64,000 nucleotides of DNA from Ahniella affigens (GTDB taxonomy: Bacteria; Pseudomonadota; Gammaproteobacteria; Xanthomonadales; Ahniellaceae). The stretch spans positions 2,294,001 through 2,358,000 of the forward strand of contig NZ_CP027860.1 of NCBI RefSeq assembly GCF_003015185.1, written 5' to 3'. The notes under the pieces are model-generated. The model did not search any database, was not told the DNA's origin, and was given only the letters and a program-made list of their open reading frames with translations. A program made the translations under genes and the position numbers. This document shows, piece by piece, positions 1 through 64,000 of the stretch (its first letter is position 1; each line of letters starts with the position of its first letter).

Positions 1-20
1 TGAACGTGTTCAGAGGCTGC
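1..20 (-). repeat. Edge-truncated copy of the five-hairpin repeat
   Basis: The first bases carry TGAAC-GT-GTTCAGAGGC, which is the first hairpin (S1) of the 149-bp repeat described at 7226-7374, read on the minus strand. The rest of the copy would lie to the left of the window. Only one stem is visible, so membership in the family is likely but not certain. Confidence 0.6.
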
Positions 21-62
21 CGATCAGTCTCAGGATCAGTACCCACTACAAGGAGTCGAAGC

Positions 63-776
63 ATGACCGATACGCCCACGCCAACCGCTGCAGTCCGCAA
101 GCAACCGTTTCACGATCGCCTACTCGCCGAGACGAGCGCGGAACGTTCAGCGCTATTGTCGATTCCGATCATTCAGGAGGCGTTGTCGGGTCGGATCCGA
201 CGCGAGGACTATCTGAGCTTTCTGACGGAGGCGTTCCACCATGTCCGGCACACGGTGCCGCTGCTGATGGCCTGTGGGGCACGATTGCCGGCGCGCTTGG
301 AGTGGTTGCGCACTGCGGTCGCCGAGTACATCGAAGAGGAAGTCGGCCATCACGAGTGGATTCTGGATGATCTCGCGGCGTCGGGCGCGAATCGCGATGC
401 CAGTGCCGCCTCAACACCTGCAGAAGCCACCGAACTGATGGTGGCCTACGCCTATGACACGATTGCGCGTCGGAACCCGGTCGGGTTCTTCGGCATGGTG
501 CTGGTACTGGAAGGCACCAGCGTCGCGCTGGCCACCCGCGCGGCCGAGACCATTGAGGCAAGCCTGGGCTTGCCACGTAACGCTTTCAGCTACTTGCGCT
601 CGCACGGTGATCTGGACATTGAGCACACCGGCTTCTTTGAGCGCTTGATGAACCAACTGGACGACCCAGATGATCAAGCAGCCGTCATTCATGCTGCGAA
701 GCGGTTCTACAAACTCTACGGCGATGTGTTCCGCGGGTTGCGTGCCGCAACGCCGGCATTGGCGGTGGCGGCATGA
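63..776 (+). CDS. Haem-oxygenase-like di-iron (TenA/UndA-type) protein
   Basis: A 237-residue all-helical protein of the iron-containing redox enzyme / haem-oxygenase-like di-iron oxidase group. The ATG at 63 is chosen because AAGGAG lies just upstream; the frame stays open further upstream without a good site. Likely metal ligands are visible as E56, H60 or H63, the E-E-x-x-x-H-H cluster around residues 92-97, E150, and H181-x-x-x-D185-x-x-H188. This fits the E/H/E/H/D/H pattern of the superfamily. Its stop codon overlaps the start of the next gene, an SDR, so the two are translationally coupled. Members of this group oxidise or decarboxylate amino-acid or fatty-acid substrates; the substrate here is unknown. 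It could also be a non-catalytic TenA relative, but the ligand set argues for metal binding. Confidence 0.75.
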   Translation: MTDTPTPTAAVRKQPFHDRLLAETSAERSALLSIPIIQEALSGRIRREDYLSFLTEAFHHVRHTVPLLMACGARLPARLEWLRTAVAEYIEEEVGHHEWILDDLAASGANRDASAASTPAEATELMVAYAYDTIARRNPVGFFGMVLVLEGTSVALATRAAETIEASLGLPRNAFSYLRSHGDLDIEHTGFFERLMNQLDDPDDQAAVIHAAKRFYKLYGDVFRGLRAATPALAVAA

Positions 777-1567
777 GCGCGCTCACTGATCAGACCGTTC
801 TGCTGACCGGCGCCAGTGGCGGCATTGGGATGGCGCTTTGCGAGGCGTTGGTCAAGGCCGGCGCGCGCGTATTGGCCGTGGGTCGCAATGAGCAAAAGCT
901 GCGCGAGTTGGCCGCCCAGCATCCTTTCGGCAAGGTGCTGTGGGTGAAAGCCGATCTGGCAAGCCCCGATGGCCCTGCCCAAGTCGTTGCGGCGGCCGAA
1001 CGCGTACAACCGACACCATCCATTGTCGTCATGGCGCATGCCCAATCCGCGTTCAACCTGTTCGAGGATCAGTCGCCAGAAATGCTGCAACAGCTGGTGC
1101 AGGTGAATCTTCAGGCGCCGATGATGTTGGTGCATGGCCTATTGCCCCTGCTGAAGCGGCATGCCAATGCGTCGGTCGTCGCGATTGGTTCGACCTTCGG
1201 CAGTCTGGCGTTTCCCGGCTTCGCCGCTTACAGCGCCACCAAATTCGGCCTGCGCGGTTTGATGGAAGGCCTGGCGCGGGAGTATGGCGACAGCGCGTTG
1301 CGCTTCCAGTACTTGTCGCCTCGGGCCACGCGGACCGCGTTCAATAGTCCGCAGGTCGAGGCGATGAATCGCGAAATGAAGGTCAGCCAGGATGATCCGG
1401 CTGATGTCGCCGCGCAACTCGTTGACGCCATTGTCCGGGGCGATCGCCGGATGCAGATCGGTTGGCCAGAAAAACTGTTCGCACGCTTGAATGGTGCCCT
1501 GCCCGGCCTGGTCGATCGCAATCTGATCGCGCAGTTACCCATTGTTCGCCGGCACGCACGTTCTTGA
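773..1567 (+). CDS. SDR family oxidoreductase
   Basis: A 264-residue classical short-chain dehydrogenase/reductase. The Rossmann cofactor motif TGASGGIG is at residues 12-19 and the catalytic triad is S140, Y153 and K157 (Y-S-A-T-K). The usual NNAG segment is replaced by M-A-H-A at about 87-90, an uncommon variant. It starts inside the stop region of the upstream di-iron protein gene, so the two probably act in one pathway, for example on a ketone or aldehyde product. The C-terminus carries an extra helical stretch ending in basic residues. Its specific substrate cannot be read from sequence. Confidence 0.88.
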   Translation: MSALTDQTVLLTGASGGIGMALCEALVKAGARVLAVGRNEQKLRELAAQHPFGKVLWVKADLASPDGPAQVVAAAERVQPTPSIVVMAHAQSAFNLFEDQSPEMLQQLVQVNLQAPMMLVHGLLPLLKRHANASVVAIGSTFGSLAFPGFAAYSATKFGLRGLMEGLAREYGDSALRFQYLSPRATRTAFNSPQVEAMNREMKVSQDDPADVAAQLVDAIVRGDRRMQIGWPEKLFARLNGALPGLVDRNLIAQLPIVRRHARS

Positions 1568-1629
1568 GGGCGCTTGCCCTGAACCTCCCCTTCATTGTTC
1601 TTCGTCGCACCCACTATCAGGAGTCCATC

Positions 1630-2292
1630 ATGGTTGCTCGTTTCCGTTTCTCACTCATCAGCATGACGCTGTTTGGGCTGCTCGGCTCACCGTTCGCCTT
1701 TGCGGGCGATCTCTCCCAGGAAGTCAGTGCGATTCGCGATCGCTGGGCCGAAGTCAACTACCAGGTTCCGAAGGACGATCGCGAAGACGCGTTTGCAGCA
1801 CTTGCTGACGAAGCGGCAAAGGTGAAGGCCGCTGCGCCCAAAGACCCGTCGGCGCTGATTTGGGAAGGCATTGTGCTGTCGAGCTATGCGGGCGCGCGGG
1901 GCGGCCTGGGCGCTCTGAGTTTGACGAAGCAAGCGCGCGCCGATTTCGAGTCGGCCATCGCGCTCGACCCGAATGCGTTGGATGGCTCCGCGCAAACCAG
2001 TCTCGGCGTGCTGTATTACCAAGTGCCTGGTTGGCCGATTGGCTTCGGCGATGATGACAAGGCGCGCGAGCTCCTGTCTGAGGGCTTGAAGGCGAACCCG
2101 GATGGCATCGACGCGAACTACTTTTTTGCCGATTTCCTGAGTGATCAAGGCGATTGGCAGGGTGCCGCCACGGCGCTCGAAAAGGCGTTGAATGCTCCGG
2201 CCCGTCCCGGACGCGAGTTGGCCGATCAAGGCCGGCGCGACGAAATCAACGTGCTGCTGAGCAAAGTCCGCGAGCATTTGAGCGACAGCTGA
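1630..2292 (+). CDS. Exported TPR-repeat protein
   Basis: A 220-residue protein with an N-terminal signal peptide (hydrophobic core at residues 8-24, likely cut after A-F-A before G-D). Helical tetratricopeptide-like repeats follow, with typical A-L-x-L-D-P-N and L-K-A-N-P turns. The ATG at 1630 has CAGGAG about 9 bases upstream. It lies 62 bp after the SDR gene in the same direction and may share its transcript. It ends 23 bp from the convergent LytTR regulator gene. TPR proteins are scaffolds; the partner is unknown. Confidence 0.8.
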   Translation: MVARFRFSLISMTLFGLLGSPFAFAGDLSQEVSAIRDRWAEVNYQVPKDDREDAFAALADEAAKVKAAAPKDPSALIWEGIVLSSYAGARGGLGALSLTKQARADFESAIALDPNALDGSAQTSLGVLYYQVPGWPIGFGDDDKARELLSEGLKANPDGIDANYFFADFLSDQGDWQGAATALEKALNAPARPGRELADQGRRDEINVLLSKVREHLSDS

Positions 2293-2315
2293 GCCGAATT
2301 TGCTTTAGACCCTCG

Positions 2316-3098
2316 CTACGTCTCGCGAAACACCGCCAGAAACGTCTTGCTGACTGGCAGACGTTCTGGCCTGCCTTTGAGCTCCACCTCCGCGCTGTCC
2401 CGATCGATTCGAACCACCCGCTTGACTGCGTGCAAGTTCACTGCAGCACCGCGGTGAATCTGGCTGAAGCGGTCGGGGTCGAGCTGGGTGATCAGATCCT
2501 TCAGCGGGCTTCGGATCAGCGCTTCGAGCGGTTTGCCATCGGCGTCGTGATACGCCACCCGCGTGTACTTCTGATCGGCTTTGAGATAGTCGATATCGTG
2601 CACCGGAATCAGGTACGTGGCACTACCGAGGCTGGCGCGTAACCACTTGAGGTGCTCACTCTTCGCGAAGCCTTCCAGGCGTTGCAGGCGTCGGGCCAGA
2701 TCGAGCAGCGTGTCGGCGCTCGGGCCTTGTTGGAGCATGCGCAGCTGTTGCTGCAAGCGCGCGACGCACTGGCCCAAGCGCGCGTCCGTCACCGGTTTGA
2801 TGAGGTAGTCCAGCGCCCCTGCTTCAAACGCATCGACGGCGTACTGATCGAACGCCGTGACAAACACGAGTCGGGCCGCACCGCCAATATGCCGCGCCGC
2901 TTCGATGCCCGTCATGGCCGGCATCTGGACATCGAGAAAGCAGATGTCCGGCTGGCTGCGATCGAACAGCTCCACAGCTTCGCGCCCGTTGCGCGCCTGG
3001 CCAACGATGTCGAGTTCGGGCCAAAGTGTCCGGAGCCGCTGGACCAAATGCTCGCGCAGCAAGGGCTCGTCGTCGGCAACCAACGCCCGTGCGTTCAT
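2316..3098 (-). CDS. LytTR-family response regulator
   Basis: A 260-residue two-component regulator. The N-terminal receiver domain has the acidic pair D9-D10 and phosphoacceptor D56 (F-L-D-V-Q-M-P). The C-terminal half (about 150-260) is a LytTR DNA-binding domain with the typical Y-L-K-A-D-x-K-Y-T and Q-I-H-R-x-x-x-V-N segments. The start ATG at 3098 overlaps the stop of the sensor kinase gene by 4 bases (ATGA), which fixes the start and shows coupling. It is the last gene of a four-gene minus-strand operon. Target promoters are unknown. Confidence 0.93.
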   Translation of the reverse strand: MNARALVADDEPLLREHLVQRLRTLWPELDIVGQARNGREAVELFDRSQPDICFLDVQMPAMTGIEAARHIGGAARLVFVTAFDQYAVDAFEAGALDYLIKPVTDARLGQCVARLQQQLRMLQQGPSADTLLDLARRLQRLEGFAKSEHLKWLRASLGSATYLIPVHDIDYLKADQKYTRVAYHDADGKPLEALIRSPLKDLITQLDPDRFSQIHRGAAVNLHAVKRVVRIDRDSAEVELKGRPERLPVSKTFLAVFRET

Positions 3099-4198
3099 GG
3101 CGACGCCGCCACGGCTGGAAAGCGCAGTTTCGCCTCGGCGCCTTTGGGCGACCGCGCATTCAGTGTCAACGCAACGTCTGATCCAAAACTCAATTGCAGC
3201 CGCTCCAACAGGGCCTTGAGTCCGGTCCCGAGCCCCTTGCTGCCCGATTGCAGACCCTGACCGTCGTCGCTGACCAGCCACTCACATTGCCCGCCTTGCA
3301 GCTGCAATTGGATCCGGACCGTGCCGCCGTACTCGGTGGGGTCAATGCCATGTTGAACCGCATTTTCCACCAGAGTCAGCAGCGTCAAGGGTGGACAGCG
3401 CAAATGGTCGAGCCCGGGCGCGATCGCCCAGACCACTTGCAGCCGATCTGGCATGCGGAGTTGCATCAGGTCGAGGTATGCACGGGTCAGTTCGATTTCG
3501 TGACCGATCGTCTCATTGTTGGTGTCGAGTCGTGGCACGGCAGCGCGCAAGTAGGCGATCAGCGATTCCAGGACCTTGGTCGCGCGTGGCGAATCCATGC
3601 CGAGCAGAGCATGCACGTTGGCCAGTGTGTTGAACAGAAAGTGCGGCTTGACCTGCGCGGTGAGCAGGTTCATCCGGGCTTCCACGGCGTGTCGTGCCAG
3701 CTCGCTCTGCTTTAGCTCCAGATCGAGTGCGAGCCGGGAAACGGTTGCCTCGCGTTGGCGAACGAGTGCTGCGAGTGCCACCCAAGGCGCTACGAGGATG
3801 CCGAAGATCGTCATTATCCCAAAGCCCATCAGCCGGAGTTCGTCGTCCCAAAATGGCGGCGCGCCCTTCTTGGTGCTGAGTAGGTACGTCGAGATCGTGC
3901 ACACCGGCACCGCAATGCCAACGCCGATGACCTGCAACGCCCAGCGCGCCACGCCACGTGGCAATCGGGCCGGAAACCGCTCCAGGATGCTGAACACGAT
4001 CATCAACGTCGAGCCAATCCCAAGGACGCGCCACCAAAGCCCAGTGAGCGCAGTTTCCCAGCCCAACGACAGAATCGACGCCACCATGCTGGCGACCAGC
4101 AACGTCACGACGACGCGCATGGGCGGCACCAACCAGACTGGCGATGGCGGAGATGCGGCGGTTGCCGAGCTTGGTTTGTGGGGTGCGGTAGTCATCAC
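3095..4198 (-). CDS. LytS/YehU-type sensor histidine kinase
   Basis: A 367-residue membrane kinase. Four hydrophobic segments lie between about residues 28 and 148. The His_kinase (PF06580-type) box follows, with phosphoacceptor H186 in K-P-H-F-L-F-N-T-L. The ATPase part has the N-box L-V-E-N-A-V-Q-H-G and G-box D-D-G-Q-G-L and G-L-G-T-G-L. It lacks a periplasmic sensor domain, so it probably senses a membrane or cytoplasmic cue, possibly through the small membrane proteins encoded just upstream. It overlaps the regulator gene by 4 bases. Confidence 0.93.
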   Translation of the reverse strand: MMTTAPHKPSSATAASPPSPVWLVPPMRVVVTLLVASMVASILSLGWETALTGLWWRVLGIGSTLMIVFSILERFPARLPRGVARWALQVIGVGIAVPVCTISTYLLSTKKGAPPFWDDELRLMGFGIMTIFGILVAPWVALAALVRQREATVSRLALDLELKQSELARHAVEARMNLLTAQVKPHFLFNTLANVHALLGMDSPRATKVLESLIAYLRAAVPRLDTNNETIGHEIELTRAYLDLMQLRMPDRLQVVWAIAPGLDHLRCPPLTLLTLVENAVQHGIDPTEYGGTVRIQLQLQGGQCEWLVSDDGQGLQSGSKGLGTGLKALLERLQLSFGSDVALTLNARSPKGAEAKLRFPAVAASP

Positions 4199-4205
4199 GG
4201 TTGCC

Positions 4206-4625
4206 TCAGCGCCAGCGTTCCGCCGGCTGTCTTAGATACTGCTGGTAAAGATAGGCCCACGGCAAGACCGGCGGGATGATGATCAAGCCGAGCCCGATTT
4301 CCCAGGCAGACTGAAGTGCTTCCCCTTCCAGCTTGCCATGCGACAACAGCGGCAACCCGATAAAGAGCCACCAAAGCACTTTCCATCCAAGCTCGAATAC
4401 GAGCAAGGGCAGCATTTTTTGGGGGTAACGAATCCCCAACCACGCCAGCACGCCAATCATGGAGAGGAGCGCGTGCTGGGCACCGTAGTCGGCCGCCCAG
4501 CGGTCGCTGTGGGTCAGCAGACCGGGCCACACCACCAAAGTCAGGCCAATCGCCATGAACGCATAGAGGCCACGCAAAAGGTTCAAGCGCCAAAGCGGCA
4601 ACGAATTCGAGTCTGGTTGATTCAT
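4206..4625 (-). CDS. Small multi-pass membrane protein, unknown
   Basis: A 139-residue protein with about four predicted membrane helices and no recognised catalytic motif. The ATG at 4625 overlaps the stop of the upstream gene (ATGA). The stop lies only a few bases before the kinase start. This tight packing suggests it belongs to the signalling unit, perhaps as a sensor or stress-related membrane partner. I do not recognise a named family. Confidence 0.75.
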   Translation of the reverse strand: MNQPDSNSLPLWRLNLLRGLYAFMAIGLTLVVWPGLLTHSDRWAADYGAQHALLSMIGVLAWLGIRYPQKMLPLLVFELGWKVLWWLFIGLPLLSHGKLEGEALQSAWEIGLGLIIIPPVLPWAYLYQQYLRQPAERWR

Positions 4626-5758
4626 GATTGATCCTGGAGTTTGGAAGACGAAAGTGGACGGCGCGTGGGTCGATAGCGAACGAACCAGTAGACGAACATC
4701 AACAGAACCAGCAGCACTGGCGCGAACAAAAGCCCCGATGCCTGTATTGCTGGCGAGAACACCTGCATCTGCCCGAGAAACAGCGATGCGGTGGCAATGA
4801 ACATCGCGGCGCCCATGCGCCAGAGGTGCCGGCGAAGCCGGACGTGCGTTGGCAATTGCGTTGACCGGATCAGCCGGTAATCGCCAATCAAGGCGAGCAG
4901 CACGAAGAGGCTGAAGATCAGTGCCGGTATGGCAAAAACGCCGCCGCGGCGAACTACATCGAGTAAGCCCATGCACGCGACGATTCCGAGCCCGGCCAAA
5001 GCCAGTATCGGCCGGACATTGATCGGGCCCGGTCGCTGCCGGATCGCGTGCCAGCTGCTCAAAACCCAATACATCGCGACGAGGCCCATCCAGAAATTCA
5101 TCCATTGATCAGGCAGGTCTTGCGCCGCGCGAACGCTGGCGCTGAGGCTCATGGTCGCCATCGCGAACACAAAAATCGTGCCGAACCGACCGTGCGCGCC
5201 AGGTCCTTTCCGCATGGCCATTGCGACAAAGCCCGCCAGAATGCCCAACGTGCCGGCGACGACATGAAACATGACGATGGTGCTGAATGGTCCCGGCCAT
5301 CGCCCATTGAGGTGGTACAGCGCGTAACGTGCCTCTTTGTCATGAGGCGACCGTCGGAGCAGTTCCTGGTAGGCCGAAATTGCCAGCGTCGGGTTCGGCG
5401 ATGCGCGGGCTGCACGACCGAGTTGCCGCCAGGCGTCCGGCAGGTCTGGATGCATTGCCGCGCGGGTCTCCAGGAGCCGAACGGCGACGTCGGTCTGACC
5501 GGATGCGATCAGCTCACGCGCCCAGCTTCGTGTCGCGTCATCAGCGCATTGGCTTGCCGACTCTTGGTGCCCATGTTGTCCGCGGTACTCGGCCAGCATG
5601 GCGTCGGTGCCCTGCTCTGCCAACTTGAGCTGCAACGTCGTAATGTCACTGCCGCGATCGGCCGCGGTAGCTGGATGGCCAATGCTAAGCGCCGCGAGGC
5701 ACCAGAGTAGCCGCGCACCGAGGTGATACCAGTTGATACTTGAGGTGCTGGTTTGCAT
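4622..5758 (-). CDS. TPR plus multi-helix membrane protein (DUF2306-like)
   Basis: A 378-residue protein with an N-terminal signal segment (about 14-32), then a soluble region with a TPR-like unit (about 95-150), then six or seven membrane helices (about 155-368). The membrane part has an H-G-R-F-G-T-I-F-V pattern like DUF2306-type membrane proteins, a tentative match. It is the first gene of the four-gene operon running down to 2316. A periplasmic TPR fused to a membrane domain, coupled to a kinase with no sensor of its own, suggests an input module. That is inference. Confidence 0.7.
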   Translation of the reverse strand: MQTSTSSINWYHLGARLLWCLAALSIGHPATAADRGSDITTLQLKLAEQGTDAMLAEYRGQHGHQESASQCADDATRSWARELIASGQTDVAVRLLETRAAMHPDLPDAWRQLGRAARASPNPTLAISAYQELLRRSPHDKEARYALYHLNGRWPGPFSTIVMFHVVAGTLGILAGFVAMAMRKGPGAHGRFGTIFVFAMATMSLSASVRAAQDLPDQWMNFWMGLVAMYWVLSSWHAIRQRPGPINVRPILALAGLGIVACMGLLDVVRRGGVFAIPALIFSLFVLLALIGDYRLIRSTQLPTHVRLRRHLWRMGAAMFIATASLFLGQMQVFSPAIQASGLLFAPVLLVLLMFVYWFVRYRPTRRPLSSSKLQDQS

Positions 5759-6096
5759 TCGCAGATCGTCCCGTCCTTGGCTGACCGAGGCAGCGTATGG
5801 CCGGCGGTGCAGTTAGGCGACTGTGATGCGATGAAACGCTGAATTTGCGGATTGAAACGGCGCGTTCGTCGATCGGGATCGAACACTTGGGTCGAAGCGG
5901 TGCAGCTTGCAGGACTCGCGGGCCGCCTGCGCAGCGCTCCAACCAATTGGCTCGATGTGGGAGTCCCGCCGCCCCTTTGGTGCGCTGATTCGCGCATCAA
6001 ACTGTCAGTGACGATGCGCAATTTTCACGACGGCACGATGTGGCAAGTAGTCCGCTTCCCAGCCTGCTTCCACTCGCGTGGGAGAGGGAGCCGGCT

Positions 6097-6122
6097 CCCT
6101 CCCCCGCGATCGCGGGGGAGGG
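6097..6122. repeat. Perfect 26-bp C/G palindrome (REP-like) in a 560-bp gene-free stretch
   Basis: Bases 6097-6122 form a perfect palindrome centred on GCGATCGC with C-rich and G-rich arms, followed by GGCTGGGGAGGGGG. A related unit sits at 34828-34890. Similar C/G-rich palindromes are widespread between genes in Xanthomonadales. The rest of 5759-6320 shows no supportable gene; the open frames there have no recognisable content. Confidence 0.6.
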
Positions 6123-6320
6123 CTGGGGAGGGGGTTACTTGCGACCAGGATTGGCACCAGCCACAACTGCCTTTGCGACACACGTCAACTATTTGTTGCG
6201 TGTTTGATGAGAGTAGTGGCCAACGGCGCAGGGCTGATGTCCGGTTCAGCCCTGCCGGTGAGCACTCGAGAACATGGGACTGGTTGTCTCAGTCTATTGA
6301 GGACAAACTGATCCGCAATG

Positions 6321-7136
6321 TCAGAGCGAGATCAGCGTGACGGATTCGCAGTTGTTATCGATGCTGTCAAACGGGTCGGCGCGAACAATGTCCTGACCCA
6401 AGCCACAATCGATGGTGTCACGGATGCCGTCTACGGCGTGGATGCGGTCGCTGCCGCTGCCGCCGCGCAGGATGTCGGCGCCAGTGCCACCATCGAGAAA
6501 GTCGTTGTAGCTGCCGCCATCCAGCGTATCGTTGCCGGCCTCGCCGTACATCGTGTCATTGCCGCTGCCGCCATAGAGTTGATCGGTGCCACTGCCGCCG
6601 AGCAGATCATCATCGCCCGCTTCGCCGTAAAGCGCGTCAATGCCGCCCTCGCCGTTCAGGAAGTCGGAGCCGGAGCCGCCAAAAAACTGATCCTCTTCGA
6701 TGCCGCCGTTGAGGTCGTCATCGCCCAAACCCGCCTGAACCGACAGTTGATAGCCGCCGAGCGTCGCGACGGTCTCGTTGACGACCAACGTGTCGTTCTG
6801 GTTGTCGAGTTGCATCGGGAAGAACACCAAGTCGCCCGCCGCGCAGCGGATGGAAATGACGCTCCCGGTCGGGAACGGCGTGCAGCCACTCAGTCCGGCG
6901 AAGTCGCGAATGTCGAGCACTGGGTTTCCGGAAACAATATTCGGCTTGATCTCGATGGTGTTGACTTCGTTGAATCCGGCGTCGTAGTCGAGCACCGATG
7001 GCGTGTCCGAAATCGTTGCGGCGTAGCTGGTTGTGGTCGACAGCACTGCTGTCAGTAAAACGGCCAGTACGGCTTGTGGCGTGCGGGCATTGATGATTGC
7101 GCGACGAGCGTGGGTACTGATTGTGTGACGGTTCAT
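6321..7136 (-). CDS. Secreted RTX-type calcium-binding repeat protein
   Basis: A 271-residue protein with a signal peptide (about 1-40, ending S-Y-A-A) and a 110-residue N-terminal domain. A block of nine-residue glycine/aspartate nonapeptides follows (about 155-250) of the G-G-x-G-x-D-x-L type, such as GGSGNDTMYGEAGNDTL. These bind Ca2+ and fold as a parallel beta roll. The ATG at 7136 has GGAGG 7 bases upstream. The repeats end in an Ile/Asp-rich cap with two Cys. The likely location is outside the cell, often through a type I system, but the Sec-like signal here argues for another route. No enzymatic domain is seen. Confidence 0.85.
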   Translation of the reverse strand: MNRHTISTHARRAIINARTPQAVLAVLLTAVLSTTTSYAATISDTPSVLDYDAGFNEVNTIEIKPNIVSGNPVLDIRDFAGLSGCTPFPTGSVISIRCAAGDLVFFPMQLDNQNDTLVVNETVATLGGYQLSVQAGLGDDDLNGGIEEDQFFGGSGSDFLNGEGGIDALYGEAGDDDLLGGSGTDQLYGGSGNDTMYGEAGNDTLDGGSYNDFLDGGTGADILRGGSGSDRIHAVDGIRDTIDCGLGQDIVRADPFDSIDNNCESVTLISL

Positions 7137-7225
7137 GGTGATCCTCCAAGTAGTTGATCGATTGTTTGGCACCGTGGCGTGGCGACGGTGCGCTTCTGTC
7201 GGTGGTGTCGCGCTTCGATGCTCAA

Positions 7226-7374
7226 GGAGCCTCTGAACAAGTTCAGAGGCGATGCGGGCCATGGATGGCCCGCCCAGAATCAAGCACGCAAGTGGTTGAT
7301 TCTGGAGCACTGAGTCCGGACACGTGCCGGACTCAGTGCGGGTCTGAAAGTCCAGGATGGACTTATTCAGACCC
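7226..7374 (+). repeat. Five-hairpin dispersed repeat, copy A (149 bp)
   Basis: Five consecutive inverted repeats occupy almost the whole unit. S1 is 7229-7250 (GCCTCTGAAC/GTTCAGAGGC). S2 is 7254-7273 (GCGGGCCAT/ATGGCCCGC). S3 is 7275-7304 (CAGAATCAA/TTGATTCTG, extended). S4 is 7307-7339 (13-bp perfect stem GCACTGAGTCCGG). S5 is 7340-7374 (GGGTCTGAA..AGTCCA/TGGACT..TTCAGACCC). Copies B, C and D have exactly the same length. It lies 90 bp upstream of the RTX gene start. No open frame is conserved. Confidence 0.92.
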
Positions 7375-7479
7375 TCCTCAACGATCGATCTGGCGCGGGA
7401 CTCGACGAGGGGGAACACTAGTGACGAAACAAAGCGGTATTCACTGCGGATCGTTAGGTCAGCGGCATGACTGAAGACA

Positions 7480-7516
7480 GTGCGCTTTGTGCACGTTTTA
7501 CGCGTGCGCTTTGTGC
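7480..7516. repeat. Short direct repeat GTGCGCTTTGTGC x2
   Basis: GTGCGCTTTGTGC occurs at 7480-7492 and again at 7504-7516, spaced 24 bases start to start. It lies between repeat copies A and B. It could be a duplicated protein site or a slip product. Confidence 0.5.
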
Positions 7517-7530
7517 GCATTCGGCGTTAG

Positions 7531-7679
7531 GGAGCCTCTGGACAAGTTCAGAGGCGATGCGGGCCAGGGATGGCCCGCCCAGAATCAAGTACGCACGTGC
7601 TTGACTCTGGAGCCATGAGTCCGGACAAGTGCCGGACTAATGGCGGGCCTGAAAGTCCAGGATGGACTTATTCAGACCC
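7531..7679 (+). repeat. Five-hairpin dispersed repeat, copy B (149 bp)
   Basis: Same orientation and length as copy A, starting 305 bp after it. S1 has a G-T pair (GCCTCTGGAC with GTTCAGAGGC). S4 reads GCCATGAGTCCGG with CCGGACTAATGGC: compared with copy A, two stem pairs have changed on both arms (A-T to C-G and C-G to A-T), which keeps pairing. The MITE-like element begins three bases after its end. Confidence 0.9.
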
Positions 7680-7681
7680 GC

Positions 7682-8012
7682 CTTACAGACTGTGTGAAAA
7701 CCTTTGGGCAGCACAAAATTTGGCGCTTCAACATAGCCTCGGCGCGGCTGCAAGACCTTCAAACCCACCCCGGATCAAGTCCGGGGTGACGAGAGGTGGA
7801 TTGGAACTCCTTGGGGAACCGATCCTTTCTAGCGTCTGAAGCAACGACTTTGCCTCGACGGACACTCTCGCGATTCGTCACCCCGGACTTGATCCGGGGT
7901 GGGTTTCAGGCTCGCGGCAAACTGACCCATCATTTGCACTCATCATCGCTTCCAAATCCGATCGGCGAGGTTGCTCGAACCAGTCCTTTGTTGTTTTCAC
8001 ACAGTCTGCTTA
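7682..8012. mobile_element. MITE-like element with 16-bp TIRs and CTTA flanks
   Basis: Perfect 16-bp terminal inverted repeats CAGACTGTGTGAAAAC (7686-7701) and its complement (7993-8008) bound a 323-bp element. CTTA lies directly outside both ends (7682-7685 and 8009-8012), as a 4-bp target duplication would. Inside is a second, perfect 32-bp inverted repeat (7761-7792 and 7875-7906). Each arm of that is itself a hairpin of the ACCCCGGA-TCAAG-TCCGGGGT type. No protein is encoded, so any movement would need a transposase in trans. Confidence 0.7.
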
Positions 8013-8157
8013 GCGGGCTCGGCTCATGAGGCGTTGTCCGTGCGAAAGCGCTTGCATGTCGGCGCGAATCCAGCACAATGCCGCAGTCGCGGTTGGCCGC
8101 GAGTGCGCACTGCATCGAACGTCTAGAACCGCTGTCTTGATCTGCTTGGGAGGCCGT

Positions 8158-9090
8158 TTGTCAGCAATTGAATCAACGCTTCAGCTCCCCTGCCTCGGTG
8201 CGGGTGTGGGATTGCGGGCCAAGCATTTTCGGACCGTGATCAAGGAGCGCCCAGCGATCGACTGGTTCGAGATCATTTCTGAAAACTTCATGGACAGCCA
8301 GGGCTGGCCGGCGGAAGCGCTCTCGGAAATTGCCCGACACTATCGCGCTGTTCCGCATGGCGTGTCGCTGTCGATTGGATCATCGGAACCCTTGAATCAA
8401 GCCTACTTGAAGCGACTGAAACAACTGGCGGATCGAATCGACGCGCCTTGGGTGTCAGACCATCTCTGTTGGACCAACTGCAATGGCTTCAACAGTCACG
8501 ATCTGCTGCCGATGCCTTACACCGAAGCGTCGCTTCAGCATGTGGCAGACCGCGTGAAGCACGTGCAAGACTTCTTGGGTCGGCGTCTGTTACTGGAGAA
8601 TCCGAGCAGTTATCTGAGCTTCAAATCGTCGACCATGCCGGAGTGGGCCTTTCTCGCGGAACTCGCGGAGCAGGCCGATTGCGGCGTGTTGTTGGACGTC
8701 AACAATGTCTACGTCTGCCAACGTAACCATGGTTGGGATCCCCACGCGTATCTGGCGGCGCTCCCTGCGGGTCGCATTGGGCAAATGCATCTGGCCGGCC
8801 ATACCGACTATGGCAGCCATTGTATCGATACGCACATTGGGCCCGTGCCTGGGAGCGTGTGGGCGTTGTATGGCGACGCACTGGCTCGATTTGGATCGGT
8901 CTCAACGTTGATTGAATGGGACGAAGCGATTCCGGATTTTCCGATCTTGCAGGCCGAAGCGACGCGCGCGAAGGCCTGGATGCAAGGGCAAGAAAGGCCC
9001 GTCAGCGTTGCGACACCTACCAACCCGTCGTCCGAATTCAAGGTGTCCAATCCGGTCGACTTCATGGTGGGTTATGAGGTGGATGTTTGA
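8158..9090 (+). CDS. DUF692 multinuclear-iron RiPP-modifying enzyme (BufB/HvfB/MbnB family)
   Basis: A 310-residue TIM-barrel DUF692 protein. The TTG at 8158 is chosen because GGGAGG lies about 5 bases upstream and the family starts just before G-A-G-V-G-L-R. Conserved blocks carrying likely iron ligands are I-S-E-N-F (E42), P-H-G-V-S-L-S (H67), S-D-H-L-C-W (H102), L-E-N-P (E147), L-D-V-N-N (D180), H-L-A-G-H (H211), D-T-H-I-G-P-V (D224, H226) and E-W-D (E253). Known relatives (MbnB, TglH, HvfB, BufB) use two or three irons to modify Cys residues of a peptide, together with a partner protein. The partner (DUF2063) follows directly. No small precursor gene is adjacent. The gene begins about 150 bp after the MITE-like element. 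Confidence 0.9.
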   Translation: MSAIESTLQLPCLGAGVGLRAKHFRTVIKERPAIDWFEIISENFMDSQGWPAEALSEIARHYRAVPHGVSLSIGSSEPLNQAYLKRLKQLADRIDAPWVSDHLCWTNCNGFNSHDLLPMPYTEASLQHVADRVKHVQDFLGRRLLLENPSSYLSFKSSTMPEWAFLAELAEQADCGVLLDVNNVYVCQRNHGWDPHAYLAALPAGRIGQMHLAGHTDYGSHCIDTHIGPVPGSVWALYGDALARFGSVSTLIEWDEAIPDFPILQAEATRAKAWMQGQERPVSVATPTNPSSEFKVSNPVDFMVGYEVDV

Positions 9091-9836
9091 TGGCTTGGCA
9101 ACAGGATCAGCAATGGTTGTGGCAGCAGATTCTCGCCGGCGCGTCGGTCGCAAGTTCGGCAACAGAAATGGTTCATGCGGGCCACCTGCCCGTCGACGCG
9201 CGCCTCGCGATCTATGCTGGCGGCTACCGACTGCGGTTATTGGAGTGCATGCGGGCCGCGTTTCCGCTGTTGCAATCGGCACTTGGTGACCCGCTGTTCG
9301 ATCGCTTTGCGCTGGATTATCTGGATGCTCACCCGTCGCAGAGCTACACCTTGCATGATCTGGGCGCGGGATTTGCCGGCCATCTGGAACAGACACGCCC
9401 GACGAATCCAGAAGACGACGGCGACTGGGTCGACTTCATGATTGCCCTCGCACGCTTCGAACGCGTGTTGTCCGAAGTGTATGATGGTCCTGGCGACGAG
9501 CACGAGACGCCCAACGTTTTGCAACTCGCCAGCAGCTTGCGATTATTGTCGCTTAGCCACCCGGTGCACGAATCGCTGCGCGCGCATCAGCGTCAGGAGC
9601 CGGTGTCGGTGGTTTCGGCAAAACCGTTGTATCTGGCCGTTGTCAGACAGTCTTTTCGGGTCAGCGTTGAGCCCATTACGGCGACGGAATTTGCGCTCCT
9701 GCAGCGTGCTGCAACCGACGCGCTGGATCGTGTGCTGATCGAAGTGCGCGGGGGCGTGGGGGAAGCGGGTCTGGAGCGTTGGCTACACAGAATGCGTGAG
9801 CGCGGAATTATTGTTGGCGAGCACTGGCGCGGCTGA
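9090..9836 (+). CDS. DUF2063 partner protein (BufC/HvfC-type)
   Basis: A 248-residue protein whose N-terminal domain matches the HvfC/BufC domain: R-L-A-I-Y-A-G-G-Y-R-L-R-L-L-E at about 35-50, A-F-P-L-L-Q-S-A-L-G-D, D-A-H-P-S-Q-S-Y-T-L and, later, A-L-A-R-F-E-R. In known pairs this subunit recognises the precursor and holds it for the DUF692 enzyme. The ATG at 9090 shares its A with the stop codon of the upstream gene, so expression is coupled. The C-terminal half (about 165-248) is less conserved. A hairpin lies between this gene and the convergent ferritin-like gene. Confidence 0.87.
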   Translation: MAWQQDQQWLWQQILAGASVASSATEMVHAGHLPVDARLAIYAGGYRLRLLECMRAAFPLLQSALGDPLFDRFALDYLDAHPSQSYTLHDLGAGFAGHLEQTRPTNPEDDGDWVDFMIALARFERVLSEVYDGPGDEHETPNVLQLASSLRLLSLSHPVHESLRAHQRQEPVSVVSAKPLYLAVVRQSFRVSVEPITATEFALLQRAATDALDRVLIEVRGGVGEAGLERWLHRMRERGIIVGEHWRG

Positions 9837-9882
9837 CGGCCGTTTCAGTCGGTGCCAGAACCATCGAACTTCTAGTGCATCA

Positions 9883-9909
9883 GCGAGCCCGGAATGCATC
9901 CGGGCTCGC
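9883..9909. terminator. Hairpin between convergent genes
   Basis: GCGAGCCCGG (9883-9892) and its exact complement (9900-9909) enclose a 7-base loop, 46 bp after the DUF2063 gene and 15 bp after the ferritin-like gene end. There is no clear T-run, so it is terminator-like rather than a canonical terminator. Confidence 0.45.
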
Positions 9910-9924
9910 GTCCACATCGAACTA

Positions 9925-11703
9925 TCAGGTGGAGGTTGGCGTTACCGCCGCGCGACGCGCGGTGCCGTCGTAGTTCACGCCGCCATTGGCGTGCTGACTA
10001 TTCGGCGCCGGCAGATTTGCGACGTTTTGCGCTTTCGCAAACAGCTTCCGGGCTTCCTGCCACACGCTGTCGCCCTTCTTGACGTCCCGGCCCGTGCATG
10101 TGCTGGGCAGATCGGCGCTGAACAGTTGCTTGTCCGAGATCGGCACTTGGCAGCCGCCCTTGCCTTTGCACGAGTTGGCGCCGGGCACATAGAGGTCTTC
10201 GCACGGCAGCGGCTGGTTCTGCTTATCGGTGGCAATGAATCCGCAGGCACCCAAGTGCGTGCAGGTATTGCCGCCCACGCACGTGTGAATATCGGCCGTT
10301 GCGCACGCGCCATCGCCAGCCTTGGTGCCAAGACCGCCCCAACCCAGGCCTTTGCAGGTATTCAAACCTTGGCAGACGTTCATGTCCTTCTCGCCGCCCT
10401 TGCGGATTTCTGCGGTCACCGCGTCCCAGTGGTACAGGCACAGCGGATCAGCCTCGTCGAATGCGGCTTGCAACTGATCGTCGGTGACGCCCGGAACGTA
10501 GGAGAAGCTCGGCACCTGGCCCCATTGCCAGAGCTGCGGGATCAGATACTTGAAGGAGGTCATGACCTCGGTAAACGTGAATCCACCGCCAGGGGTCGCT
10601 GGATCCAGACCGCCGCCCGTCTTCATGCCCTGGTTGATGATATCGAGCGTCCGCGAATACGCGAGGTTGATGCAGGTGTCGAGTGCACCGGGCGAGGCAA
10701 CCCAGTTTGGACGATCCGGGTCTTCGGCGTTGAGCGCATTGAACACGGTGCGTTGTGCCGGCAATTGCGCGACGGCGGCGTCATAGTCGACATTGCCATC
10801 GAGCGTGGCTTTGAGCGCGACAAATCGATCATAGTGGCTGGTGCAGTCCCAGGCGGCGAAGCGGCTATGCGGGGCCGACTGGTATTGCGTCGGAATCATG
10901 CCGTTGCTGCCATCGTCACCTTGCTGCAGGACTTTGGCGAGGTTCGGGAACCTGGTCGCAAAATCCTGCACGACGCCCGCGCCCTCGCCCTGAAAGCTGA
11001 CGGCATTGGCCAAGTGCGCGATGTCGCGCTTGCACTTCACCACGGTGTAGATATAGCGGCTCTGGAAGGTCAGATAATCCATCTGATTCGGCGCTTCCGT
11101 CTGCTGGTTCGGTACCGCATTGGGAATCACTGGGCCGGGTTCGAGCGGGAACAGCTCCTCCAGCAGCACCGCTTTGTCGAGCAGCACCAACGTGGCGTGG
11201 TAGAGCGCCGAAATGGAATCGTAGGCGACTTCCATGTTGGGCGGTGGAAAGCCCCCTTCAGCCGGCGTTTCGATGCCGATCAGCACATCCAGTGTCGCCG
11301 GCAGATTGTTGAGCCCGACGCCTTTGACGGAGGGCAAATGCGGTACCGGACCCGTCCAGTCGAAAATGCTCGGGTCCAACTGTGGGCTGAAGCCCACGGC
11401 ATTCGCAATGTTGGACGCGCACTGCAGGTGATACATCTCCTGTACGGCAACCGACAGCGATTTCTGCTGAATCCAGAAGAACAGATTCTGCTTGCTGCTG
11501 CCGCCGTTGCAGTTCTCTTTCGGAACGTACTGGTAGCTGGAATTGCCCGTTGCGACCGAGAACGAATAAGTGGCCGTCAGATACAACGGAATCGTGTAGA
11601 ACTCCACGGCGCAAATGGCACTCAGATGCGCATGTAACGCCTGAATGATATCGCCGGAATGATTGAGTCTGCTCAGGGTGACTGCTGGCTTGCCGGTACT
11701 CAT
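9925..11703 (-). CDS. Ferritin-like (VioB-type) protein with Cys-rich bufferin-like tail
   Basis: A 592-residue protein. The N-terminal part (about 10-240) looks like the ferritin-like domain found in VioB-type iminophenyl-pyruvate dimer synthases, with possible metal ligands E34, E89 and H92 (E-M-Y-H). Residues about 442-540 hold ten Cys (444, 450, 467, 475, 481, 487, 501, 512, 518, 536). They sit in motifs such as C-Q-G-L-N-T-C-K-G, C-V-G-G-N-T-C-T-H-L-G-A-C-G and N-S-C-K-G-K-G-G-C. These resemble the C-x-G-x-N-x-C-K-G repeats of bufferin-type metallophore precursors, and the DUF692/DUF2063 pair lies immediately next door in convergent orientation. There is no signal peptide at the N-terminus. 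The ATG at 11703 has GAGGAGGG about 10 bases upstream. The ferritin-like call is fairly safe; the substrate role of the tail is inference. Confidence 0.8.
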   Translation of the reverse strand: MSTGKPAVTLSRLNHSGDIIQALHAHLSAICAVEFYTIPLYLTATYSFSVATGNSSYQYVPKENCNGGSSKQNLFFWIQQKSLSVAVQEMYHLQCASNIANAVGFSPQLDPSIFDWTGPVPHLPSVKGVGLNNLPATLDVLIGIETPAEGGFPPPNMEVAYDSISALYHATLVLLDKAVLLEELFPLEPGPVIPNAVPNQQTEAPNQMDYLTFQSRYIYTVVKCKRDIAHLANAVSFQGEGAGVVQDFATRFPNLAKVLQQGDDGSNGMIPTQYQSAPHSRFAAWDCTSHYDRFVALKATLDGNVDYDAAVAQLPAQRTVFNALNAEDPDRPNWVASPGALDTCINLAYSRTLDIINQGMKTGGGLDPATPGGGFTFTEVMTSFKYLIPQLWQWGQVPSFSYVPGVTDDQLQAAFDEADPLCLYHWDAVTAEIRKGGEKDMNVCQGLNTCKGLGWGGLGTKAGDGACATADIHTCVGGNTCTHLGACGFIATDKQNQPLPCEDLYVPGANSCKGKGGCQVPISDKQLFSADLPSTCTGRDVKKGDSVWQEARKLFAKAQNVANLPAPNSQHANGGVNYDGTARRAAVTPTST

Positions 11704-12005
11704 GATGAACCGCCCTCCTCAAGTAAAACCAACTGGGGGCAGCGTGGCAACAGCACCTGCAACGACACTGCAACAGCCCCCATAGATATGCAGTGAGTCG
11801 CCGCTCTGGCCACGCGCGCGTGTTGGCAACAACGAGGGCGCATCAAGCCAGAACAGTCCGTGGAGACTAGCCCGAAGTGTGGCAACCCGCAACGGACAAT
11901 GTTCGGCGTAATCGTAACCCCGCGAGCTTGGCACCACCGATGTTTGGGATGCTGCCTTGGGGGCGATTTCGTACCGTCATCGGCACGTTCGTCACAGGGA
12001 TTCCC
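11704..12005. other. Divergent intergenic region
   Basis: About 300 bp separates the start of the ferritin-like gene from the start of the delta-60 gene. Both promoters must lie here. I see no clear operator, repeat or further gene. Confidence 0.4.
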
Positions 12006-14339
12006 ATGATTCGTCCTAACCAGGTCGGCGCGCATCGCGTCGTGCGCACGTGTCTGTTCTTGCTGTTCTTGTGTTCTGGGCTCGGTCTGGCGCAAGTCCC
12101 AGCGCCATTAGCGATGCCAAACCTGCAGCTTGGCGAGGCCGGTTCGATTTTCGCGATGATCCAGCAGCCCGATGGCAAGCTCGTCGTGGGTGGTGACTTC
12201 ACGCGCATCGCCGGTGTGTCCCGGGCCAACCTGGCGCGGTTCAATCCGGACGGCAGCCTGGATCTGACCTTCACCATGGCGGCCGACGGCATCGTCTTTT
12301 GCCTCGATATAGACAGCCAGGGCTGGATTTATGCCGGTGGCAACTTTCTGACATTGAACGGACAGCCCCGCTCCCGCCTCGGTCGATTCAACAGCAGTGG
12401 CGCAGTAGACGCGAACTGGCAACCCGGGACTGACGGCACGGTCTACGACATCGCGTTTAACGCGACCCAGTCGTTGCTCTATGTGGTCGGGGAATTCACC
12501 GAGGTGTCGGATGTGCCGAGAGAGCGTGTGGCGCGCGTGGCGACTGCCAACGGCGCCACGGTCGATGCAGCGTGGCGCGCTGGTGGCGAGGCCGATATCG
12601 GCGTAACGGATGTGCTGCCGGACGAGACCAACGGCGTGGTCTACATTGCGGGCTACATGGAATTCGTAGACGGCAACGTTCACCGCGGTGTTGCCCGGCT
12701 GTCGGCAAACGGCTTCGGTTCGGTCGACAATTGGAATCCGCAACTCAATGGCAATGTGTTTGCGCTCGAACAAGATGGGACCCATGTATACGTTGGTGGG
12801 CCCTTCTCCCAGGTCAATAGTGCGGGGGGCTTGATCACGCGGCAACGATTGGCGCGCGTCACGAAGTCTGGCGCTTTGGCCGATGCAGCGTGGAATCCCG
12901 GCATGACTGCTGGGGACGCCATCATTCACTTGCGCCGCGGTACTGACGGACTGTATGTCGCAGGTCGATTCTTCCAGGTTGGCGGACAAGCACAAGCGCA
13001 TCTGGCACGCGTCGATGCCACTGGTACTGGGGCACTCGATCAGACCTGGCGGCCCGTCGTGCAAGATCCCGCAGAGTTCATCTTGCTTGATACGCAGGAG
13101 GATGTCTTTGTCGCCGAATACTACGAGCCGAACGTGGGCCTGAACGAGGCCGGTACCTTGTCGCGGCGATCCCGCCTCGCTGGCGCAGCCTCGTTGTGGA
13201 CCGAGCAGATTGCCGCCGAAAATCGTGGTGTCCTGGTGTCCCAATTGCAGTTGCCGGACGGCAGTAGTTTGATCGGCGGGAAATTCGAAGTGATCAATGG
13301 CGCAATCCGCAAGAATTTGGCGCGGCTCGATGCCAACGGCGTTTTCGATCCGAACTTCGTGGCAGATACCAATGGCAGCGTGCAATCGCTGGTGCTGCAG
13401 CAAGGCCAGGTCGTGGCAGCGGGCTTCTTCACTCGGGTCAACAACATCGTTCGACCTGGTGCGGCGCGCTTGAACGCCAACACGGGCGCAGTGGACCCAG
13501 GCTTCGCGCCGCAGTTCGACAATGCCGTACTCGATGTGGCGACGGACGCCCAGAATCGCATTTACGCCACCGGCATCTTTCTGAACGTCAATAATGTGCT
13601 GCGCGCCGGTCTGGCGCGACTGGAGCCGGACGGCTCGCTGAGTCCCGCTTGGTTGAATCCGCTGAACGGCGTCGGCATCAGTCTTCTCGCCGAACCCGAT
13701 GGCACGCTGATGGTGGTCGGGGCCTTTACCCAAGTCGCGTTCCAACCCCGTTCTCGCGTGGCTCGGATCACGGCCGCCGGCACGGTCGATTCCGGCTTTG
13801 TGGCAAACGCCGGCAATACGGTGTTCAGCGTCATTCGGAATGGCAGCGGCGGCTACATTCTGGGCGGCAGTTTTCGGCACTTGAACGCCATCAGCAGGGA
13901 CCGCCTTGCGATGGTCGATGGCACAGGTGCCCTGCTGCCATTCCAAGTCGGCGCCAATGGCACGGTCTACAGCACGGTGTTGTTGCCCGACCAGTCACTC
14001 GTCGTCGGTGGTGAATTCAGCAGTATTGGCGGCAGCAATCGCAGTCGATTGGCCAGACTGAATCCCGCAACGGGTGTCGTTGATCCAGTGTTTGATCCAA
14101 ACCCCGACCAAGCCGTGCTGAGCCTGGAATATCGTTCAGTGGACGACACCGTTGCGGTTGCTGGTGCGTTCAATCGGATGGGCGCAATGTCGCGTATTGG
14201 GCACGCATGGCTCCCATTGTCGCCGCGCGCCACACCGCCGAGGCCCGTTCCGGTATCGAGCCCGTTTGCACTGTTGCTGCTCGGCTTGTTCGTCGCCCTG
14301 GCACCGGCGAAATGGCTGCGGCGCGTGCGCCAAGGTTGA
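12006..14339 (+). CDS. Delta-60 repeat surface protein with C-terminal sorting-like tail
   Basis: A 777-residue exported protein. The signal peptide covers about 1-29 (L-F-L-L-F-L-C-S-G-L-G-L-A-Q). The body is a run of about 50-60-residue beta-propeller units with the motif G-K-L-V-V-G-G-D-F-T-x-I-x-G-x-x-R-x-x-L-A-R-F-N-x-D-G, spanning about 38-735. The last 32 residues form a Pro-rich linker, a hydrophobic helix and a basic end (W-L-R-R-V-R-Q-G), like IPTL/PEP-type CTERM sorting signals. The ATG at 12006 has AGGGA about 6 bases upstream. Location: cell surface or outer envelope. The function is probably structural or adhesive; no enzyme motif is seen. Confidence 0.82.
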   Translation: MIRPNQVGAHRVVRTCLFLLFLCSGLGLAQVPAPLAMPNLQLGEAGSIFAMIQQPDGKLVVGGDFTRIAGVSRANLARFNPDGSLDLTFTMAADGIVFCLDIDSQGWIYAGGNFLTLNGQPRSRLGRFNSSGAVDANWQPGTDGTVYDIAFNATQSLLYVVGEFTEVSDVPRERVARVATANGATVDAAWRAGGEADIGVTDVLPDETNGVVYIAGYMEFVDGNVHRGVARLSANGFGSVDNWNPQLNGNVFALEQDGTHVYVGGPFSQVNSAGGLITRQRLARVTKSGALADAAWNPGMTAGDAIIHLRRGTDGLYVAGRFFQVGGQAQAHLARVDATGTGALDQTWRPVVQDPAEFILLDTQEDVFVAEYYEPNVGLNEAGTLSRRSRLAGAASLWTEQIAAENRGVLVSQLQLPDGSSLIGGKFEVINGAIRKNLARLDANGVFDPNFVADTNGSVQSLVLQQGQVVAAGFFTRVNNIVRPGAARLNANTGAVDPGFAPQFDNAVLDVATDAQNRIYATGIFLNVNNVLRAGLARLEPDGSLSPAWLNPLNGVGISLLAEPDGTLMVVGAFTQVAFQPRSRVARITAAGTVDSGFVANAGNTVFSVIRNGSGGYILGGSFRHLNAISRDRLAMVDGTGALLPFQVGANGTVYSTVLLPDQSLVVGGEFSSIGGSNRSRLARLNPATGVVDPVFDPNPDQAVLSLEYRSVDDTVAVAGAFNRMGAMSRIGHAWLPLSPRATPPRPVPVSSPFALLLLGLFVALAPAKWLRRVRQG

Positions 14340-14412
14340 CCTTGCGCAATTGCGCGATACGGGATCGACTCGTCTATGTGGAGCCGTCGTTGCGCCATGG
14401 CAATTCCGGTCC

Positions 14413-14441
14413 CATTCGCGCCGAAGGTCTTGGCGCGAATG
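14413..14441. terminator. Terminator-like hairpin
   Basis: CATTCGCGCC (14413-14422) pairs perfectly with GGCGCGAATG (14432-14441), 74 bp after the delta-60 gene. No T-run follows, so a Rho-independent role is uncertain. Confidence 0.4.
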
Positions 14442-14592
14442 AATCGGGGTGCGGCAAAATGTCGCAGTGGTGAGGCCGTCGCGGTGCCCTAGACTTGCGA
14501 GTTTTGACGTGCCCAGGGCTACAGTCGCCAGTACCCGCCCAGTTTGGACCAGCGCCACGTGGCGCGCCATGGGATAATCACTGGCTGACTGT

Positions 14593-15903
14593 TTGCTTCC
14601 AACATACGTGCCACCGATCGCAACCCCCACTGCTGCTGCACCGCGTTCCGGTCACGCGTCGGAATCCGATGGCGTGACGTTCTTAGTGGCGCTCTGTCAC
14701 TTGCGCTGGCTGGCGGTGCTCTGTCAGGCGATTGTCCTGGTGATCGTGTTGGAGTGGTTGGACGCGCACGTTGATCGCTCTGCACTATGGTCGGCGACCG
14801 CAACGCTGGCGGGCTTCAATGTCTACGCAACATGGCGGTCTCGGCGCGCCCGGCAAGCCAGTAATCTTGAGATCGTTCTGCACATTGCTGTGGATGTGTC
14901 GGTATTGGCCTGGCTGATTGCCTGGAGTGGCGGCGTTGCCAACCCGTTCACTTCCTTGTTCCTGTTGCCGATCGCATTTGCTGCGATGGCCCTGCCGCCG
15001 CGTTGGATCTATGTGGTGGCCGGGCTGTGCGGACTCGCTTATGCGCTGTCCGCATGGTTGGGCAGACCCTTTCCACATGTTCACGGGTTCGCCGGCAGTG
15101 CGTTCGACCTGCACCTGTGGGGTATGGCCGTCAACTTTCTGATTTCGGTTGGCGTGGTGGTGTACTTCTTTGCCAGATTGGCCGTGGCGCTCCGTCAACG
15201 TGAGCAGGAACTCGCGCGACTGCGCGAACGATTTGCGCGGAACGAGGGCATCCTGGCTCTTGCAACGCATGCGGCCGCTGTGGCCCACGAACTCAACACG
15301 CCGTTGGCGACCATGACGTTGGCGCTCGATGACCTCATCGAGCAGGCGCCCCCTTCTTCATCGCGAGATGAGCTTGAGGATGTCCGCGGCTTGGTAGATG
15401 TGTGTCGCGATCGCGTCCGCGAACTGGCCGCGCCGGCAATGGGTGTCGATCGCGGCGCGCAGAATCAGCGCCTTCTACTCGACCATATCATCGACCGATG
15501 GCAGCTCGTTCGACCAACGATCCGCTTGCAGCGCCAAGGCTCGATAGAGCCAGCGCACGCAGAGGTCGACGCCACAGTCGGACATTTGTTGCAAGCGTTG
15601 CTGAACAACGCCGCGGATGCGTCCGAGGCCAACGCCAGCAATCGCGTCGACTTGATGCTCAGTGCCGACGCAACTGGGCTCAGGGGCGAGATTCGCGACT
15701 ATGGCGCTGGCCTGTCTGACTTGCACTCGGCGATGATCGGCACGCTCCATCACACTACCAAGGCAGAGGGTTTGGGCATCGGTCTCGCCTTGAGCCATGC
15801 GACGGTGGAGCGCTTGGGCGGTGACCTCACGATGGTGCCTGCCGGCGATATTGGTGTGCGGGTACGCTTCCATCTGCCATCGACCGGGTTTCAACATTCA
15901 TGA
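14593..15903 (+). CDS. RegB/PrrB-type redox sensor histidine kinase
   Basis: A membrane sensor kinase of up to 436 residues. About six membrane helices lie between residues 30 and 195. The family signature S-G-G-V-A-N-P-F followed by L-F-L-L-P (about 116-130) matches the quinone-responsive region of RegB. The H-box A-A-V-A-H-E-L-N-T-P-L-A is at about 236-247. The ATPase part has N-N-A-A-D-A-S, D-Y-G-A-G-L and G-L-G-I-G-L-A. The start is uncertain: a TTG at 14593 is given, a GTG at 14608 is also possible, and no strong ribosome site is seen. It overlaps the regulator gene by 4 bases. RegB kinases respond to respiratory redox state. Confidence 0.88.
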   Translation: MLPTYVPPIATPTAAAPRSGHASESDGVTFLVALCHLRWLAVLCQAIVLVIVLEWLDAHVDRSALWSATATLAGFNVYATWRSRRARQASNLEIVLHIAVDVSVLAWLIAWSGGVANPFTSLFLLPIAFAAMALPPRWIYVVAGLCGLAYALSAWLGRPFPHVHGFAGSAFDLHLWGMAVNFLISVGVVVYFFARLAVALRQREQELARLRERFARNEGILALATHAAAVAHELNTPLATMTLALDDLIEQAPPSSSRDELEDVRGLVDVCRDRVRELAAPAMGVDRGAQNQRLLLDHIIDRWQLVRPTIRLQRQGSIEPAHAEVDATVGHLLQALLNNAADASEANASNRVDLMLSADATGLRGEIRDYGAGLSDLHSAMIGTLHHTTKAEGLGIGLALSHATVERLGGDLTMVPAGDIGVRVRFHLPSTGFQHS

Positions 15904-16436
15904 AACGCGGGCTGCTGATTGACGACGATGCACTGTACTTGCGGACGCTGAAGCGCTCGCTTGAGCGCCGTGACTTTGTCGTCACAACTGCCAGCACCGG
16001 CGACGAAGCCCTGGCGATGGCACGTGCCGGGCAACCCGAGTTCGTGTTGCTCGATCTGAAGTTGCTGAGCGAGTCTGGGCTTGATCTGATCAAGCCGTTG
16101 CGGGCGGCTTGTCCTGACGCGTACATCGTCCTGGTCACCGGTTATGCCAGCATTGCCACGGCCGTTGAAGCCATGAAGCGCGGGGCCGATCACTATCTCG
16201 CCAAACCCGTGACCGCGAACGCCATCGCTCGGGCCTTGCTCGGTGAGACAATCGAGCCCGACGCGCTGGATCCCGCCATGACCCCGCTGAGCCGGGTCGA
16301 GTGGGAGCACATTCAACAGGCGATGGTTGATACCGACGGCAATGTTTCGGCGGCGGCCAGACTGCTCGGCATGCATCGGCGAACGTTGCAGCGCAAGTTG
16401 GCCAAGCGGCCGATCTCCAGCAATCAGGAGTCTTGA
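15900..16436 (+). CDS. RegA/ActR-type response regulator
   Basis: A 178-residue regulator with a receiver domain (acidic pocket D8-D10, phosphoacceptor D52, T80, K102) and a short linker. The C-terminal Fis-type helix-turn-helix (G-N-V-S-A-A-A-R-L-L-G-M-H-R-R-T-L-Q) covers about 145-170. Length and layout match RegA/PrrA/ActR. The ATG overlaps the sensor gene stop (ATGA). RegA proteins typically control respiratory, redox and carbon genes; complex I genes lie further along this window, but a link is only possible, not shown. Confidence 0.92.
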   Translation: MKRGLLIDDDALYLRTLKRSLERRDFVVTTASTGDEALAMARAGQPEFVLLDLKLLSESGLDLIKPLRAACPDAYIVLVTGYASIATAVEAMKRGADHYLAKPVTANAIARALLGETIEPDALDPAMTPLSRVEWEHIQQAMVDTDGNVSAAARLLGMHRRTLQRKLAKRPISSNQES

Positions 16437-16539
16437 TCGGCCTGTCTGAGCAATGTCTGGGTCTGACGTCTGCACCTTGACCTGAGGACTGATGGAGCGC
16501 GGCGCGACCACTAGCCAAGTTGGTTTCAGGTTACCGTTG

Positions 16540-16690
16540 AGCCTCGTTGGACGTTCAGAGCACATGCCGGTGATCGCCGACCCGGCCCCGAATCACGACG
16601 GTAAGTGATTGATTCGGGGAGCTTCAGTCGGGCGCGGTGCAGAACGCGATATAGGTCGGCGAGTCCAGGATAGACGCGGTCGGACTCGCG
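16540..16690 (+). repeat. Divergent relative of the five-hairpin repeat (copy F)
   Basis: The order of elements matches the 149-bp repeat: GAGCCTC.., then a C/G block, then an S3-like stem CCCCGAATCA (16586-16595) with TGATTCGGGG (16610-16619). An S5-like stem GCGAGTCC/GGACTCGC (16659-16689) follows and contains the conserved GAGTCCAGGATAGAC core. Many bases differ from copies A-E, so this is an old or diverged member. It fills most of the 300-bp gap between the regulator and desaturase genes. Confidence 0.6.
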
Positions 16691-16740
16691 TTATCGGAAC
16701 TTGCTACTAAACTAACCCCTGTCCCACAGGAAGCCGACCC

Positions 16741-17793
16741 ATGGTTTCAGTCAACGACACGCAATCCGAATCCCCTGACCTGCGGCAAACCGCGGTGGCG
16801 CGAATCCAGGACGCGATTCGGCAGGCGGACGCAACCGTGCGCGCCCAGCACCCTTGGCTTTCCTATCAAGACACGATTGGTGTGCTGATTCTGCTGGTTT
16901 CACTGGGCGGCATGCTGGCTTTGATTCCGGCGTATACCAACGGCTGGTTGCCCGGCTGGATCGTACCACCGCTGGCGGCGATACTGGCATCCATCACGCA
17001 TGAACTGGAACACGATTTGATTCACCAGCTCTACGGCCGCAAGCGGCTGTGGCTGCAGAATCTGATGATGGCGCTGGTTTGGCTTGCCCGACCAAGCACG
17101 ATCAACCCATGGATCCGCAGGCGCCTGCATTTTGCCCATCACAAGCTGTCGGGCACGGCTGCCGATGTTGAGGAACGGGCGATCACCAATGGTGAGCGCT
17201 GGGGTGTGCGCCGGTTTTTGATGACCGCGGACGCTGGCGTATCGGTGCTGACGCGCGCGCTCAGCCCCGTTGCATCGGGACGGCGCATGCGTCTGTTCGG
17301 ACGCGCGCTCGCCGCGTACTTCCCACTCGGTTGGCTGCACTGGTCGATCTGGTGGTTGTTTGTCGCTGATCTCGTGGTGCGATCGGTGTCGATCAGCTTT
17401 GGCCTCACGCTGCCCTGGCCTGCGGCAGTCAACAGTTGGCTGCAAGACCAGCAGTGGCTGCTCGTGTGTTGGATTGGTCCGAATGTGCTCCGGAGTTTTT
17501 GTCTGCACTTGGTCAGCAGCAACATGCACTACTACGGCGACATCGCCGAAGGTGACTTGATGCGGCAATGTCAGGTACTGACCAAATGGTACTGGTGGCC
17601 GGCGCAGCTGTTCTGCTTCAACTTTGGTGGTACGCACGCGATGCACCACTTTGTGGTCAGCCAGCCGTTCTACCTTCGGCAATGGGTGGCGCGCGACGTG
17701 CTCCCGGTGATGCGCGATGCGGGCGTGCGATTTGATGATTTGGGTTCGATGGCGCGCGCCAATCGCTTTGGCGAAGCGACGACGCCGGCATGA
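16741..17793 (+). CDS. Membrane fatty-acid desaturase
   Basis: A 350-residue di-iron membrane desaturase/hydroxylase. The three histidine boxes are visible: H-E-L-E-H-D-L-I-H (87-95), L-H-F-A-H-H (129-134) and T-H-A-M-H-H (298-303). Membrane helices lie at about 46-82 and 190-225. The ATG at 16741 follows CCCACAGGAAGCC. The region specificity of desaturation cannot be read. It may supply unsaturated acyl chains for the lipoxygenase encoded 4 kb downstream, which is inference. Confidence 0.88.
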   Translation: MVSVNDTQSESPDLRQTAVARIQDAIRQADATVRAQHPWLSYQDTIGVLILLVSLGGMLALIPAYTNGWLPGWIVPPLAAILASITHELEHDLIHQLYGRKRLWLQNLMMALVWLARPSTINPWIRRRLHFAHHKLSGTAADVEERAITNGERWGVRRFLMTADAGVSVLTRALSPVASGRRMRLFGRALAAYFPLGWLHWSIWWLFVADLVVRSVSISFGLTLPWPAAVNSWLQDQQWLLVCWIGPNVLRSFCLHLVSSNMHYYGDIAEGDLMRQCQVLTKWYWWPAQLFCFNFGGTHAMHHFVVSQPFYLRQWVARDVLPVMRDAGVRFDDLGSMARANRFGEATTPA

Positions 17794-17864
17794 CCTAGGA
17801 CAGAGTTGCCCGCTTTGGTTTCGTGTTATGAATCGCCGACCTATTTCGCTATCGGAAGCCGCCC

Positions 17865-19889
17865 ATGTTCAAACCCCGCCCCTGGCTGTTGTCGCTCGCC
17901 ATCACGGCCGCACTTGGCCTCGTCGCCTGTTCGGATTCGACCGCGCCGAGTAGCGCCGGAAGTAGTCCGGACACGGCCGCAGCCGCAGCACCCGTGGTTC
18001 AACGTCCGCAGAAGCAGTACCCGATCGAGGATTTCCTCGACACGGTCGCCGTCGGCGGCGCGTCGTTCTCGGCTGATGCCAGCAAGATTCTGTTCTCGTC
18101 CAGCAAGTCGGGCGTTTGGAACGCCTACACGATGCCCGCTGGCGGCGGCGACTGGACGCCGGTGACGCAATCGTCGACCGATAACGTCTACGCGGTCGGC
18201 TACTTCCCGCACGACGATCGCATTCTGGTCACCCGCGATCAGGGCGGCAACGAACTCAATCATCTGTTCCTGATCGATGCAACGGGCAAGGAGACCGATC
18301 TGACGCCAGGTGAAAAGCTGAAGGCTCAGTTTGTCGACTTCAACACGGCAGGCGACGCGTTTTATGTGTCGAGCAATGAGCGGGACCCGCGCTATTTTGA
18401 TGTGTACCGCTATGACGCGGAAACGCTGAAGCGCGAGCTGATCTTCAGCAATGACAAGGGCTATGAGCCAGCGCTGGTCTCGGGTGATGGCCGCTTCGTG
18501 GCGCTGACGCAGTCGAACACGACGAATGACAATTCGCTTTACCTCTATGAGTTGGCGGGCAAAAAGCTCACCCTGCTGTCCGAACATGAAGGCAATGCGC
18601 TGTTCAGCGCCGAGGACTTCTCGCCAGACGGCAAGTATCTGTACTACACCAGCAATGCCGGCAGCGAATACGCACGCCTCCGCCGCTATGAACTCGCCAG
18701 TGGCGCGCACGAGGACGTTCAGGCCGAATCCTGGGACATTGCGTTCAGCTACTTCTCGCCGAAGGGTAAGTATCGCGTCACCGGTGTGAATGTGGATGGC
18801 GCCACGTCCATTCGTCTGTACGATGCGGCCACCGGCGCCGAGGTCGCACTGCCCAAGTTGCCTGCGGGCGAGCTTCGCGGTGCCACGTTCTCGAATGACG
18901 AACAGAATCTGGCGCTGTATCTGAATGGTGATCGCCAGCCGAGCGACTTGTACGTGTTCAACCTCGGCCAGCCTGGTGAACCGAAACGCCTGACCAATAC
19001 GCTCAGCAGCAAGATCGACGCAGAAGATCTGGTCGAGACCAGTGTCGTGCGGTATCAGGCCCGGGATGGTCTCGAAATCCCGAACATTCTTTGGAAGCCG
19101 CATCAAGCCAGCGCGGCCAGCAAAGCCCCAGCGATACTGCTCATTCACGGCGGCCCGGGCGGACAAACCACGCGTGCTTGGAACTACCTCGCGCAATATC
19201 TCGCGAATCACGGCTACGTCGTGTTGGGCGTCAACAACCGCGGCAGTTCCGGGTACGGCAAGACCTTTTTCGCCGCGGACGATGGCAAGCATGGGCGTGA
19301 GCCGCTCTGGGACTGCGTCGACGCAAAGAACTATCTGAAGACGCTCGACTACGTCGACCCGGACAAGATTGGCATCATGGGCGGCAGCTACGGCGGCTAC
19401 ATGACGCTCGCAGCCCTCGCCTTCCAGCCAGAAGAATTCAAGGTCGGCGTCGATATTTTTGGCGTCAGCAACTGGCTGCGCACACTCGAGAGCATTCCGC
19501 CTTACTGGGAGAGCTTCCGCAAGGCGCTATATCAAGAAATCGGCGACCCGGCGACACAACGGGACTTCTTGATCGAAACCTCGCCACTGTTCCATGCTGA
19601 CAAGATCACCAAGCCGCTGCTGGTGCTGCAAGGCGCGAACGACCCACGTGTGATCAAGCCAGAGTCGGACGAAATCGTCGCTGCTGTCAAGAAGAACGGG
19701 GTGCCGGTGGAATATGTCGTGTTTGACGACGAAGGCCACGGCTTTGCAAAGAAGGAAAATCAGATTGCGTCGAGTGCCGCCATTCTGAAGTTCCTGGACA
19801 CCTATCTGAAGTCGGACGCTCCACCTCCAGCGGTTGATGCAGAGGCGACGCCAGAGGCTCCCCCAGCGGACGCACCGGCCAAACCCTGA
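17865..19889 (+). CDS. S9 family prolyl-oligopeptidase-type lipoprotein
   Basis: A 674-residue lipoprotein (lipobox L-V-A-C, Cys22). A seven-bladed beta-propeller domain (about 55-400) is followed by an alpha/beta hydrolase domain. The catalytic triad is S508 (G-G-S-Y-G-G-Y), D593 (A-N-D-P-R-V) and H625 (E-G-H-G-F). The C-terminus is an Ala/Pro-rich tail. It is likely an exopeptidase or oligopeptidase in the periplasm. A strong terminator follows directly. It stands alone as a transcription unit. Confidence 0.93.
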   Translation: MFKPRPWLLSLAITAALGLVACSDSTAPSSAGSSPDTAAAAAPVVQRPQKQYPIEDFLDTVAVGGASFSADASKILFSSSKSGVWNAYTMPAGGGDWTPVTQSSTDNVYAVGYFPHDDRILVTRDQGGNELNHLFLIDATGKETDLTPGEKLKAQFVDFNTAGDAFYVSSNERDPRYFDVYRYDAETLKRELIFSNDKGYEPALVSGDGRFVALTQSNTTNDNSLYLYELAGKKLTLLSEHEGNALFSAEDFSPDGKYLYYTSNAGSEYARLRRYELASGAHEDVQAESWDIAFSYFSPKGKYRVTGVNVDGATSIRLYDAATGAEVALPKLPAGELRGATFSNDEQNLALYLNGDRQPSDLYVFNLGQPGEPKRLTNTLSSKIDAEDLVETSVVRYQARDGLEIPNILWKPHQASAASKAPAILLIHGGPGGQTTRAWNYLAQYLANHGYVVLGVNNRGSSGYGKTFFAADDGKHGREPLWDCVDAKNYLKTLDYVDPDKIGIMGGSYGGYMTLAALAFQPEEFKVGVDIFGVSNWLRTLESIPPYWESFRKALYQEIGDPATQRDFLIETSPLFHADKITKPLLVLQGANDPRVIKPESDEIVAAVKKNGVPVEYVVFDDEGHGFAKKENQIASSAAILKFLDTYLKSDAPPPAVDAEATPEAPPADAPAKP

Positions 19890-19904
19890 CCATTGGCGCC
19901 GCAA

Positions 19905-19939
19905 ACAAAAAGCCCCGATTTCCGTCGGGGCTTTTTTTT
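19905..19939. terminator. Bidirectional Rho-independent terminator
   Basis: AGCCCCGA and TCGGGGCT pair across a 6-base loop (19911-19932), with an A-run before and eight T after. It serves the convergent peptidase (+) and DUF4337 (-) genes. Confidence 0.93.
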
Positions 19940-19970
19940 GCCATCGCGAACCGGCCGATTCGAACGCGGC

Positions 19971-20675
19971 CTACGCCCAAGTCAGCCCGAGCATGTAACC
20001 AACACCGCTCAGAAACACCACGCCGCCCATGCCCAGAAAGCCCCAGCGAATCTTGGATTTGAAGACGAGCGCCAGACCGGCAAAGAACAACGACACGGTC
20101 AGGATCACGCCGGCCAGCGAGAATTTGTCGCCATGGTTGTTGGCATCGCGCCCTTCGTTGAAGCGCTTGTCGGCAGCGTCAAACTCATCGCCGCTGCTGC
20201 CAAACACCTCGTCGACGTAGTCCTGATCGAGGTCGATGTTCAGGGCTGCTTCCAATTGCTCAGCGTTGAGTTCGGTTGGCTTGTCTTCGCTCCCTTCGTT
20301 GTAAGCCTCGCGGACTTCCATCGGCAGACCAAGGGCCTTGTAGGCAGACTCCGACAACTGCGCCGTGTAGATCCAGCTGGCCATGCTGAGCTGACGGGCT
20401 TGGAGCGCTTCATCCTCGCTCTCCAATGCTTCCCACGACAGTTCCTTGGCGCGCTGATCGGCAGCAACATCCTGCATGTACGTGGTCAGTTCGTCGTTGT
20501 AGGTCGTCGACGCCTTGGTCGTGAGCGCAGCTGCTTCGCCGTACGCCTCGACACTCTGCCCGCCCCACAGCCCTTCCTGATGCCCGGCGATGGACGCCGC
20601 CGTGGCGCCCAAGCCCAACAAGATTGCGGCCGCCAGTTCGAATTTGTCGAATGTGCCTTTTTCGTCTTCTGCCAT
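19971..20675 (-). CDS. DUF4337-like membrane protein
   Basis: A 234-residue protein with one membrane helix near the N-terminus (about 14-30) and two near the C-terminus (about 182-230). Between them is an acidic helical region with coiled-coil character (A-L-E-S-E-D-E-A-L-Q-A-R-Q). This layout matches DUF4337 proteins. The ATG at 20675 has GGGGAG 6 bases upstream. The function is unknown. Confidence 0.72.
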   Translation of the reverse strand: MAEDEKGTFDKFELAAAILLGLGATAASIAGHQEGLWGGQSVEAYGEAAALTTKASTTYNDELTTYMQDVAADQRAKELSWEALESEDEALQARQLSMASWIYTAQLSESAYKALGLPMEVREAYNEGSEDKPTELNAEQLEAALNIDLDQDYVDEVFGSSGDEFDAADKRFNEGRDANNHGDKFSLAGVILTVSLFFAGLALVFKSKIRWGFLGMGGVVFLSGVGYMLGLTWA

Positions 20676-20962
20676 GATCAACTCCCCGTGTGTAGTGATT
20701 TGAGACAGGCCAGCAGGCGCCGGACTGTCGCTCGACCCCGTCGGTTGCCGATTGCCATCAAGCCACAATCGAATTCCGCTGCCTGCCGATTAATAACCCG
20801 AGCGGAATCGGCCTGCAAGGCCAGACGCGCGAGAGTTCACAGTTCCTGAGACCTCGGACCACGTGCCCGGCGATGGTGCGCAGCGCGCGCCAGACGGATG
20901 ACATCGACCCGCTACCGGAGTATCGTCAACCGCGGGCACACTTAGGCGCAGACGAGGATCAC

Positions 20963-22873
20963 ATGAGTCTTTTTTCACGCGTTCGTCCGACCCTTCCGCA
21001 GAACGACTCCCCCGCAGCGCAGCAGCAGCGCCAAGAGGCATTGCTGGACGAACAGAGCAAGTATGTCTGGAAAGATGATTTCGAGACGCTTCCGGGAATC
21101 CCTTTGGCGGCAAGCGTGCCGCGCGACGATCGGCCAACCATCACCTGGCTCTTAGAAGTGGCGGACGTCGGCATCGACATTGTGGCCAACCAAATCCTGG
21201 CCCAAACGGGCCGCGGTGACTCACTCAAATCGCAGACTGCGGCCGCTGCGATCAGACCACATTTGGATAGCATGCGTCAGACCATAGCGACGATTCGCAG
21301 CGAGCAGAAGGCGACCCCGGACAGCCCGCTTCGAATCGTCGACCATGTGGCCGGGACGCTGCTCAGTCTGCATCGCTCCCGCCTGGACAACGAGTTGAAA
21401 ACGCTGCAGAACATGATTGCGGCAACCTACCTCGGCAAGCTGGAAAACCCGAGCCTGGAGCAGTATCGAAAGCTGTTTGTCACGCTGCCCTTGCCGGCAA
21501 TCGCCGATACCTTCATGGACGACGCGACATTTGCCCGGATGCGCGTCGCCGGGCCGAACAGCGTGCTGATTGCCGGCCTGAGTGCCTGGCCGTTGAAGTT
21601 TGGGCTCAGCGAGGCGCAGTATCAATCGGTGATGGGCACCAACGATAGTCTGGCCTCGGCGTTAACCGAGCAGCGGCTCTACTGGCTCGATTACGAGGAA
21701 CTGAGCACTCTGAAAACGGGCACCACTGGTGGAAAGCCCAAGTTCTTATGTGCCCCGCTCGCGCTGTTTGCGATCCCGAAGGGCGGTGGCGCGCTGACGC
21801 CGGTTGCCATTCAGCTCGGACAATCACCGGCAGACGGCTTGTTCCTCCGGGTCAGCGACCAGAACAGTCCTGACTGGTGGTCGTGGCAGATGGCCAAGAC
21901 GTTCGTACAGGCCGCCGAGGGCAACTATCATGAGCTGTTTGTGCATCTCGCCCGCACGCACCTCGTCATCGAGGCATTTGCCGTCGCGACGCATCGGCGG
22001 CTGGCGCCCGAGCACCCGCTGAACGTGCTGTTGCTGCCGCATTTTGAAGGCACCCTGTTCATCAACAATTCTGCGGCAGGCAGTTTGATTGCTGAAGGTG
22101 GTCCGATCGACCATATTTTTGCTGGACAGATCACCTCCACCCAGACCCTCGCCGGTAGCGACCGGCTGGCGTTTGATGTCACCGCACACATGCTGCCCAA
22201 CGACTTGGCCAGCCGTCGTGTTGCCGACGTCGCCGCACTCCCTGACTACCCGTATCGCGATGACGCACTGCTGGTCTGGCAGGCGATTCAAGACTGGGTC
22301 CGGCAATACGTCAGCGTCTACTATCTGAACGATGCCAACGTCGCGGGCGACACCGAACTGCAAGGTTGGCGTGACGAGTTGCTCGGGCTCGGCAAAATCA
22401 AGGGGCTGCCGGAACTCAAGGACCGTGAGACGCTGATCAGCGTGGTGACGATGGTTATCTTTACGGCCAGTGCTCAGCACGCCGCGGTGAACTTCCCGCA
22501 GAAGGACTTGATGAGCTTTGCACCCGCAATCAGCGGAGCCGCGTGGGCGCCGGTGCCTAAGCCCGATCAGCCGCAATCGGAGGCGGCCTGGCTGAAACTG
22601 TTGCCGCCGATCAAGGAAGCACAAGAGCAGTTGAACGTGCTGTGGTTACTCGGATCGGTGCACTATCGGCCGCTCGGTGACTACCGGGTGAACCATTGGC
22701 CGTATCTGCCCTGGTTTCAAGATCCGCGCATCACGGGCAAGAATGGCCCGCTGGCACGTTTCAAACTGGCATTGAAGGCGGTGGAGATGGAAATCGATAA
22801 CCGGAACGCCGAGCGCGAGGTGCCGTATCCTTATCTGCAGCCGAGTTTGATTCCGACCAGCATCAACATCTGA
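20963..22873 (+). CDS. Lipoxygenase
   Basis: A 636-residue bacterial lipoxygenase with the full catalytic iron set: H328 and H333 (V-H-L-A-R-T-H), H506 and N510 (Q-H-A-A-V-N-F) and the C-terminal Ile636. The surrounding block E-A-F-A-V-A-T-H-R-R-L-A and H-P-L-N-V-L-L-L-P-H-F is typical of the family. It inserts O2 into polyunsaturated fatty acids with a 1,4-diene to give hydroperoxides. The ATG at 20963 is preferred over an upstream in-frame start at 20873 because GAGG lies 7 bases before it. There is no clear signal peptide and no N-terminal PLAT domain. Lipoxygenases are sporadic in bacteria, so transfer is plausible. Neighbours include a desaturase, a lipase and redox proteins. Confidence 0.95.
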   Translation: MSLFSRVRPTLPQNDSPAAQQQRQEALLDEQSKYVWKDDFETLPGIPLAASVPRDDRPTITWLLEVADVGIDIVANQILAQTGRGDSLKSQTAAAAIRPHLDSMRQTIATIRSEQKATPDSPLRIVDHVAGTLLSLHRSRLDNELKTLQNMIAATYLGKLENPSLEQYRKLFVTLPLPAIADTFMDDATFARMRVAGPNSVLIAGLSAWPLKFGLSEAQYQSVMGTNDSLASALTEQRLYWLDYEELSTLKTGTTGGKPKFLCAPLALFAIPKGGGALTPVAIQLGQSPADGLFLRVSDQNSPDWWSWQMAKTFVQAAEGNYHELFVHLARTHLVIEAFAVATHRRLAPEHPLNVLLLPHFEGTLFINNSAAGSLIAEGGPIDHIFAGQITSTQTLAGSDRLAFDVTAHMLPNDLASRRVADVAALPDYPYRDDALLVWQAIQDWVRQYVSVYYLNDANVAGDTELQGWRDELLGLGKIKGLPELKDRETLISVVTMVIFTASAQHAAVNFPQKDLMSFAPAISGAAWAPVPKPDQPQSEAAWLKLLPPIKEAQEQLNVLWLLGSVHYRPLGDYRVNHWPYLPWFQDPRITGKNGPLARFKLALKAVEMEIDNRNAEREVPYPYLQPSLIPTSINI

Positions 22874-23003
22874 TTTCGACACCGCTCAAGATTGGCATCC
22901 GGACACGATCTGGAGCACTAGATTTTGTTGCGATGTTGCAGCTGGTGCTAGGCAGGCGGACTTCCGCCGTGTCTGGCGATGAGTGTGACGTCCCGTCTAG
23001 GGA

Positions 23004-23152
23004 GGGTCTGAATAGGTCCATCCTGGACTTTCAGACCCGCACTGAGTCCGGCACGTGTCCGGACTCAGTGCCCCAGAATCAAGCACTTGTGTGCTTGATT
23101 CTGGGCGTGCCATCCATGGCCCGCATCGCCTCTGAACTTGTTCAGAGGCTCC
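23004..23152 (-). repeat. Five-hairpin dispersed repeat, copy C (149 bp)
   Basis: Exact length match to copies A, B and D, in the opposite orientation. S3 is a perfect 13-bp stem here (CAGAATCAAGCAC/GTGCTTGATTCTG). The ends extend into CTAGGGAG (22997-23004) and CTCCCTAG (23149-23156), an outer inverted repeat. It lies between the lipoxygenase (+) and DUF4331-like (-) gene ends. Confidence 0.92.
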
Positions 23153-23210
23153 CTAGGTTGCAACGATGCGCGAGTGCGTCTGAATCTCTGCAACAGCAAT
23201 ATGGACAGCC

Positions 23211-23247
23211 AAAAAAAGAGGCCGCTCGCCAATATCAGCGAGCGGCC
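23211..23247 (-). terminator. Rho-independent terminator
   Basis: On the minus strand GGCCGCTCGC pairs perfectly with GCGAGCGGCC across an 8-base loop and is followed by TCTTTTTTT. It sits about 160 bp after the DUF4331-like gene. Confidence 0.85.
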
Positions 23248-23407
23248 AGGCCAGACTTCAAGTCATTCCGCACCATGCTCCTGCAACACGGTGCATTGTT
23301 ATGGGCTGGATCCAATACCCCACGGTCCAGTTCCGACAAATCGACGCGTCCGTTTTCGGCAGTTGGTCGGCACCGGCCTAGCGTTGCCAGGCCGGCGCTT
23401 TCGTCAA

Positions 23408-24553
23408 CTATTTGATACCCAGCGCCTTGAGTTTGCGCTTCGCTTTCCAACCGGTAATGAGCCAATAAAGAATCAGGATCGAGAAACCAATCACCAGGCC
23501 GATGAATATTCGAATCTGCCACTGAGTTGACAACCCCTTCTTCGGCGGCGCGGCGGGCTTGTCTGGCCATGGCTCCGCCAAGTACGGGAAGTCGGCGCTG
23601 AACGGTTTGTCATTGACGACCGGTCGTGGATAGATCTTGCCGACCGCAATCGCAAGCTCCACCAGGATGCAATCACCAAAGTCGCATGCGATCTTGGCAA
23701 TGTCGTCTTCCAGTGCACGTCCATTCGGATACAGCACGGGATACCGTGACGTATAAATGCAGACGTCGGGCTCGCCGTCGTAATAGCGAATGGCAAACGT
23801 ATCGTCATACAGGTTCGTTGCGGGCGCAACGTAGCTCATCAGGAACTTGCGGAGCATGTCGCTCTTGTGGGCCTGGGTGTTGATCGCATCGGCTTGCTCG
23901 GCCGGCGGCAGCGTGTTGATGAAGCCGAATCGGGGCAGCTGCGTCCGGAGACCACGCCCAATGTGATCCAGAATCTCGGTGGAACCCTTCTTGCGCGTAA
24001 TGCCCCACAGAATCCAATCCTGCTGCCCTTCCGGGAACGCCGACATCGGGATGCTCATCACCATCGACACGACGTTCACCCCGAAGAACGGTGTGAAGAT
24101 AAAGGGATCGTCACGAACGCCCACGTACCACTGGATGTCGTCCGGGTTGTTCAGTCCCTCTACCGTCTTTTCGGCAAGCTCAGCCTGATTGTTGATCCGG
24201 ATCGTGATCGAGGCATCTGGCTTGATGCCTTGGGGATTGACCACCTGACCGCCGTAGCGTGCCCGGATTTCCGAGTTGCTGTAGTCAATCTGACTATGGA
24301 GATCCATGTAGACCACGAACTCGTAGTCTTCAAACTTGTAGGGCGGCGGTGAACTCAAGGAGCGAAAGACGTTATAGACCAAGATCAGGCGATCGCCTTT
24401 GGGAAAGACGAACAAGCCGGTGATATTGGGTTCTTTGACAAGCGACGGATCAAACTCGGCCGGAAGCGCCGGATCCGCATGGTCAGAAGCGCTGGCTCGA
24501 ACAGCCAGTAGACTGAGAACGACTGCGACTAGCAAGGTAAAGAGACGCGACAT
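23408..24553 (-). CDS. Exported DUF4331-like protein with C-terminal anchor
   Basis: A 381-residue protein. The signal peptide covers about 1-23 (ending A-S-A-S-D-H). A beta-rich body follows with A-S-D-H-A-D-P, L-I-L-V-Y-N-V, V-R-D-D-P-F-I-F and N-V-V-S-M-V-M-S-I-P, which fit the DUF4331 layout in divergent form. A membrane helix at about 346-367 and a basic end (K-A-K-R-K-L-K) would leave the body outside the inner membrane. The ATG at 24553 has GGAG 7 bases upstream. It is divergent from the cytochrome/GMC operon, sharing a 214-bp promoter region. The function is unknown. Confidence 0.7.
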   Translation of the reverse strand: MSRLFTLLVAVVLSLLAVRASASDHADPALPAEFDPSLVKEPNITGLFVFPKGDRLILVYNVFRSLSSPPPYKFEDYEFVVYMDLHSQIDYSNSEIRARYGGQVVNPQGIKPDASITIRINNQAELAEKTVEGLNNPDDIQWYVGVRDDPFIFTPFFGVNVVSMVMSIPMSAFPEGQQDWILWGITRKKGSTEILDHIGRGLRTQLPRFGFINTLPPAEQADAINTQAHKSDMLRKFLMSYVAPATNLYDDTFAIRYYDGEPDVCIYTSRYPVLYPNGRALEDDIAKIACDFGDCILVELAIAVGKIYPRPVVNDKPFSADFPYLAEPWPDKPAAPPKKGLSTQWQIRIFIGLVIGFSILILYWLITGWKAKRKLKALGIK

Positions 24554-24767
24554 ACCCCAACTCCAGTGCCCGAGGAGACTTGATCCGGGACGGAGCCTAT
24601 CCTGAAGCCCAGGCCCATGTACAGCCATTGCATCTCATTCGTGAAAGGAGTATATCGGCGAGAATCTTGGGGAAGGGTTTCTTCAGAATTCGTTTCCTCA
24701 GGGTTCACTTGTTGGATCACTGCCGGCCGGCACCTGTGCTGGGTCTCTAAGACTTGAGGAAACGTTC

Positions 24768-27293
24768 ATGAAGAAATTCATTCTGGTGCTGCTCGCACTT
24801 TTTGGTGTGGCTGCGGTGTTTTTTTCCCGCGGTTGTCGACACGAGGACAAACCCGTCAGCGGTAAGGTCCAAGACGAAGCCATGCTTGCGGGGGTGACGG
24901 CTGAGCGCCTGCCCGGTTCCGAAGAAGACTACTTGCGGGACATGGACTACGGGATTACCAAAGACCCGGAAAAGGTCCGCGCGGCCTTGGAGCCCTACGT
25001 GCCTGGCATCAGCGCCGAAGACGCCGTCAAGGCGGCGGTACGCGGACGCAACAACTGGGTGGTGTGGACCGCCGGCAACGATCGTCTCTGGGACGAGTTG
25101 TCGCGGGCCAGCTTTGGCAACCTCGATCTGCTGAAAACCTTGTCCAGTCACAAGGCCCTCAAGAACAAGCGTTCGAACCGCTGGCAGTACCTCGGTCTGG
25201 TCAATGAGCCCTGCTTCAAGGAAGCGACCGGTCCGCGTGCGGATCGCTACGGTCTCTGGCTGGATGAGCGCGTGCAGAGCGACGAGTGCGCACCAGACCC
25301 GTATGAAGACGAATCCAAGTATCCGGGCGTTCCCTACGGCGCGCGCGGCAAAGACGGCCTGCCGGTGGGCTCCTACTATGGCTATGCCAGCGGTATCGTC
25401 GGCCTGCGCATCTTCCCGAATCCGGCGTTTGACGCGGCCGCACAGAAGAATTGGGATCCAGACAAGTACTACAACGATCCGAAGTACTACAACGACAAGA
25501 ATCTGGTGAAGCCGTATCGCGTCGGCATGTCGTGCGGCTTTTGCCACGTGGGTCCGAATCCGACCAACCCACCGGCAGATTTCGAGAATCCGAAATGGGA
25601 AAACCTGAACTCGAACCCAGGCGCCCAGTACTTCTGGATCGACCGCATCTTCATGTTCGATGTCGATGAAACGAACTTCATCCATCAGCTGTTCGGCACG
25701 TCGCGGCCCGGTGCGCTGGACACCTCGCTGGTTTCGTCTGATCAGATCAACAACCCACGCACGATGAATGCGGTCTATCAGCTTGGCGCCCGCCTGGCCA
25801 TCGCACAGAAATGGGGCAAGGAAACACTCAAAGGCTCCGAGTTGAACAACAAGCAGTTCAACGACTTTGTGCCGCCGATCCCAACGAACTCGCCACTCCT
25901 GAACTTCTACAACAATCCAGACGTCAAGACGCCACGCGTGCTGAAGGATGGTTCGGATTCGACTGGCAGTCTGGCTGCCCTGAATCGCGTTTACGTCAAC
26001 ATCGGCTTGTTCAGCGAAGAATGGCTGCTGCACTTCATTCCGCTGCTGGGTGGCCCGGATATCACGCCGTTCCCGATTGCCGCTGCAGCGAAAAACTCGA
26101 CCTATTGGCAAGCGAACACGGCACAGACGCCTGACCTGGCACTGTTCTTCCTGGCCGCAACCCCGCCTGACTACTTGAAGAATGCGCCCAACGGCCCGAC
26201 CTACCTGACCACGGACGAGGCCGTTCTGGCGCGCGGCAAGGACGTGTTTGCCGAAACCTGTGCTCGCTGCCACTCCAGCAAGTTGCCCGAGCAGGCCTTC
26301 ACCGACTTCTTCCCGGATCATGGTTGCGTCAACAGCAATTACCTGCAGTGTTGGAACGACTACTGGCAGTGGACGAAGACGGAAGAGTTCAAGGCTCAGA
26401 TGCGCGGGATCGTGGCAGCGCCGGACTTCCTCGATAACAACTTCCTGTCGACCGAGTTGCGCATTCCGTCCAGCCTGATGGAAACCAACATGTGCAGCCC
26501 GCTCGCCACGAATGCGATTGCTGGCGACATCTGGAACGACTTCTCGTCGAGTTCTTACAAAGGCCTGCCCTCCGTAGGCACGGTCACCGTGCATCATCCG
26601 TACACACTGGAGCCACGTCCCTACCAGATGCCTGCCGGCGGTCGCGGTTACACCCGCCCGGCCTCTTTGGTCAGCGTCTGGTCAACAGCGCCCTTCCTGC
26701 AGAACAACAGCCTCGGTCCATTCAATTGGTACGGGACGGTCGATGGTCGCATGGAGTCGTTCAACGCTTCGATTGAGCAGTTGCTGTGGCCCGAGAAGCG
26801 TGACGGCAACGTCCAGTTCCAGACTGGATCAGGCAAGATGGCTCCGGGTTGGATCGATCGAACCACCAAGACCAGCTATTTGAAGATCGCTGGCGGCTTC
26901 CTGCCGGAATTCCTGCAGAAGCATGTTGGGTTCCTGAGCTTCATCTGGCCCAGCGTCTTCGGTGACGGTGGCATCGATCTTGGTCCGATTCCGGAAGGCA
27001 CCCCGGTCAACCTGTTGTCGAACATCAACCTGAAGGAAAAAGACAAGGTCCTGAAGTTGCTGCCGAAGATCCTGCATGACCTGAAGAAGCTGCCGCGCAA
27101 CGCCACGGACGACGACGCTCGCAAAGCGTTCGCCAATCTGGTGGAACCGCTGCTCGACGTCAGCAAGTGCCCGGACTACATCGTCAATCGCGGCCACTAT
27201 TTCGGCACGGATTACCTGCCGGCCGGTGAAGGCGAAACAGCGCTGACCGACGACGACAAGCGCGCGTTGGTCGAATTCCTGAAGACGATGTGA
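24768..27293 (+). CDS. Large exported di-haem cytochrome c (RoxA/MauG-like?)
   Basis: An 841-residue protein with an N-terminal signal or anchor helix (about 4-20) and two c-haem sites, C256-G-F-C-H260 and C498-A-R-C-H502. A conserved N-terminal block N-N-W-V-V-W-T-A-G-N-D-R-L-W-D lies at about 95-109. Size, two widely spaced CXXCH motifs and a long C-terminal region recall RoxA-type rubber oxygenases and MauG/peroxidase-type di-haem proteins, but the match is not certain. The stop lies 10 bp before the GMC gene, so it may be the electron acceptor of that flavoenzyme. Location: periplasm or outer face of the inner membrane. Confidence 0.8.
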   Translation: MKKFILVLLALFGVAAVFFSRGCRHEDKPVSGKVQDEAMLAGVTAERLPGSEEDYLRDMDYGITKDPEKVRAALEPYVPGISAEDAVKAAVRGRNNWVVWTAGNDRLWDELSRASFGNLDLLKTLSSHKALKNKRSNRWQYLGLVNEPCFKEATGPRADRYGLWLDERVQSDECAPDPYEDESKYPGVPYGARGKDGLPVGSYYGYASGIVGLRIFPNPAFDAAAQKNWDPDKYYNDPKYYNDKNLVKPYRVGMSCGFCHVGPNPTNPPADFENPKWENLNSNPGAQYFWIDRIFMFDVDETNFIHQLFGTSRPGALDTSLVSSDQINNPRTMNAVYQLGARLAIAQKWGKETLKGSELNNKQFNDFVPPIPTNSPLLNFYNNPDVKTPRVLKDGSDSTGSLAALNRVYVNIGLFSEEWLLHFIPLLGGPDITPFPIAAAAKNSTYWQANTAQTPDLALFFLAATPPDYLKNAPNGPTYLTTDEAVLARGKDVFAETCARCHSSKLPEQAFTDFFPDHGCVNSNYLQCWNDYWQWTKTEEFKAQMRGIVAAPDFLDNNFLSTELRIPSSLMETNMCSPLATNAIAGDIWNDFSSSSYKGLPSVGTVTVHHPYTLEPRPYQMPAGGRGYTRPASLVSVWSTAPFLQNNSLGPFNWYGTVDGRMESFNASIEQLLWPEKRDGNVQFQTGSGKMAPGWIDRTTKTSYLKIAGGFLPEFLQKHVGFLSFIWPSVFGDGGIDLGPIPEGTPVNLLSNINLKEKDKVLKLLPKILHDLKKLPRNATDDDARKAFANLVEPLLDVSKCPDYIVNRGHYFGTDYLPAGEGETALTDDDKRALVEFLKTM

Positions 27294-27303
27294 GGCGAGT
27301 TTC

Positions 27304-29193
27304 ATGACCGACAACAAAGCGAAATATGAGTACATCGTGGTCGGTTCGGGCGCGGGCGGCGGCACGGTTGCCGCCCGCCTTGCCGAGCTTGGCCATTCGG
27401 TGTTGCTGCTGGAGGCTGGTGGCGATCCGCTGAAGCTTTCTGGGGGCGATCCGGTCAATCCCGATGGCAATCGCCTGCCGGCCGATTACCAAGTACCGGT
27501 GTTTCACGCGTTCTCATCCGAGAACAATGCGATGAAGTGGGACTTCTTCGTCCGCCATTACAGCGATACCGCAGAACAGCAGAAGGACGAGAAGTACCGG
27601 GAATACTGGAATGGCCAACGCGTGGACGGCGTGCTGTATCCGCGCGCCGGCACGTTGGGCGGCTGCACCGCGCATAACGCGATGATCACGGTGTATCCGC
27701 ACAATGAGGATTGGGACTTCATCGCCACATTGACGGGCGACGGCTCCTGGTCCGCCGACAACATGCGGAAGTTCTTCATGAAGATGGAGAATTGCCAATA
27801 CCGGCCGGTGTGGCGCTTTCTGTCCAACTTCGGCATCAATCCGACGAAGCATGGCTTTGGTGGCTGGTTCAAGACCGAGGTCGCTTTGCCGGTCAAGGCA
27901 CTGGCCAAGGATGAGAAGCTGCTGGAGACCATTGCCGTCTCAGCGGCCGAAGCGTTCGAGCACAACGCCGAACCCGTAGAACGTCTGAAATGGGGCGTCG
28001 AGGGCAAGGGTGATCCGAATGATTGGCGCCTCGTCAGTGAGAACGCAGTGGGGATCCACTACCCGCCTCTCGCGACGGACAATCACGCCCGACACGGCAC
28101 TCGCGAACGCGTACTGGATGTCGCCCAGCGGCACCCAGACCGGTTGACGATCGAAATGTGGGCGCTGGCGACTCGTGTGTTGTTTGATGACAGCAATCGC
28201 GCAATCGGCATCGAGTTCCAAAAGGGCGAATACCTCTATCGCGCGTCAAACAAGCCCGCCGACAAGGATGGCGATGTGCGGCAAGTGTTTGCGTCCCGCG
28301 AGGTCATTCTGGCTGGCGGTGCTTACAATACGCCGCAACTGCTGATGCTGTCTGGGATTGGCGACAAGGACCAATTGAGCAAGTTCAACATCCCGGTGCG
28401 TGTAGACTTGCCAGGAGTCGGCAAGAACCTGCAGGACCGCTATGAAGTCGGTGTCGTAAACCGCATGAACTTTCCTAACTGGGAAGTGTTGAAGGATGCG
28501 AAATTCTCACCCGGCGATCCGCAGTTCGAAATGTGGCAGAACGACCGCCAAGGCGTGTACATCACGAATGGCGCCGTGCTGGCCGTGATCAAGAAGTCAC
28601 TGAAGGAACGCCCGCTGCCGGATCTGTTCATCTTCGCACTGCTCGGGCTGTTCAAAGGCTATTTCCCGACGTACTCCAAGCTCTTTGCCGAGCATCTGAA
28701 CTACCTGACCTGGGCCATTCTGAAAGCGCATACGAACAACAGTGCCGGTTCGGTGACGTTGCGTTCGGCCGACCCGCGCGATGTGCCACAGATCGACTTC
28801 CACTACTTCAATGAAGGCAACGATACGAAGGGCGATGACCTCAAGTCAGTGGTCGAAGGCATCAAGTTTGTCCGCAAGATGACGGCGCCGTTAATCGCGA
28901 AGGGTGTCATGGCCGAAGAAGAACTCCCAGGCAAGGCTGTGCAGACGGACGAGCAACTGGCCGATTTCGTCAAGTACAACGCATGGGGTCATCATGCCTC
29001 GTGCACGTGCCCCATCGGGCCGCGTGACAAGGGTGGCGTGGTCGATGGCGACTTCCAGGTTTATGGCACCAAAGGCTTGCGCATTGTCGACGCCTCGATC
29101 TTTCCGAAGATCCCGGGCTTCTTCATTGTGACCTCGGTGTACATGATTGCCGAGAAGGCCGCGCACGTCATTTCGGCTGCTGCCAAACGGTAA
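27304..29193 (+). CDS. GMC-family FAD oxidoreductase
   Basis: A 629-residue flavoprotein. The FAD-binding motif G-S-G-A-G-G-G-T-V-A-A-R-L-A is at about 14-27 with the acidic E-A-G at 36-38. GMC signature 2 (A-G-G-A-Y-N-T-P-Q-L-L-M-L-S-G-I-G) is at about 338-354. The active-site His is in W-G-H-H-A-S-C, and the C-terminal closing segment is M-I-A-E-K-A-A. It has no signal peptide. Substrate unknown: a primary or secondary alcohol, possibly lipid-derived. It lies 10 bp after the di-haem cytochrome gene, suggesting electron transfer to it, though the two predicted locations differ unless the flavoprotein is exported with a partner. Confidence 0.92.
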   Translation: MTDNKAKYEYIVVGSGAGGGTVAARLAELGHSVLLLEAGGDPLKLSGGDPVNPDGNRLPADYQVPVFHAFSSENNAMKWDFFVRHYSDTAEQQKDEKYREYWNGQRVDGVLYPRAGTLGGCTAHNAMITVYPHNEDWDFIATLTGDGSWSADNMRKFFMKMENCQYRPVWRFLSNFGINPTKHGFGGWFKTEVALPVKALAKDEKLLETIAVSAAEAFEHNAEPVERLKWGVEGKGDPNDWRLVSENAVGIHYPPLATDNHARHGTRERVLDVAQRHPDRLTIEMWALATRVLFDDSNRAIGIEFQKGEYLYRASNKPADKDGDVRQVFASREVILAGGAYNTPQLLMLSGIGDKDQLSKFNIPVRVDLPGVGKNLQDRYEVGVVNRMNFPNWEVLKDAKFSPGDPQFEMWQNDRQGVYITNGAVLAVIKKSLKERPLPDLFIFALLGLFKGYFPTYSKLFAEHLNYLTWAILKAHTNNSAGSVTLRSADPRDVPQIDFHYFNEGNDTKGDDLKSVVEGIKFVRKMTAPLIAKGVMAEEELPGKAVQTDEQLADFVKYNAWGHHASCTCPIGPRDKGGVVDGDFQVYGTKGLRIVDASIFPKIPGFFIVTSVYMIAEKAAHVISAAAKR

Positions 29194-29289
29194 GCCGTGT
29201 CATGGCGCTGGGCGTCGCGGCCGACGCCCAGCGCCATTTTGTTTTCTGCGCCATCGCAAGATGCCCGCCCTGAACGCCTGGAGTCCTCC

Positions 29290-31317
29290 ATGTCCATCCT
29301 GTCCATGCTGAAGAAAGGCTGGGACTTTCTGACCAATCTGGTGAGCCGAATGATGCAAGCAAGTCCAACTCAAGTACGCGCCAACCTATTCACCGAAACC
29401 CATTTGCGTGTCGATCAGTTTGTGGCACCCGGCAGCACGCCGGGCAACGTGGGGATTTGCTTGTCCGGGGGTGGATCCCGCGCGCTGGTCGCCGGCATGG
29501 GCCAGTTGCGCGCCTTGCGGTCGATCAAGACGGCAGATGGCCGCGACCTGATCAGTCAGGCGAGGGCCGTGTCGGTGGTTTCCGGCGGGTCATGGTTGAC
29601 CGTGCCGTTCATCTATCTGCAGGCTCAGACTTCGGACGACCAATACTTGAACGGTTATGTTGCTGATCCCGGCCGTCTGGTGCTGACCAACACGTCGGGT
29701 CATTCCCCAGCGGAGACGCTGGATCAGATTCCGGACGGCAATGCCGCGAAGGGCCCTTCGGACGAATCGTTCGGACCCGTCCTGCTCGCATTGCAGGTGC
29801 TCTTTCTGAAGAAGTTTTGGAAAGTTCCGACGCCCTACCTCTGGCAAACGGCGATTGGCCTGCATATCCTGAAGCCCCAGGGGCTTTATCCACACAATCG
29901 CAAGAAGGAGCCAACCTCCCTCTTTTCGTGGGATGCGGCGACGAAACAGAATCAGATCGTCAGCCTGAATCCTGATCTGGCGAATGCGACGGTGAGCCTG
30001 GTCGCCGATGGGTCGAATCGCAGCAAGCGGCCCTTCATGATCTGCAACATGTCGATGTTTCTGCGCATGCCGGGCACGACATTCGAGATGCTCGCACCCG
30101 TTCAGGGGACTGGTTTTGGTACCGGCATTTTTGGCAGTGTCGATGGCACTGACTACGCCAACAGAAGCCCCGGTGGCGGTGCCGTAGGCTCGTTTGCATT
30201 CAGCTCGTCGGTAGCCGCAGCCAACAACCCGGTCACAGTCTCGCAGAGCCGCCAGTACGCATTGATGGACATGGTCGGGACCAGCAGCGCGTTCTTTGCG
30301 GAAGCACTGCAGAACATCTTTGCCGGCTGGCGGCAAAATGCCGACAAACTGCATGACGACCTGATGCTCGCGCACCCGCATCTGACTCGCTGGATCGGCC
30401 GCTCGTTTCCGGCCGATGAGCAGGACGAAGCGATGGGCATGATGACGTCCATGTCTGCGGCAACGGGTGACCGCAGCAAGTCGATGGGCGTGGTCCGTGA
30501 CAAATTGATGAGCATCATCGATGACGTGCGCGACCTGAGCCCTGAATACGCCTATTGGCCGGTCAAGAATCTGACCGTGCAGTCGAACAATCCGGTCACG
30601 CGATTTGCCGATGGTGGCAATCTGGAAAACACGGGCCTGGCCAGTTTGTTCAGCTATGAGGACATCGATCGTGCGCTGGCCTTTGTCAACGCCAGCAAGG
30701 CGATCTTCGCGTGTTCACTCGGTGTCTTCGATGCCAACGGTCAGGAAATTCCGGGCACACGCGTGTTGCTCGATTCCCAAGTCCCGATCCTCTTTGGCTA
30801 TCAACCCTGGCAAAACGGCAAGGGCTATCGGCTTTATAAGGGCGACCCGAACCCGGTGTCGCCAATCTACCAGCACAATCAGATCTTTCCGTCGGAAGCG
30901 TTTGCCGATTTGTTGAAAGGTCTGTGGGCGGCGACCGGTAATACGAGCGACCCAGCCAACATGGGCATGAAAGACAACGCTACCGTGTCCGGCGTCAATG
31001 TGAACCCGCCGCTGTTCAAGCAGACGATGATGTTGCAGGCGAACGAATGGTTCGGTGTCCGGAAGCCAAGACAGGTGACCGTGCTCTGGTACTACCTCAA
31101 TCGCTTCAAGCGTTTCTACGATGCCCTACAGCCCGACGTGCGGGCCGTGCTCGGGAACTTCGATCAGCCAGACAGCTATTCGAGCTTTCCGAACTTCAGC
31201 ACGCTCAGTACGCACCTGAAAGCGCAGCAGATCAATCTGATGTCGAATCTGACCGCCTACTCGCTTGGCAACTCCGAGGACGTCGCCAAGATCACGTCGC
31301 TGTTCACGGATCCGTAA
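29290..31317 (+). CDS. Patatin/cPLA2-like lipase
   Basis: A 675-residue acyl hydrolase. The oxyanion-hole motif S-G-G-G-S-R-A is at 59-65, the nucleophile segment V-V-S-G-G-S-W at 96-102 (Ser98 by comparison with G-L-S-G-S of cPLA2), and the catalytic Asp in F-A-D-G-G-N-L. The large size and S-G-G-S-W motif are closer to cytosolic phospholipase A2 than to short patatins. The ATG at 29290 follows GGAGTCCTCC. It lies 96 bp after the GMC gene, same strand. It would release free fatty acids that a lipoxygenase could use (inference). Confidence 0.87.
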   Translation: MSILSMLKKGWDFLTNLVSRMMQASPTQVRANLFTETHLRVDQFVAPGSTPGNVGICLSGGGSRALVAGMGQLRALRSIKTADGRDLISQARAVSVVSGGSWLTVPFIYLQAQTSDDQYLNGYVADPGRLVLTNTSGHSPAETLDQIPDGNAAKGPSDESFGPVLLALQVLFLKKFWKVPTPYLWQTAIGLHILKPQGLYPHNRKKEPTSLFSWDAATKQNQIVSLNPDLANATVSLVADGSNRSKRPFMICNMSMFLRMPGTTFEMLAPVQGTGFGTGIFGSVDGTDYANRSPGGGAVGSFAFSSSVAAANNPVTVSQSRQYALMDMVGTSSAFFAEALQNIFAGWRQNADKLHDDLMLAHPHLTRWIGRSFPADEQDEAMGMMTSMSAATGDRSKSMGVVRDKLMSIIDDVRDLSPEYAYWPVKNLTVQSNNPVTRFADGGNLENTGLASLFSYEDIDRALAFVNASKAIFACSLGVFDANGQEIPGTRVLLDSQVPILFGYQPWQNGKGYRLYKGDPNPVSPIYQHNQIFPSEAFADLLKGLWAATGNTSDPANMGMKDNATVSGVNVNPPLFKQTMMLQANEWFGVRKPRQVTVLWYYLNRFKRFYDALQPDVRAVLGNFDQPDSYSSFPNFSTLSTHLKAQQINLMSNLTAYSLGNSEDVAKITSLFTDP

Positions 31318-31470
31318 AGGCCTGGGCAACCTGCTCCAGGGTGGCACCACAACACCCTGGACGCCCAGTCCGGCAAGGTTCCTGATGACGCCTCGCGGGT
31401 TCGAACAGATTCTCCACACCATCGCCCGGGCGTTGCCCGTATGCTCGACGCTTCTTTGAAGGAGTCGATC

Positions 31471-32457
31471 ATGAAGCAAGCCCGCTACAGCACCCGTGGC
31501 CCTGTTCCCCAGGACGTTATCGCCTGCGAAACGCTCGACACACCCGAACCGGGACCGGGCCAGGTCCGCATCAAAGTCCTCGCCGCGCCGATCAATCCCT
31601 CAGATGTTCTGACGCTTACCGGTGAGTACGGCATGTTGCCGCCGTTGCCCGCCGTGGGCGGAAACGAGGGGGTTGGCGTCGTTGAAGCGCATGGCGAAGG
31701 CGTCACCCAGCCGGCGGTTGGGCAAACCGTCTTGATTCCGGTTGGCGCTGGCACCTGGAGCACCCATGTGGTCGCCGATGCCGCCAAATTGATGCCCTTG
31801 CCGAACGGCGTCGACCCGATTCAACTGTCGATGCTCGTCGTCAACCCACCTACTGCTGCGTTGATGCTCAGTGAATTCGTTGACTTGCAGCCCGGTGAAT
31901 GGGTCATTCAGAACGCGGCCAATTCGGCTGTGGGTGGCTATCTGATCCAAATCGCCAAGGCGCGGGGTTTGAAAACCGCCAATGTGGTGCGGCGCGAGAG
32001 CGCGATTGCCGACCTGGCCGATTCTGGCGCTGATGTGCTGATCGTCGATGGCCCTGATCTGCACAAACGCGTGGCCGAGGCAACCGGCAAGGCGCCGATT
32101 CGCCTGGGCATCGATGCGGTTGGCGGGCAATCCACCGAGAACCTCGCCCGCTGTCTCGCGGTCGGCGGCACGTTGGTGAATTACGGCGCCATGAGCGGCG
32201 AGCCCTGCTCCATTTCGCCCGCTTCTTTCGTGTTTCGCGACATCACGCTGAAGGGTTTCTGGCTGGCGCAATGGTTCCGCAAGGCGGCACCAGCGCAGCA
32301 GATGGCAGTCTATGCCGATCTCGCCAAGCGCATTGCGACTGGCGAACTGCACGCGCGCGTGCATGCGACCTATCCCGTGGAGGCAATCAAGGACGCCGTC
32401 GCTGCTGCGGCGAGCGGTGGTCGGAACGGCAAAATCGTGATTGTGCCGACACCCTGA
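31471..32457 (+). CDS. MECR/ETR-like enoyl reductase (MDR family)
   Basis: A 328-residue medium-chain dehydrogenase/reductase without the zinc ligands. The N-terminal I-N-P-S-D-V-L-T-L-T-G-E-Y-G and G-N-E-G-V-G-V-V match mitochondrial-type 2-enoyl thioester reductases. The NADPH site is A-A-N-S-A-V-G at about 148-154, and V-G-G-Q-S-T-E-N-L is also conserved. The ATG at 31471 has AAGGAG about 7 bases upstream. Likely activity: NADPH-dependent reduction of trans-2-enoyl-CoA/ACP or a related enone, consistent with the lipid-related neighbours. Confidence 0.87.
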   Translation: MKQARYSTRGPVPQDVIACETLDTPEPGPGQVRIKVLAAPINPSDVLTLTGEYGMLPPLPAVGGNEGVGVVEAHGEGVTQPAVGQTVLIPVGAGTWSTHVVADAAKLMPLPNGVDPIQLSMLVVNPPTAALMLSEFVDLQPGEWVIQNAANSAVGGYLIQIAKARGLKTANVVRRESAIADLADSGADVLIVDGPDLHKRVAEATGKAPIRLGIDAVGGQSTENLARCLAVGGTLVNYGAMSGEPCSISPASFVFRDITLKGFWLAQWFRKAAPAQQMAVYADLAKRIATGELHARVHATYPVEAIKDAVAAAASGGRNGKIVIVPTP

Positions 32458-32512
32458 GCAGACGGATCGGTGCGCCAGCAATGGAGGCGCCGTCCTACCA
32501 CGACACATTGCC

Positions 32513-33055
32513 ATGACCATTCCGACCAACAATCCATTTTCACCGCCAAGCGCCAACCTGGAGTCCGATGGGTTGACTGTTGACGGCGAGATGTCGCTTC
32601 ACTATCGGCTGACCGCGCTGGACCACCTCAGATTCAACTTGCTCCACGTTTACACGCGCCTGTTTCCCCAGGCGGTCATGTTGACTGGCAGTGCGATCTT
32701 CGCGTCTTCATTCAGTGGGGGCGCGCCGAAGTTGTTGGTCTTCGTTGGGGCATATGCGGTCAACTCGCTGATACAACTGTTGGTGCTGGGTCTGATGGTC
32801 TTCAGCGCGCGTAACCGTCGTCTGTTGACCGATTACCAAACGGCTCTGACGGGCGCTGGACTCGTGGTTTCGACGCCATTTGTCAGATCGCTCTATTATT
32901 GGACTGGCGTTGAACGCGTGCGTTCTGGCCTCGGCATCACTGCTGTTTACGTAAACTCGAATGCCGCCCAGATCATCCCCAAGCGCGCCTTTGCCGGCGA
33001 CGCTCAGCAAGCCAAATTTCTGTCAATCATTGCCGAGCGGCGCCTGGATGTTTGA
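32513..33055 (+). CDS. YcxB-like membrane protein
   Basis: A 180-residue protein with two membrane helices (about 53-100) and a C-terminal YcxB-like beta domain. That domain shows S-L-Y-Y-W-T-G-V-E-R-V, then a hydrophobic segment with V-Y-V, and I-I-P-K-R-A-F. The ATG at 32513 lies 56 bp after the reductase gene. The function of the family is unknown. Confidence 0.78.
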   Translation: MTIPTNNPFSPPSANLESDGLTVDGEMSLHYRLTALDHLRFNLLHVYTRLFPQAVMLTGSAIFASSFSGGAPKLLVFVGAYAVNSLIQLLVLGLMVFSARNRRLLTDYQTALTGAGLVVSTPFVRSLYYWTGVERVRSGLGITAVYVNSNAAQIIPKRAFAGDAQQAKFLSIIAERRLDV

Positions 33056-33134
33056 GCCGGCATGGGCCTGACGCGCCTCTGATCTGTGTCAGGGACGCGT
33101 CAGTTCGTCCAGTGTGGCCTGACACCGCGCAGCG

Positions 33135-34715
33135 CTACGCCGGCCCCGAGACACCAACGATCAAGGTTGCGACGTAACCGGTTGATGTATTGCCCGCCAC
33201 ATTCGCAAGTTGGTAGGTGGTGCCATCGCGAAACACATTGTCGGCGGCGAAGCTGGTTACGGATGTGTTCTGCCCGCGGCTCGAATACAGACTTGAGTTG
33301 TAGACGGCGGTCGTGACATCTGGCGGGAACGCTATCTGCGATGTCACGGTCGCATTGCCGCCCAGCGTATTGTTCAAATACACCTGGAAGTGGATATGTG
33401 TGATCCGGCCGGCGTACCAACCGGGGTAGATGCTCGTGAAAACGACTTGCCCGGCGCTATCGCTGACTTGCACCCCGCGGAGGAATATCTGCCCGGTCGC
33501 GTTGACCCCGCCAGTCTGATTCGCGTATCCCGAATACACGCCGTCCTTGTCGCAGTGCCAAATGTAGACCGCGGCATTCGTGATTGGCGCGCAACTGCGA
33601 TTGATGTTGACCAGCTTCAGCACCAACGTCAGCGGCACGCCCGTCTTCGATTCGCGAATGTCCTGGCGGACGATGCCGGTATTCGACAACACTGATGACA
33701 GTGGATACGGCCCTTCCGTCTCCGAGGGAATCAAACTGCACGTGCTGCCGAACAGGCACGCGCCAACCGCGCTCGGGCCGCGTTCGAGCGTGATGCTGCC
33801 GCTCTTACCGGCAAATTCGCCGCTGCCAAAGTGGTAGACGAGAGTGGCGGTCGTGCAACTCGTCAAGCTCAGCACGGCCGTTCCGACCGTTACGGTTGCA
33901 ACGGTTGTCGCCGTATTGAACACGCCGCCAGTCGTCGACAGAATCTGAAATGTCAGGTTCTTGTCCCCATCCGCGTGCACCGCGCGCGCAGTGAACCAGC
34001 GTTGCCCGCTGACCCCGAGATTCGCGCCGTCTGGGGCATAGGTGTACCAAGCAAAGAAGCCTAAGTCATTCGCCGGATTGATCTCGAGAATGATGCCCTG
34101 ACCTGCGACATTCGGATCGTGCCACGCGCCGCTGTAGCCGAAGTCGCTGACGGTCAGATTGCCCCCCGCCTCGGTGCATGCGATGTTCGCACCGAGTCTC
34201 GCCAAGGCAATGCTGCCGGTACGGCCATCGGTCAGGCTAAACGCAAACGTCGCTGCGAGGCAGGACGAAAACGTGAGGCTCGCGGTCCCAACAGACTGCG
34301 CAAACGTCACCGGCGCAGCGGCAAAGTTGCCACCAGTATTGCGATACACCGTGAGCGCTGCAGCCGAGGTGCCGGTGCGAATTTCGCCGGAAAACGAATA
34401 CCAGCGTTGCGTGCTCGTGCCGCCTGCCGTCGTGTCGAATGTGAACCAACCGCCAAATAGCAAGCCGACCCCCGGTGAGATCAAGTCTGGATACACCTCC
34501 AGAATCAAGCCCTGCCCTTCGATGGCTGGGTCGTACCAGACCCCCGTCAAGCCTTGCTGATTGCCGTTCGGTGCCGCGGCTTTGCTTGCGGGGGCAACGG
34601 CCGATAGTCCGAGTCCGACACTCGCGAGGCCCAACGCGCCAAGCAACTTGCGGCGTCCGACGGTGGGCCCGGTGCTCAGTTCCTTTTGCACTGCTTCAGT
34701 CACTCTGGCGTTCAT
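33135..34715 (-). CDS. Tat-exported intradiol dioxygenase with two N-terminal beta repeats
   Basis: A 526-residue protein. A twin-arginine signal (G-R-R-K-L-L-G, 20-26) is followed by two copies of a roughly 125-residue beta domain (about 53-175 and 190-310). These share G-x-W-x-D-P-x-x-x-G-Q-G-x-I-L-E and Q-R-W-(Y/F). The C-terminal intradiol ring-cleavage domain (about 330-526) has the expected non-haem Fe(III) ligands: Y394 (D-G-V-Y-S-G-Y), Y434, H440 and H442 (W-Y-A-G-R-I-T-H-I-H). It would act on catechol-like compounds in the periplasm or outside the cell. The ATG at 34715 has AGAGGA 6 bases upstream. Confidence 0.88.
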   Translation of the reverse strand: MNARVTEAVQKELSTGPTVGRRKLLGALGLASVGLGLSAVAPASKAAAPNGNQQGLTGVWYDPAIEGQGLILEVYPDLISPGVGLLFGGWFTFDTTAGGTSTQRWYSFSGEIRTGTSAAALTVYRNTGGNFAAAPVTFAQSVGTASLTFSSCLAATFAFSLTDGRTGSIALARLGANIACTEAGGNLTVSDFGYSGAWHDPNVAGQGIILEINPANDLGFFAWYTYAPDGANLGVSGQRWFTARAVHADGDKNLTFQILSTTGGVFNTATTVATVTVGTAVLSLTSCTTATLVYHFGSGEFAGKSGSITLERGPSAVGACLFGSTCSLIPSETEGPYPLSSVLSNTGIVRQDIRESKTGVPLTLVLKLVNINRSCAPITNAAVYIWHCDKDGVYSGYANQTGGVNATGQIFLRGVQVSDSAGQVVFTSIYPGWYAGRITHIHFQVYLNNTLGGNATVTSQIAFPPDVTTAVYNSSLYSSRGQNTSVTSFAADNVFRDGTTYQLANVAGNTSTGYVATLIVGVSGPA

Positions 34716-34827
34716 ACTGATTCCTCTCATCAGGCACACAAAACGGTGGTTTCTGCAAAAGCCATACATTCGAGGACGGTGACGACACTGATTGCAAACA
34801 GCCCCGTCCTCGACGCTCCCCGATGCT

Positions 34828-34890
34828 CGTGGGGAGGGAGCCAACTCCCGCCCCCACGAAAAAGGGAGCGGGCTGGGGAGCGGTCTGCTG
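34828..34890. repeat. C/G-rich REP-like hairpin
   Basis: CGTGGGGAGGGAG and CTCCCGCCCCCACG (34828-34858) form an imperfect stem followed by GGGAGCGGGCTGGGGAGCGG. It is the same style as the palindrome at 6097-6122. The remaining 34716-35093 shows no gene. Confidence 0.55.
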
Positions 34891-35093
34891 ACGTCACGGG
34901 TTGTGCTCGAATGCGTGCGGGTCACGCCATCTTATGGTTCGGACCGAAGCGAGCCGTTAGAAAATCTGGGAGAAAAATCGAAGATTGCATGGCGCGAATG
35001 CGCAGCGCCAGCCAGAGTGCCCGTTGGCCCGCCTGAGCCAAGCCAGTATGGACGTGGCTTTGATCGCCTACGTGCAGGGTGACGCGACGCGCG

Positions 35094-35777
35094 TCAGGTC
35101 ACGCTCATGTCAAACCGGAAGCCGACGCCATACACCGAATCGATCGGGTTGGCAGCGACCTCTTGAAACTTGCGCCTCAGGTTTCGGATATGCGTATCGA
35201 CCGTTCGCTCAGTGACGACCCGATGATCGGTGTACATCGAGCCAAGCAACTGCTGACGCGACACAATGCGCGGCGATTCGCGCACCAGCACTTCGAGAAT
35301 CCGGAACTCCACCTGCGTCAGGGCCAGCTCTTGACCGCGCCAGCGCGCCACGGACTGGGCCTGATCCAGCACGATCAGCGGCTGCGGTGAGCTTGTGTCG
35401 GCGCCGCCCTGCCTCGATCGCCGCAGGACGGCTTTGACCCGAGCGACCACTTCATTGGGATTGAACGGTTTGCAGACATAGTCGTCAGCGCCGGAATCGA
35501 GCCCCAGCATCCGATCAATATCGCGAACCTGCGCGGTGACCACGATCACCGGCAAGAACGAAGTCTGGCGGAGCTCGGTCAGAATGCTCAGGCCATCCCG
35601 ACCCGGCAGCATCTGGTCCAGCAGCATGAGGCTGCAAGGCTCCTGCTTGAGCCACGGCAGTACGAGGTCGCCGTGGTCCAGCCAATGGGTGTTCATCCCA
35701 GCATGGCGCAAGTAGTCGACCAGCACGCTGGCGAGTCGCGGTTCGTCTTCAACGATCAGAATGCGCGGCGGGTTCAT
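35094..35777 (-). CDS. OmpR-family response regulator (BaeR-like)
   Basis: A 227-residue regulator. The receiver domain has acidic residues E10-D11, phosphoacceptor D54 (L-L-D-Q-M-L-P-G-R-D-G), T81 and K103. The C-terminal winged helix (about 130-227) has L-T-Q-V-E-F-R-I-L-E and R-T-V-D-T-H-I-R-N-L-R-R-K. Overall it resembles BaeR. The start overlaps the stop of the sensor gene by 4 bases. Confidence 0.93.
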   Translation of the reverse strand: MNPPRILIVEDEPRLASVLVDYLRHAGMNTHWLDHGDLVLPWLKQEPCSLMLLDQMLPGRDGLSILTELRQTSFLPVIVVTAQVRDIDRMLGLDSGADDYVCKPFNPNEVVARVKAVLRRSRQGGADTSSPQPLIVLDQAQSVARWRGQELALTQVEFRILEVLVRESPRIVSRQQLLGSMYTDHRVVTERTVDTHIRNLRRKFQEVAANPIDSVYGVGFRFDMSVT

Positions 35778-37312
35778 GATGACACCCGATTCAACGGTAA
35801 CTGGACTCGAATATGCAAACCACCAAGCGGCGAATGTAACGCGCTGATCTGCCCATCGTGTGCCGCAACGATACTGGCCGCAATGCTGAGCCCAAGCCCC
35901 GACCCGGCCAGGCTACGGCCCCGGGACGCCTCCACGCGGTACAAGCGATCAAACAAGTGCGGCAGTGCTGCGTCCGGAACCGAAGGCGCCGAGTCTTCGA
36001 TGCTGAGCACAACGTGATCGGCATCGCAAGCCATTCCTATCCGGACCTCGCCAGGCGGATCGGTATATCGAAGTGCGTTCTCCAGCACGTTATCGAGAAC
36101 CTGGCCAAGGCGCTCAGGATCGCCATATAGCGGCGCGCTTGGCAATGGCGTGCATGACACGTTCAAGCCTTGTGCGAGCAAGCGGTTCCGAAAGCGATTT
36201 ACGCCGGCCTGCACGATTGTTGCGAAATCGATCTCCTCTGGCTCACACGCAAAGCCCTGGCCTTGATGCAGGTCCAGCAGACTCAAGTCTTCGGCGAGTC
36301 GACTGAGGCGACGACACTCGCTCTGCAGTTGCAGCAATTGCTCGGGCGTCGCCGGACGAATGCCGTCGACCATCGCCTGAATCTCGGCCTGCAGAATCGC
36401 GACTGGGGTTCGCAGCTCATGGGCAATGTCACGCGTCCACCGCTCGCGCTCCTGCTGCATGTCGTGTAACGCTTGCGTCATCGCATTGAAGCGCTGCGCC
36501 AGCGTGCCGAGTTCATCGCGGCGATCGATCGGGAGCCGCACAGGCAACGCATCGGTCTGAAACTGCTCGATTCCGGCTTGCAGTGCACGCAGCGGTCGGG
36601 TCAGATTGCGCGCCAACCACACTGACACACCGACCGCGATCAGCACGGACACCAGGAGCGCAACCAGCAGCCCATGAGTTTGCAGTTTGCTAAAGGTCTG
36701 CTCGGGACCGAGGCTCAGCGTACGAACTCTTGGCACCTGCAGATAGCCAACGATCTGGCCTTGATGCGTCAGCGCCAGTTCGACCAGTACCTCATGCTGC
36801 GGTGGCAGCCCGGCCACCTGTTGGCGATCTGCATCAAGCAATCGGAGACGCGTCCAGGGCGTCGGACCAACCGGCTGATCGGGACGGCCCGCAGCACCTG
36901 GTGTTGCCATTTCAGGTGTTGGTCGCGGTGGTGGCTCGCCGAATCGATCGCGCTCGTCGCGCGGCGGTCGGTTGATTGGCGCATCCAGGTTGGACATTGG
37001 GGCCGTGGAACGTGGACTGATTGATTCGCTGGCATGACGCGGCTGTTGGGGGCGCTCCGTGCCGTCACGCCCCCCAACCAGCGCACCGAAACGACCGTCA
37101 TCCCGTTGCAAGAACGTCCAACTGCCTTCGCTGTCGTAGGCTTGTTCGAGGCGCCGCGCTGCCGCCTCGGCCTGCTCAACCGCAATGGTATCGAGGTAGG
37201 CACTGAAGCCACGTTCAAACGAGTATGCCTGCCAAATTGCCAAACCAGCCAGCACCGCGACAATGAGCACGATGTTGCCAATCAACAGGCGATGCCAGAG
37301 GCGGCGCGGCAT
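35774..37312 (-). CDS. BaeS-like sensor histidine kinase
   Basis: A 512-residue kinase with two membrane helices (about 8-27 and 213-235). They flank a periplasmic domain rich in Pro and Arg (about 75-150), which looks partly disordered. A HAMP domain is followed by the H-box (D-I-A-H-E-L-R-T-P, His at about 298) and N/G boxes (N-V-L-E-N-A-L-R-Y, G-S-G-L-G-L-S-I). BaeS-type systems respond to envelope stress and toxic compounds. The target is not visible here. Confidence 0.92.
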   Translation of the reverse strand: MPRRLWHRLLIGNIVLIVAVLAGLAIWQAYSFERGFSAYLDTIAVEQAEAAARRLEQAYDSEGSWTFLQRDDGRFGALVGGRDGTERPQQPRHASESISPRSTAPMSNLDAPINRPPRDERDRFGEPPPRPTPEMATPGAAGRPDQPVGPTPWTRLRLLDADRQQVAGLPPQHEVLVELALTHQGQIVGYLQVPRVRTLSLGPEQTFSKLQTHGLLVALLVSVLIAVGVSVWLARNLTRPLRALQAGIEQFQTDALPVRLPIDRRDELGTLAQRFNAMTQALHDMQQERERWTRDIAHELRTPVAILQAEIQAMVDGIRPATPEQLLQLQSECRRLSRLAEDLSLLDLHQGQGFACEPEEIDFATIVQAGVNRFRNRLLAQGLNVSCTPLPSAPLYGDPERLGQVLDNVLENALRYTDPPGEVRIGMACDADHVVLSIEDSAPSVPDAALPHLFDRLYRVEASRGRSLAGSGLGLSIAASIVAAHDGQISALHSPLGGLHIRVQLPLNRVSS

Positions 37313-37424
37313 AGGGCTTGAGACTCAGACCGGAATCAGGCAAAGACCGAAACCAGGCAGCCCGAGTTCCGAGCTGCCCAAAGGACGCTGCGCATTGTCG
37401 CTCTTGAACCGCATCACGAGCCTT

Positions 37425-37799
37425 TCAATCAAGTCGCAATGGGCCCGCACCCGGGCGCTGCACGGGGTCGGTAAAGCCGTAAACCTCGTGGCTCGGCGGA
37501 CCCAACGGGGCGACTGTTGGGTCAATGCCGGTCAGGCGTTGCACATGTTCTTTGAACCACACGTCGAACGACTGATCCGACGCCGCGTACCGCTCCGGTT
37601 CGTCGGTCAGCTCGTGCATCTGGGTGACGCAGATGACTTGATGCCCACCAGGAATCGCCTGCAGATGCCAGGATTCGTGCGCAATGTTGTAGCGACGATA
37701 GAACGCGTGCCGGGCCGGATTGGCCAACATCGCGTCGATGAATCGCTGCAGTTCTTCAGGGCTCACGAGCAACGGAAACGCACGGACGATCAGATTCAC
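37425..37799 (-). CDS. Small protein of unknown function
   Basis: A 124-residue protein from a GTG at 37799 with GGAG 7 bases upstream; the frame is open further but without a good site. It has an alpha/beta look with H-E-S-W-H-L-Q-A-I-P-G-G-H-Q-V-I-C-V, suggesting a small ferredoxin-like or dimeric barrel fold. I do not recognise the family. It lies 113 bp upstream of the sensor kinase gene on the same strand. Confidence 0.6.
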   Translation of the reverse strand: MNLIVRAFPLLVSPEELQRFIDAMLANPARHAFYRRYNIAHESWHLQAIPGGHQVICVTQMHELTDEPERYAASDQSFDVWFKEHVQRLTGIDPTVAPLGPPSHEVYGFTDPVQRPGAGPLRLD

Positions 37800-37928
37800 A
37801 GGTGACTCCGAATGTCGGGAACAGGTCCACGCGCTTCGATCGGCAAGTTTAAATGGCTCAGCCTTAGGCGTTGCCCCTGAGTCTATGACGACGGCGAAGA
37901 GATGACCACCGGCCCGCACACCGATGGA

Positions 37929-38240
37929 TCAAGCGCTGCTCAGCAGGACCGTACCGAGCGCGATCGAACTGATGCCGATCAAGTAGACCACCAGAAACGC
38001 AGCATAATTTCCGGCCCGACCAAGCGCGAACAGGAAGTAGCCTGGAACGGTCAGGATCATGAACGCCTGAGCGCTGCTCTTCGCCTTGCACAGGAATATC
38101 CCGATGATCTGTGCAACCACCGCGATCAGGAGGCCACCAAGGAGCAGGATGCGACCCGCAGATTCGACGCCGCGAGCACCGAGCAATACAACGACTACAA
38201 GGAGGTACGCGACCACGCTAAATAGAATTTTCTGCTTCAT
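37929..38240 (-). CDS. Small four-helix membrane protein
   Basis: A 103-residue, strongly hydrophobic protein with about four membrane helices and few charged residues. It starts at ATG 38240. No family is recognised. It lies 129 bp upstream of the 124-residue protein gene. Confidence 0.6.
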   Translation of the reverse strand: MKQKILFSVVAYLLVVVVLLGARGVESAGRILLLGGLLIAVVAQIIGIFLCKAKSSAQAFMILTVPGYFLFALGRAGNYAAFLVVYLIGISSIALGTVLLSSA

Positions 38241-38383
38241 TAAAGTTCTCGCGGAACATCCGTTTGGAGAGACGTCTTGATTCGGGGGTACTGAGTCTCA
38301 ACGCTAGCCTTCGCCTGACCAAGCTATCGGCCGGACTGCGGGCGGGTCCAAGAGACGAACGTGGAACTATTCAGAGCACCTTT

Positions 38384-38532
38384 GGAGCCTCTGAACAAGT
38401 TCAGAGGCGATGCGGGCCATGGATGGCCCGCCCAGAATCAAACACGCAAGTGGTTGATTCTGGAGCACTGAGTCCGGACATGTGCCGGACTCAGTGCGGG
38501 TCTGAAAGTCCAGGATGGACTTATTCAGACCC
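38384..38532 (+). repeat. Five-hairpin dispersed repeat, copy D (149 bp) plus S5 remnant
   Basis: Exact length match with copies A-C. It is followed at 38536-38570 by a second, degenerate S5 unit (AAGTCCAGGACGGAGTTATT), as if the end had been duplicated. It lies just downstream of the large minus-strand gene end at 38580. Confidence 0.92.
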
Positions 38533-38579
38533 TCCCTTTAAGTCCAGGACGGAGTTATTTAGATCCTCCTCAATGTACC

Positions 38580-41045
38580 TCAATCTGCGGTCTCAAAGTT
38601 TGATGCAAATAGGCGGTCTGGTGCTGATGGCAGCACATAGATCGCGGCGAGGTCTCCCCTTATGGCGGGCGCGGACGCCGATAGTCCGGCAGCGAGCGCC
38701 ACGATCTGAGTACTGTCCGCGCTGAATCGAGGTTGTGCAACTTGGTTGTTGCTCGTTTCCAGAAGCGGGCTTTCGATCAACACATGCCGCCTGCCCGTCT
38801 GCCAATCAACGTTTATCAGTTGACGGTGTGTCGTACCGCGCTCCCCATCGCTCAAGTAGCTGAGCCAGACCCCATCAGGCGATAGTTCGCCAGCGGCGGG
38901 AACGAACTCCAGGTCCTGACTTACCAATATGGACTGCTGCGTCTGGCGATCATGGACAAAGACGTCAACGCGCTCGTCGCGATCGCCCGGGACGACATTG
39001 CCGGCATCTGTGTCAAATGCCACATAGCGACCATCGTCTGACACACTGGCATGATTAAGACGGAGCCCATTCAACGGCAGTCCGTCATAGCTCAGAGGCA
39101 GGGCCTGACTAGATCCTGACTGGCGATCGAGGAACTTGAGCGAGTTGCCGTGAATCCAGATCACATACTGGCCATTTCGACTGATCATCGGTGCAACACC
39201 GAGTCCCAACAACTCGGTACTGCCGAGCAGGCGATCACGCACAAATACAGAGGCCCCTGCTGGATTGGGACCTGCGACCAGATTGCTTGCTATCGACGTG
39301 AAGACGATGATGCGCGCGTCTTTTGACATACGCGCCTCATGTCCCCGGCCGATCGCGCCGCCGCCATCACCCGGCGTGCCAGCGCTGCTGACATTGACTT
39401 GCTCGATCGCCCCCGACTGCGTGTCGCGCATGAACAGGTCACAGATGAGTGGCGATGAGTCCAATCCCAAGGAATCGCAGGACTCGAACAATACCCATCG
39501 GCCGTCGGCTGACAAATCGGAGGCGGTCGATGCCTCAGTCGGTTCCGATCCATCAAGACGCAAGCCCACACGCCTGGTTTGCGCCAGCAAACGATCGCGG
39601 ATAAATACATCCTCTACCTCGTTCAGATCGTTGCTTACCAAGTTGGAGGCCATCGACGAGAACAGTACAAAGCGACCGTCGCCGCTTGCTGCCTGCCGAC
39701 GTTCGCGGACCAAGCCAAGACCAGGACCGACAATTCCTTGGCCAAGTCCGCTGGCGCCATTGGGCAGCAGATCCGCGGATTCGGTCGCTAAGGCGGCGCT
39801 GATCCAGAGCGAATTCCCTGGGCCCGGGCCTGACAAAATCAAGTCCGCGCGCTGATTCCGATCGTTGGGCAACAACGCACGCGAGGTTTGCTTGAGGATC
39901 AGGTCACCCGAGTTAGAAATCGCCTGGACGAGACCATGCGCCGTGCTTGAAGTCGTGACCTCCAGGGTCTGCAGGTCAATGATCTCCTGTACGGCGGGCA
40001 GATTGACCTCCCGGTCAGTACCCACGACCAAGAATCGGTGATCTCGAGAAAGCGCCAAGCCTACGTGCGCCTCGGACGCCCAGGCGTCGAGCGGCAGATG
40101 CGTATTGATGTTGTTGTCATTCAAGAAAAAGCCCGTAACGAAGCCACTGGGTGTGGCGCGTGGATCGAGACTATGGAAAATCAATCGCGAACAGTCGATC
40201 AGGGCGTGCCGCCCCGCGGTCACGGCATTCAACTCCTCACCGAAACTGCCGACACTTGCGCGGCGTGTCCCCAAACCGTTCGGTTGGGTGACAAAGTAGT
40301 CGACGATGCCATTCAGATCATCGTCCACATAAAGTTCCGACCGCGATTCGATCGAAACACACAAACCATCGCCACTGATCTGAGCACTGAGCGGCGGATG
40401 GTCGGTAATGTCGACACCTGAAGGTCGAACAGATGCGCGTGTTACGTGATTGGTTGATAGATCATAGACAAACACGTCAGCCATGCCGTTGACATCGTTT
40501 GTTACCCAGTTGTTGGCTTCTGACAGGAACACGATCCGTTGTCCAGACGCACTGATGCGTGGCCGGGTGCTTGGTCCGTTTGACTCTGCACCGGCAGGCG
40601 CCAGGCGGCGCAGCAGTTGGGTGCTGCGCTGGTATACAAAAATGTCCGAAGTGCCATTGTGGTCATCAGCGGTCAGATTGCTGGCATTGGACTGGAATAC
40701 CAACCATTCACCGTCGGCGCTCAGATCTGGGTGCGAACTATCACCGTTGGCGGGCGCATCGCCGACTTGGGAGATGATGCGATTGCCGGCAAGCGTTTCG
40801 AACAGAAACACATCCCGATACTGGTTCTGATCCGCCTTCACCAGGTTGCTCGCCGTCGAGTCAAACGCGATCCAATTCAAGTCCGCGCTAGCGCTGCCAT
40901 GCTCACTCGCACCGTTGCTTGCTGACATGCTTGCAAATGCTGCAGGTGACGCGAGTTCCAAAGCGTGCGCTGCAAACGCACTACTGAATAGGCCAGCCAG
41001 CAGCAAATTCCTGGATGCTTGGCTGAAGTGCTTCAGAAAAACCAT
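38580..41045 (-). CDS. Secreted TolB/PD40-like beta-propeller protein
   Basis: An 821-residue exported protein with a signal peptide (about 1-28, ending A-A-H-A). Many repeats of the form S-A-D-G-x-W-V-x-F-x-S-x-A-S-N-L-x-x-x-D-x-N follow, each followed by D-V-F-V-R-D-R. They resemble TolB/WD40-like PD40 propeller blades with possible calcium-binding D-x-N-x-x-x-D loops. It ends D-R-L-F-A-S-N-F-E-T-A-D, a variant of the short F-x-x-x-F-E tail seen on many secreted proteins of Xanthomonadales. The function is unknown. Confidence 0.82.
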   Translation of the reverse strand: MVFLKHFSQASRNLLLAGLFSSAFAAHALELASPAAFASMSASNGASEHGSASADLNWIAFDSTASNLVKADQNQYRDVFLFETLAGNRIISQVGDAPANGDSSHPDLSADGEWLVFQSNASNLTADDHNGTSDIFVYQRSTQLLRRLAPAGAESNGPSTRPRISASGQRIVFLSEANNWVTNDVNGMADVFVYDLSTNHVTRASVRPSGVDITDHPPLSAQISGDGLCVSIESRSELYVDDDLNGIVDYFVTQPNGLGTRRASVGSFGEELNAVTAGRHALIDCSRLIFHSLDPRATPSGFVTGFFLNDNNINTHLPLDAWASEAHVGLALSRDHRFLVVGTDREVNLPAVQEIIDLQTLEVTTSSTAHGLVQAISNSGDLILKQTSRALLPNDRNQRADLILSGPGPGNSLWISAALATESADLLPNGASGLGQGIVGPGLGLVRERRQAASGDGRFVLFSSMASNLVSNDLNEVEDVFIRDRLLAQTRRVGLRLDGSEPTEASTASDLSADGRWVLFESCDSLGLDSSPLICDLFMRDTQSGAIEQVNVSSAGTPGDGGGAIGRGHEARMSKDARIIVFTSIASNLVAGPNPAGASVFVRDRLLGSTELLGLGVAPMISRNGQYVIWIHGNSLKFLDRQSGSSQALPLSYDGLPLNGLRLNHASVSDDGRYVAFDTDAGNVVPGDRDERVDVFVHDRQTQQSILVSQDLEFVPAAGELSPDGVWLSYLSDGERGTTHRQLINVDWQTGRRHVLIESPLLETSNNQVAQPRFSADSTQIVALAAGLSASAPAIRGDLAAIYVLPSAPDRLFASNFETAD

Positions 41046-41307
41046 GATTGACTCCTCGGATCGTCACTGTTCCCTGACTACTCGGCACAAGTAAGCCAGG
41101 ATGATCACGATCATTTGGAATCGATTCAGGTTTGCTCGCATCTGCTGCCTTTTTACGAGACGCAACCCGCTCGGGTGATCCCAGCGGGCCTAGCTTTGAC
41201 CAGATGTGCAGCAGCGATTGGTCTTGTATACGCATGGCGTGCCGATTCGACCAGTGCGTCGAATGGGCGTGGCGTCTGGACCTTGGCCGTTGCAAGACAG
41301 GCGCGCG

Positions 41308-41589
41308 TCAGACCCAATACGAAAGCCGTCGAACGTGACGTTCGACGGCTTTCACGGCCGACCAATCGTTCAGAATGAAACTGCTTCGCCGCAGTTCGCG
41401 ATCACGGACAATGCGGATGTAAAGGTCGGTCGCGCTGAGTGGCATGCCTTGGTCCGGCTTTCGGTCTTGGCTGATTGCCACCTGGCGAAGCAATGGATAA
41501 ATGGCTCGGGCCAGTTCCTCCTCTGCTGCCCGGTCGCCAGACTGCCAACGGCCAAGCAGACGGGTGATCGAAGCGTCATGATCCGTCAT
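41308..41589 (-). pseudogene. Truncated ECF sigma factor-like gene
   Basis: Codes for 93 residues. The first 60 match the N-terminus of ECF-type sigma factors (I-T-R-L-L-G-R-W-Q-S-G-D-R-A-A-E-E-E-L, then Y-P-L-L-R-Q-V-A, and L-S-A-T-D-L-Y-I-R). Full-length members have about 180 residues with a sigma-4 domain, which is absent. The last 15 codons run into a perfect palindrome. The ATG at 41589 has GAGG 7 bases upstream. It is probably a decayed gene, but a short expressed sigma-2-like protein is possible. Confidence 0.6.
41322..41352. terminator. Perfect 15-bp-stem palindrome at the sigma gene end
   Basis: AAAGCCGTCGAACGT (41322-41336) and its exact complement (41338-41352) are separated by one base. 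The T-rich arm end makes it terminator-like on either strand. It overlaps the 3' codons of the truncated sigma gene. Confidence 0.6.
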
Positions 41590-41764
41590 GGGTTGCCTCA
41601 TGTTCCGAGAACGCGAGTCCGGTGACTCCGGACTCGCGTGAGCTTGCTGAACCCCGCTGTCAGTGTATTTGAGAGGTTCGTAAGCAGGACCGCGACACAG
41701 AACGCAACGCGATCTTCCGAAGATCGAGCGTTTTTTCCAATTCTTGCGACAACAAGAGTTGGGG

Positions 41765-43174
41765 CTAGAGGCGCTCCTGCCCGGCGCGCGCCCGAACATC
41801 TGTAAACGTCTGATCGCGAACCAGCAAGCCGTTCTCCCAGACGGTCTCCAACGCATCGACGAAGCCCATCGGCAACTGCGCGCCGGCGTCGGTCACTGGC
41901 ACCGTCTGCCACGTGCCGTACTCCTGATGACGCGCCAAGGTGAGCTTGCCGCGCTTGCTGCGCTTGCCCTTATCGGTGATCGGGTCTTTGTAGACGTCGA
42001 TCCATTCGCCATCAACGCGGGCCGCTGAGCACTTCAGCGCAAACTTCTGCGTGTCACGGTTCAACTGCTGCAACAGCGCGCCACCCATGCCGAATGCCAG
42101 GTTGTCGGTGCTGTAACCTGCACTGGTGATTCGCTCCAGAATCGCGCGGATGCTCGTTGGATTGACGCCATCACCTTGAATGACGCGGACGTGGTTCAGT
42201 ACCTTGAAGCCCTTGCCGTTGACGGTGTGACCAAAAGACTCGTCCAGCAACGTCAAACACTGATGCACCACATCGACCGGCTCACCAGAGTCGGGCCGCA
42301 CCACGAGCGTCGCACCGCTCTCGATGATCTGCTGGCGCAGTGTCTTGCCCCAGTGTTCACGCACCGCATGGAAGATATCGTAGCTATCGGAAACGACCGC
42401 GACGATCGAACCCGGCTTCGCGAACTGCTTCAGCATGTTGCGATAGGCGTCAACTTCGCGCTCGCGGCCCCATGACGTGATGGTTGAATGCTCGGCAGCT
42501 GGGATCGAAAAACCCGCAATGGACTCATGGTAATAGGCCCGTGCGGCCAACAATCCTGACACCGTATCGGTCCCCATGAAGTTGACCAGATGGGCCATGC
42601 CGCCGATTGCTGCTGACTCCGTGCTGGAAACGCCCCGGGCGCCAAAGTCGTGCAGCTTGAACGGCAACTGCGCCGCTGGGTCATCGCTCGTGCGTTCCAG
42701 AAACTGCCGAATGATCTGCTTGACGTGCCAGCTGATCGTCGCGACGGTCACCGGGTACCACAGGCGCAGCAGCAACGTCTCGAAATAGCTTGGCACCCAG
42801 AACGCCTGTGCGTCGGTGCTTTCGATCGTCACGAGACACTGGTGCGTCGGTACCACACTGCCTTCTGGCACCGCACGAATGCGGATCGGCAGGCGGCCGC
42901 CCAGGCGATCGACGATGTCGCGCCAGCCGGATTCATTGAACGGTTCGCCATGCGCGGCATACAGGTCGCGCGCCTCATCAACCTGTGCGTGGGTGATCGG
43001 ATCGGCGAAGTATTCTTTCAGGATTGACTGCAAACCGAAAAACACCGTGCGGTCATAGACGCCGCCACGGCTCTCCACATAGAAGAACGTGGCATCGGTG
43101 CTCGGCGGATACTGCAGCCAATGGCTGGCCTTGTAGCTGTCGGTATTGAGAATCGGATTGTTCAACAATTGCAT
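41765..43174 (-). CDS. nadV: Nicotinamide phosphoribosyltransferase
   Basis: A 469-residue NAMPT. Typical blocks include N-T-D-S-Y-K-A-S-H, H-D-F-G-A-R-G-V-S-S-T-E-S-A (about 174-187), M-G-T-D-T-V-S-G, V-V-R-P-D-S-G-E-P and Q-G-D-G-V-N. It converts nicotinamide and PRPP to NMN in the two-step NAD salvage route. The ATG at 43174 has AAGGAG upstream. It is followed by NadM in the pathway; nadM lies immediately upstream on the same strand, 128 bp away. Confidence 0.95.
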   Translation of the reverse strand: MQLLNNPILNTDSYKASHWLQYPPSTDATFFYVESRGGVYDRTVFFGLQSILKEYFADPITHAQVDEARDLYAAHGEPFNESGWRDIVDRLGGRLPIRIRAVPEGSVVPTHQCLVTIESTDAQAFWVPSYFETLLLRLWYPVTVATISWHVKQIIRQFLERTSDDPAAQLPFKLHDFGARGVSSTESAAIGGMAHLVNFMGTDTVSGLLAARAYYHESIAGFSIPAAEHSTITSWGREREVDAYRNMLKQFAKPGSIVAVVSDSYDIFHAVREHWGKTLRQQIIESGATLVVRPDSGEPVDVVHQCLTLLDESFGHTVNGKGFKVLNHVRVIQGDGVNPTSIRAILERITSAGYSTDNLAFGMGGALLQQLNRDTQKFALKCSAARVDGEWIDVYKDPITDKGKRSKRGKLTLARHQEYGTWQTVPVTDAGAQLPMGFVDALETVWENGLLVRDQTFTDVRARAGQERL

Positions 43175-43302
43175 GACGGAAGCTCCTTCTCGTCTGATGG
43201 CTCAGAGTCTATCTACTGAGCGTTTTCTGGATGGCACACTGATTGCCCTGCTCACTGATTGCAGGCGCCCCGCACGGTGTCCCGTCGTAGCGAGGCTGTC
43301 GC

Positions 43303-44364
43303 TCAACTGCGACCTAAAAAGAACTCGAGAATATGCAGATGGTCCTCGAACAGCTGGGGCCCCATTTCGAGTGCCTCGCTGACTGGGATCCAGCGTGCTT
43401 TGTCGGCATCGTCGCCGCCCTTGACCACTGGCAGTTCACCAGCAGGGAAATCGAAATGGAACGCATGGGTAATCGTGCGACCACGAGCGCTCCGCTCGGG
43501 ATGATCAAACACGTGGCTGTTCTTCAAGGAACCCCGGAGCACCGGAATCGGCAGCTTCAGGCGCGTCTCCTCGCGCAGTTCCCGGATACACGCATCGAAC
43601 AGCGTCTCGGTCTGGCCCACAAAACCGCCCGGCAAGGCCCACAGCCCTTTGCCAGGCTCGGCGCGGCGCCGGACCAGCAGCACATGCCCGGAGTGCACGA
43701 CGATGGCATCTGTAGTGACAAACGTCGGCGCATACGGCGCATCCGCCCATGCCGCCTTGTACTGTTCGATGAACTGATACTCGGATACCAATTGCGAAAA
43801 TGCCGGTGACGACTTGCGGAATGCCTCCAGCATTTCGAACACGGGCTCCGGCACGTTACCGCGCAACATCAGCAAACCGCCGTGCACATTCACATTGCCC
43901 GCCTCGAACAGATAGCGGCGCAGCTCGGTCGCAGACAACGTTTCAGTGTGCTGCACGTCGACCAGTCGCCACTGTGGGAACTCCTGCAAGTAGTAGCTGG
44001 ACGGGTCTTTCTGCTTGCCGATCAGACCGATCCGCAATTCGCCTACCGGGTCGGCCCCCAGGTCTTTGCGAATCGCCTCGTGCACGAGCCGCTGTACCGA
44101 GGCGATCCACTGCGCCTCGTTGTACAGGTGATCGCGCAGCGGCTGAATAATCAGCCGGCCAGCCGCGTCGCCCATGGTCGAACGAATCATGACTGCGCGC
44201 TCGGCAACGGACCAAGGATTCTTGACGGTTCTCGGCATATCGGCCGAGCCAATCAGGACGATCAATTTTCGGGCTTTGCCAAGCGCGTATCGTGCAACCG
44301 CAGCATGGCCGTTATGAAAGGGCTCGAAGCGCCCGATGAACACCAAATAGTCGTATTGTTCCAT
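43303..44364 (-). CDS. nadM: Bifunctional NMN adenylyltransferase / Nudix hydrolase
   Basis: A 353-residue fusion. The N-terminal nucleotidyltransferase (about 1-180) has G-R-F-E-P-F-H-N-G-H (11-20, with H-x-G-H). The C-terminal Nudix domain has its box at about 246-268 (G-x5-E-x7-R-E-L-R-E-E). It makes NAD from NMN and ATP; the Nudix part typically acts on ADP-ribose. Forms a salvage unit with nadV. Confidence 0.94.
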   Translation of the reverse strand: MEQYDYLVFIGRFEPFHNGHAAVARYALGKARKLIVLIGSADMPRTVKNPWSVAERAVMIRSTMGDAAGRLIIQPLRDHLYNEAQWIASVQRLVHEAIRKDLGADPVGELRIGLIGKQKDPSSYYLQEFPQWRLVDVQHTETLSATELRRYLFEAGNVNVHGGLLMLRGNVPEPVFEMLEAFRKSSPAFSQLVSEYQFIEQYKAAWADAPYAPTFVTTDAIVVHSGHVLLVRRRAEPGKGLWALPGGFVGQTETLFDACIRELREETRLKLPIPVLRGSLKNSHVFDHPERSARGRTITHAFHFDFPAGELPVVKGGDDADKARWIPVSEALEMGPQLFEDHLHILEFFLGRS

Positions 44365-44493
44365 GAGACTCCCTCACGGCTAAAAAGGATGCCGGTGGTC
44401 TATCCACCGACACCAGCAGTATAGGTCAGGATCAGCGCTTGCCAAGGGAAAATGCGACCGCCTTCAACAACCATTCATCGCCAAATGCGTGAA

Positions 44494-44991
44494 TTACAGC
44501 AAGCCGGGATTCAATCGCCACATGGCCCAGTTCAGCACCGATGCGAACGTTACCCAGGCCAGATACGGCAACAGTAACAGCGACGCCGCCCGACTGATCG
44601 GCCAAAAGAGCCGCATGCAGAGTGCAATACTGAGCCAAAGCGCGGTGATGTTGACCATCGCCCAGCCGCCGGCCTGCCAGGCGAAGAACACCCAGCTCCA
44701 CAACCCATTCAGCACCAAATGCCCACTGAACCAGAGTACCGCGCGACCCGACTTGCCGGGAACCGCCAATTGCCATACGCGCCAGACTGAAACCGCCATC
44801 AGCGCGTACAGAACCGTCCAGACCGGGCCAAACAGCCAAGCCGGGGGCGCCCAACTCGGCTGCTGCAACTGCGTGTAGAAACTCGGCGCATTCATCGACC
44901 CGAATGCCCCGATCGCCGCAACGCCGAAGCAGCACACCAATGCTGAGCATAGTCCGAGGACAGATTGCCATAGCGGACGCGGTGGACTCAT
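44494..44991 (-). CDS. tspO: TspO/MBR family protein
   Basis: A 165-residue, five-helix membrane protein with the family motif P-S-W-A-P-P-A-W-L-F-G-P-V-W-T-V-L-Y and Trp-rich later helices (L-N-G-L-W-S-W-V-F-F, L-N-W-A-M-W-R-L-N). The ATG at 44991 has GGAG 8 bases upstream and is preferred over an in-frame start ten codons earlier. TspO binds porphyrins and related ligands and often links to redox or tetrapyrrole stress. Confidence 0.92.
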   Translation of the reverse strand: MSPPRPLWQSVLGLCSALVCCFGVAAIGAFGSMNAPSFYTQLQQPSWAPPAWLFGPVWTVLYALMAVSVWRVWQLAVPGKSGRAVLWFSGHLVLNGLWSWVFFAWQAGGWAMVNITALWLSIALCMRLFWPISRAASLLLLPYLAWVTFASVLNWAMWRLNPGLL

Positions 44992-45139
44992 AACGGAACT
45001 CCAATTGATTTGAAGCGACAAGGATCGGGTGCCGATCGTGCAGGAGTCGACAAGACCGTGCGAAGTGCGAGCAGCTCCCCCTGCCCCGGGTTGCCGGAAT
45101 GGGCGATAATGGCCTGTTATCCTGCGCTCCGGTCATGGC

Positions 45140-46540
45140 ATGAACTTCAACTCCTGGCACTTCGTTGCATTTTTCCTGGTGGTCTTTCTGGTCACCTTGC
45201 CGATGCAGCGCTATTCCACGCTTTGGCGCGTGACCATGCTGGCGGCCAGCTACTACTTCTACGGCAGCTGGAACTGGATGTACCTCGGGCTGATCATGTT
45301 CAGCACCGTGTTCGATTTCTGGATCGGGCTGAAGCTCGATCGCACGCCGCACGTCAAACGCTGGATTGTCGCGTCGGTCATCATCAATCTCGGCGTGCTG
45401 GCGTTCTTCAAGTACGCGAATTTTGCGCTCAGCTCGGCGAATTGGGGGCTCTCGGCACTGGACGCCGCCTTTCGTTTCAATGCGATCGACGTGCTCCTGC
45501 CCGTCGGCATCTCGTTCTACACATTTCAGAGCATGAGCTACACGATCGACGTGTATCGGGGCGATCTGAAACCACGCAAGAGCCTGCTTGACTATGCCCT
45601 GTTCGTAGCGTTCTTCCCGCAATTGGTAGCCGGCCCAATCGTCCGTGCCAGTGAGTTCTTCAAAGATCTCGACAGCCCGAAGACCATTCCTTTGAAGGGC
45701 ATTGGCTACGGCCTGATCCTGATTGCGCTCGGCTACGTCAAGAAAGTGGTGTTCGCCGATACGCTGGCCGAAGTGGGCGACCCGGTGTGGACGAACCCCG
45801 GAGCCCATTCGGGTTGGGACACCCTGATGGCGGTGTACGCGTTTGCGTTCCAGATCTACTTTGATTTCTCCGGGTATACCGACATCGCCATTGGCATCGC
45901 GATGCTGTTTGGGTTCGAGTTTCCAAAGAACTTCAATTACCCATACATGGCCCTGTCGATCCAGGACTTCTGGCGACGTTGGCACATGACCTTGTCGCGC
46001 TGGCTGCGCGACTACCTGTATATCGCACTCGGCGGCAACCGGATCAGCGTGTCGCGAACCTATATCAACCTGTTTCTGACCATGCTGCTTGGCGGCCTGT
46101 GGCACGGCGCCAGTTGGAACTTTGTCATCTGGGGGGCGTTGCATGGCTCGTATCTGGTCATTGAGCGCCTGGTCCTGAATCGAATTCCGGGTTGGCAGAG
46201 CGAGGCCCTGCCTGCAAAACTGCTGCGCTGGTTCGTGACATTCCACCTCGTCTGCCTGGCTTGGGTGTTCTTCCGTGCCGACACGTTTGCGGGCGCCCTG
46301 CAAGTGCTGAATCAGATCGGCGGAATTGTCGCGGAAGGCTTCAATCAAGGCGCTGTGAATGGACTCGCGATTCTTGCGTTTCTGCTTGGTGTCCAATGGG
46401 TCTTCGCCAAATTCGATCTCAAGCACCGGATCGGCGCAGGCCACTGGGCATTGCATGTCGCCGTTACCACAGCCGCCATTCTCACGTTGGTGTTGTTCAC
46501 GCCGCAAACCGCGGCGCCATTCATCTACTTCCAATTCTGA
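45140..46540 (+). CDS. MBOAT O-acyltransferase (AlgI-like)
   Basis: A 466-residue multi-pass membrane protein. The conserved block L-G-G-L-W-H-G-A-S-W-N-F-V-I-W-G has the catalytic His at about residue 319, preceded by D-F-W-R-R-W-H-M-T-L-S-R-W-L-R-D-Y. It moves acyl groups across the inner membrane for O-acetylation of a polysaccharide or other envelope polymer. The gene downstream by 10 bp codes for an SGNH-like partner. No exopolysaccharide genes are adjacent, so the acceptor is unknown. Confidence 0.92.
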   Translation: MNFNSWHFVAFFLVVFLVTLPMQRYSTLWRVTMLAASYYFYGSWNWMYLGLIMFSTVFDFWIGLKLDRTPHVKRWIVASVIINLGVLAFFKYANFALSSANWGLSALDAAFRFNAIDVLLPVGISFYTFQSMSYTIDVYRGDLKPRKSLLDYALFVAFFPQLVAGPIVRASEFFKDLDSPKTIPLKGIGYGLILIALGYVKKVVFADTLAEVGDPVWTNPGAHSGWDTLMAVYAFAFQIYFDFSGYTDIAIGIAMLFGFEFPKNFNYPYMALSIQDFWRRWHMTLSRWLRDYLYIALGGNRISVSRTYINLFLTMLLGGLWHGASWNFVIWGALHGSYLVIERLVLNRIPGWQSEALPAKLLRWFVTFHLVCLAWVFFRADTFAGALQVLNQIGGIVAEGFNQGAVNGLAILAFLLGVQWVFAKFDLKHRIGAGHWALHVAVTTAAILTLVLFTPQTAAPFIYFQF

Positions 46541-46550
46541 GGCCAGACCC

Positions 46551-47657
46551 ATGCGCTTTCTTCTGCCTCGAATCATTGGTCCGCTCCTGCTTCTGCTGCT
46601 GATCGAAATCCTGTTCCGACTCGGTGCCTGGGAGCCAATTGCTGCGCGCGACAGTCACAGCGGCACCAGCATCCGCGCCAAGCAGGCGGTCGCGGAATGG
46701 TCGGGGCCGATCGACTACATCACACTCGGCTCGTCGCGTGCCGAATACGGATTCGATCATGGCCTGCTGTTCAAGCATGCAAAATCGCGTGGACGCTCGC
46801 ATTTGAATCTGTCGCAGCCCGGCTCGCACTGGCTGACGATCACGACGATCAGCGAGTGGTTGCGGAAACGACATCCCGAACTGAAAGGCGGCGTTATCGG
46901 TTTGTCGTATCTCGACTTTCAGTACCCCAAGAATGGCAGTTATGAGTTGGCCATTGCGCAACCCTTCCGACCGGTCCTGAGTCGTCCGGCGCTCTACCAG
47001 TTCCAGTTCGATCGGAACGATTTGTCCAGCTACGGCGCGTGGTCGGCGCTGTTCGCCTATCGCCAGGATGTCCGCGACTTTCTGGCACACCCGAGGAAGC
47101 GTCTGACGACCAACCAATGGTTTGCAGCCAACAAACCCTATCGTTTTGATGAGAATCCGGAAACGAACCGCGATGTTTGTGCCCTGCCCTGGGATAGCCT
47201 GGACCAGTGCCTGAATACCGTGCCCACAACGCCTGATGGCGCGGCCTTTCAGAACGCATGCCGAACGTTTGCGCCTACTGGTGCGCGCGTGGACTGGTCC
47301 AACCTGACCGAGCCATTGGCACCAGACCGCGCTGAGACGCGCGCGGCGATTCAAACTGCGATTCGAAGCTTGGACTGGCCCGAGCCACCCGTCATTGTGC
47401 TGCTACCGACGACCCATCACTGGCGCGATTCGATCACCGCACTTGGCGGCGCACGCTGGGCGCATCAGATACTGGACCCGCTTGCAGAAAGTGGTGAGAT
47501 CGTCCTGATTGATCGCACGGAGTTCTTCGACGTGGACCAAAAGACGCGTTGCGATGTGTTCATCGATCTGCACCACCAGAACGGTTTGGGTGCGCGGGCG
47601 CTGACGGAGAATCTGTTACCTGAACTGGATCGCGCGCTGTATCAGCGGCAGTTGTAA
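46551..47657 (+). CDS. Membrane-anchored SGNH-like acyltransferase partner
   Basis: A 368-residue protein with an N-terminal anchor helix (about 8-24) and a periplasmic SGNH-like domain. The block I-like motif is T-L-G-S-S-R (Ser at about 60) and a C-terminal D-L-H-H-Q-N-G-L-G could supply Asp/His. This fits AlgJ/AlgX/DltD-type partners that complete transfer started by the MBOAT. The ATG at 46551 follows GAGGCCAGACCC. The sequence is divergent, so the family call is tentative; the pairing is strong. Confidence 0.75.
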   Translation: MRFLLPRIIGPLLLLLLIEILFRLGAWEPIAARDSHSGTSIRAKQAVAEWSGPIDYITLGSSRAEYGFDHGLLFKHAKSRGRSHLNLSQPGSHWLTITTISEWLRKRHPELKGGVIGLSYLDFQYPKNGSYELAIAQPFRPVLSRPALYQFQFDRNDLSSYGAWSALFAYRQDVRDFLAHPRKRLTTNQWFAANKPYRFDENPETNRDVCALPWDSLDQCLNTVPTTPDGAAFQNACRTFAPTGARVDWSNLTEPLAPDRAETRAAIQTAIRSLDWPEPPVIVLLPTTHHWRDSITALGGARWAHQILDPLAESGEIVLIDRTEFFDVDQKTRCDVFIDLHHQNGLGARALTENLLPELDRALYQRQL

Positions 47658-47672
47658 CGCCGTTCGGTGAAC

Positions 47673-48566
47673 CTACTTCTTGCGGCGCGGTCGTGAACGG
47701 GACGGACGCAGCGACGCGGTCGGTACCGATGGCGCTGCCGCTTTTTTGATCGGCGCGGGCATATTCGCACCGGGCAAGTTTGCAGCCAGCCAGCGCCGTT
47801 GATCCGCCATGACCTTCAGACCAAACCCTGCCAGCACGGCTACCAGGATGGTCACGACAAAGATCACCATCATCAACGTACGCACCGACTCGGCAGCGTC
47901 CGAGAGCCATAGAAACATCGCGACAACCAGCAGCAAGCCCATGCCGCGGCCACCTGGTTGGAACTGCTGGTGGGCGATGGGCGCGCCGCTTTGTCGAGCC
48001 ATCTGAAGGTCGAAAAGCCCGAGGAATGGCCAGAGCATGGCGAGTATTGCATTGAGCAGCCACCAGCGATCCTCGAACAATGCCGCGGGCTCCAGGCCCA
48101 GGGCACGCAGCTGCAAACCGAGGAGCGCGATGGCTGCTGCCATCGCATAACTGTCGACCATGACGCTCTGACCCGGATCAGTTTGCTGGAGTGCGGACGC
48201 GAAAATCCGCTTCTCGCCTTTCCGGTATGCCATGACCATCGCCCACACGAGGCGGTCTTCGTTCTCAGTGTCGACCGCAGCCCGGTATTCGGTCCGGAAC
48301 AACAACCACTTCAATGCTTCGGCCAGCACGCCGCCGCTGTGCCCCGCGACCAACAACAGCAATAGCGACAGCGGCGACCATCCGAGTTGGTAGAGCCCAA
48401 ACAAGCCACTGCTGGCAATCAGGCTCCAGTGGACCATGTTCCAAGCCTGCGCACGCAGAATGGCTGGAGTCAGTCGGGACAGCGCGCCGGCGGCGTGTTG
48501 GCGATACCGCCGTTCGAAATCGGTGGTGATGGTGACCTGGCTGGATGACGTCGATTCGGAGCGCAC
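47673..48566 (-). CDS. Multi-pass membrane protein, unknown
   Basis: A 297-residue protein from a GTG at 48566 with AGAGG 6 bases upstream. About six membrane helices cover residues 45-245, and the C-terminal tail is rich in Pro, Arg and Lys and ends R-P-R-R-K-K. No family is recognised. It converges on the SGNH-like gene (15 bp between ends). Confidence 0.62.
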   Translation of the reverse strand: MRSESTSSSQVTITTDFERRYRQHAAGALSRLTPAILRAQAWNMVHWSLIASSGLFGLYQLGWSPLSLLLLLVAGHSGGVLAEALKWLLFRTEYRAAVDTENEDRLVWAMVMAYRKGEKRIFASALQQTDPGQSVMVDSYAMAAAIALLGLQLRALGLEPAALFEDRWWLLNAILAMLWPFLGLFDLQMARQSGAPIAHQQFQPGGRGMGLLLVVAMFLWLSDAAESVRTLMMVIFVVTILVAVLAGFGLKVMADQRRWLAANLPGANMPAPIKKAAAPSVPTASLRPSRSRPRRKK

Positions 48567-48778
48567 GGCGAACCTCTCATCTGACGCACGATAGCTGATT
48601 ATTCTGCCTTGCTGAGCGATTTGCGTGTGATCGCCAAGCTGATTGCAAGTAGCCCTTACCCTAACTCGGTCCCACTCGCGTGCGAGTGCCAGTCGCAACG
48701 AAGGTGTGCTTATTCGCGTATCAAACTGTTGTCCCGAGGCGGCGCTAGCGCTCGGCCTACTCGCCGTCAGACCAGCGA

Positions 48779-48882
48779 AACAGAGTGTGTGAAACCGGCT
48801 TTGGCGCCTGCACACATGGCGTCTGACGCCATCGCAAGACGGCTTACTCTGTTGTCGTCATCCCGACGCAAGTCGGGATGAC
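48779..48882. repeat. Nested inverted repeats, possible remnant of the MITE-like family
   Basis: AACAGAGT (48779-48786) and ACTCTGTT (48846-48853) are inverted. Next comes a perfect hairpin GTCATCCCGAC-GCAA-GTCGGGATGAC (48857-48882). The left side reads CAGAGTGTGTGAAACC, close to the end CAGACTGTGTGAAAAC of the element at 7686, and the hairpin resembles that element's internal hairpins. It lies in a 430-bp gap (48567-48998) with no supportable gene. Confidence 0.45.
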
Positions 48883-48998
48883 GGCAATGAGATGGCCTCT
48901 GGTGAGATCCAACCGAGACTCGCGCCTCAAACTGTCGTGCGACTACCCGACTGTGACGGCGGCCAATGACCGCTCCAATCGGCTAAATCCCAGCCCGC

Positions 48999-50153
48999 TC
49001 AGCGCGCGCCAATGGCCGGCAATTCGCGGTCGTCCGGACCAATGTAGTTCGCACTCGGGCGGATGATCTTGCCATCGATTCGCTGCTCGATCACATGCGC
49101 ACTCCAACCGGACGTCCGCGCGATCACAAACAGCGGGGTGAACATCGCCGTCGGCACACCCATCATGTGATAGCTCGACGCGCTGAACCAGTCGAGATTC
49201 GGGAACATCTTCTTCAGGTCCATCATCAACGTTTCGATGCGTTCGCTGACGTCGAACAGCCGCATGTTGCCACCGTCCTGGCACAGGCTGCGGCTGATTT
49301 CCTTGATGATCGGGTTGCGCGGGTCACCGATCGTGTAGACCGGGTGGCCAAAGCCGATGATGATCTCTTTGCGCTCCATGCGCGCACGAATGTCGGCATC
49401 GGCCTCATCCGCACTGCGGTAGCGCGCAATGATGTCCATTGCGACTTCGTTGGCGCCACCGTGCTTCGGGCCACGCAGCGCGCCGATCGCACCGGTGATT
49501 GCCGAATAGAAATCGGAACCGGTACCAGCGATTACCCGCGCGGTGAACGTGCTGGCGTTGAACTCATGCTCGGCATACAGAATCAGCGACTGATCCAAGG
49601 CACGCGTGTGCAGCGCACTCGGCTTCTTGCCATGCAGCAGATGCAGGAAGTGTCCGGCGATGGTGTCATCCTCTGTTTCCACATCGATGCGACGACCATG
49701 ATGGCTGAAGTGATACCAGTACAGCAAAATTGAGCCGAAGCTCGCCATCAACTTGTCGGCAATGTCGCGCGCTTCGTTGATGGGCCGCGACTCCTTCTCC
49801 GGCAGCACGGTACCAAGCACCGAGCAGCCCGTGCGCATGACATCCATCGGATGCGTCGCAGCCGGAAGCAATTCCAGCGCCGCCTTAACCTGAGGTGGCA
49901 GGCCGCGCAGACGCTTGAGCTTGTTGCGATACGCGTTCAGCTCAGCCTGATTGGGCAGATGCTCATGAACCAGCAGATAAGCAACTTCCTCAAATGTGGT
50001 CTGTTCGGCGAGATCCTTGATGTCGTACCCGCGGTAATGCAAATCGTTGCCGCTGCGACCGACTGTACAGATGGCCGTGTTGCCAGCGGCGACGCCGGAT
50101 AGCGCAACCGACTTTTTCGGCTTGGGCAGATTGTTTGCGGGTGAATCGCTCAT
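48999..50153 (-). CDS. prpC: 2-methylcitrate synthase
   Basis: A 384-residue citrate synthase-superfamily enzyme. The segments [18 protein letters not shown] and [11 protein letters not shown] are characteristic of PrpC, with active-site H-G-G-A-N-E and G-F-G-H-P-V-Y. It condenses propionyl-CoA and oxaloacetate to 2-methylcitrate. No other methylcitrate-cycle gene is in the window, so it is isolated from prpB/acnD. It could serve as a second citrate synthase, but the motifs favour PrpC. Confidence 0.9.
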
Positions 50154-50195
50154 GGTCGGGAGACTCCAAATATTGACGCAGGAATTCTTTAGGGA

Positions 50196-50363
50196 GAGTC
50201 TGAGTCAGTCCATCCTGGACTTTCAGACCCGCAATGAGTCCGGCAGCTGCCCCCGACGAAGGCCGGGATCCGGACTCTTTGCCTCAGAATCACGCACTGA
50301 CGTGTTTGACTCTGGGCGTGCCATCCATGTCCCGCATCGCCTCTGAACCGGCTCAGAGGCTCC
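50196..50363 (-). repeat. Five-hairpin dispersed repeat, copy E (168 bp, loop insert)
   Basis: Same unit as copies A-D but with 19 extra bases in the S4 loop, which contain their own small hairpin (CCCG..CGGG). S4 stem pairs differ from copy A in a compensated way at one position (C-G to A-T). S1 and S5 have G-T pairs when read in the S1-to-S5 direction. The unit begins exactly next to the stop codon of the gene at 50364-51287. Confidence 0.88.
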
Positions 50364-51287
50364 TCAGCGGCGAACGGTCAAACAAAACCAAGCAATGAAA
50401 AGGACTCCAAACAGCAGCACTAGCGCTGTAACCTGATTCAGTCCCGGAATTGGGGTCGCTCCGAGCAAAACGGTGAGCGTCGCAAAATCGTTCTCGAAAT
50501 TGCTGTCATGAACGAAATAGCTAGGCGCCGCAGTACCTTGAAATTGGACAATACGGGCCTGCGACAGTCGGTCGGACGTCGCATTCACCGGCCGCTCGAA
50601 GTAGCAAACACGTGACGAACGCGCCGGCAACGACTCCAGATAAGCGTAGGAGAAACAATTGTCTCCGGCCGGATCAAGAGCCGGTAGACACGCACCAGGG
50701 GACGCGCTCAGAAGTGGGTGCGCGATGACACCAGACCCCAATAAAGGGCAAGGGCCGAGATCTACTCGCCCGAGATCGTGATCAGAAGGATTGGTAACAG
50801 TGACTTCAAGGTGTGCGAGCTGATCTTCCTGGTTCGGGAATGGCGCAACTTGCCGCATCGTGACTTGCAGGTCTGCTTGCGGACCAATCTGCCACGTCGT
50901 CGGATGCATCGAAGCCGACCCAAGAGAAAACCGCTGGAAGACCAAGGTCGCGCCGCCTGCCACCGGCGCTCCGTCACGCGACACCTGCACTTGGCAGTTG
51001 ACGGTTGTATTTGGCGGTACTGCGGTCGCAAGGATGAAGATTTGATTTCCGCCAGAATAATTGGCGGAACAGGCTCCGCTGGCGAAAACAGTGTGGTTGC
51101 TCAAACTATCCGGCACATTTGCAAAGTATCGGATGTCTTGAACCGATGCACTGGTGTTCTGAAACTGAACATCAACCAACTGCGAGCCGTTAGGCGCCAC
51201 CAGCACCTCCACACGGTCCTGTGCAGACACCGCCCCGGAGACACTACCGATCAGCAGCGCGGAGCCAAGAAGGAACCCAAGCTTCAT
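50364..51287 (-). CDS. Exported surface protein with IPTL-like sorting tail
   Basis: A 307-residue protein with a signal peptide (about 1-22, ending S-A-Q-D). The body holds two beta domains of the DUF11/CARDB style (V-L-V-A-P-N-G-S-Q-L-V-D-V-Q-F and A-H-L-E-V-T-V-T-N-P-S-D-H-D-L-G). It contains several Cys. The tail has P-I-P-G-L-N-Q, then a hydrophobic helix and V-R-R, like IPTL-CTERM sorting signals. The ATG at 51287 starts 3 bp after the nuoN stop, so it is read through from the nuo operon or tightly coupled to it. It is not a known complex I subunit. Confidence 0.75.
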   Translation of the reverse strand: MKLGFLLGSALLIGSVSGAVSAQDRVEVLVAPNGSQLVDVQFQNTSASVQDIRYFANVPDSLSNHTVFASGACSANYSGGNQIFILATAVPPNTTVNCQVQVSRDGAPVAGGATLVFQRFSLGSASMHPTTWQIGPQADLQVTMRQVAPFPNQEDQLAHLEVTVTNPSDHDLGRVDLGPCPLLGSGVIAHPLLSASPGACLPALDPAGDNCFSYAYLESLPARSSRVCYFERPVNATSDRLSQARIVQFQGTAAPSYFVHDSNFENDFATLTVLLGATPIPGLNQVTALVLLFGVLFIAWFCLTVRR

Positions 51288-51289
51288 CT

Positions 51290-52768
51290 TCAAATTCCGG
51301 CAACAGCCCGTTGGCACCAGGACAGCAGCGGGCCGCCAAACAGGCCAAGACCAATCAACGCCAGCACGTTCAGGCCGAGTACCGTGCGGAACACCCAGTC
51401 GTTCGGGACGACCAGCGCGGCGTCGGATTTTGGCGCATCGAAATACACGACTTTGATCACACGCAGGTAGTAAAACGCGCCAACCACCGCGAATGCACCA
51501 GCGATCAGCGCCAGCCACAAGAACTTGCCGTTGATTGCAGCCATCAGCACTTCCAGCTTGATCAGGAAGCCGATGAAGCCCGGCACGCCAGCCAATGAGC
51601 CCATGACCACGAGCACCAGGAACGCGTACCAACTGTTCCGACTGTTCAGACCCGCGAAGTCTTCGATGTTCTCGGCCTCGAACCCGGAGCGCGACATCAA
51701 CACAATCAGACCGAACGCTGCCGCTGCCGTGATGGCGTAACCAATGGCGTAGAATAGCGAAGCGGAAAAACCCACGACACCGCCACCAATCAAACCAAGC
51801 ACCAGGAAACCGACGTGGCTGACCGTTGAGTAGGCCAGCATGCGTTTGAAGTTGGTCTGCGCGATGGCGATGAGGTTGCCGAGAATCAACGACAGCAACG
51901 ACAACACGGCCAGCATGTTCGCCCAATGCTGCGACGCGTTGCCGAGCGCGTTTTCCAGCAAACGGTAAGCCATCGCAAACGCTGCGATCTTCGGCGCACT
52001 GCCGACAAACAGCGCGACCGCTGTGGGGGCGCCCTGATAGACGTCCGGCACCCACATGTGGAACGGCGCCGTACCAAACTTGAACGCGATACCGATCACG
52101 ATGAACACGATCCCAAACAACACGAGCGTTGGATGCAGCATGTTGCTATTGATCGCACCGCGGATGCCCGTCAGGTCCAGTGTGCCAGTCGCGCCATAGA
52201 CCATGCTCATGCCATACAGCAACATGCCGGAGGCCATCGCGCCAAGCACGAAATACTTCATGGCCGCCTCTGAAGCCAGCCCGTTGTCCCGATCCAACGC
52301 GACCAGTGCATAAGAGCACAGTGCGAGCAGTTCGAGCCCCAGGTAGATGGTCAGCATGGAGCCGCTGGACGCCATCAACATCATGCCCAAGACGGAGAAC
52401 AGAATCAGCAGGTAGTACTCGCCGGTCATCAGCCCGCGCATTTCCAGGCTCGGCTTGGCATAGACCAGGACGAGTGATGAGCTGACCAGAATGAAGAATT
52501 TGGCGATTGTGGCCACACCGTCACGTACGAACATGCCGCTGAAAGCGCTGCCAAAGAGCGAAGCGTCCTGACCATTGCGCCAGACCAGAACGGCGGTGAT
52601 GACCAGCACCAAGAGACTAAGATAGTGCGTCGCGGCCTTCTTGTCTTTTGGGATGTACAGATCGGCCAGCAACAGAATGCAGGCCGACAACGCGAGGAAC
52701 GCTTCGGGCAGAATGGCCCAGAAGTCGAGCATCGACACAGGGCTCGGTATGGGGTTGGCAATCGTCAC
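51290..52768 (-). CDS. nuoN: NADH-quinone oxidoreductase subunit N
   Basis: A 492-residue antiporter-like membrane subunit of complex I with about 14 helices. The GTG at 52768 is chosen because GAGG lies 8 bases upstream and it begins just after the nuoM stop; an ATG at 52732 is the alternative. The discontinuous helix region has F-K-F-G-T-A-P-F-H-M-W-V-P-D-V-Y-Q-G, with the conserved Lys. It takes part in proton pumping. Confidence 0.95.
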   Translation of the reverse strand: MTIANPIPSPVSMLDFWAILPEAFLALSACILLLADLYIPKDKKAATHYLSLLVLVITAVLVWRNGQDASLFGSAFSGMFVRDGVATIAKFFILVSSSLVLVYAKPSLEMRGLMTGEYYLLILFSVLGMMLMASSGSMLTIYLGLELLALCSYALVALDRDNGLASEAAMKYFVLGAMASGMLLYGMSMVYGATGTLDLTGIRGAINSNMLHPTLVLFGIVFIVIGIAFKFGTAPFHMWVPDVYQGAPTAVALFVGSAPKIAAFAMAYRLLENALGNASQHWANMLAVLSLLSLILGNLIAIAQTNFKRMLAYSTVSHVGFLVLGLIGGGVVGFSASLFYAIGYAITAAAAFGLIVLMSRSGFEAENIEDFAGLNSRNSWYAFLVLVVMGSLAGVPGFIGFLIKLEVLMAAINGKFLWLALIAGAFAVVGAFYYLRVIKVVYFDAPKSDAALVVPNDWVFRTVLGLNVLALIGLGLFGGPLLSWCQRAVAGI

Positions 52769-52778
52769 GGGTCGTTCC

Positions 52779-54287
52779 TCAAACTTTGACGCGCAGCAGC
52801 TGCGCAACCACTTCGTTGATCGAGCTGTCCATCAGGTTGGTCAGCGGCGCTGGCCACACGCCGACCAGCAGCACCGCGATCGCGAATGCCCCCAGCATCA
52901 GCGCTTCGCGAGCGTTGATATCGGTGAGATGACGGACGTGATCGTTGCCGATTTCACCAAACACCACGCGCTTGACGAGCCACAGCGTGTAGGCCGCGCC
53001 TACAATCAGCGTGACGGCGGCAGCCGCAGCAATCCAGGGGCTGGCCTGGAAGCTGGCCAGAATCACCATGAACTCGCCGACGAAACCCGAGGTGCCTGGC
53101 AAACCGCTGTTGGCCATACCAAAGAACACAAAGAACGCCGCGAACCAGGGCATCGTGTTCACGACGCCGCCGTAGTCCTTGATCATGCGACTGTGCACGC
53201 GGTCATACAGGACGCCGACGCACGAGAACATGGCACCCGAGATGAAACCGTGCGACACCATTTGCACCATGGCGCCCTGCAGGCCGAGCCGTGCTGCGTC
53301 CGTCGCGCCAGATTCGCGCGCGAGCGTGAATGCGATAAAGGTACCCAGCGTCACAAAGCCCATGTGCGAGATCGACGAGTAGGCGATCAGCTTCTTCATG
53401 TCTTCCTGCACCAGGGCAACAAAGCCGATATAGATGACCGCAATCAGAGACAGCGCAATCACGAGCCACGCGAGCTCGTGCGACGCGTCGGGCGTGATGG
53501 GCAGTGAAAAGCGGATAAACCCATAACCGCCGATCTTCAACATGATTGCGGCCAGCACAACGGACCCGCCGGTTGGGGCTTCAACGTGCGCATCGGGCAG
53601 CCATGTGTGCACCGGGAACATTGGCACCTTGACCGCAAACGCCAACAGGAACGAGAAGAACAGCCAGGTCTGCGCCGTCAGCGGGATGTTGGCCGCCGCG
53701 AGTTCGGTCAGGTTCCAGGTTCCCGTTTGCAGGTACAGGTAGATCAGGCCGATCAACATGAAGATCGAGCCAAAGAACGTGTACAGGAAGAACTTGATGG
53801 TTGCGTAAACGCGGCGCGGCCCGCCCCAAACACCGATGATGATGAACATCGGGATCAACATCGCTTCGAAGAACAAATAGAACAGCAGCGCGTCGGTGGC
53901 AGAGAAGACCCCGATCATCAACGCTTCCAGGAAGAGGAACGCCGCCGTGTACTGATGCACCTTCTCGTCGATGGCTTCCCATGCGCCGATCAACACCAGC
54001 ACGCTGGTAAACGTGGTCAACACGATCAGGGCGACCGATATGCCGTCGGCGCCGAGGCTGTAGTAGGCATTGATCGAGTCGATCCAAAGCTTCGACTCGA
54101 CAAATTGCAGGCCGCCGGCCTGAGCGTCATAGCCCAGATAAAGCGGTATGGACGCCGCGAGCGTCAGCAACGCAACGATCAGCGACACCCAGCGCGCGGT
54201 CGTGGCGCTGTTCCGCCCGAGCACGATGGTTGCGATACCGCCCAAAATGGGCAGGCCGATCAGCAGACTGAGAAGATGTTCGGTCAT
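52779..54287 (-). CDS. nuoM: NADH-quinone oxidoreductase subunit M
   Basis: A 502-residue antiporter-like subunit. Conserved proton-path segments are visible: F-A-V-K-V-P-M-F-P-V-H-T-W-L-P-D-A-H-V-E-A-P (about 220-241) and K-K-L-I-A-Y-S-S-I-S-H-M-G. The length is typical. It lies between nuoL and nuoN. Confidence 0.97.
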   Translation of the reverse strand: MTEHLLSLLIGLPILGGIATIVLGRNSATTARWVSLIVALLTLAASIPLYLGYDAQAGGLQFVESKLWIDSINAYYSLGADGISVALIVLTTFTSVLVLIGAWEAIDEKVHQYTAAFLFLEALMIGVFSATDALLFYLFFEAMLIPMFIIIGVWGGPRRVYATIKFFLYTFFGSIFMLIGLIYLYLQTGTWNLTELAAANIPLTAQTWLFFSFLLAFAVKVPMFPVHTWLPDAHVEAPTGGSVVLAAIMLKIGGYGFIRFSLPITPDASHELAWLVIALSLIAVIYIGFVALVQEDMKKLIAYSSISHMGFVTLGTFIAFTLARESGATDAARLGLQGAMVQMVSHGFISGAMFSCVGVLYDRVHSRMIKDYGGVVNTMPWFAAFFVFFGMANSGLPGTSGFVGEFMVILASFQASPWIAAAAAVTLIVGAAYTLWLVKRVVFGEIGNDHVRHLTDINAREALMLGAFAIAVLLVGVWPAPLTNLMDSSINEVVAQLLRVKV

Positions 54288-54300
54288 GTCGGTTGTCCCG

Positions 54301-56349
54301 TTACTTGAGCCACAGGAAAGCCGACAGCAGCACGATCAATCCAAGAATCATGGCGAAGGCGTAGTGATAGAGGAAACCGGTTTGGATGCTGCGGGTGATC
54401 AGCGACAGGCGGTCGATCAGCGCAGCGCTCCCGTTCACCAAGGCGCCGTCAATGACGGCCGTATCGCCCGCTTTCCAGAACCCACGGCCCAGCAGCACGC
54501 TGCCCCGTGCAAATACGGCCTGGTACAGCGCATCAAACCCGTACTTGTTTTCCAGAATTCGGGCAAGTGGCCGCAGCGTGTTGTAAGCCTTGGTCGCCAG
54601 TTCGCGATTGAACAGGTAGACGTACGCGGCCAGCGCAAAGCCGGCGAACGCCAGCCAAAACGGGAGCGTCATCAGGCCGTGGATTGCAAAGCCGGAGACA
54701 GAGTGGAAGTGCTCCGCCAGGTGGCCCAAAGGCTCACGGCTCGGATCCACGTAAATGGCACCCTGGAAGAAGTCGCCCAGCAGCATGGGTTTTGCGAAGA
54801 ACCATGCGATGGCGACCGACGGGATCGCCAGCAACACCAACGGCACGGTGACCACCCAAGGTGACTCGTGCGGCGGATGCGCGAGCTCGCCGGGCGTGTG
54901 GTGATGGTCGTCGTGATCATCGTGGCCGTCAGCGTCGGCGCCGTCATGATGTTCGTGATGAGCCGGCGCGACCACCTTGAAGCGCTCCTGGCCATGGAAC
55001 GTCAGGAACAACAGACGGAAGCTATACAGTGACGTGACAAAAACACCGAGCAACACAGCGACGTAAGCGTAGGTAAACACGCCGCCGTGCGAGCCCGAGG
55101 CGTGTTCGGCAGCAACAATGATCGCGTCCTTGGAATAAAACCCGCTGAAGAACGGCGTTCCAACGAGGGCCAGCGTGCCGAGCACACCGGTCCAGTAAGT
55201 GATGGGCATGTACTTCTTCAGCCCGCCCATGTGCCGCATATCCTGCTCATGGTGCATGGCCATGATCACGGAGCCCGCGCCAAGGAAGAGCAATGCCTTG
55301 AAGAAGGCATGGGTCATCAGATGAAACACCGCCGCGTTATAGGCCGAGACGCCGAGGGCAACGGTCATGTAGCCGAGCTGCGACAAGGTGGAATACGCCA
55401 CTACCCGCTTGATGTCGTTCTGCACCAGACCAATCAGGCCAGTGAACAGCGCGGTGGTCGCGCCGGTGAATGCAATGAAGGCCAATGCCGTCTCAGACAA
55501 TTCATAGAGCGGCGACATGCGTGCGACCATGAAGATGCCCGCGGTCACCATCGTGGCGGCATGGATCAACGCCGAGATCGGCGTCGGACCTTCCATGGAG
55601 TCTGGCAGCCAGACATGCAGCGGGACCTGCGCCGATTTGCCCATGGCACCAATGAACAGCAAGATACCGATGACCGTTGGCACGGCCCACGCGTGACCGG
55701 CGAGGATCTCGATCGTCTTGCCGCTGATCGTTTCGCGGTTCGCAAACACGGTCGCGTAGTCGAGCGAGCCGAAGTACCAGAGTACCGCAGCAATACCGAG
55801 CAGGAATCCGAAGTCGCCGACGCGATTGACGAGGAACGCCTTCATGTTCGCGAAAATGGCACTCGGGCGCTTGAACCAGAAGCCGATCAGCAGATAGGAC
55901 ACTAGGCCCACGGCTTCCCACCCGAAGAACAGTTGCAGGAAGTTGTTGCTCATGACGAGCATCAGCATCGAGAACGTGAACAGCGCGATGTACGAGAAAA
56001 AGCGCTGGTAACCCGGGTCTTCTTCCATGTAGCCGATCGTGTAGACGTGCACCATCAACGACACGAATGTGACCACTACCATCATCATGGCGGTCAGCCG
56101 ATCGATCAGGAACCCGACATGGGCGCTGTAGCCGCCGATTTCGAACCAGGTGTAAAGGTTTTCGTTAAAGACCGGCGCGTTGTCGAATGCGAGCTGTTTG
56201 AAGACATAGAGCGACAGAATGCAAGACAGCGCCACACCGCCGATCGTGACCGTATGCGCGCCGATGCGGCCGATCTGCCGACCGAACAGGCCAGCCAGGA
56301 TGGCACCGAACAACGGTGCGAGAGCAATGATGATCAATAGGGTCTTCAT
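54301..56349 (-). CDS. nuoL: NADH-quinone oxidoreductase subunit L
   Basis: A 682-residue antiporter-like subunit with the C-terminal lateral helix expected of NuoL. Conserved segments include S-A-Q-V-P-L-H-V-W-L-P-D-S-M-E-G-P-T-P and D-I-K-R-V-V-A-Y-S-T-L-S-Q-L-G. A His/Asp-rich insert at about residues 461-490 (H-H-E-H-H-D-G then D-D-H-D-D-H-H-H) interrupts a loop late in the protein. Confidence 0.97.
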   Translation of the reverse strand: MKTLLIIIALAPLFGAILAGLFGRQIGRIGAHTVTIGGVALSCILSLYVFKQLAFDNAPVFNENLYTWFEIGGYSAHVGFLIDRLTAMMMVVVTFVSLMVHVYTIGYMEEDPGYQRFFSYIALFTFSMLMLVMSNNFLQLFFGWEAVGLVSYLLIGFWFKRPSAIFANMKAFLVNRVGDFGFLLGIAAVLWYFGSLDYATVFANRETISGKTIEILAGHAWAVPTVIGILLFIGAMGKSAQVPLHVWLPDSMEGPTPISALIHAATMVTAGIFMVARMSPLYELSETALAFIAFTGATTALFTGLIGLVQNDIKRVVAYSTLSQLGYMTVALGVSAYNAAVFHLMTHAFFKALLFLGAGSVIMAMHHEQDMRHMGGLKKYMPITYWTGVLGTLALVGTPFFSGFYSKDAIIVAAEHASGSHGGVFTYAYVAVLLGVFVTSLYSFRLLFLTFHGQERFKVVAPAHHEHHDGADADGHDDHDDHHHTPGELAHPPHESPWVVTVPLVLLAIPSVAIAWFFAKPMLLGDFFQGAIYVDPSREPLGHLAEHFHSVSGFAIHGLMTLPFWLAFAGFALAAYVYLFNRELATKAYNTLRPLARILENKYGFDALYQAVFARGSVLLGRGFWKAGDTAVIDGALVNGSAALIDRLSLITRSIQTGFLYHYAFAMILGLIVLLSAFLWLK

Positions 56350-56352
56350 GAC

Positions 56353-56658
56353 TCAGCCCTTCATGCTGTCGAGTTCTTCGACATTGATGGTCGAACGGTT
56401 GCGGAACAGCACGACCAGAATGGCCAGGCCGATCGCCGACTCCGCCGCTGCGACGGTCAGAATGAAGAACACGAATATCTGCCCGGCCGCGTCGCCGAGA
56501 AAGCTGGAAAACGCGACAAAGTTGATGTTCACCGCGAGCAGCATGAGCTCGATGGCCATCAGCAGAATGATGACGTTCTTGCGGTTGATGAAGATGCCGG
56601 CGAGCGCGATGCAGAACAACACGGCGCCTAAGGCCAGATAATGGCCGAGACTGATCAT
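56353..56658 (-). CDS. nuoK: NADH-quinone oxidoreductase subunit K
   Basis: A 101-residue, three-helix membrane subunit with the conserved Glu of helix 2 ([11 protein letters not shown]) and [10 protein letters not shown]. It overlaps the nuoJ end by 4 bases. Confidence 0.97.
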
Positions 56659-57275
56659 GGCGTCGGTTCCTCCTGCTTGGCCTGCTTCGGCAATTCGACC
56701 AGGCGAATGCGGTCACTGGCCCGCACTGCGGCCTGCTCAGATGGGTTCTGAGTGCGCACGTTCGGGCGATGTCGAAGCGTGAGCGCGACTGCGGCGATGA
56801 TTGCCACGGTCAGGATCAATGCTGCAACCTCGAACGCCAACACATAGTCGGTGAACAGCACGCGACCGAGCCACGCCGTATTGCTGAATCCGGCGGCAGC
56901 TGCGGGGTCGCCGGCGGGCCCAATCTCTTGCATCTTGCCCTGGCCCAGCAGACTGAGCACTTCGACCAACATGATCACGGCAACCGCGATGCCCGAAGGC
57001 AGATAGCTCGCAAAACCCTCGCGGCCCGGCAGCACTTTGATGTCCAGCATCATGACGACGAACAGGAACAGCACCATCACAGCGCCAACGTAGACCAGGA
57101 TCAGGGCCAGCGCGAGGAACTCCGCCTTGATCAGAAGCCAAGTGCAGGCCACCGTAAAGAAGGTCAAGACCAGGCTCAGCGCCGCATGCACGGGATTCCG
57201 TGACAGGATCACCCCCAGCGCAGCGCCGATGGTGACCACCGCGAATCCGTAGAACAGAATCAAGTCGTAACTCAT
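56655..57275 (-). CDS. nuoJ: NADH-quinone oxidoreductase subunit J
   Basis: A 206-residue membrane subunit with five helices, [11 protein letters not shown] and [17 protein letters not shown]. The ATG at 57275 has GAGG upstream and is preferred over an in-frame start 23 codons earlier. The polar C-terminal tail (about 168-206) is probably cytoplasmic. Confidence 0.96.
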
Positions 57276-57282
57276 ATCGGCC

Positions 57283-57771
57283 TCACCGGAATGCCGCGTC
57301 TTGAGCGCGAGCCTCTGCGATCTGCTGCTCGTAGCGATCACCAATGGCCAGCAATTTGGCCTTGGTCATGATGTTCTCGCCGCGCTGCTCGAAGTGATAC
57401 TCATGAATGTGCGTCTCGACGATCGAATCGACCGGGCAGCTTTCCTCGCAGAAGCCGCAGAAGATGCACTTGAACAGATCGATGTCATAGCGCGTGGTGC
57501 GACGTTGGCCGTCGCCACGCGGTTCGGAGTCGATCGTGATGGCCAAGGCCGGGCAAACAGCTTCGCATAGTTTGCAAGCAATGCAGCGCTCCTCGCCATT
57601 CGGGTAGCGACGCAGCGCATGCAGGCCGCGGAAGCGGTTGGACTTGGGCGTGACTTCCTCAGGGTACTGCAAGGTGTATTTGGGCTTGACGAAGTACTTC
57701 CCCGTCACGCTCATGCCTTTGATCAGTTCGAGGAGCAACAGACTCTTGAAGTAGCGAGTGATCTTTTCCAT
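57283..57771 (-). CDS. nuoI: NADH-quinone oxidoreductase subunit I
   Basis: A 162-residue ferredoxin-like subunit with two [4Fe-4S] sites, Cys 63/66/69/73 ([12 protein letters not shown]) and 102/105/108/112 ([12 protein letters not shown]), for clusters N6a and N6b. Confidence 0.98.
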
Positions 57772-57784
57772 AAGGGGCTTCCCG

Positions 57785-58858
57785 TCAGGTGCCTGCTACG
57801 AACACGCCGGCATAGGCCATGATGCCCGTGGCGAAGATCCAGGCAATGCACAACGGAATGAAGACTTTCCAGCCCAGACGCATGATCTGGTCATAGCGGT
57901 AGCGCGGGAACGTGGCGCGGAACCACAGAAAGAGGAAGGCAAAGATAAAGGCCTTAATGAACAGCCACCACCAACCATCGGCCGACAGCAGCGGAATACC
58001 CAGACCCTGAAGCGGCGACAACCACCCGCCCATGAACAGCAACGCCGCGAGGAAGCAGATCAGGATCATGTTCGCGTATTCCGCGAGGAAGAACAGCGCG
58101 AAGGCAGAGCCTGCGTATTCGACATGGAATCCGGCAACGATTTCCGATTCACCTTCAGCCACGTCAAATGGCGCGCGATTGGTTTCGGCGACACCCGAGA
58201 TAAAGTAGATGATGAACAGCGGCAGCAGCGGCCACATGAACCACTCGAACATGCCCGCGTTGCCTTGCTGCGCTTCGACGATCTCTGTCAGGTTCAGTGA
58301 CCCGGCAGAAATCAAGACGCCGACCAGGCACAGACCCATTGCGATTTCGTACGACACCACCTGGGCGGCACTGCGCATGGCGCCCAGGAACGCGTACTTG
58401 GAGTTTGACGCCCAGCCCGCCAGGATGATGCCGTAGACGCCCATCGAGGTCATCGCGAGCAGGTACAACAGACCGGCGTTCAGGTTGGCAATGCGTGTCT
58501 GGTAATCAAACGGAATCACCGCCCACGCCGCAAACGCAGGTGCTAGCGCCAGGATGGGTGCCAGCCGGAAGAGCCATGGGTTGGCCTCGGCCGGAATCAC
58601 CAGTTCTTTGAACAGCAGCTTGAACACGTCGGCAAATGGCTGGAGGATGCCCTTGCCGATATAGACCGGCCCGTAGCGAACCTGCATCCAGCCGATGACT
58701 TTGCGTTCCCACAACGAGTAGAACGCCACCGCGATGATCAATGGCAGCGTCAGCACCACGATCTTCAGCAGATTCCAGATCAACAGCCCAGTGGTTGGCC
58801 AATCGACAAACCAACCCATGAAGGTGCCGTGCACTTGATTGACGAATTCGCTGATCAT
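57785..58858 (-). CDS. nuoH: NADH-quinone oxidoreductase subunit H
   Basis: A 357-residue membrane subunit next to the quinone site. Conserved [34 protein letters not shown] and [11 protein letters not shown] are present. The ATG at 58858 overlaps the nuoG stop (ATGA), which sets the start. Confidence 0.97.
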
Positions 58859-61227
58859 GCCTCGCTCCGCGTCACCGTCAGGGGGCTGCCCATCACGCCC
58901 AATTTGAGACTGGCGTCCTGAGCTGATTCGATCCAAGCCGCGCCAACCGGGACGCGCTCGGTCACCAACAGTGCCAATTCAGCCTCGCCCTGCCCGCTCT
59001 TGACCTTGACTGTTCGCGCGTCCTGAATCTGCAGTCGCTTTGCATCCGCGGGATGCACCGCAACCGTGGCCGAAGCGGCAATCGGCGTGCTCTGCAACGC
59101 CGGGCTGCGGCGCACCGTTGCATCGACCGAGTAAGGCGCGACTGTCGCGACCAAGCGGAGCCCATCGCCGGTTTCGCTTTGCGCAGCAAGGGTCGTCGAT
59201 TCTGCCGGCGTGTCGCTCGATGCCGCAGCGAGCACCTTGGCGACGTCAGCATGTACCTCGGCAAAGTCGTTGTACGTAAAGCCTGGCAATTCCAGATTGC
59301 CGGCGAGCGCCCGCAATACGCGCCAGCCGGGACGCGACTGGCCGGGCAGCTTCGCGCTGGCGGATTGACGCTGCACCGTGGCATCCACGTTCACGAGACT
59401 GGCGTCGATCTCGGGTGTCAAACCGATCGGCAGAATCACATTCGCACGAGCCTTCAGCGCATCATTCGCATAGGCGGCGAATGCAATCACGGATTTGGCG
59501 GCCAGCAACGCGTTTTGCGCCGCGGCCATGTCGGCGACGTCGTACGGCAGCTCAGCCCGATAGAGGATCAGCGTTTCCGGATTCGCGCGCAGGGCCTCGC
59601 CGACGGCCTTGCCCGACGTTGGCAAGACATTCAGCGCATTCAGACCTGCGGCATTGGCGCCAGCCGGGACTTCGTTACAGGCTGCGCCAGTCGCTTGCGC
59701 AATGAAGCGTGCAAGCGCGCGCAGCACCGACGCGTCGGCGTGCTGGTGCGCGGTATCACCCACGAGTACGAGCTTGCTTGAAGCGGCTTGCAGCGCGGCG
59801 ATGGCAGCGCGGGCGCGGTCATCGGCGATCGCGCCTTGCAGCACGTTCTGAAGCGCGGTCGGCGCAGCCGCGCCCGCCTCTACGGCCGCCTTCGCAAGGG
59901 CGGCGAGACTCGCCACTTGCCGCGACGGCTCGCTGACCCACTGGTCGGCACAGTCGAAATGGAACTCGAACGCAATGGGGTTGATGGCGAAGACCTTGGC
60001 ACCATGCTTCCAAGCTTTGCGGATGCGATGACCGAGCAGCGGCTGATCGAGTCGTGGGTTGCTACCCACAATCAGAATGGCACCGGCACGTTCGATCTCA
60101 GCCAGCGGCATCTGGAAACGCGGCAGCGACGCCGTTCCAGCTTGCAGCCGCGAATCGATCACGCGCAATCGGTGATCGATCTGCTCGATACCCAGCGCAC
60201 GGAGTACCTTGCCGACAAGATAGCCTTCCTCGTTGCTCGTCGCCGAACCAACGAGTGCCGCCGCGCTGCTGCTCTTGGCTTGCTTCAGCAACTTGGCGGC
60301 GCCTTCGAGCGCCTGCTCCCAGCTCGCCTCACGCAGCACGCCGTCCGTATCACGCAGCATCGGTGCGGTGACGCGGTCGGCGGCAAGCAATCCTTGGTGC
60401 GAATAGCGATCGCGGTCGGACAACCACGACTCGTTGATGGCCTCGTTGGCACGTGGTACGACGCGCAGCACTTCGCCGCGACGAAGGTGCACGAATTGGT
60501 TCGAACCCAGCGCATCATGATCAGCAATTGCGTCGCGCGCGATCAATTCCCAAGGCCGAGCACGGAAACGAAAGACCTTGTTCGTCAACGCGCCGACCGG
60601 GCACACATCGATGATGTTGCCACCCAACTCGGATTCGATCGACTTGCCGATATACGTGCCGATCTCGGTGTTTTCGCCGCGACCAATACCGCCGAGCTCA
60701 TAAGTGCCAGCGATCTCGCTCATGAAACGGACGCAGCGCGTGCAATGAATGCAGCGGGTCATTTCGGTCGCCACCAACGGACCGATATCTTCGTCGGCGA
60801 CTACCCGTTTGCGTTCCGCAAAACGCGACACGGAGCGGCCGTAGCCCATTGCGACGTCCTGCAATTCGCATTCACCGCCCTGATCGCAGATCGGGCAGTC
60901 GAGCGGATGGTTGATCAGCAGGAATTCCATGACGTTGCGCTGCGAGTTCAATGCCCGCGCGGTTTGCGTCCAGATCTTCATGCCTTCCATCACCGGGGTC
61001 GCACACGCCGGCACTGGCTTTGGCGCCTTCTCGACGTCGACCAGACACATGCGGCAGTTCGCGGCGATCGGGAGCTTCTCGTGATAGCAGAAGCGTGGCA
61101 CGGGGATCTTCGCGGCATCCGTCGCGTGAATGATCATCGAGCCTTTCTTGACCTGCATCGGCCGACCATCCACCTCGACATTCACCATATCGGGCGGGGT
61201 ATTCGGAGTGACTGGTTGCGCGCTCAT
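58855..61227 (-). CDS. nuoG: NADH-quinone oxidoreductase subunit G
   Basis: A 790-residue iron-sulfur subunit. The N-terminal ferredoxin domain carries the [2Fe-2S] cysteines (F-C-Y-H-x6-A-A-N-C-R-M-C). The His-ligated cluster segment ([14 protein letters not shown]) and C-I-H-C-T-R-C-V follow. The C-terminal molybdopterin-oxidoreductase-like part is Ala-rich and diverged, as usual. The start overlaps the nuoF stop. Confidence 0.96.
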
Positions 61228-62537
61228 GCCGCCTTCCCTACTTCTGAATCAACGATCGAGCGCTTGTGCTCGATGTAGTACTCGAACTCATGCCAGAAAT
61301 GGCGCAGGAACCCCTGCACAGGCCACGCGGCGGCTTCGCCGAACGCACAAATCGTATGGCCTTCGATCTGGCCTGCGGCTTGTTTCAGCATGTGCACATC
61401 CTCGATCGACGCTTTGCCGTCGACGATGCGCGTCAGCATGCGATACATCCAGCCCGTGCCTTCGCGGCACGGCGTGCATTGGCCGCAGCTCTCGGCATAG
61501 TAGAAGCGCGCGATGCGCTGGCAAGCACGGACCATGCACGTCGTATCGTCCATGACGATGACGGCACCGGAACCAAGACCGGAGCCAGCCTTCTGGATCG
61601 CGTCGTAGTCCATCGTCAGGCCCATCATGGTGTCCGCCGGCAGCACCGGCATCGACGACCCACCCGGAATCACAGCCTTGAGCTTACGCCCCGGGCGCAT
61701 GCCACCGGCCATTTCCAGTAAATCTTTGAATGGCGTGCCGAGACGGATTTCGAAGTTGCCAGGTTTTTGCACATGGCCAGACACCGAAAACACTTTCGGG
61801 CCACCGTTGTTCGGCTTGCCGAGTTCGAGGAACCACTGCGCGCCGTTGCGAATGATCGCCGGGACGGATGCGTAGGTTTCGGTGTTATTGATCGTGGTTG
61901 GTTTGCCGAACAGACCAAAGTTGGCCGGAAACGGCGGCTTGAAGCGTGGTTGGCCCTTTTTGCCTTCCAGCGATTCCATCAGCGCGGTTTCTTCACCGCA
62001 GATGTAGGCGCCAGCACCGAGCGCGCCATAGATGTCGATATCGACACCCGTGCCTTTGATGTTCTTGCCCAGCCAACCGTTCGCGTACGCCTCTTTCAGC
62101 GCTTCCTCGAAATGCTCAAACGGCTCGTGATGGAACTCGCCGCGTAGGTAGTTGTAGCCGACGGTTGAGTTCGTTGCGTAACAGGCAATCGCCATGCCTT
62201 CGATCACGGCATGCGGGTTGTAGCGCAGGATATCGCGGTCCTTGCACGTGCCCGGTTCCGATTCGTCGGAGTTGCACAGGATGTACTTCTGGCCCGGTGC
62301 ATTGCGCGGCATGAAGCTCCACTTCAAACCGGTCGGGAAGCCGGCACCGCCACGACCACGCAGCGACGACTGCTTGACCGTTTCGATGACCTGCTCGCGC
62401 GAGATCGGGTCGGTGAGGACCTTGCTCAGCGCCTGATAGCCACCAGCCTTGATGTAGCTGTCGTAGCTCCAGGGCTTGTCGAAATGCAGGGTCGTGAAAA
62501 CGACGTTGTGTTCTTGCGGGGCGGGACCGACGGCCAT
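61224..62537 (-). CDS. nuoF: NADH-quinone oxidoreductase subunit F
   Basis: A 437-residue NADH- and FMN-binding subunit. It has [26 protein letters not shown] and the N3 cluster segment [12 protein letters not shown] (about 345-356). The ATG at 62537 gives a typical N-terminus 13 bp after the nuoE stop; a TTG ten codons earlier is possible. Confidence 0.96.
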
Positions 62538-62550
62538 GGGCGTCCAGTGC

Positions 62551-63078
62551 TCACTTAAGGTTGTCAATGATGGAGTCGACCTTCTCTGCCGTCAGCCGCT
62601 CGTGATAGTGGCCATTGACCACCATCATCGGGGCGCCAGCACAGGCGGCCAAGCATTCTTCTTCCTGTTTCAGGTAGACGCGACCATCCGCGGTCGATTC
62701 GCCCAGCTTGATGCCGAGCTTGCGCTCGCATTGCTTGACGATGCCCTCGGCGCCATTCAACCAGCAGGAAATGTTTGTGCAGATCGCGACATTGTTGCGA
62801 CCGACGGGCGTGACTTCGAACATCGAGTAGAAGTTCGCCACTTCGTAGGCCCAGATCGCGGGCAGGTCCAGATACTTCGCGACGGCCGTGATCAGTTCGT
62901 CGGTCAGATGGCCGTGGTTCTGCTCTTGTGCCGCGAACAACGCCTGCAGCAGCGCCGAGCGCTTGCGCTCAGGCGGGAATTTGGCGAGCCAATGATCGAT
63001 GTGCTCGCGCGTGTGCGCGGTCAGCACGACCTGGGGATCGACATTTTTGACTTGCTCGTAGTGACCAGTGGCTTTCAT
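62551..63078 (-). CDS. nuoE: NADH-quinone oxidoreductase subunit E
   Basis: A 175-residue thioredoxin-fold subunit. The [2Fe-2S] cysteines are C100, C105, C142 and C146. It works with NuoF at the NADH entry site. Confidence 0.97.
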
Positions 63079-63085
63079 AACATTC

Positions 63086-64000
63086 TCAACGATCGATTTC
63101 GCCGAACACCACGTCGAACGTGCCGATCAAGGCAACGACGTCCGGCAGCATGTGGCCGCGGGCGATCTCGTCCATCGCTGACAAATGGGCAAAGCCCGGA
63201 GCGCGCAGTTTGACGCGGAACGGCTTGTTCGCGCCGTCCGATACTAGGTAGCAGCCAAACTCGCCCTTCGGCGCTTCCACGGCGGAATACACTTCGCCAG
63301 CCGGCACGGAATAGCCTTCCGTAAAGAGTTTGAAGTGATGGATGAGCGCTTCCATGTCGTCCTTCATTTCCTCGCGCTTCGGCGGCGAGACCTTGAAGTT
63401 ACGAAGCATGACCTCGCCTTCGTTGGCACGAAGCCAGCTGACGCACTGTTTGACGATCCGGTTCGACTGTCGCATTTCGGCCATGCGGACGAGGTAGCGG
63501 TCGTAGCAGTCGCCGTTCTTGCCGACTGGAATCGCGAAGTCGAATTGATCGTACGCGGCGTATGGTTGCTTGCGACGCAGATCCCATTCAATGCCCGAAC
63601 CACGCAGCATCGGCCCGGACATGCCCCAGGCAAGCGCCTGCTCAGGGGACACCACGCCAATGCCAACGGTACGCTGCTTCCAGATGCGATTGTCAGTCAG
63701 CAGGGTCTCATACTCGTCGACACGCGCCGGAAAATCGTCTGTGAACGCATCGAGGAAATCCAGCATCGAGCCTTCGCGCCAAGCATTCATGCGCTTCAGG
63801 TCGCTGCCCTTGTGGAAGCGCGATTCCTGATACTTCGGCATGCGGTCTGGCAGATCACGATAGACGCCGCCTGGTCGGTAATACGCAGCATGCAGACGCG
63901 CGCCGCTGACCGCCTCGTAGCAGTCCATCAGCTCTTCGCGCTCGCGGAAGGCGTATAGGAACAGTGTCATCGCACCGAGGTCGAGTGCATTCGAGCCGAT
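63086..64000 (-). CDS. nuoD: NADH-quinone oxidoreductase subunit D (partial)
   Basis: The 3' 305 codons of nuoD; the gene runs past the window end. Visible blocks include [13 protein letters not shown] at the edge, [24 protein letters not shown], the [11 protein letters not shown] segment and the C-terminal [12 protein letters not shown]. This is the 49-kDa-type subunit forming the quinone site. Confidence 0.97.

Follow-up and report, generated by a model that had tools for sequence, protein, structure and literature searches.

The window, a 64,000-nucleotide stretch of the Ahniella affigens genome, carries two overlapping forward-strand genes that converge on a gene on the reverse strand. 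The first (8158..9090, +) encodes an MNIO (DUF692/MbnB_TglH_ChrH, PF05114) of the BufB type, as judged by profile scores and conserved residues. The protein scored 358 bits against PF05114 and met the criterion for a BufB-type enzyme, with 362.9 bits against the NCBIfam BufB model NF050167 (cut-off 310), a threshold likewise exceeded by its homologues from L004, L038 and L041. Translation starts at a TTG codon with GGGAGG just upstream. The metal-ligand and catalytic residues are kept (H67, H102, E147, D180, H211, D224, H226, E253 and D255, in window numbering); the protein was aligned with 3bww, and across 47 MNIOs the H/D/E/N columns were invariant and Asp255 was conserved. The window enzyme is thus a BufB-type MNIO with conserved metal ligands and catalytic Asp, while its oxidation of Cys residues in a peptide is inferred.

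The second gene (9090..9836, +) encodes a DUF2063-type partner protein (PME-type 1, PF09836). Its ATG at 9090 overlaps the MNIO stop codon, and a TTG start at 9087 is also possible. The protein scored 67.7 bits against PF09836, over the gathering score, and seven homologues scored 61-73 bits. In a check for a C-terminal RRE-type domain, the window partner weakly matched HvfC to residue 244 (53 bits, below the cut-off), and a sub-threshold match to NGO1945_C was seen among the DUF2063 partners in L004 only. No PDB sequence match for the partner was found, and a promoter and terminator scan gave nothing informative. Among open reading frames of 80 amino acids or more, no small precursor gene adjoins the pair.

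The third gene (9925..11703, -) encodes a 592-residue protein whose N-terminal part forms a ferritin-like helical bundle (residues 16-312; 10768..11658, -). PF12902 covers residues 32-245 with 65.4 bits against a cut-off of 22.3. Comparison with the PF12902 protein CC_0557 of Caulobacter (PDB 3hl1) supported a ferritin fold both by profile (2e-20) and by structure, where the criterion was met with a Z of 18.0 and an rmsd of 3.4 over 248 residues; CC_0557 matches only the ferritin-like part of the window protein. Across 14 proteins, E34, E89-x-x-H92, E145, E240 and H290 are invariant. From this conservation we infer that E34, E89, H92, E145, E240 and H290 are candidate di-metal ligands, without geometry or metal data.

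Since the ferritin-like domain was all that Pfam and NCBIfam reported for the whole 592-residue protein, the Cys-rich tail was scanned alone. This Buf2-type tail (residues 440-540; 10084..10386, -), the proposed MNIO substrate, contains ten Cys (444, 450, 467, 475, 481, 487, 501, 512, 518 and 536). By permutation, the chance that ten of the protein's 17 Cys fall within any 99-residue stretch is 0.0025, and eight of the ten were invariant in the four closest homologues, which were aligned first. C-terminal to the Cys core lies a conserved GxSVWxxARxxF helix (residues 544-558; 10030..10074, -), found in fused and split tails and absent from signal-peptide-bearing Buf2 precursors; we infer that it is a candidate recognition element. 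In the AlphaFold model the tail is disordered, with a pLDDT of about 30, so that no tail fold can be read from it. Inspection of N-termini revealed no Sec signal peptide in the fused or split proteins. The original prediction, made from sequence alone, had described these genes and coordinates, the overlap of the MNIO and DUF2063 genes and their convergence on the 592-residue gene, ten Cys in the C-terminal region of its product, the absence of an adjacent small precursor gene, and a missing signal peptide that sets the protein apart from exported bufferins. All of these observations held.

Homologues of the tail occur in Acidobacteriota as 12-Cys bufferins that carry a signal peptide. A tail profile matched the 12-Cys precursor L098, a member of an MNIO-adjacent precursor class, with an E-value of 5e-17; Smith-Waterman scores between the tail and 12-Cys precursors reached z = 12.8 over shuffles in which Cys were fixed; and tblastn of the window tail in a small set gave E-values down to 2e-12. 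The window tail and the MNIO-adjacent precursors could be aligned Cys by Cys. Matches to the curated BufA2 model were weak (E 0.069 and 7e-4): against NF050166, the window tail scored 13.4 bits and the L004 tail 19.7 bits, short of the cut-off of 60, while the 12-Cys signal-peptide precursors scored up to 63.7 bits. The link to BufA2 therefore runs via intermediates. Direct comparison with the BufA2 HMM was weak or absent for one subgroup (L038, L039, L040, L044 and L045), which has the tail in common with the other loci but lacks the second Cys unit. With Buf2/BufA2 (BUF_6/12Cys; NF050166), the window system shares the CxGxNxC and NxCKGxGGC units, the Cys spacing, the precursor-MNIO-DUF2063 gene order and the relatedness of the MNIOs. 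The tail differs in its fusion to a ferritin-like domain of ~400 residues, in its extra loops and C-terminal helix, and in lacking the signal peptide.

When searches were run without regard to MNIO genes, the tail turned up at 16 more loci, which belong to Pseudomonadota and Acidobacteriota. Counting the window, all 17 tail-bearing loci, 15 with a fused and 2 with a split tail, have an adjacent MNIO gene; a DUF2063 gene is visible in 16, the stretch ending before this point in the 17th. By comparison, none of ten loci encoding tail-less ferritin-like proteins, two of them in the Ahniella affigens genome, has an MNIO or DUF2063 gene. Several loci are closely related, and the counts are hence not independent events. 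Fourteen of the 17 loci follow the order ferritin/tail, MNIO, DUF2063, L096 doing so over its visible part. As the bufABC order is reported to be fixed (PMC12452194), the fusion occupies the usual position of bufA. Three loci, that of the window and its two nearest relatives, have the pair and the ferritin gene in convergent orientation and hence not in one operon. In the split loci, L041 and L096, the tail is encoded without a signal peptide by a gene of its own that lies between ferritin and MNIO; the L041 split tail has about 209 residues. A frameshift artefact was rejected in both, each split tail having its own start codon and ribosome-binding site, and in L041 also by stops in the coding frames of the spacer.

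The enzymes tell a similar story. Ferritin-linked MNIOs and those of 12-Cys Buf2 systems form one clade (support 1.0) and have an EWD motif in common, while other BufB proteins carry ERD(D/S) and HvfB carries ERDF. Genome-wide, Ahniella affigens has no DUF2282 gene, and a BufA2 search of the genome returned one chance-level match and none above chance. A second complete precursor-HvfB-HvfC system (L002) lies ~2.3 Mb away. It uses the same enzyme and partner families as the window pair but differs in having a separate EGKCG precursor within its own hvfABC unit and an HvfB with an equivalog score of 433 bits and an ERDF site. In five other genomes (G261, G326, G579, G736 and G1121), the single MNIO is the ferritin-linked one, and there is no DUF2282 gene.

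Overall, we consider it likely, in the absence of biochemical evidence, that the window MNIO and DUF2063 protein are a BufBC-type pair whose dedicated substrate is the tail of the neighboring ferritin-like protein. The original prediction had inferred that the tail is the substrate of the pair, and named three outcomes that would refute it: no similarity of the tail to bufferin-type precursors, no co-occurrence beyond chance, or a separate precursor accounting for the pair. None was borne out. Similarity was found, weak to the BufA2 model and strong to 12-Cys precursors; the tail-bearing and tail-less loci differ in MNIO adjacency as given above; and the EGKCG precursor exists but has its own hvfBC, with the genomes holding a ferritin-linked MNIO only as further evidence. 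Comparative genomics thus supports the inference. In this scenario, a signal-less relative of 12-Cys Buf2 bufferins would have become fused to a ferritin-like di-metal protein. By inference from characterized relatives, the partner would bind the substrate and the MNIO would oxidize several tail Cys, probably to 5-thiooxazole, which characterized MNIO-DUF2063 pairs install (PMC13097082); the modification is untested here. On weaker inference, the product would stay cytosolic, its modified tail holding a soft metal such as copper next to the ferritin-like center; metal and function are likewise untested. A caveat is that DUF2063-type partners correlate with signal-peptide precursors (PMC12452194), contrary to the signal-less substrate here.

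One alternative, which remains possible, is that the ferritin-like domain belongs to the maturation machinery itself and works on the tail together with the MNIO, as a di-metal oxidase or as a chaperone that loads metal, instead of only carrying the tail. The invariant candidate ligands favor it, as do L041 and L096: there the ferritin-like protein and the tail come from two genes that run in the same direction next to the MNIO, so the ferritin-like protein is retained even as a non-carrier. Against it, most bufferin systems function without a ferritin-like protein, and tail-less paralogues occur with no MNIO nearby, implying that the domain has an independent role. The tail could instead be an unmodified structural or disulphide/zinc-binding domain, with the pair acting on another precursor. 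Cys-rich domains are common, and the window pair lies on the opposite strand from the ferritin gene. We nevertheless regard this as unlikely given the adjacency (17/17 versus 0/10), the homology of the tail to MNIO-linked precursors and the MNIO clade common to both, the hvfBC genes belonging to the genome's other precursor, and the genomes with a ferritin-linked MNIO alone. Also doubtful is a wider role in which the pair serves both the tail and, in trans, unlinked precursors, so that gene linkage would capture its targets incompletely. Many precursors are unlinked to MNIO genes (PMC12452194), and no MNIO was seen in the flanks retrieved around the 12-Cys precursor L106 of G1096. However, no DUF2282 or BufA2 gene was found in Ahniella affigens, and the sole other precursor found is of the EGKCG type, served by an HvfB of the ERDF kind.

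Known bufferin fusions (MerC|Buf1, MerC|Buf2, Buf1|cytochrome c|FGE-sulfatase and Buf_EGKCG|EF-hand; PMC12452194) resemble the window protein in joining a bufferin domain to a larger protein; the MerC fusions place that domain in the periplasm, a difference from the presumably cytosolic ferritin-like one. The ferritin-like fusion goes unmentioned in this 2025 MNIO survey, whose main text lacks the word "ferritin". The literature searched held nothing relevant on MNIO and ferritin-like proteins together, and PF12902 appeared there only near fungal lodA/lodB genes. Captophorins, or 5-thiooxazole metallophores (fontiphorin, oxazolin and gonophorin; PMC13097082), similarly combine an MNIO and DUF2063 (PME1) pair with a Cys-rich substrate, but their repeats are of the EGKCG type and their active-site motif is ERDF, where the window system has C-x-G-x-N motifs and EWD[EAGS]. 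In that work, a FonA substrate with two repeats lost 8 Da on modification.

Tail modification by the pair, our preferred reading, suggests that the substrates of MNIO enzymes include large, folded proteins that are not exported, an idea put forward in the 2025 survey as no more than possible, and links copper-buffering chemistry with the ferritin superfamily. The loci also run counter to that survey's correlation between DUF2063 partners and signal-peptide precursors. A bolder and more tentative version is a cytosolic metalloenzyme bearing an MNIO-made thiooxazole array in its own chain, in which di-metal center and tail might cooperate, for example in oxidizing and holding copper; if true, MNIOs would make protein-bound cofactors besides exported peptides. 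The split tails of L041 and L096 offer natural small, signal-less proposed substrates for the question of bufferin recognition, with the GxSVWxxARxxF helix as a candidate.

The window lies on contig C1 of a 6.1-Mb, two-contig genome. On its forward strand, a gene encoding an MNIO enzyme (the family formerly called DUF692; 8158-9090; PF05114, 358 bits; NCBIfam BufB NF050167, 362.9 bits, cut-off 310) is followed by a DUF2063 partner gene (9087/9090-9836; PF09836, 67.7 bits); the start of the partner gene and the MNIO stop codon overlap. Both converge on a reverse-strand gene (9925-11703) for a 592-residue protein, residues 32-245 of which match Ferritin-like PF12902 (65.4 bits). Ten of its 17 cysteines fall within residues 444-536; the chance of ten in any 99-residue stretch of this protein is 0.0025 by permutation. 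The original prediction proposed this Cys-rich tail as the substrate of the neighboring pair, and its gene coordinates, overlap, convergence, and count of ten tail cysteines all held when re-determined. Upstream of the MNIO gene, two adjacent near-identical reading frames (7154-7474 and 7570-7839; MARPESST..LDSG..) form an apparent repeated element, and a GGxGxD-type repeat protein (6321-7520, reverse strand) resembles RTX calcium-binding repeats, by eye only.

Only the ferritin-tail protein and profiles of it served as queries for relatives; the MNIO was never used for this. They yielded three loci in GTDB contigs and hits among 398 same-order genomes, 398 same-phylum genomes, and 347 Acidobacteriota (the phylum of the Bryobacterales MAG), whose flanks were then searched for matches to the MNIO and DUF2063 protein of the window. 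In 17 loci the tail accompanies a ferritin-like domain, either in the same protein (15 fused loci: the window, L003, L004, L005, L037-L040, L042-L045, L093, L094, and L097) or next to it (two split loci: L041 and L096). The survey supports the proposed pairing: an MNIO gene adjoins the tail in 17 of 17 tail-bearing loci, whereas neither MNIO nor DUF2063 was found in the fetched flanks (~8 kb per side in most) of ten tail-less ferritin-like loci (L046-L055), two of them A. affigens paralogues. A DUF2063 gene is in view at 16 of the 17, the L096 stretch stopping before one could show, and all seven further partners checked pass the Pfam cut-off. The Fisher-type figure for tail and MNIO co-occurrence (1.2e-7) serves as a description and no more, since several of the loci are closely related; the locus counts include related genomes. 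Bufferin operons have a fixed bufABC order, precursor-MNIO-partner (PMC12452194). Fourteen of the 17 loci share it, with ferritin plus tail in first place and gaps short or overlapping, and the convergent layout is limited to the window, L003, and L037. The surrounding genes otherwise vary between lineages, which points to ferritin/tail, MNIO, and DUF2063 as a likely self-contained unit.

The tail itself is a Buf2-type, 12-Cys-like domain without a visible signal peptide. Direct matches to the BufA2 model were weak (window tail, E 0.069; L004 tail, 7e-4), and the window tail, far under the cut-off, is not a BufA2 member by that test. Similarity was strong through an intermediate: searching with the tail profile brings up small precursors with signal peptides in Acidobacteriota (loci L098-L106; E down to 5e-17; for example CKGHNSCKGKG...KHDCKGKNDCKGLGGC...KNSCKGKGGCEVPV), which nearly all immediately adjoin MNIO genes, match BufA2 themselves (5e-10, 3e-7, and 1.4e-17), and align with the window tail Cys by Cys. 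With every Cys kept in place and the remaining residues shuffled 1000 times, no shuffle scored as high as the window tail did against L098 (z = 12.8) or against a classical BufA2 (z = 6.8). A homemade BufA2 profile separated most tails from such shuffles, but not those of the L038/L039/L040/L044/L045 subgroup. The precursor matches and shuffle scores together therefore assign the tail to the Buf2 type.

Two natural splits show that the tail is a separable unit occupying the precursor position, since it forms its own gene in both. At L041 it lies between the MNIO gene and a stand-alone ferritin-like gene (PF12902, 132.6 bits), with an ATG at 7502, AGGAG upstream, and an AT-rich, stop-containing spacer ahead of it; at L096 a 210-aa tail protein begins ~35 bases past the ferritin gene, likewise ahead of the MNIO. 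No signal peptide is visible in either split tail. The L096 protein (1285-1917, reverse strand) has 16 Cys in all, with extra clusters, NGCGGGC near the N-terminus and several near the C-terminus. Behind the Cys core, fused and split tails alike have a conserved helix, GxSVWxxARxxF, that the signal-peptide precursors aligned with them lack. Preliminary evidence places the signal peptide within the recognition sequence in Buf1 (PMC12452194); we infer that the helix could possibly replace it.

A separate precursor elsewhere in the genome could instead account for the window pair, but this was not borne out. The sole other A. affigens MNIO, at L002 (C1:45595-46380), belongs to a complete reverse-strand system (681-2908 of L002) with its own EGKCG/HvfA-type precursor bearing many CGEGK repeats (NF050137, 91 bits vs 19.5), HvfB equivalog (433 bits vs 360), and HvfC (280 vs 142); its active-site motif is ERDF, against EWDE in the window MNIO. 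Searching the genome revealed no DUF2282 precursor and no credible BufA2 match, and the window pair is thus left without another precursor of known type. DUF2282 was found in none of ten genomes tested, and the ferritin-linked MNIO is the sole MNIO in five genomes (G261, G326, G579, G736, and G1121).

The enzymes agree in phylogeny and motif. The MNIO tree (47 sequences) groups every ferritin-linked enzyme with the 12-Cys Buf2 enzymes in a single clade (support 1.0), which falls within BufB and is distinct from HvfB. A role in specificity has been proposed for the residue following the catalytic Asp; this residue is Phe in HvfB/FonB and Asp in BufB2 (PMC13097082). In every ferritin-linked and 12-Cys Buf2 MNIO of the tree it is E/A/G/S, after Trp-Asp (EWD), whereas classical BufB2 has ERDD or ERDS.

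Gene content, linkage, homology, and conserved active sites are shown at the ferritin-tail loci; the chemistry is inferred. The DUF2063 partner would dock the tail, and the MNIO would oxidize its Cys to 5-thiooxazoles, by analogy with characterized MNIO-DUF2063 pairs (PMC13097082) and with no chemistry data. The predicted product is a non-exported ferritin-like protein bearing a copper-type metallophore, its metal and purpose not established. DUF2063-type partners go with signal-peptide precursors (PMC12452194), a rule that the ferritin-tail family breaks in two phyla. The fusion partners of bufferins given in the same survey are MerC, cytochrome c, FGE-sulfatase, and EF-hand, with no ferritin among them; the fusion is probably new relative to these, although an earlier description cannot be excluded, as most subscription papers lay outside our search.

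In the carrier, E34, E89-x-x-H92, E145, E240, and H290 are invariant across 14 aligned sequences, residue kinds that, judged from sequence alone, may bind a di-metal site. AlphaFold predicts with fair confidence that residues ~16-312 form a ferritin-like bundle, and it leaves the tail disordered. Among solved structures, CC_0557 of Caulobacter (3hl1) is the best relative, with a profile match of 2e-20, Z 18.0, and rmsd 3.4 over 248 residues. Bacterioferritins and Dps come next at Z 9-11, scores that helical bundles easily reach. A heme-binding gene (NF040572) neighbors the ferritin-tail gene in Bryobacterales and L003, perhaps hinting at redox stress and nothing beyond. At L004 (1372-2217) and L005 (5122-5967), this FMP peroxidase-type gene (266 bits) lies immediately upstream and co-directional. 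The ferritin-tail proteins of L003 (6001-8118) and L037 (7755-9923) carry an additional ~110-residue domain (GVNV...LIGDG...) behind the tail, and a domain resembling it is joined to the FMP-type heme-binding protein (NF040572) encoded by the next gene downstream at L003 (10291-11703). A conserved ~422-aa gene follows DUF2063 in the subgroup of L039 (11182-12450), L044 (4071-5369), and L045 (11659-12927).

Follow-up and report, generated by a model that had tools for sequence, protein, structure and literature searches.

A conserved group of genes centred on a dihaem cytochrome c was found in the window, the whole 64,000-nucleotide stretch of Ahniella affigens DNA that was analysed. The genes for the dihaem protein, a GMC oxidoreductase, a lipase and a DUF4331-like protein occur together in other genomes more often than expected by chance. 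We judge it evenly balanced whether these genes form an uncharacterised, horizontally spread module in which a lipase, a dihaem oxygenase and a GMC dehydrogenase oxidise membrane-derived acyl or isoprenoid chains. A preliminary description had presented the region as a broader lipid-oxidation neighbourhood, and every gene that it named was found at the locus:

16741 to 17793, forward strand: fatty acid desaturase (PF00487); a neighbour, association not conserved.
20873 to 22873, forward strand: lipoxygenase (PF00305); a loose companion outside the conserved module.
23408 to 24628, reverse strand: DUF4331-like envelope protein (PF14224); a member of the conserved module.
24768 to 27293, forward strand: dihaem cytochrome c (P0001), probably RoxA-related, with two CXXCH motifs; the centre of the module.
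27304 to 29193, forward strand: GMC oxidoreductase (PF00732 and PF05199); the partner of the dihaem protein.
29202 to 29237, forward strand: terminator-like hairpin of 16 pairs, between the GMC and lipase genes.
29290 (probable start) to 31317, forward strand: cPLA2/patatin-like lipase (sub-threshold PF01735 match plus motifs); a module member.
31441 to 32457, forward strand: MECR-like medium-chain reductase, named from its best PDB relative; a neighbour, association not conserved.

The desaturase gene was measured at 3.1 kb upstream of the lipoxygenase gene, in agreement with the distance of about 3 kb given earlier, and the statement that the region is not one operon was correct for the block as a whole. 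The lipoxygenase start had been placed at 20963, which is an internal methionine; the ORF starts at 20873. The dihaem and GMC genes are separated by 10 bp. The hairpin that follows them has the longest stem among such sites in the region, where the total number of terminator-like sites was no higher than in shuffled sequence. The lipase ORF is open from a GTG at 29197, and alignment with the lipase of L017, the closest relative of the cassette, indicated that the true start is probably the ATG at 29290. Two further ORFs were rejected as genes: 19893 to 20849, which had no Pfam match, and 22933 to 23415, which also had none and runs through a dispersed repeat.

Relatives of the dihaem protein numbered 428 in the genome collection, and the best 80 of these loci were read. 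Within this set a GMC gene was located directly downstream, on the same strand, at 55 of the 66 loci with enough sequence. At the 49 loci with at least 6 kb on both sides, GMC, lipase and DUF4331 genes were present in 48, 20 and 13 cases, respectively, whereas none of the three was seen in any of 24 control stretches (Fisher p = 2e-18, 1e-4 and 3e-3). The controls were contig starts rather than random places; 40 were requested and the 16 on contigs shorter than 20 kb were left out. A genus-collapsed Fisher test, which used a rough genus table, gave p = 1e-4. A lipase was recognised at 24 of the best 80 loci and a DUF4331-like relative at 14, and DUF4331-like relatives were also seen in Mesorhizobium. 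The E-values of the lipase and DUF4331 profiles are not independent, because iterative building of these profiles drew on the very loci in which they were counted. The dihaem and GMC distances were correlated (r = 0.60, 70 loci), a value reached in none of 1000 permutations.

The lipase was also found joined to its neighbour in a single protein. GMC-patatin fusions follow the dihaem gene directly in Mesorhizobium (1562 aa) and in Rhizobium CCGE532 (1537 aa), and on Rhizobium and Sinorhizobium plasmids consecutive genes encode an OYE, two RoxA-like cytochromes, the dihaem protein, a GMC oxidoreductase and a patatin. There were six plasmid loci, two of which (L012 and L013) were unannotated and were read from ORFs only; in the plasmid records covered, the dihaem family carries no annotation beyond "hypothetical protein" or "cytochrome c". 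The module is held by methanotrophs, ammonia oxidisers, pseudomonads, acidobacteria and rhizobial plasmids. The expectation that the gene set would be conserved was therefore borne out in part: the dihaem, GMC, lipase and DUF4331 genes recur across phyla, whereas the flanking lipid genes are not consistently found with them, as set out below. No description of the function of the module, and nothing on the cassette, was found in the open-access papers searched.

The dihaem protein (841 aa) has an N-terminal anchor, appears to be exported and carries both of its haem motifs (CGFCH at 256-260 and CARCH at 498-502). It is probably a distant relative of RoxA, with which it shares two c-type haems and export. 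VIA-align of the dihaem model with RoxA (4b2n) gave a Z score of 5.3, which is below 8, for 354 residues in a match running over the whole length of the dihaem protein; the next row scored 2.2. The C-terminal motif reads GGHDF...LTDSERWALIEYIKTL in RoxA and RGHYF...LTDDDKRALVEFLKTM in the dihaem protein, and the motifs GH...LTD..ALIEYIKT and W.TAP[FY] are common to both. Foldseek with the same model returned no structural relative, PDB sequence searches with P0001, the window protein P0004 and the dihaem profiles found no convincing one, and hhalign against RoxA-like profiles aligned only 26 columns around one haem motif.

Several features set the dihaem protein apart from RoxA. It is longer and was not recognised by the RoxA-like cytochrome c family PF21419 (no match at an E-value of 0.01), and a Mesorhizobium homologue scored 19.5 bits, below the cut-off of 26.7. 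The MauG motif of RoxA is given as PY[FL]HNGSVP, with a histidine, in the part of PMC6311187 drawn on here. This histidine is absent from P0001, which has glutamine there (APFLQNNS), and among 72 family members the position is held by Leu in 56, Gln in 7, His in 7 and Val in 2. The dihaem protein also nearly always has a GMC partner. The criteria by which RoxA-like rubber oxygenases are recognised further include a distal phenylalanine (F317) and a stable haem-O2 state. According to the portion of PMC4496055 used, the RoxA family reportedly includes two Pseudomonas aeruginosa proteins, PA2077 (a fatty-acid dioxygenase) and PA2078 (a diol synthase). These FadCcp proteins (oleate 10S-dioxygenase/diol synthase), compared here by description only, are likewise dihaem, RoxA-related and periplasmic and are described as acting on fatty acids; that portion mentions no GMC or lipase partner (PMC4496055).

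The GMC oxidoreductase matched GMC_oxred_N (75.2 bits) and GMC_oxred_C (110.3 bits), both over cut-off. Its best NCBIfam matches were PRK02106 and betA, of the choline dehydrogenase type, but its scores were far below the cut-offs of these models and another substrate is therefore likely. No export signal was seen on the window protein; in the family such a signal was lacking in 72 of 73 proteins and a hydrophobic stretch was present in the remaining one. An exported dihaem protein with a partner that carries no export signal is an odd combination.

As cytochromes do for other flavin dehydrogenases, the dihaem protein might instead serve the GMC enzyme as an electron-transfer or peroxidase partner, an alcohol or sugar being oxidised and the lipase being incidental. 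The dihaem-GMC pair is by far the tightest of the module in the best 80 of 428 loci, over half of the loci have this pair and no recognised lipase, P0001 has a weak match to the NCBIfam model CytoC_perox (NF040606; 39.3 bits, far below the cut-off of 150) and the GMC protein resembles choline dehydrogenase. We nevertheless consider this explanation somewhat unlikely. Direct electron transfer between the two proteins is improbable because only the dihaem protein looks exported; the two fusions link the lipase to the GMC enzyme itself, and the only structural relative of the dihaem protein, RoxA, is an oxygenase.

The lipase scored 20.1 bits against PF01735, under the cut-off of 23, which sets it apart from cPLA2 and PLA2_B. 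It shares with cPLA2, fungal lysophospholipase (PLA2_B) and patatin the catalytic motifs GGGSR, SGGSW and DGG (ORF positions 91, 129 and 472), the first two being the oxyanion loop and the nucleophile motif. Of ten lipase representatives scanned against Pfam, eight matched Patatin or PLA2_B, mostly under cut-off (three were over it). In place of a lipase like that of the window, most cassette relatives have one of the patatin type with hydrophobic inserts, and in several it is a membrane-embedded patatin. No signal peptide was seen on the lipases of the window and L017.

These lipase properties argue against a nutritional role in which the cassette would degrade an external hydrophobic polymer or isoprenoid, such as a rubber-like material or polyester, with the lipase as depolymerase. 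Many of the genomes with the module belong to methanotrophs and ammonia oxidisers, which are not known to feed on polymers. RoxA-like cytochromes do adjoin the cassette in rhizobia and elsewhere, and RoxA cleaves polyisoprene, as stated in the part of PMC6311187 considered; even so, a food-gathering function is very unlikely.

The DUF4331-like protein has a hydrophobic N-terminus (signal or anchor) and a C-terminal helix. It matched PF14224 with 29.3 bits (cut-off 27) over the C-terminal 54 residues only, and its model (mean pLDDT 73) gave only weak beta-sandwich matches, the best with an E-value of 0.01.

The lipoxygenase itself was clearly identified (PF00305, 230.9 bits, E = 4.1e-68). Its best PDB relatives were the linoleate/arachidonate lipoxygenases 4rpe and 4g32 (E about 1e-173), the latter being P. 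aeruginosa LoxA. The window protein shares 45% identity with one P. aeruginosa copy and retains all five iron ligands (H353, H358, H536, N540 and the C-terminal I666); it differs from LoxA in having no visible signal peptide and in its neighbours.

A phospholipid to fatty acid to hydroperoxide route, as first suggested for the locus, may operate there, but it is quite unlikely that the whole 12-kb block, with the lipoxygenase and the MECR-like reductase, is one lipid-oxidation pathway. In the best 80 of 428 loci a lipoxygenase gene was found near the cassette elsewhere only in Nitrosomonadaceae ammonia oxidisers (five genomes, one clade). A lipoxygenase was present in 11 of these 80 genomes, one of them (G352) with a short weak match only, compared to 5 of 368 sampled gammaproteobacteria, and four of those five had a dihaem gene, mostly unlinked. 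That sample (369 genomes) gave 15 dihaem matches, of which 11 were kept and four with E > 1e-4, to the haem motif only, were not counted. Against the single pathway, seven of the 11 genomes belong to one ammonia-oxidiser clade, no lipoxygenase was found in the MAG of L017, whose dihaem protein is 81% identical, and no cassette was located near the other two lipoxygenases of the A. affigens genome or near five plasmid lipoxygenases. The lipoxygenase is thus only loosely tied to the module, and the case for a more-than-chance association is weak. The desaturase was absent from the best 80 of 428 loci and the reductase had no consistent counterpart there; the latter is probably an enoyl reductase-like protein, judged by its closest PDB relative, the mitochondrial 2-enoyl thioester reductase MECR (E about 1e-59).

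For the proposed lipase, dihaem and GMC module, we infer the substrate, the order of steps, the electron route and a part for the DUF4331-like protein. The cPLA2/patatin-like enzyme would free a hydrophobic chain, for which a membrane-lipid fatty acid is the most likely candidate. The N-terminal haem of the envelope-anchored, probably RoxA-related dihaem protein would be the site where this chain is oxygenated or cleaved. At the cytoplasmic face, the alcohol or aldehyde so formed may then be oxidised by the BetA/choline-dehydrogenase-like GMC enzyme, which would hand electrons on to the respiratory chain, with the lipoxygenase as an optional second entry into similar chemistry from outside the module. 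More speculatively, and in our view unlikely, the genes could represent a widespread, undescribed bacterial oxylipin system in which a haem-c dioxygenase replaces lipoxygenase and acts with a lipase, an alcohol dehydrogenase of the GMC type and an enone reductase, which would be OYE in rhizobia and the MECR-like protein in the window. Lipoxygenase and a COX-like peroxidase would join the dihaem dioxygenase in some lineages, and the layout would parallel that of the jasmonate and eicosanoid pathways.

If the module oxidises membrane lipids, it would constitute a lipoxygenase-independent lipid-oxidation pathway in many environmental bacteria, and a role would be assigned to DUF4331-like proteins and to the dihaem family. 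The natural GMC-lipase fusion offers a direct handle for testing the function of the module.

All genes named in the preliminary description of a lipid-oxidation neighbourhood were present in the window, as judged by family matches and relatives. They were arranged as follows:

16741-17793, + strand, fatty acid desaturase
20873-22873, + strand, lipoxygenase
23408-24628, - strand, DUF4331-like protein
24768-27293, + strand, dihaem cytochrome c
27304-29193, + strand, GMC oxidoreductase
29202-29237, terminator-like stem of 16 pairs
29290 (start by homology; ORF open from GTG at 29197) to 31317, + strand, cPLA2/patatin-like lipase
31441-32457, + strand, MECR-like reductase

The dihaem and GMC genes were separated by 10 bp. 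The lipase homologue at L017, the closest relative among the best 80 loci, aligned so that it began at the equivalent of residue M32 of the window ORF; the window lipase start was therefore placed at 29290. The DUF4331 and dihaem genes were divergent, with approximately 140 bp between them, and the lipoxygenase and DUF4331 genes were convergent, with one copy (22992-23157) of a dispersed repeat of approximately 160 bp in between. This repeat, which has an internal palindrome, was also found at 7226-7377, 7528-7685 and 38378-38537; there were 278 candidates genome-wide, most of the 40 that were scored having 92-97% identity, and in places they were clustered at a spacing of approximately 127 bp (C1:213721-214137, 3008589-3009003 and 5721018-5721557). 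A RegB/RegA-like redox two-component pair (14593-16436), with ActS/PrrB and ActR/PrrA NCBIfam matches below cut-off, was located directly 5' of the desaturase gene. The C-terminal third of the protein encoded at 33135-34925 matched an intradiol dioxygenase C domain; the family scan gave no match for the long N-terminal part of this protein.

A search of 84,980 species genomes identified 428 relatives of the dihaem protein, and the best 80 loci were read. In 66 of these the sequence continued for 2.5 kb or more downstream, and in 55 of the 66 the GMC gene was immediately 3' of the dihaem gene on the same strand; of the other 11, nine had a nearby GMC gene that was arranged differently, and the search of the remaining two gave no GMC gene. 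For 49 of the dihaem loci read, the sequence extended 6 kb or more in both directions; in these, GMC was present in 48, the lipase in 20, DUF4331 in 13, a COX-like An_peroxidase in six and a lipoxygenase in four; each of these five was found in 0/24 control windows from the same genomes. Pairwise distances of the dihaem and GMC proteins were correlated (r = 0.60, 70 loci), a value reached in none of 1000 permutations. At L017, from a Rhodanobacteraceae MAG, all four genes were on one strand, and identity to the window proteins was 81% (dihaem), 82% (GMC), 59% (lipase) and 61% (DUF4331). The DUF4331, dihaem, GMC and lipase genes therefore belong together, and to this extent the proposed gene set was conserved, although its border as drawn was not: the lipoxygenase was only a loose companion, linked in one ammonia-oxidiser clade, and there was no support for the desaturase or MECR-like gene as members.

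The dihaem gene was found in two of 299 genomes of the window's order, and in one of 10 of its family, the window's own; in the second genome of the order (G274) GMC also adjoined it. Relatives were spread over Gamma-, Beta- and Alphaproteobacteria, Acidobacteriota, Nitrospirota, myxobacteria and one cyanobacterial MAG, a patchy distribution which suggests that the cassette spread horizontally. Two paralogous proteins of about 434 and 510 aa, one of them with a weak resemblance to DyP peroxidases, recurred as a pair near the dihaem gene (L025, L044, L054, L061, L064, L065, L066, L069, L072, L074, L076, L089 and L092), usually accompanied by proteins of approximately 400 and 150 aa of no known family.

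The position of the lipase in the cassette was constant and its subfamily variable. The window enzyme was of a soluble PLA2_B-like subtype, common to L017 and L042; most cassettes had a patatin subtype with hydrophobic inserts. On plasmids of Mesorhizobium onobrychidis and Rhizobium sp. CCGE532, GMC and a patatin domain (26.6 and 30.1 bits, respectively; cut-off 27.7) formed a single protein (1562 and 1537 aa) encoded directly 3' of the dihaem gene; in Mesorhizobium a 40% identical DUF4331 protein was encoded 7 kb off. Two other rhizobial plasmids (L008, L009) had consecutive genes for an OYE, RoxA-like cytochromes, dihaem, GMC and patatin proteins, and a third (L010) had the same row minus the lipase.

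Lipoxygenases occur in fewer than 0.5% of bacterial species, according to a published survey (PMC6612559). They were found in 11 of 80 dihaem-bearing genomes (1/40 and 10/40) compared to five of 368 in a gammaproteobacterial sample that leaves out the window's genome (p = 6e-6); seven of the 11 were ammonia oxidisers and one had only a short, weak lipoxygenase match. Conversely, four of the five lipoxygenase genomes of the sample had a dihaem gene (p = 1.4e-6). These four (L143, L145, L147, L149) were of a divergent type (25-31% identity), on other contigs than the lipoxygenase, with no GMC adjoining where read; each was followed by a gene for a protein of approximately 580 aa, which in L145, the sole copy scanned, gave a weak cytochrome c match. 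In the fifth genome (G659), a RoxA-like cytochrome gene overlapped the lipoxygenase start by a few bases (L150 6965-10551). From this co-occurrence and overlap, lipoxygenases and RoxA-type cytochromes keep company.

The window's lipoxygenase is nevertheless outside the conserved module. Its genome had three lipoxygenase genes, the other two with no cassette beside them. Of eight lipoxygenase loci found on plasmids, five were read and showed no cassette. A GMC-like protein, called by eye from its N-terminal FAD motif, was encoded (L005 2281-4146) 4.4 kb before the third lipoxygenase (L005 8543-10750). Lipoxygenase genes were 5.6-7.1 kb from the cassette in four Nitrosospira/Nitrosovibrio loci and about 10 kb away on the cassette contig of Nitrosomonas mobilis; these formed one clade, with 30-31% identity in the four measured. 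In L061, L069, L072 and L074 (Nitrosovibrio/Nitrosospira), at a distance of 5.6-9 kb from the dihaem-GMC pair, the An_peroxidase gene was directly 5' of the lipoxygenase gene, so that two lipid-oxygenase families were adjacent in these ammonia oxidisers.

The dihaem protein had the haem motifs CGFCH and CARCH. Its AlphaFold2 model (mean pLDDT 74.6, pTM 0.79) matched RoxA, the rubber-cleaving dihaem enzyme, with Z = 5.3 over 354 residues at 18% identity (next row 2.2), where Z below 8 may reflect mere arrangement; Foldseek found no structural relative of the model. Two stretches looked alike in the RoxA sequence, the MauG region and a C-terminal GH...LTD..ALIEYIKT. The RoxA MauG-motif His was Gln in the window protein (Leu in 56/72 and His in 7/72 relatives), profile comparison with RoxA-like proteins aligned 26 columns only, and the RoxA-like cytochrome family PF21419 gave no match. 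The protein is therefore classed as probably related to RoxA but not as a member of its family. Fatty-acid oxygenation is described for RoxA relatives of P. aeruginosa (PMC4496055), and RoxA is reportedly without peroxidase activity, with stable O2 binding at the N-terminal haem (PMC6797691 and PMC6311187).

A strong hydrophobic N-terminus was present in 61/82 dihaem proteins, and several of the remainder were lipoprotein-like by eye. The hydrophobic stretch was absent from 72/73 GMC proteins, and a TAT motif preceded the FAD motif in 0/73. Judged by these N-termini, the best conserved pair seems to be split across the membrane. Either a product crosses the membrane and is then acted on by GMC, as it could be by BetA-like quinone-linked enzymes, or GMC is exported via an unrecognised route. 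Going by the relations of its protein families, the best reading of the module's function is lipid oxidation, which has roughly an even chance of being correct.
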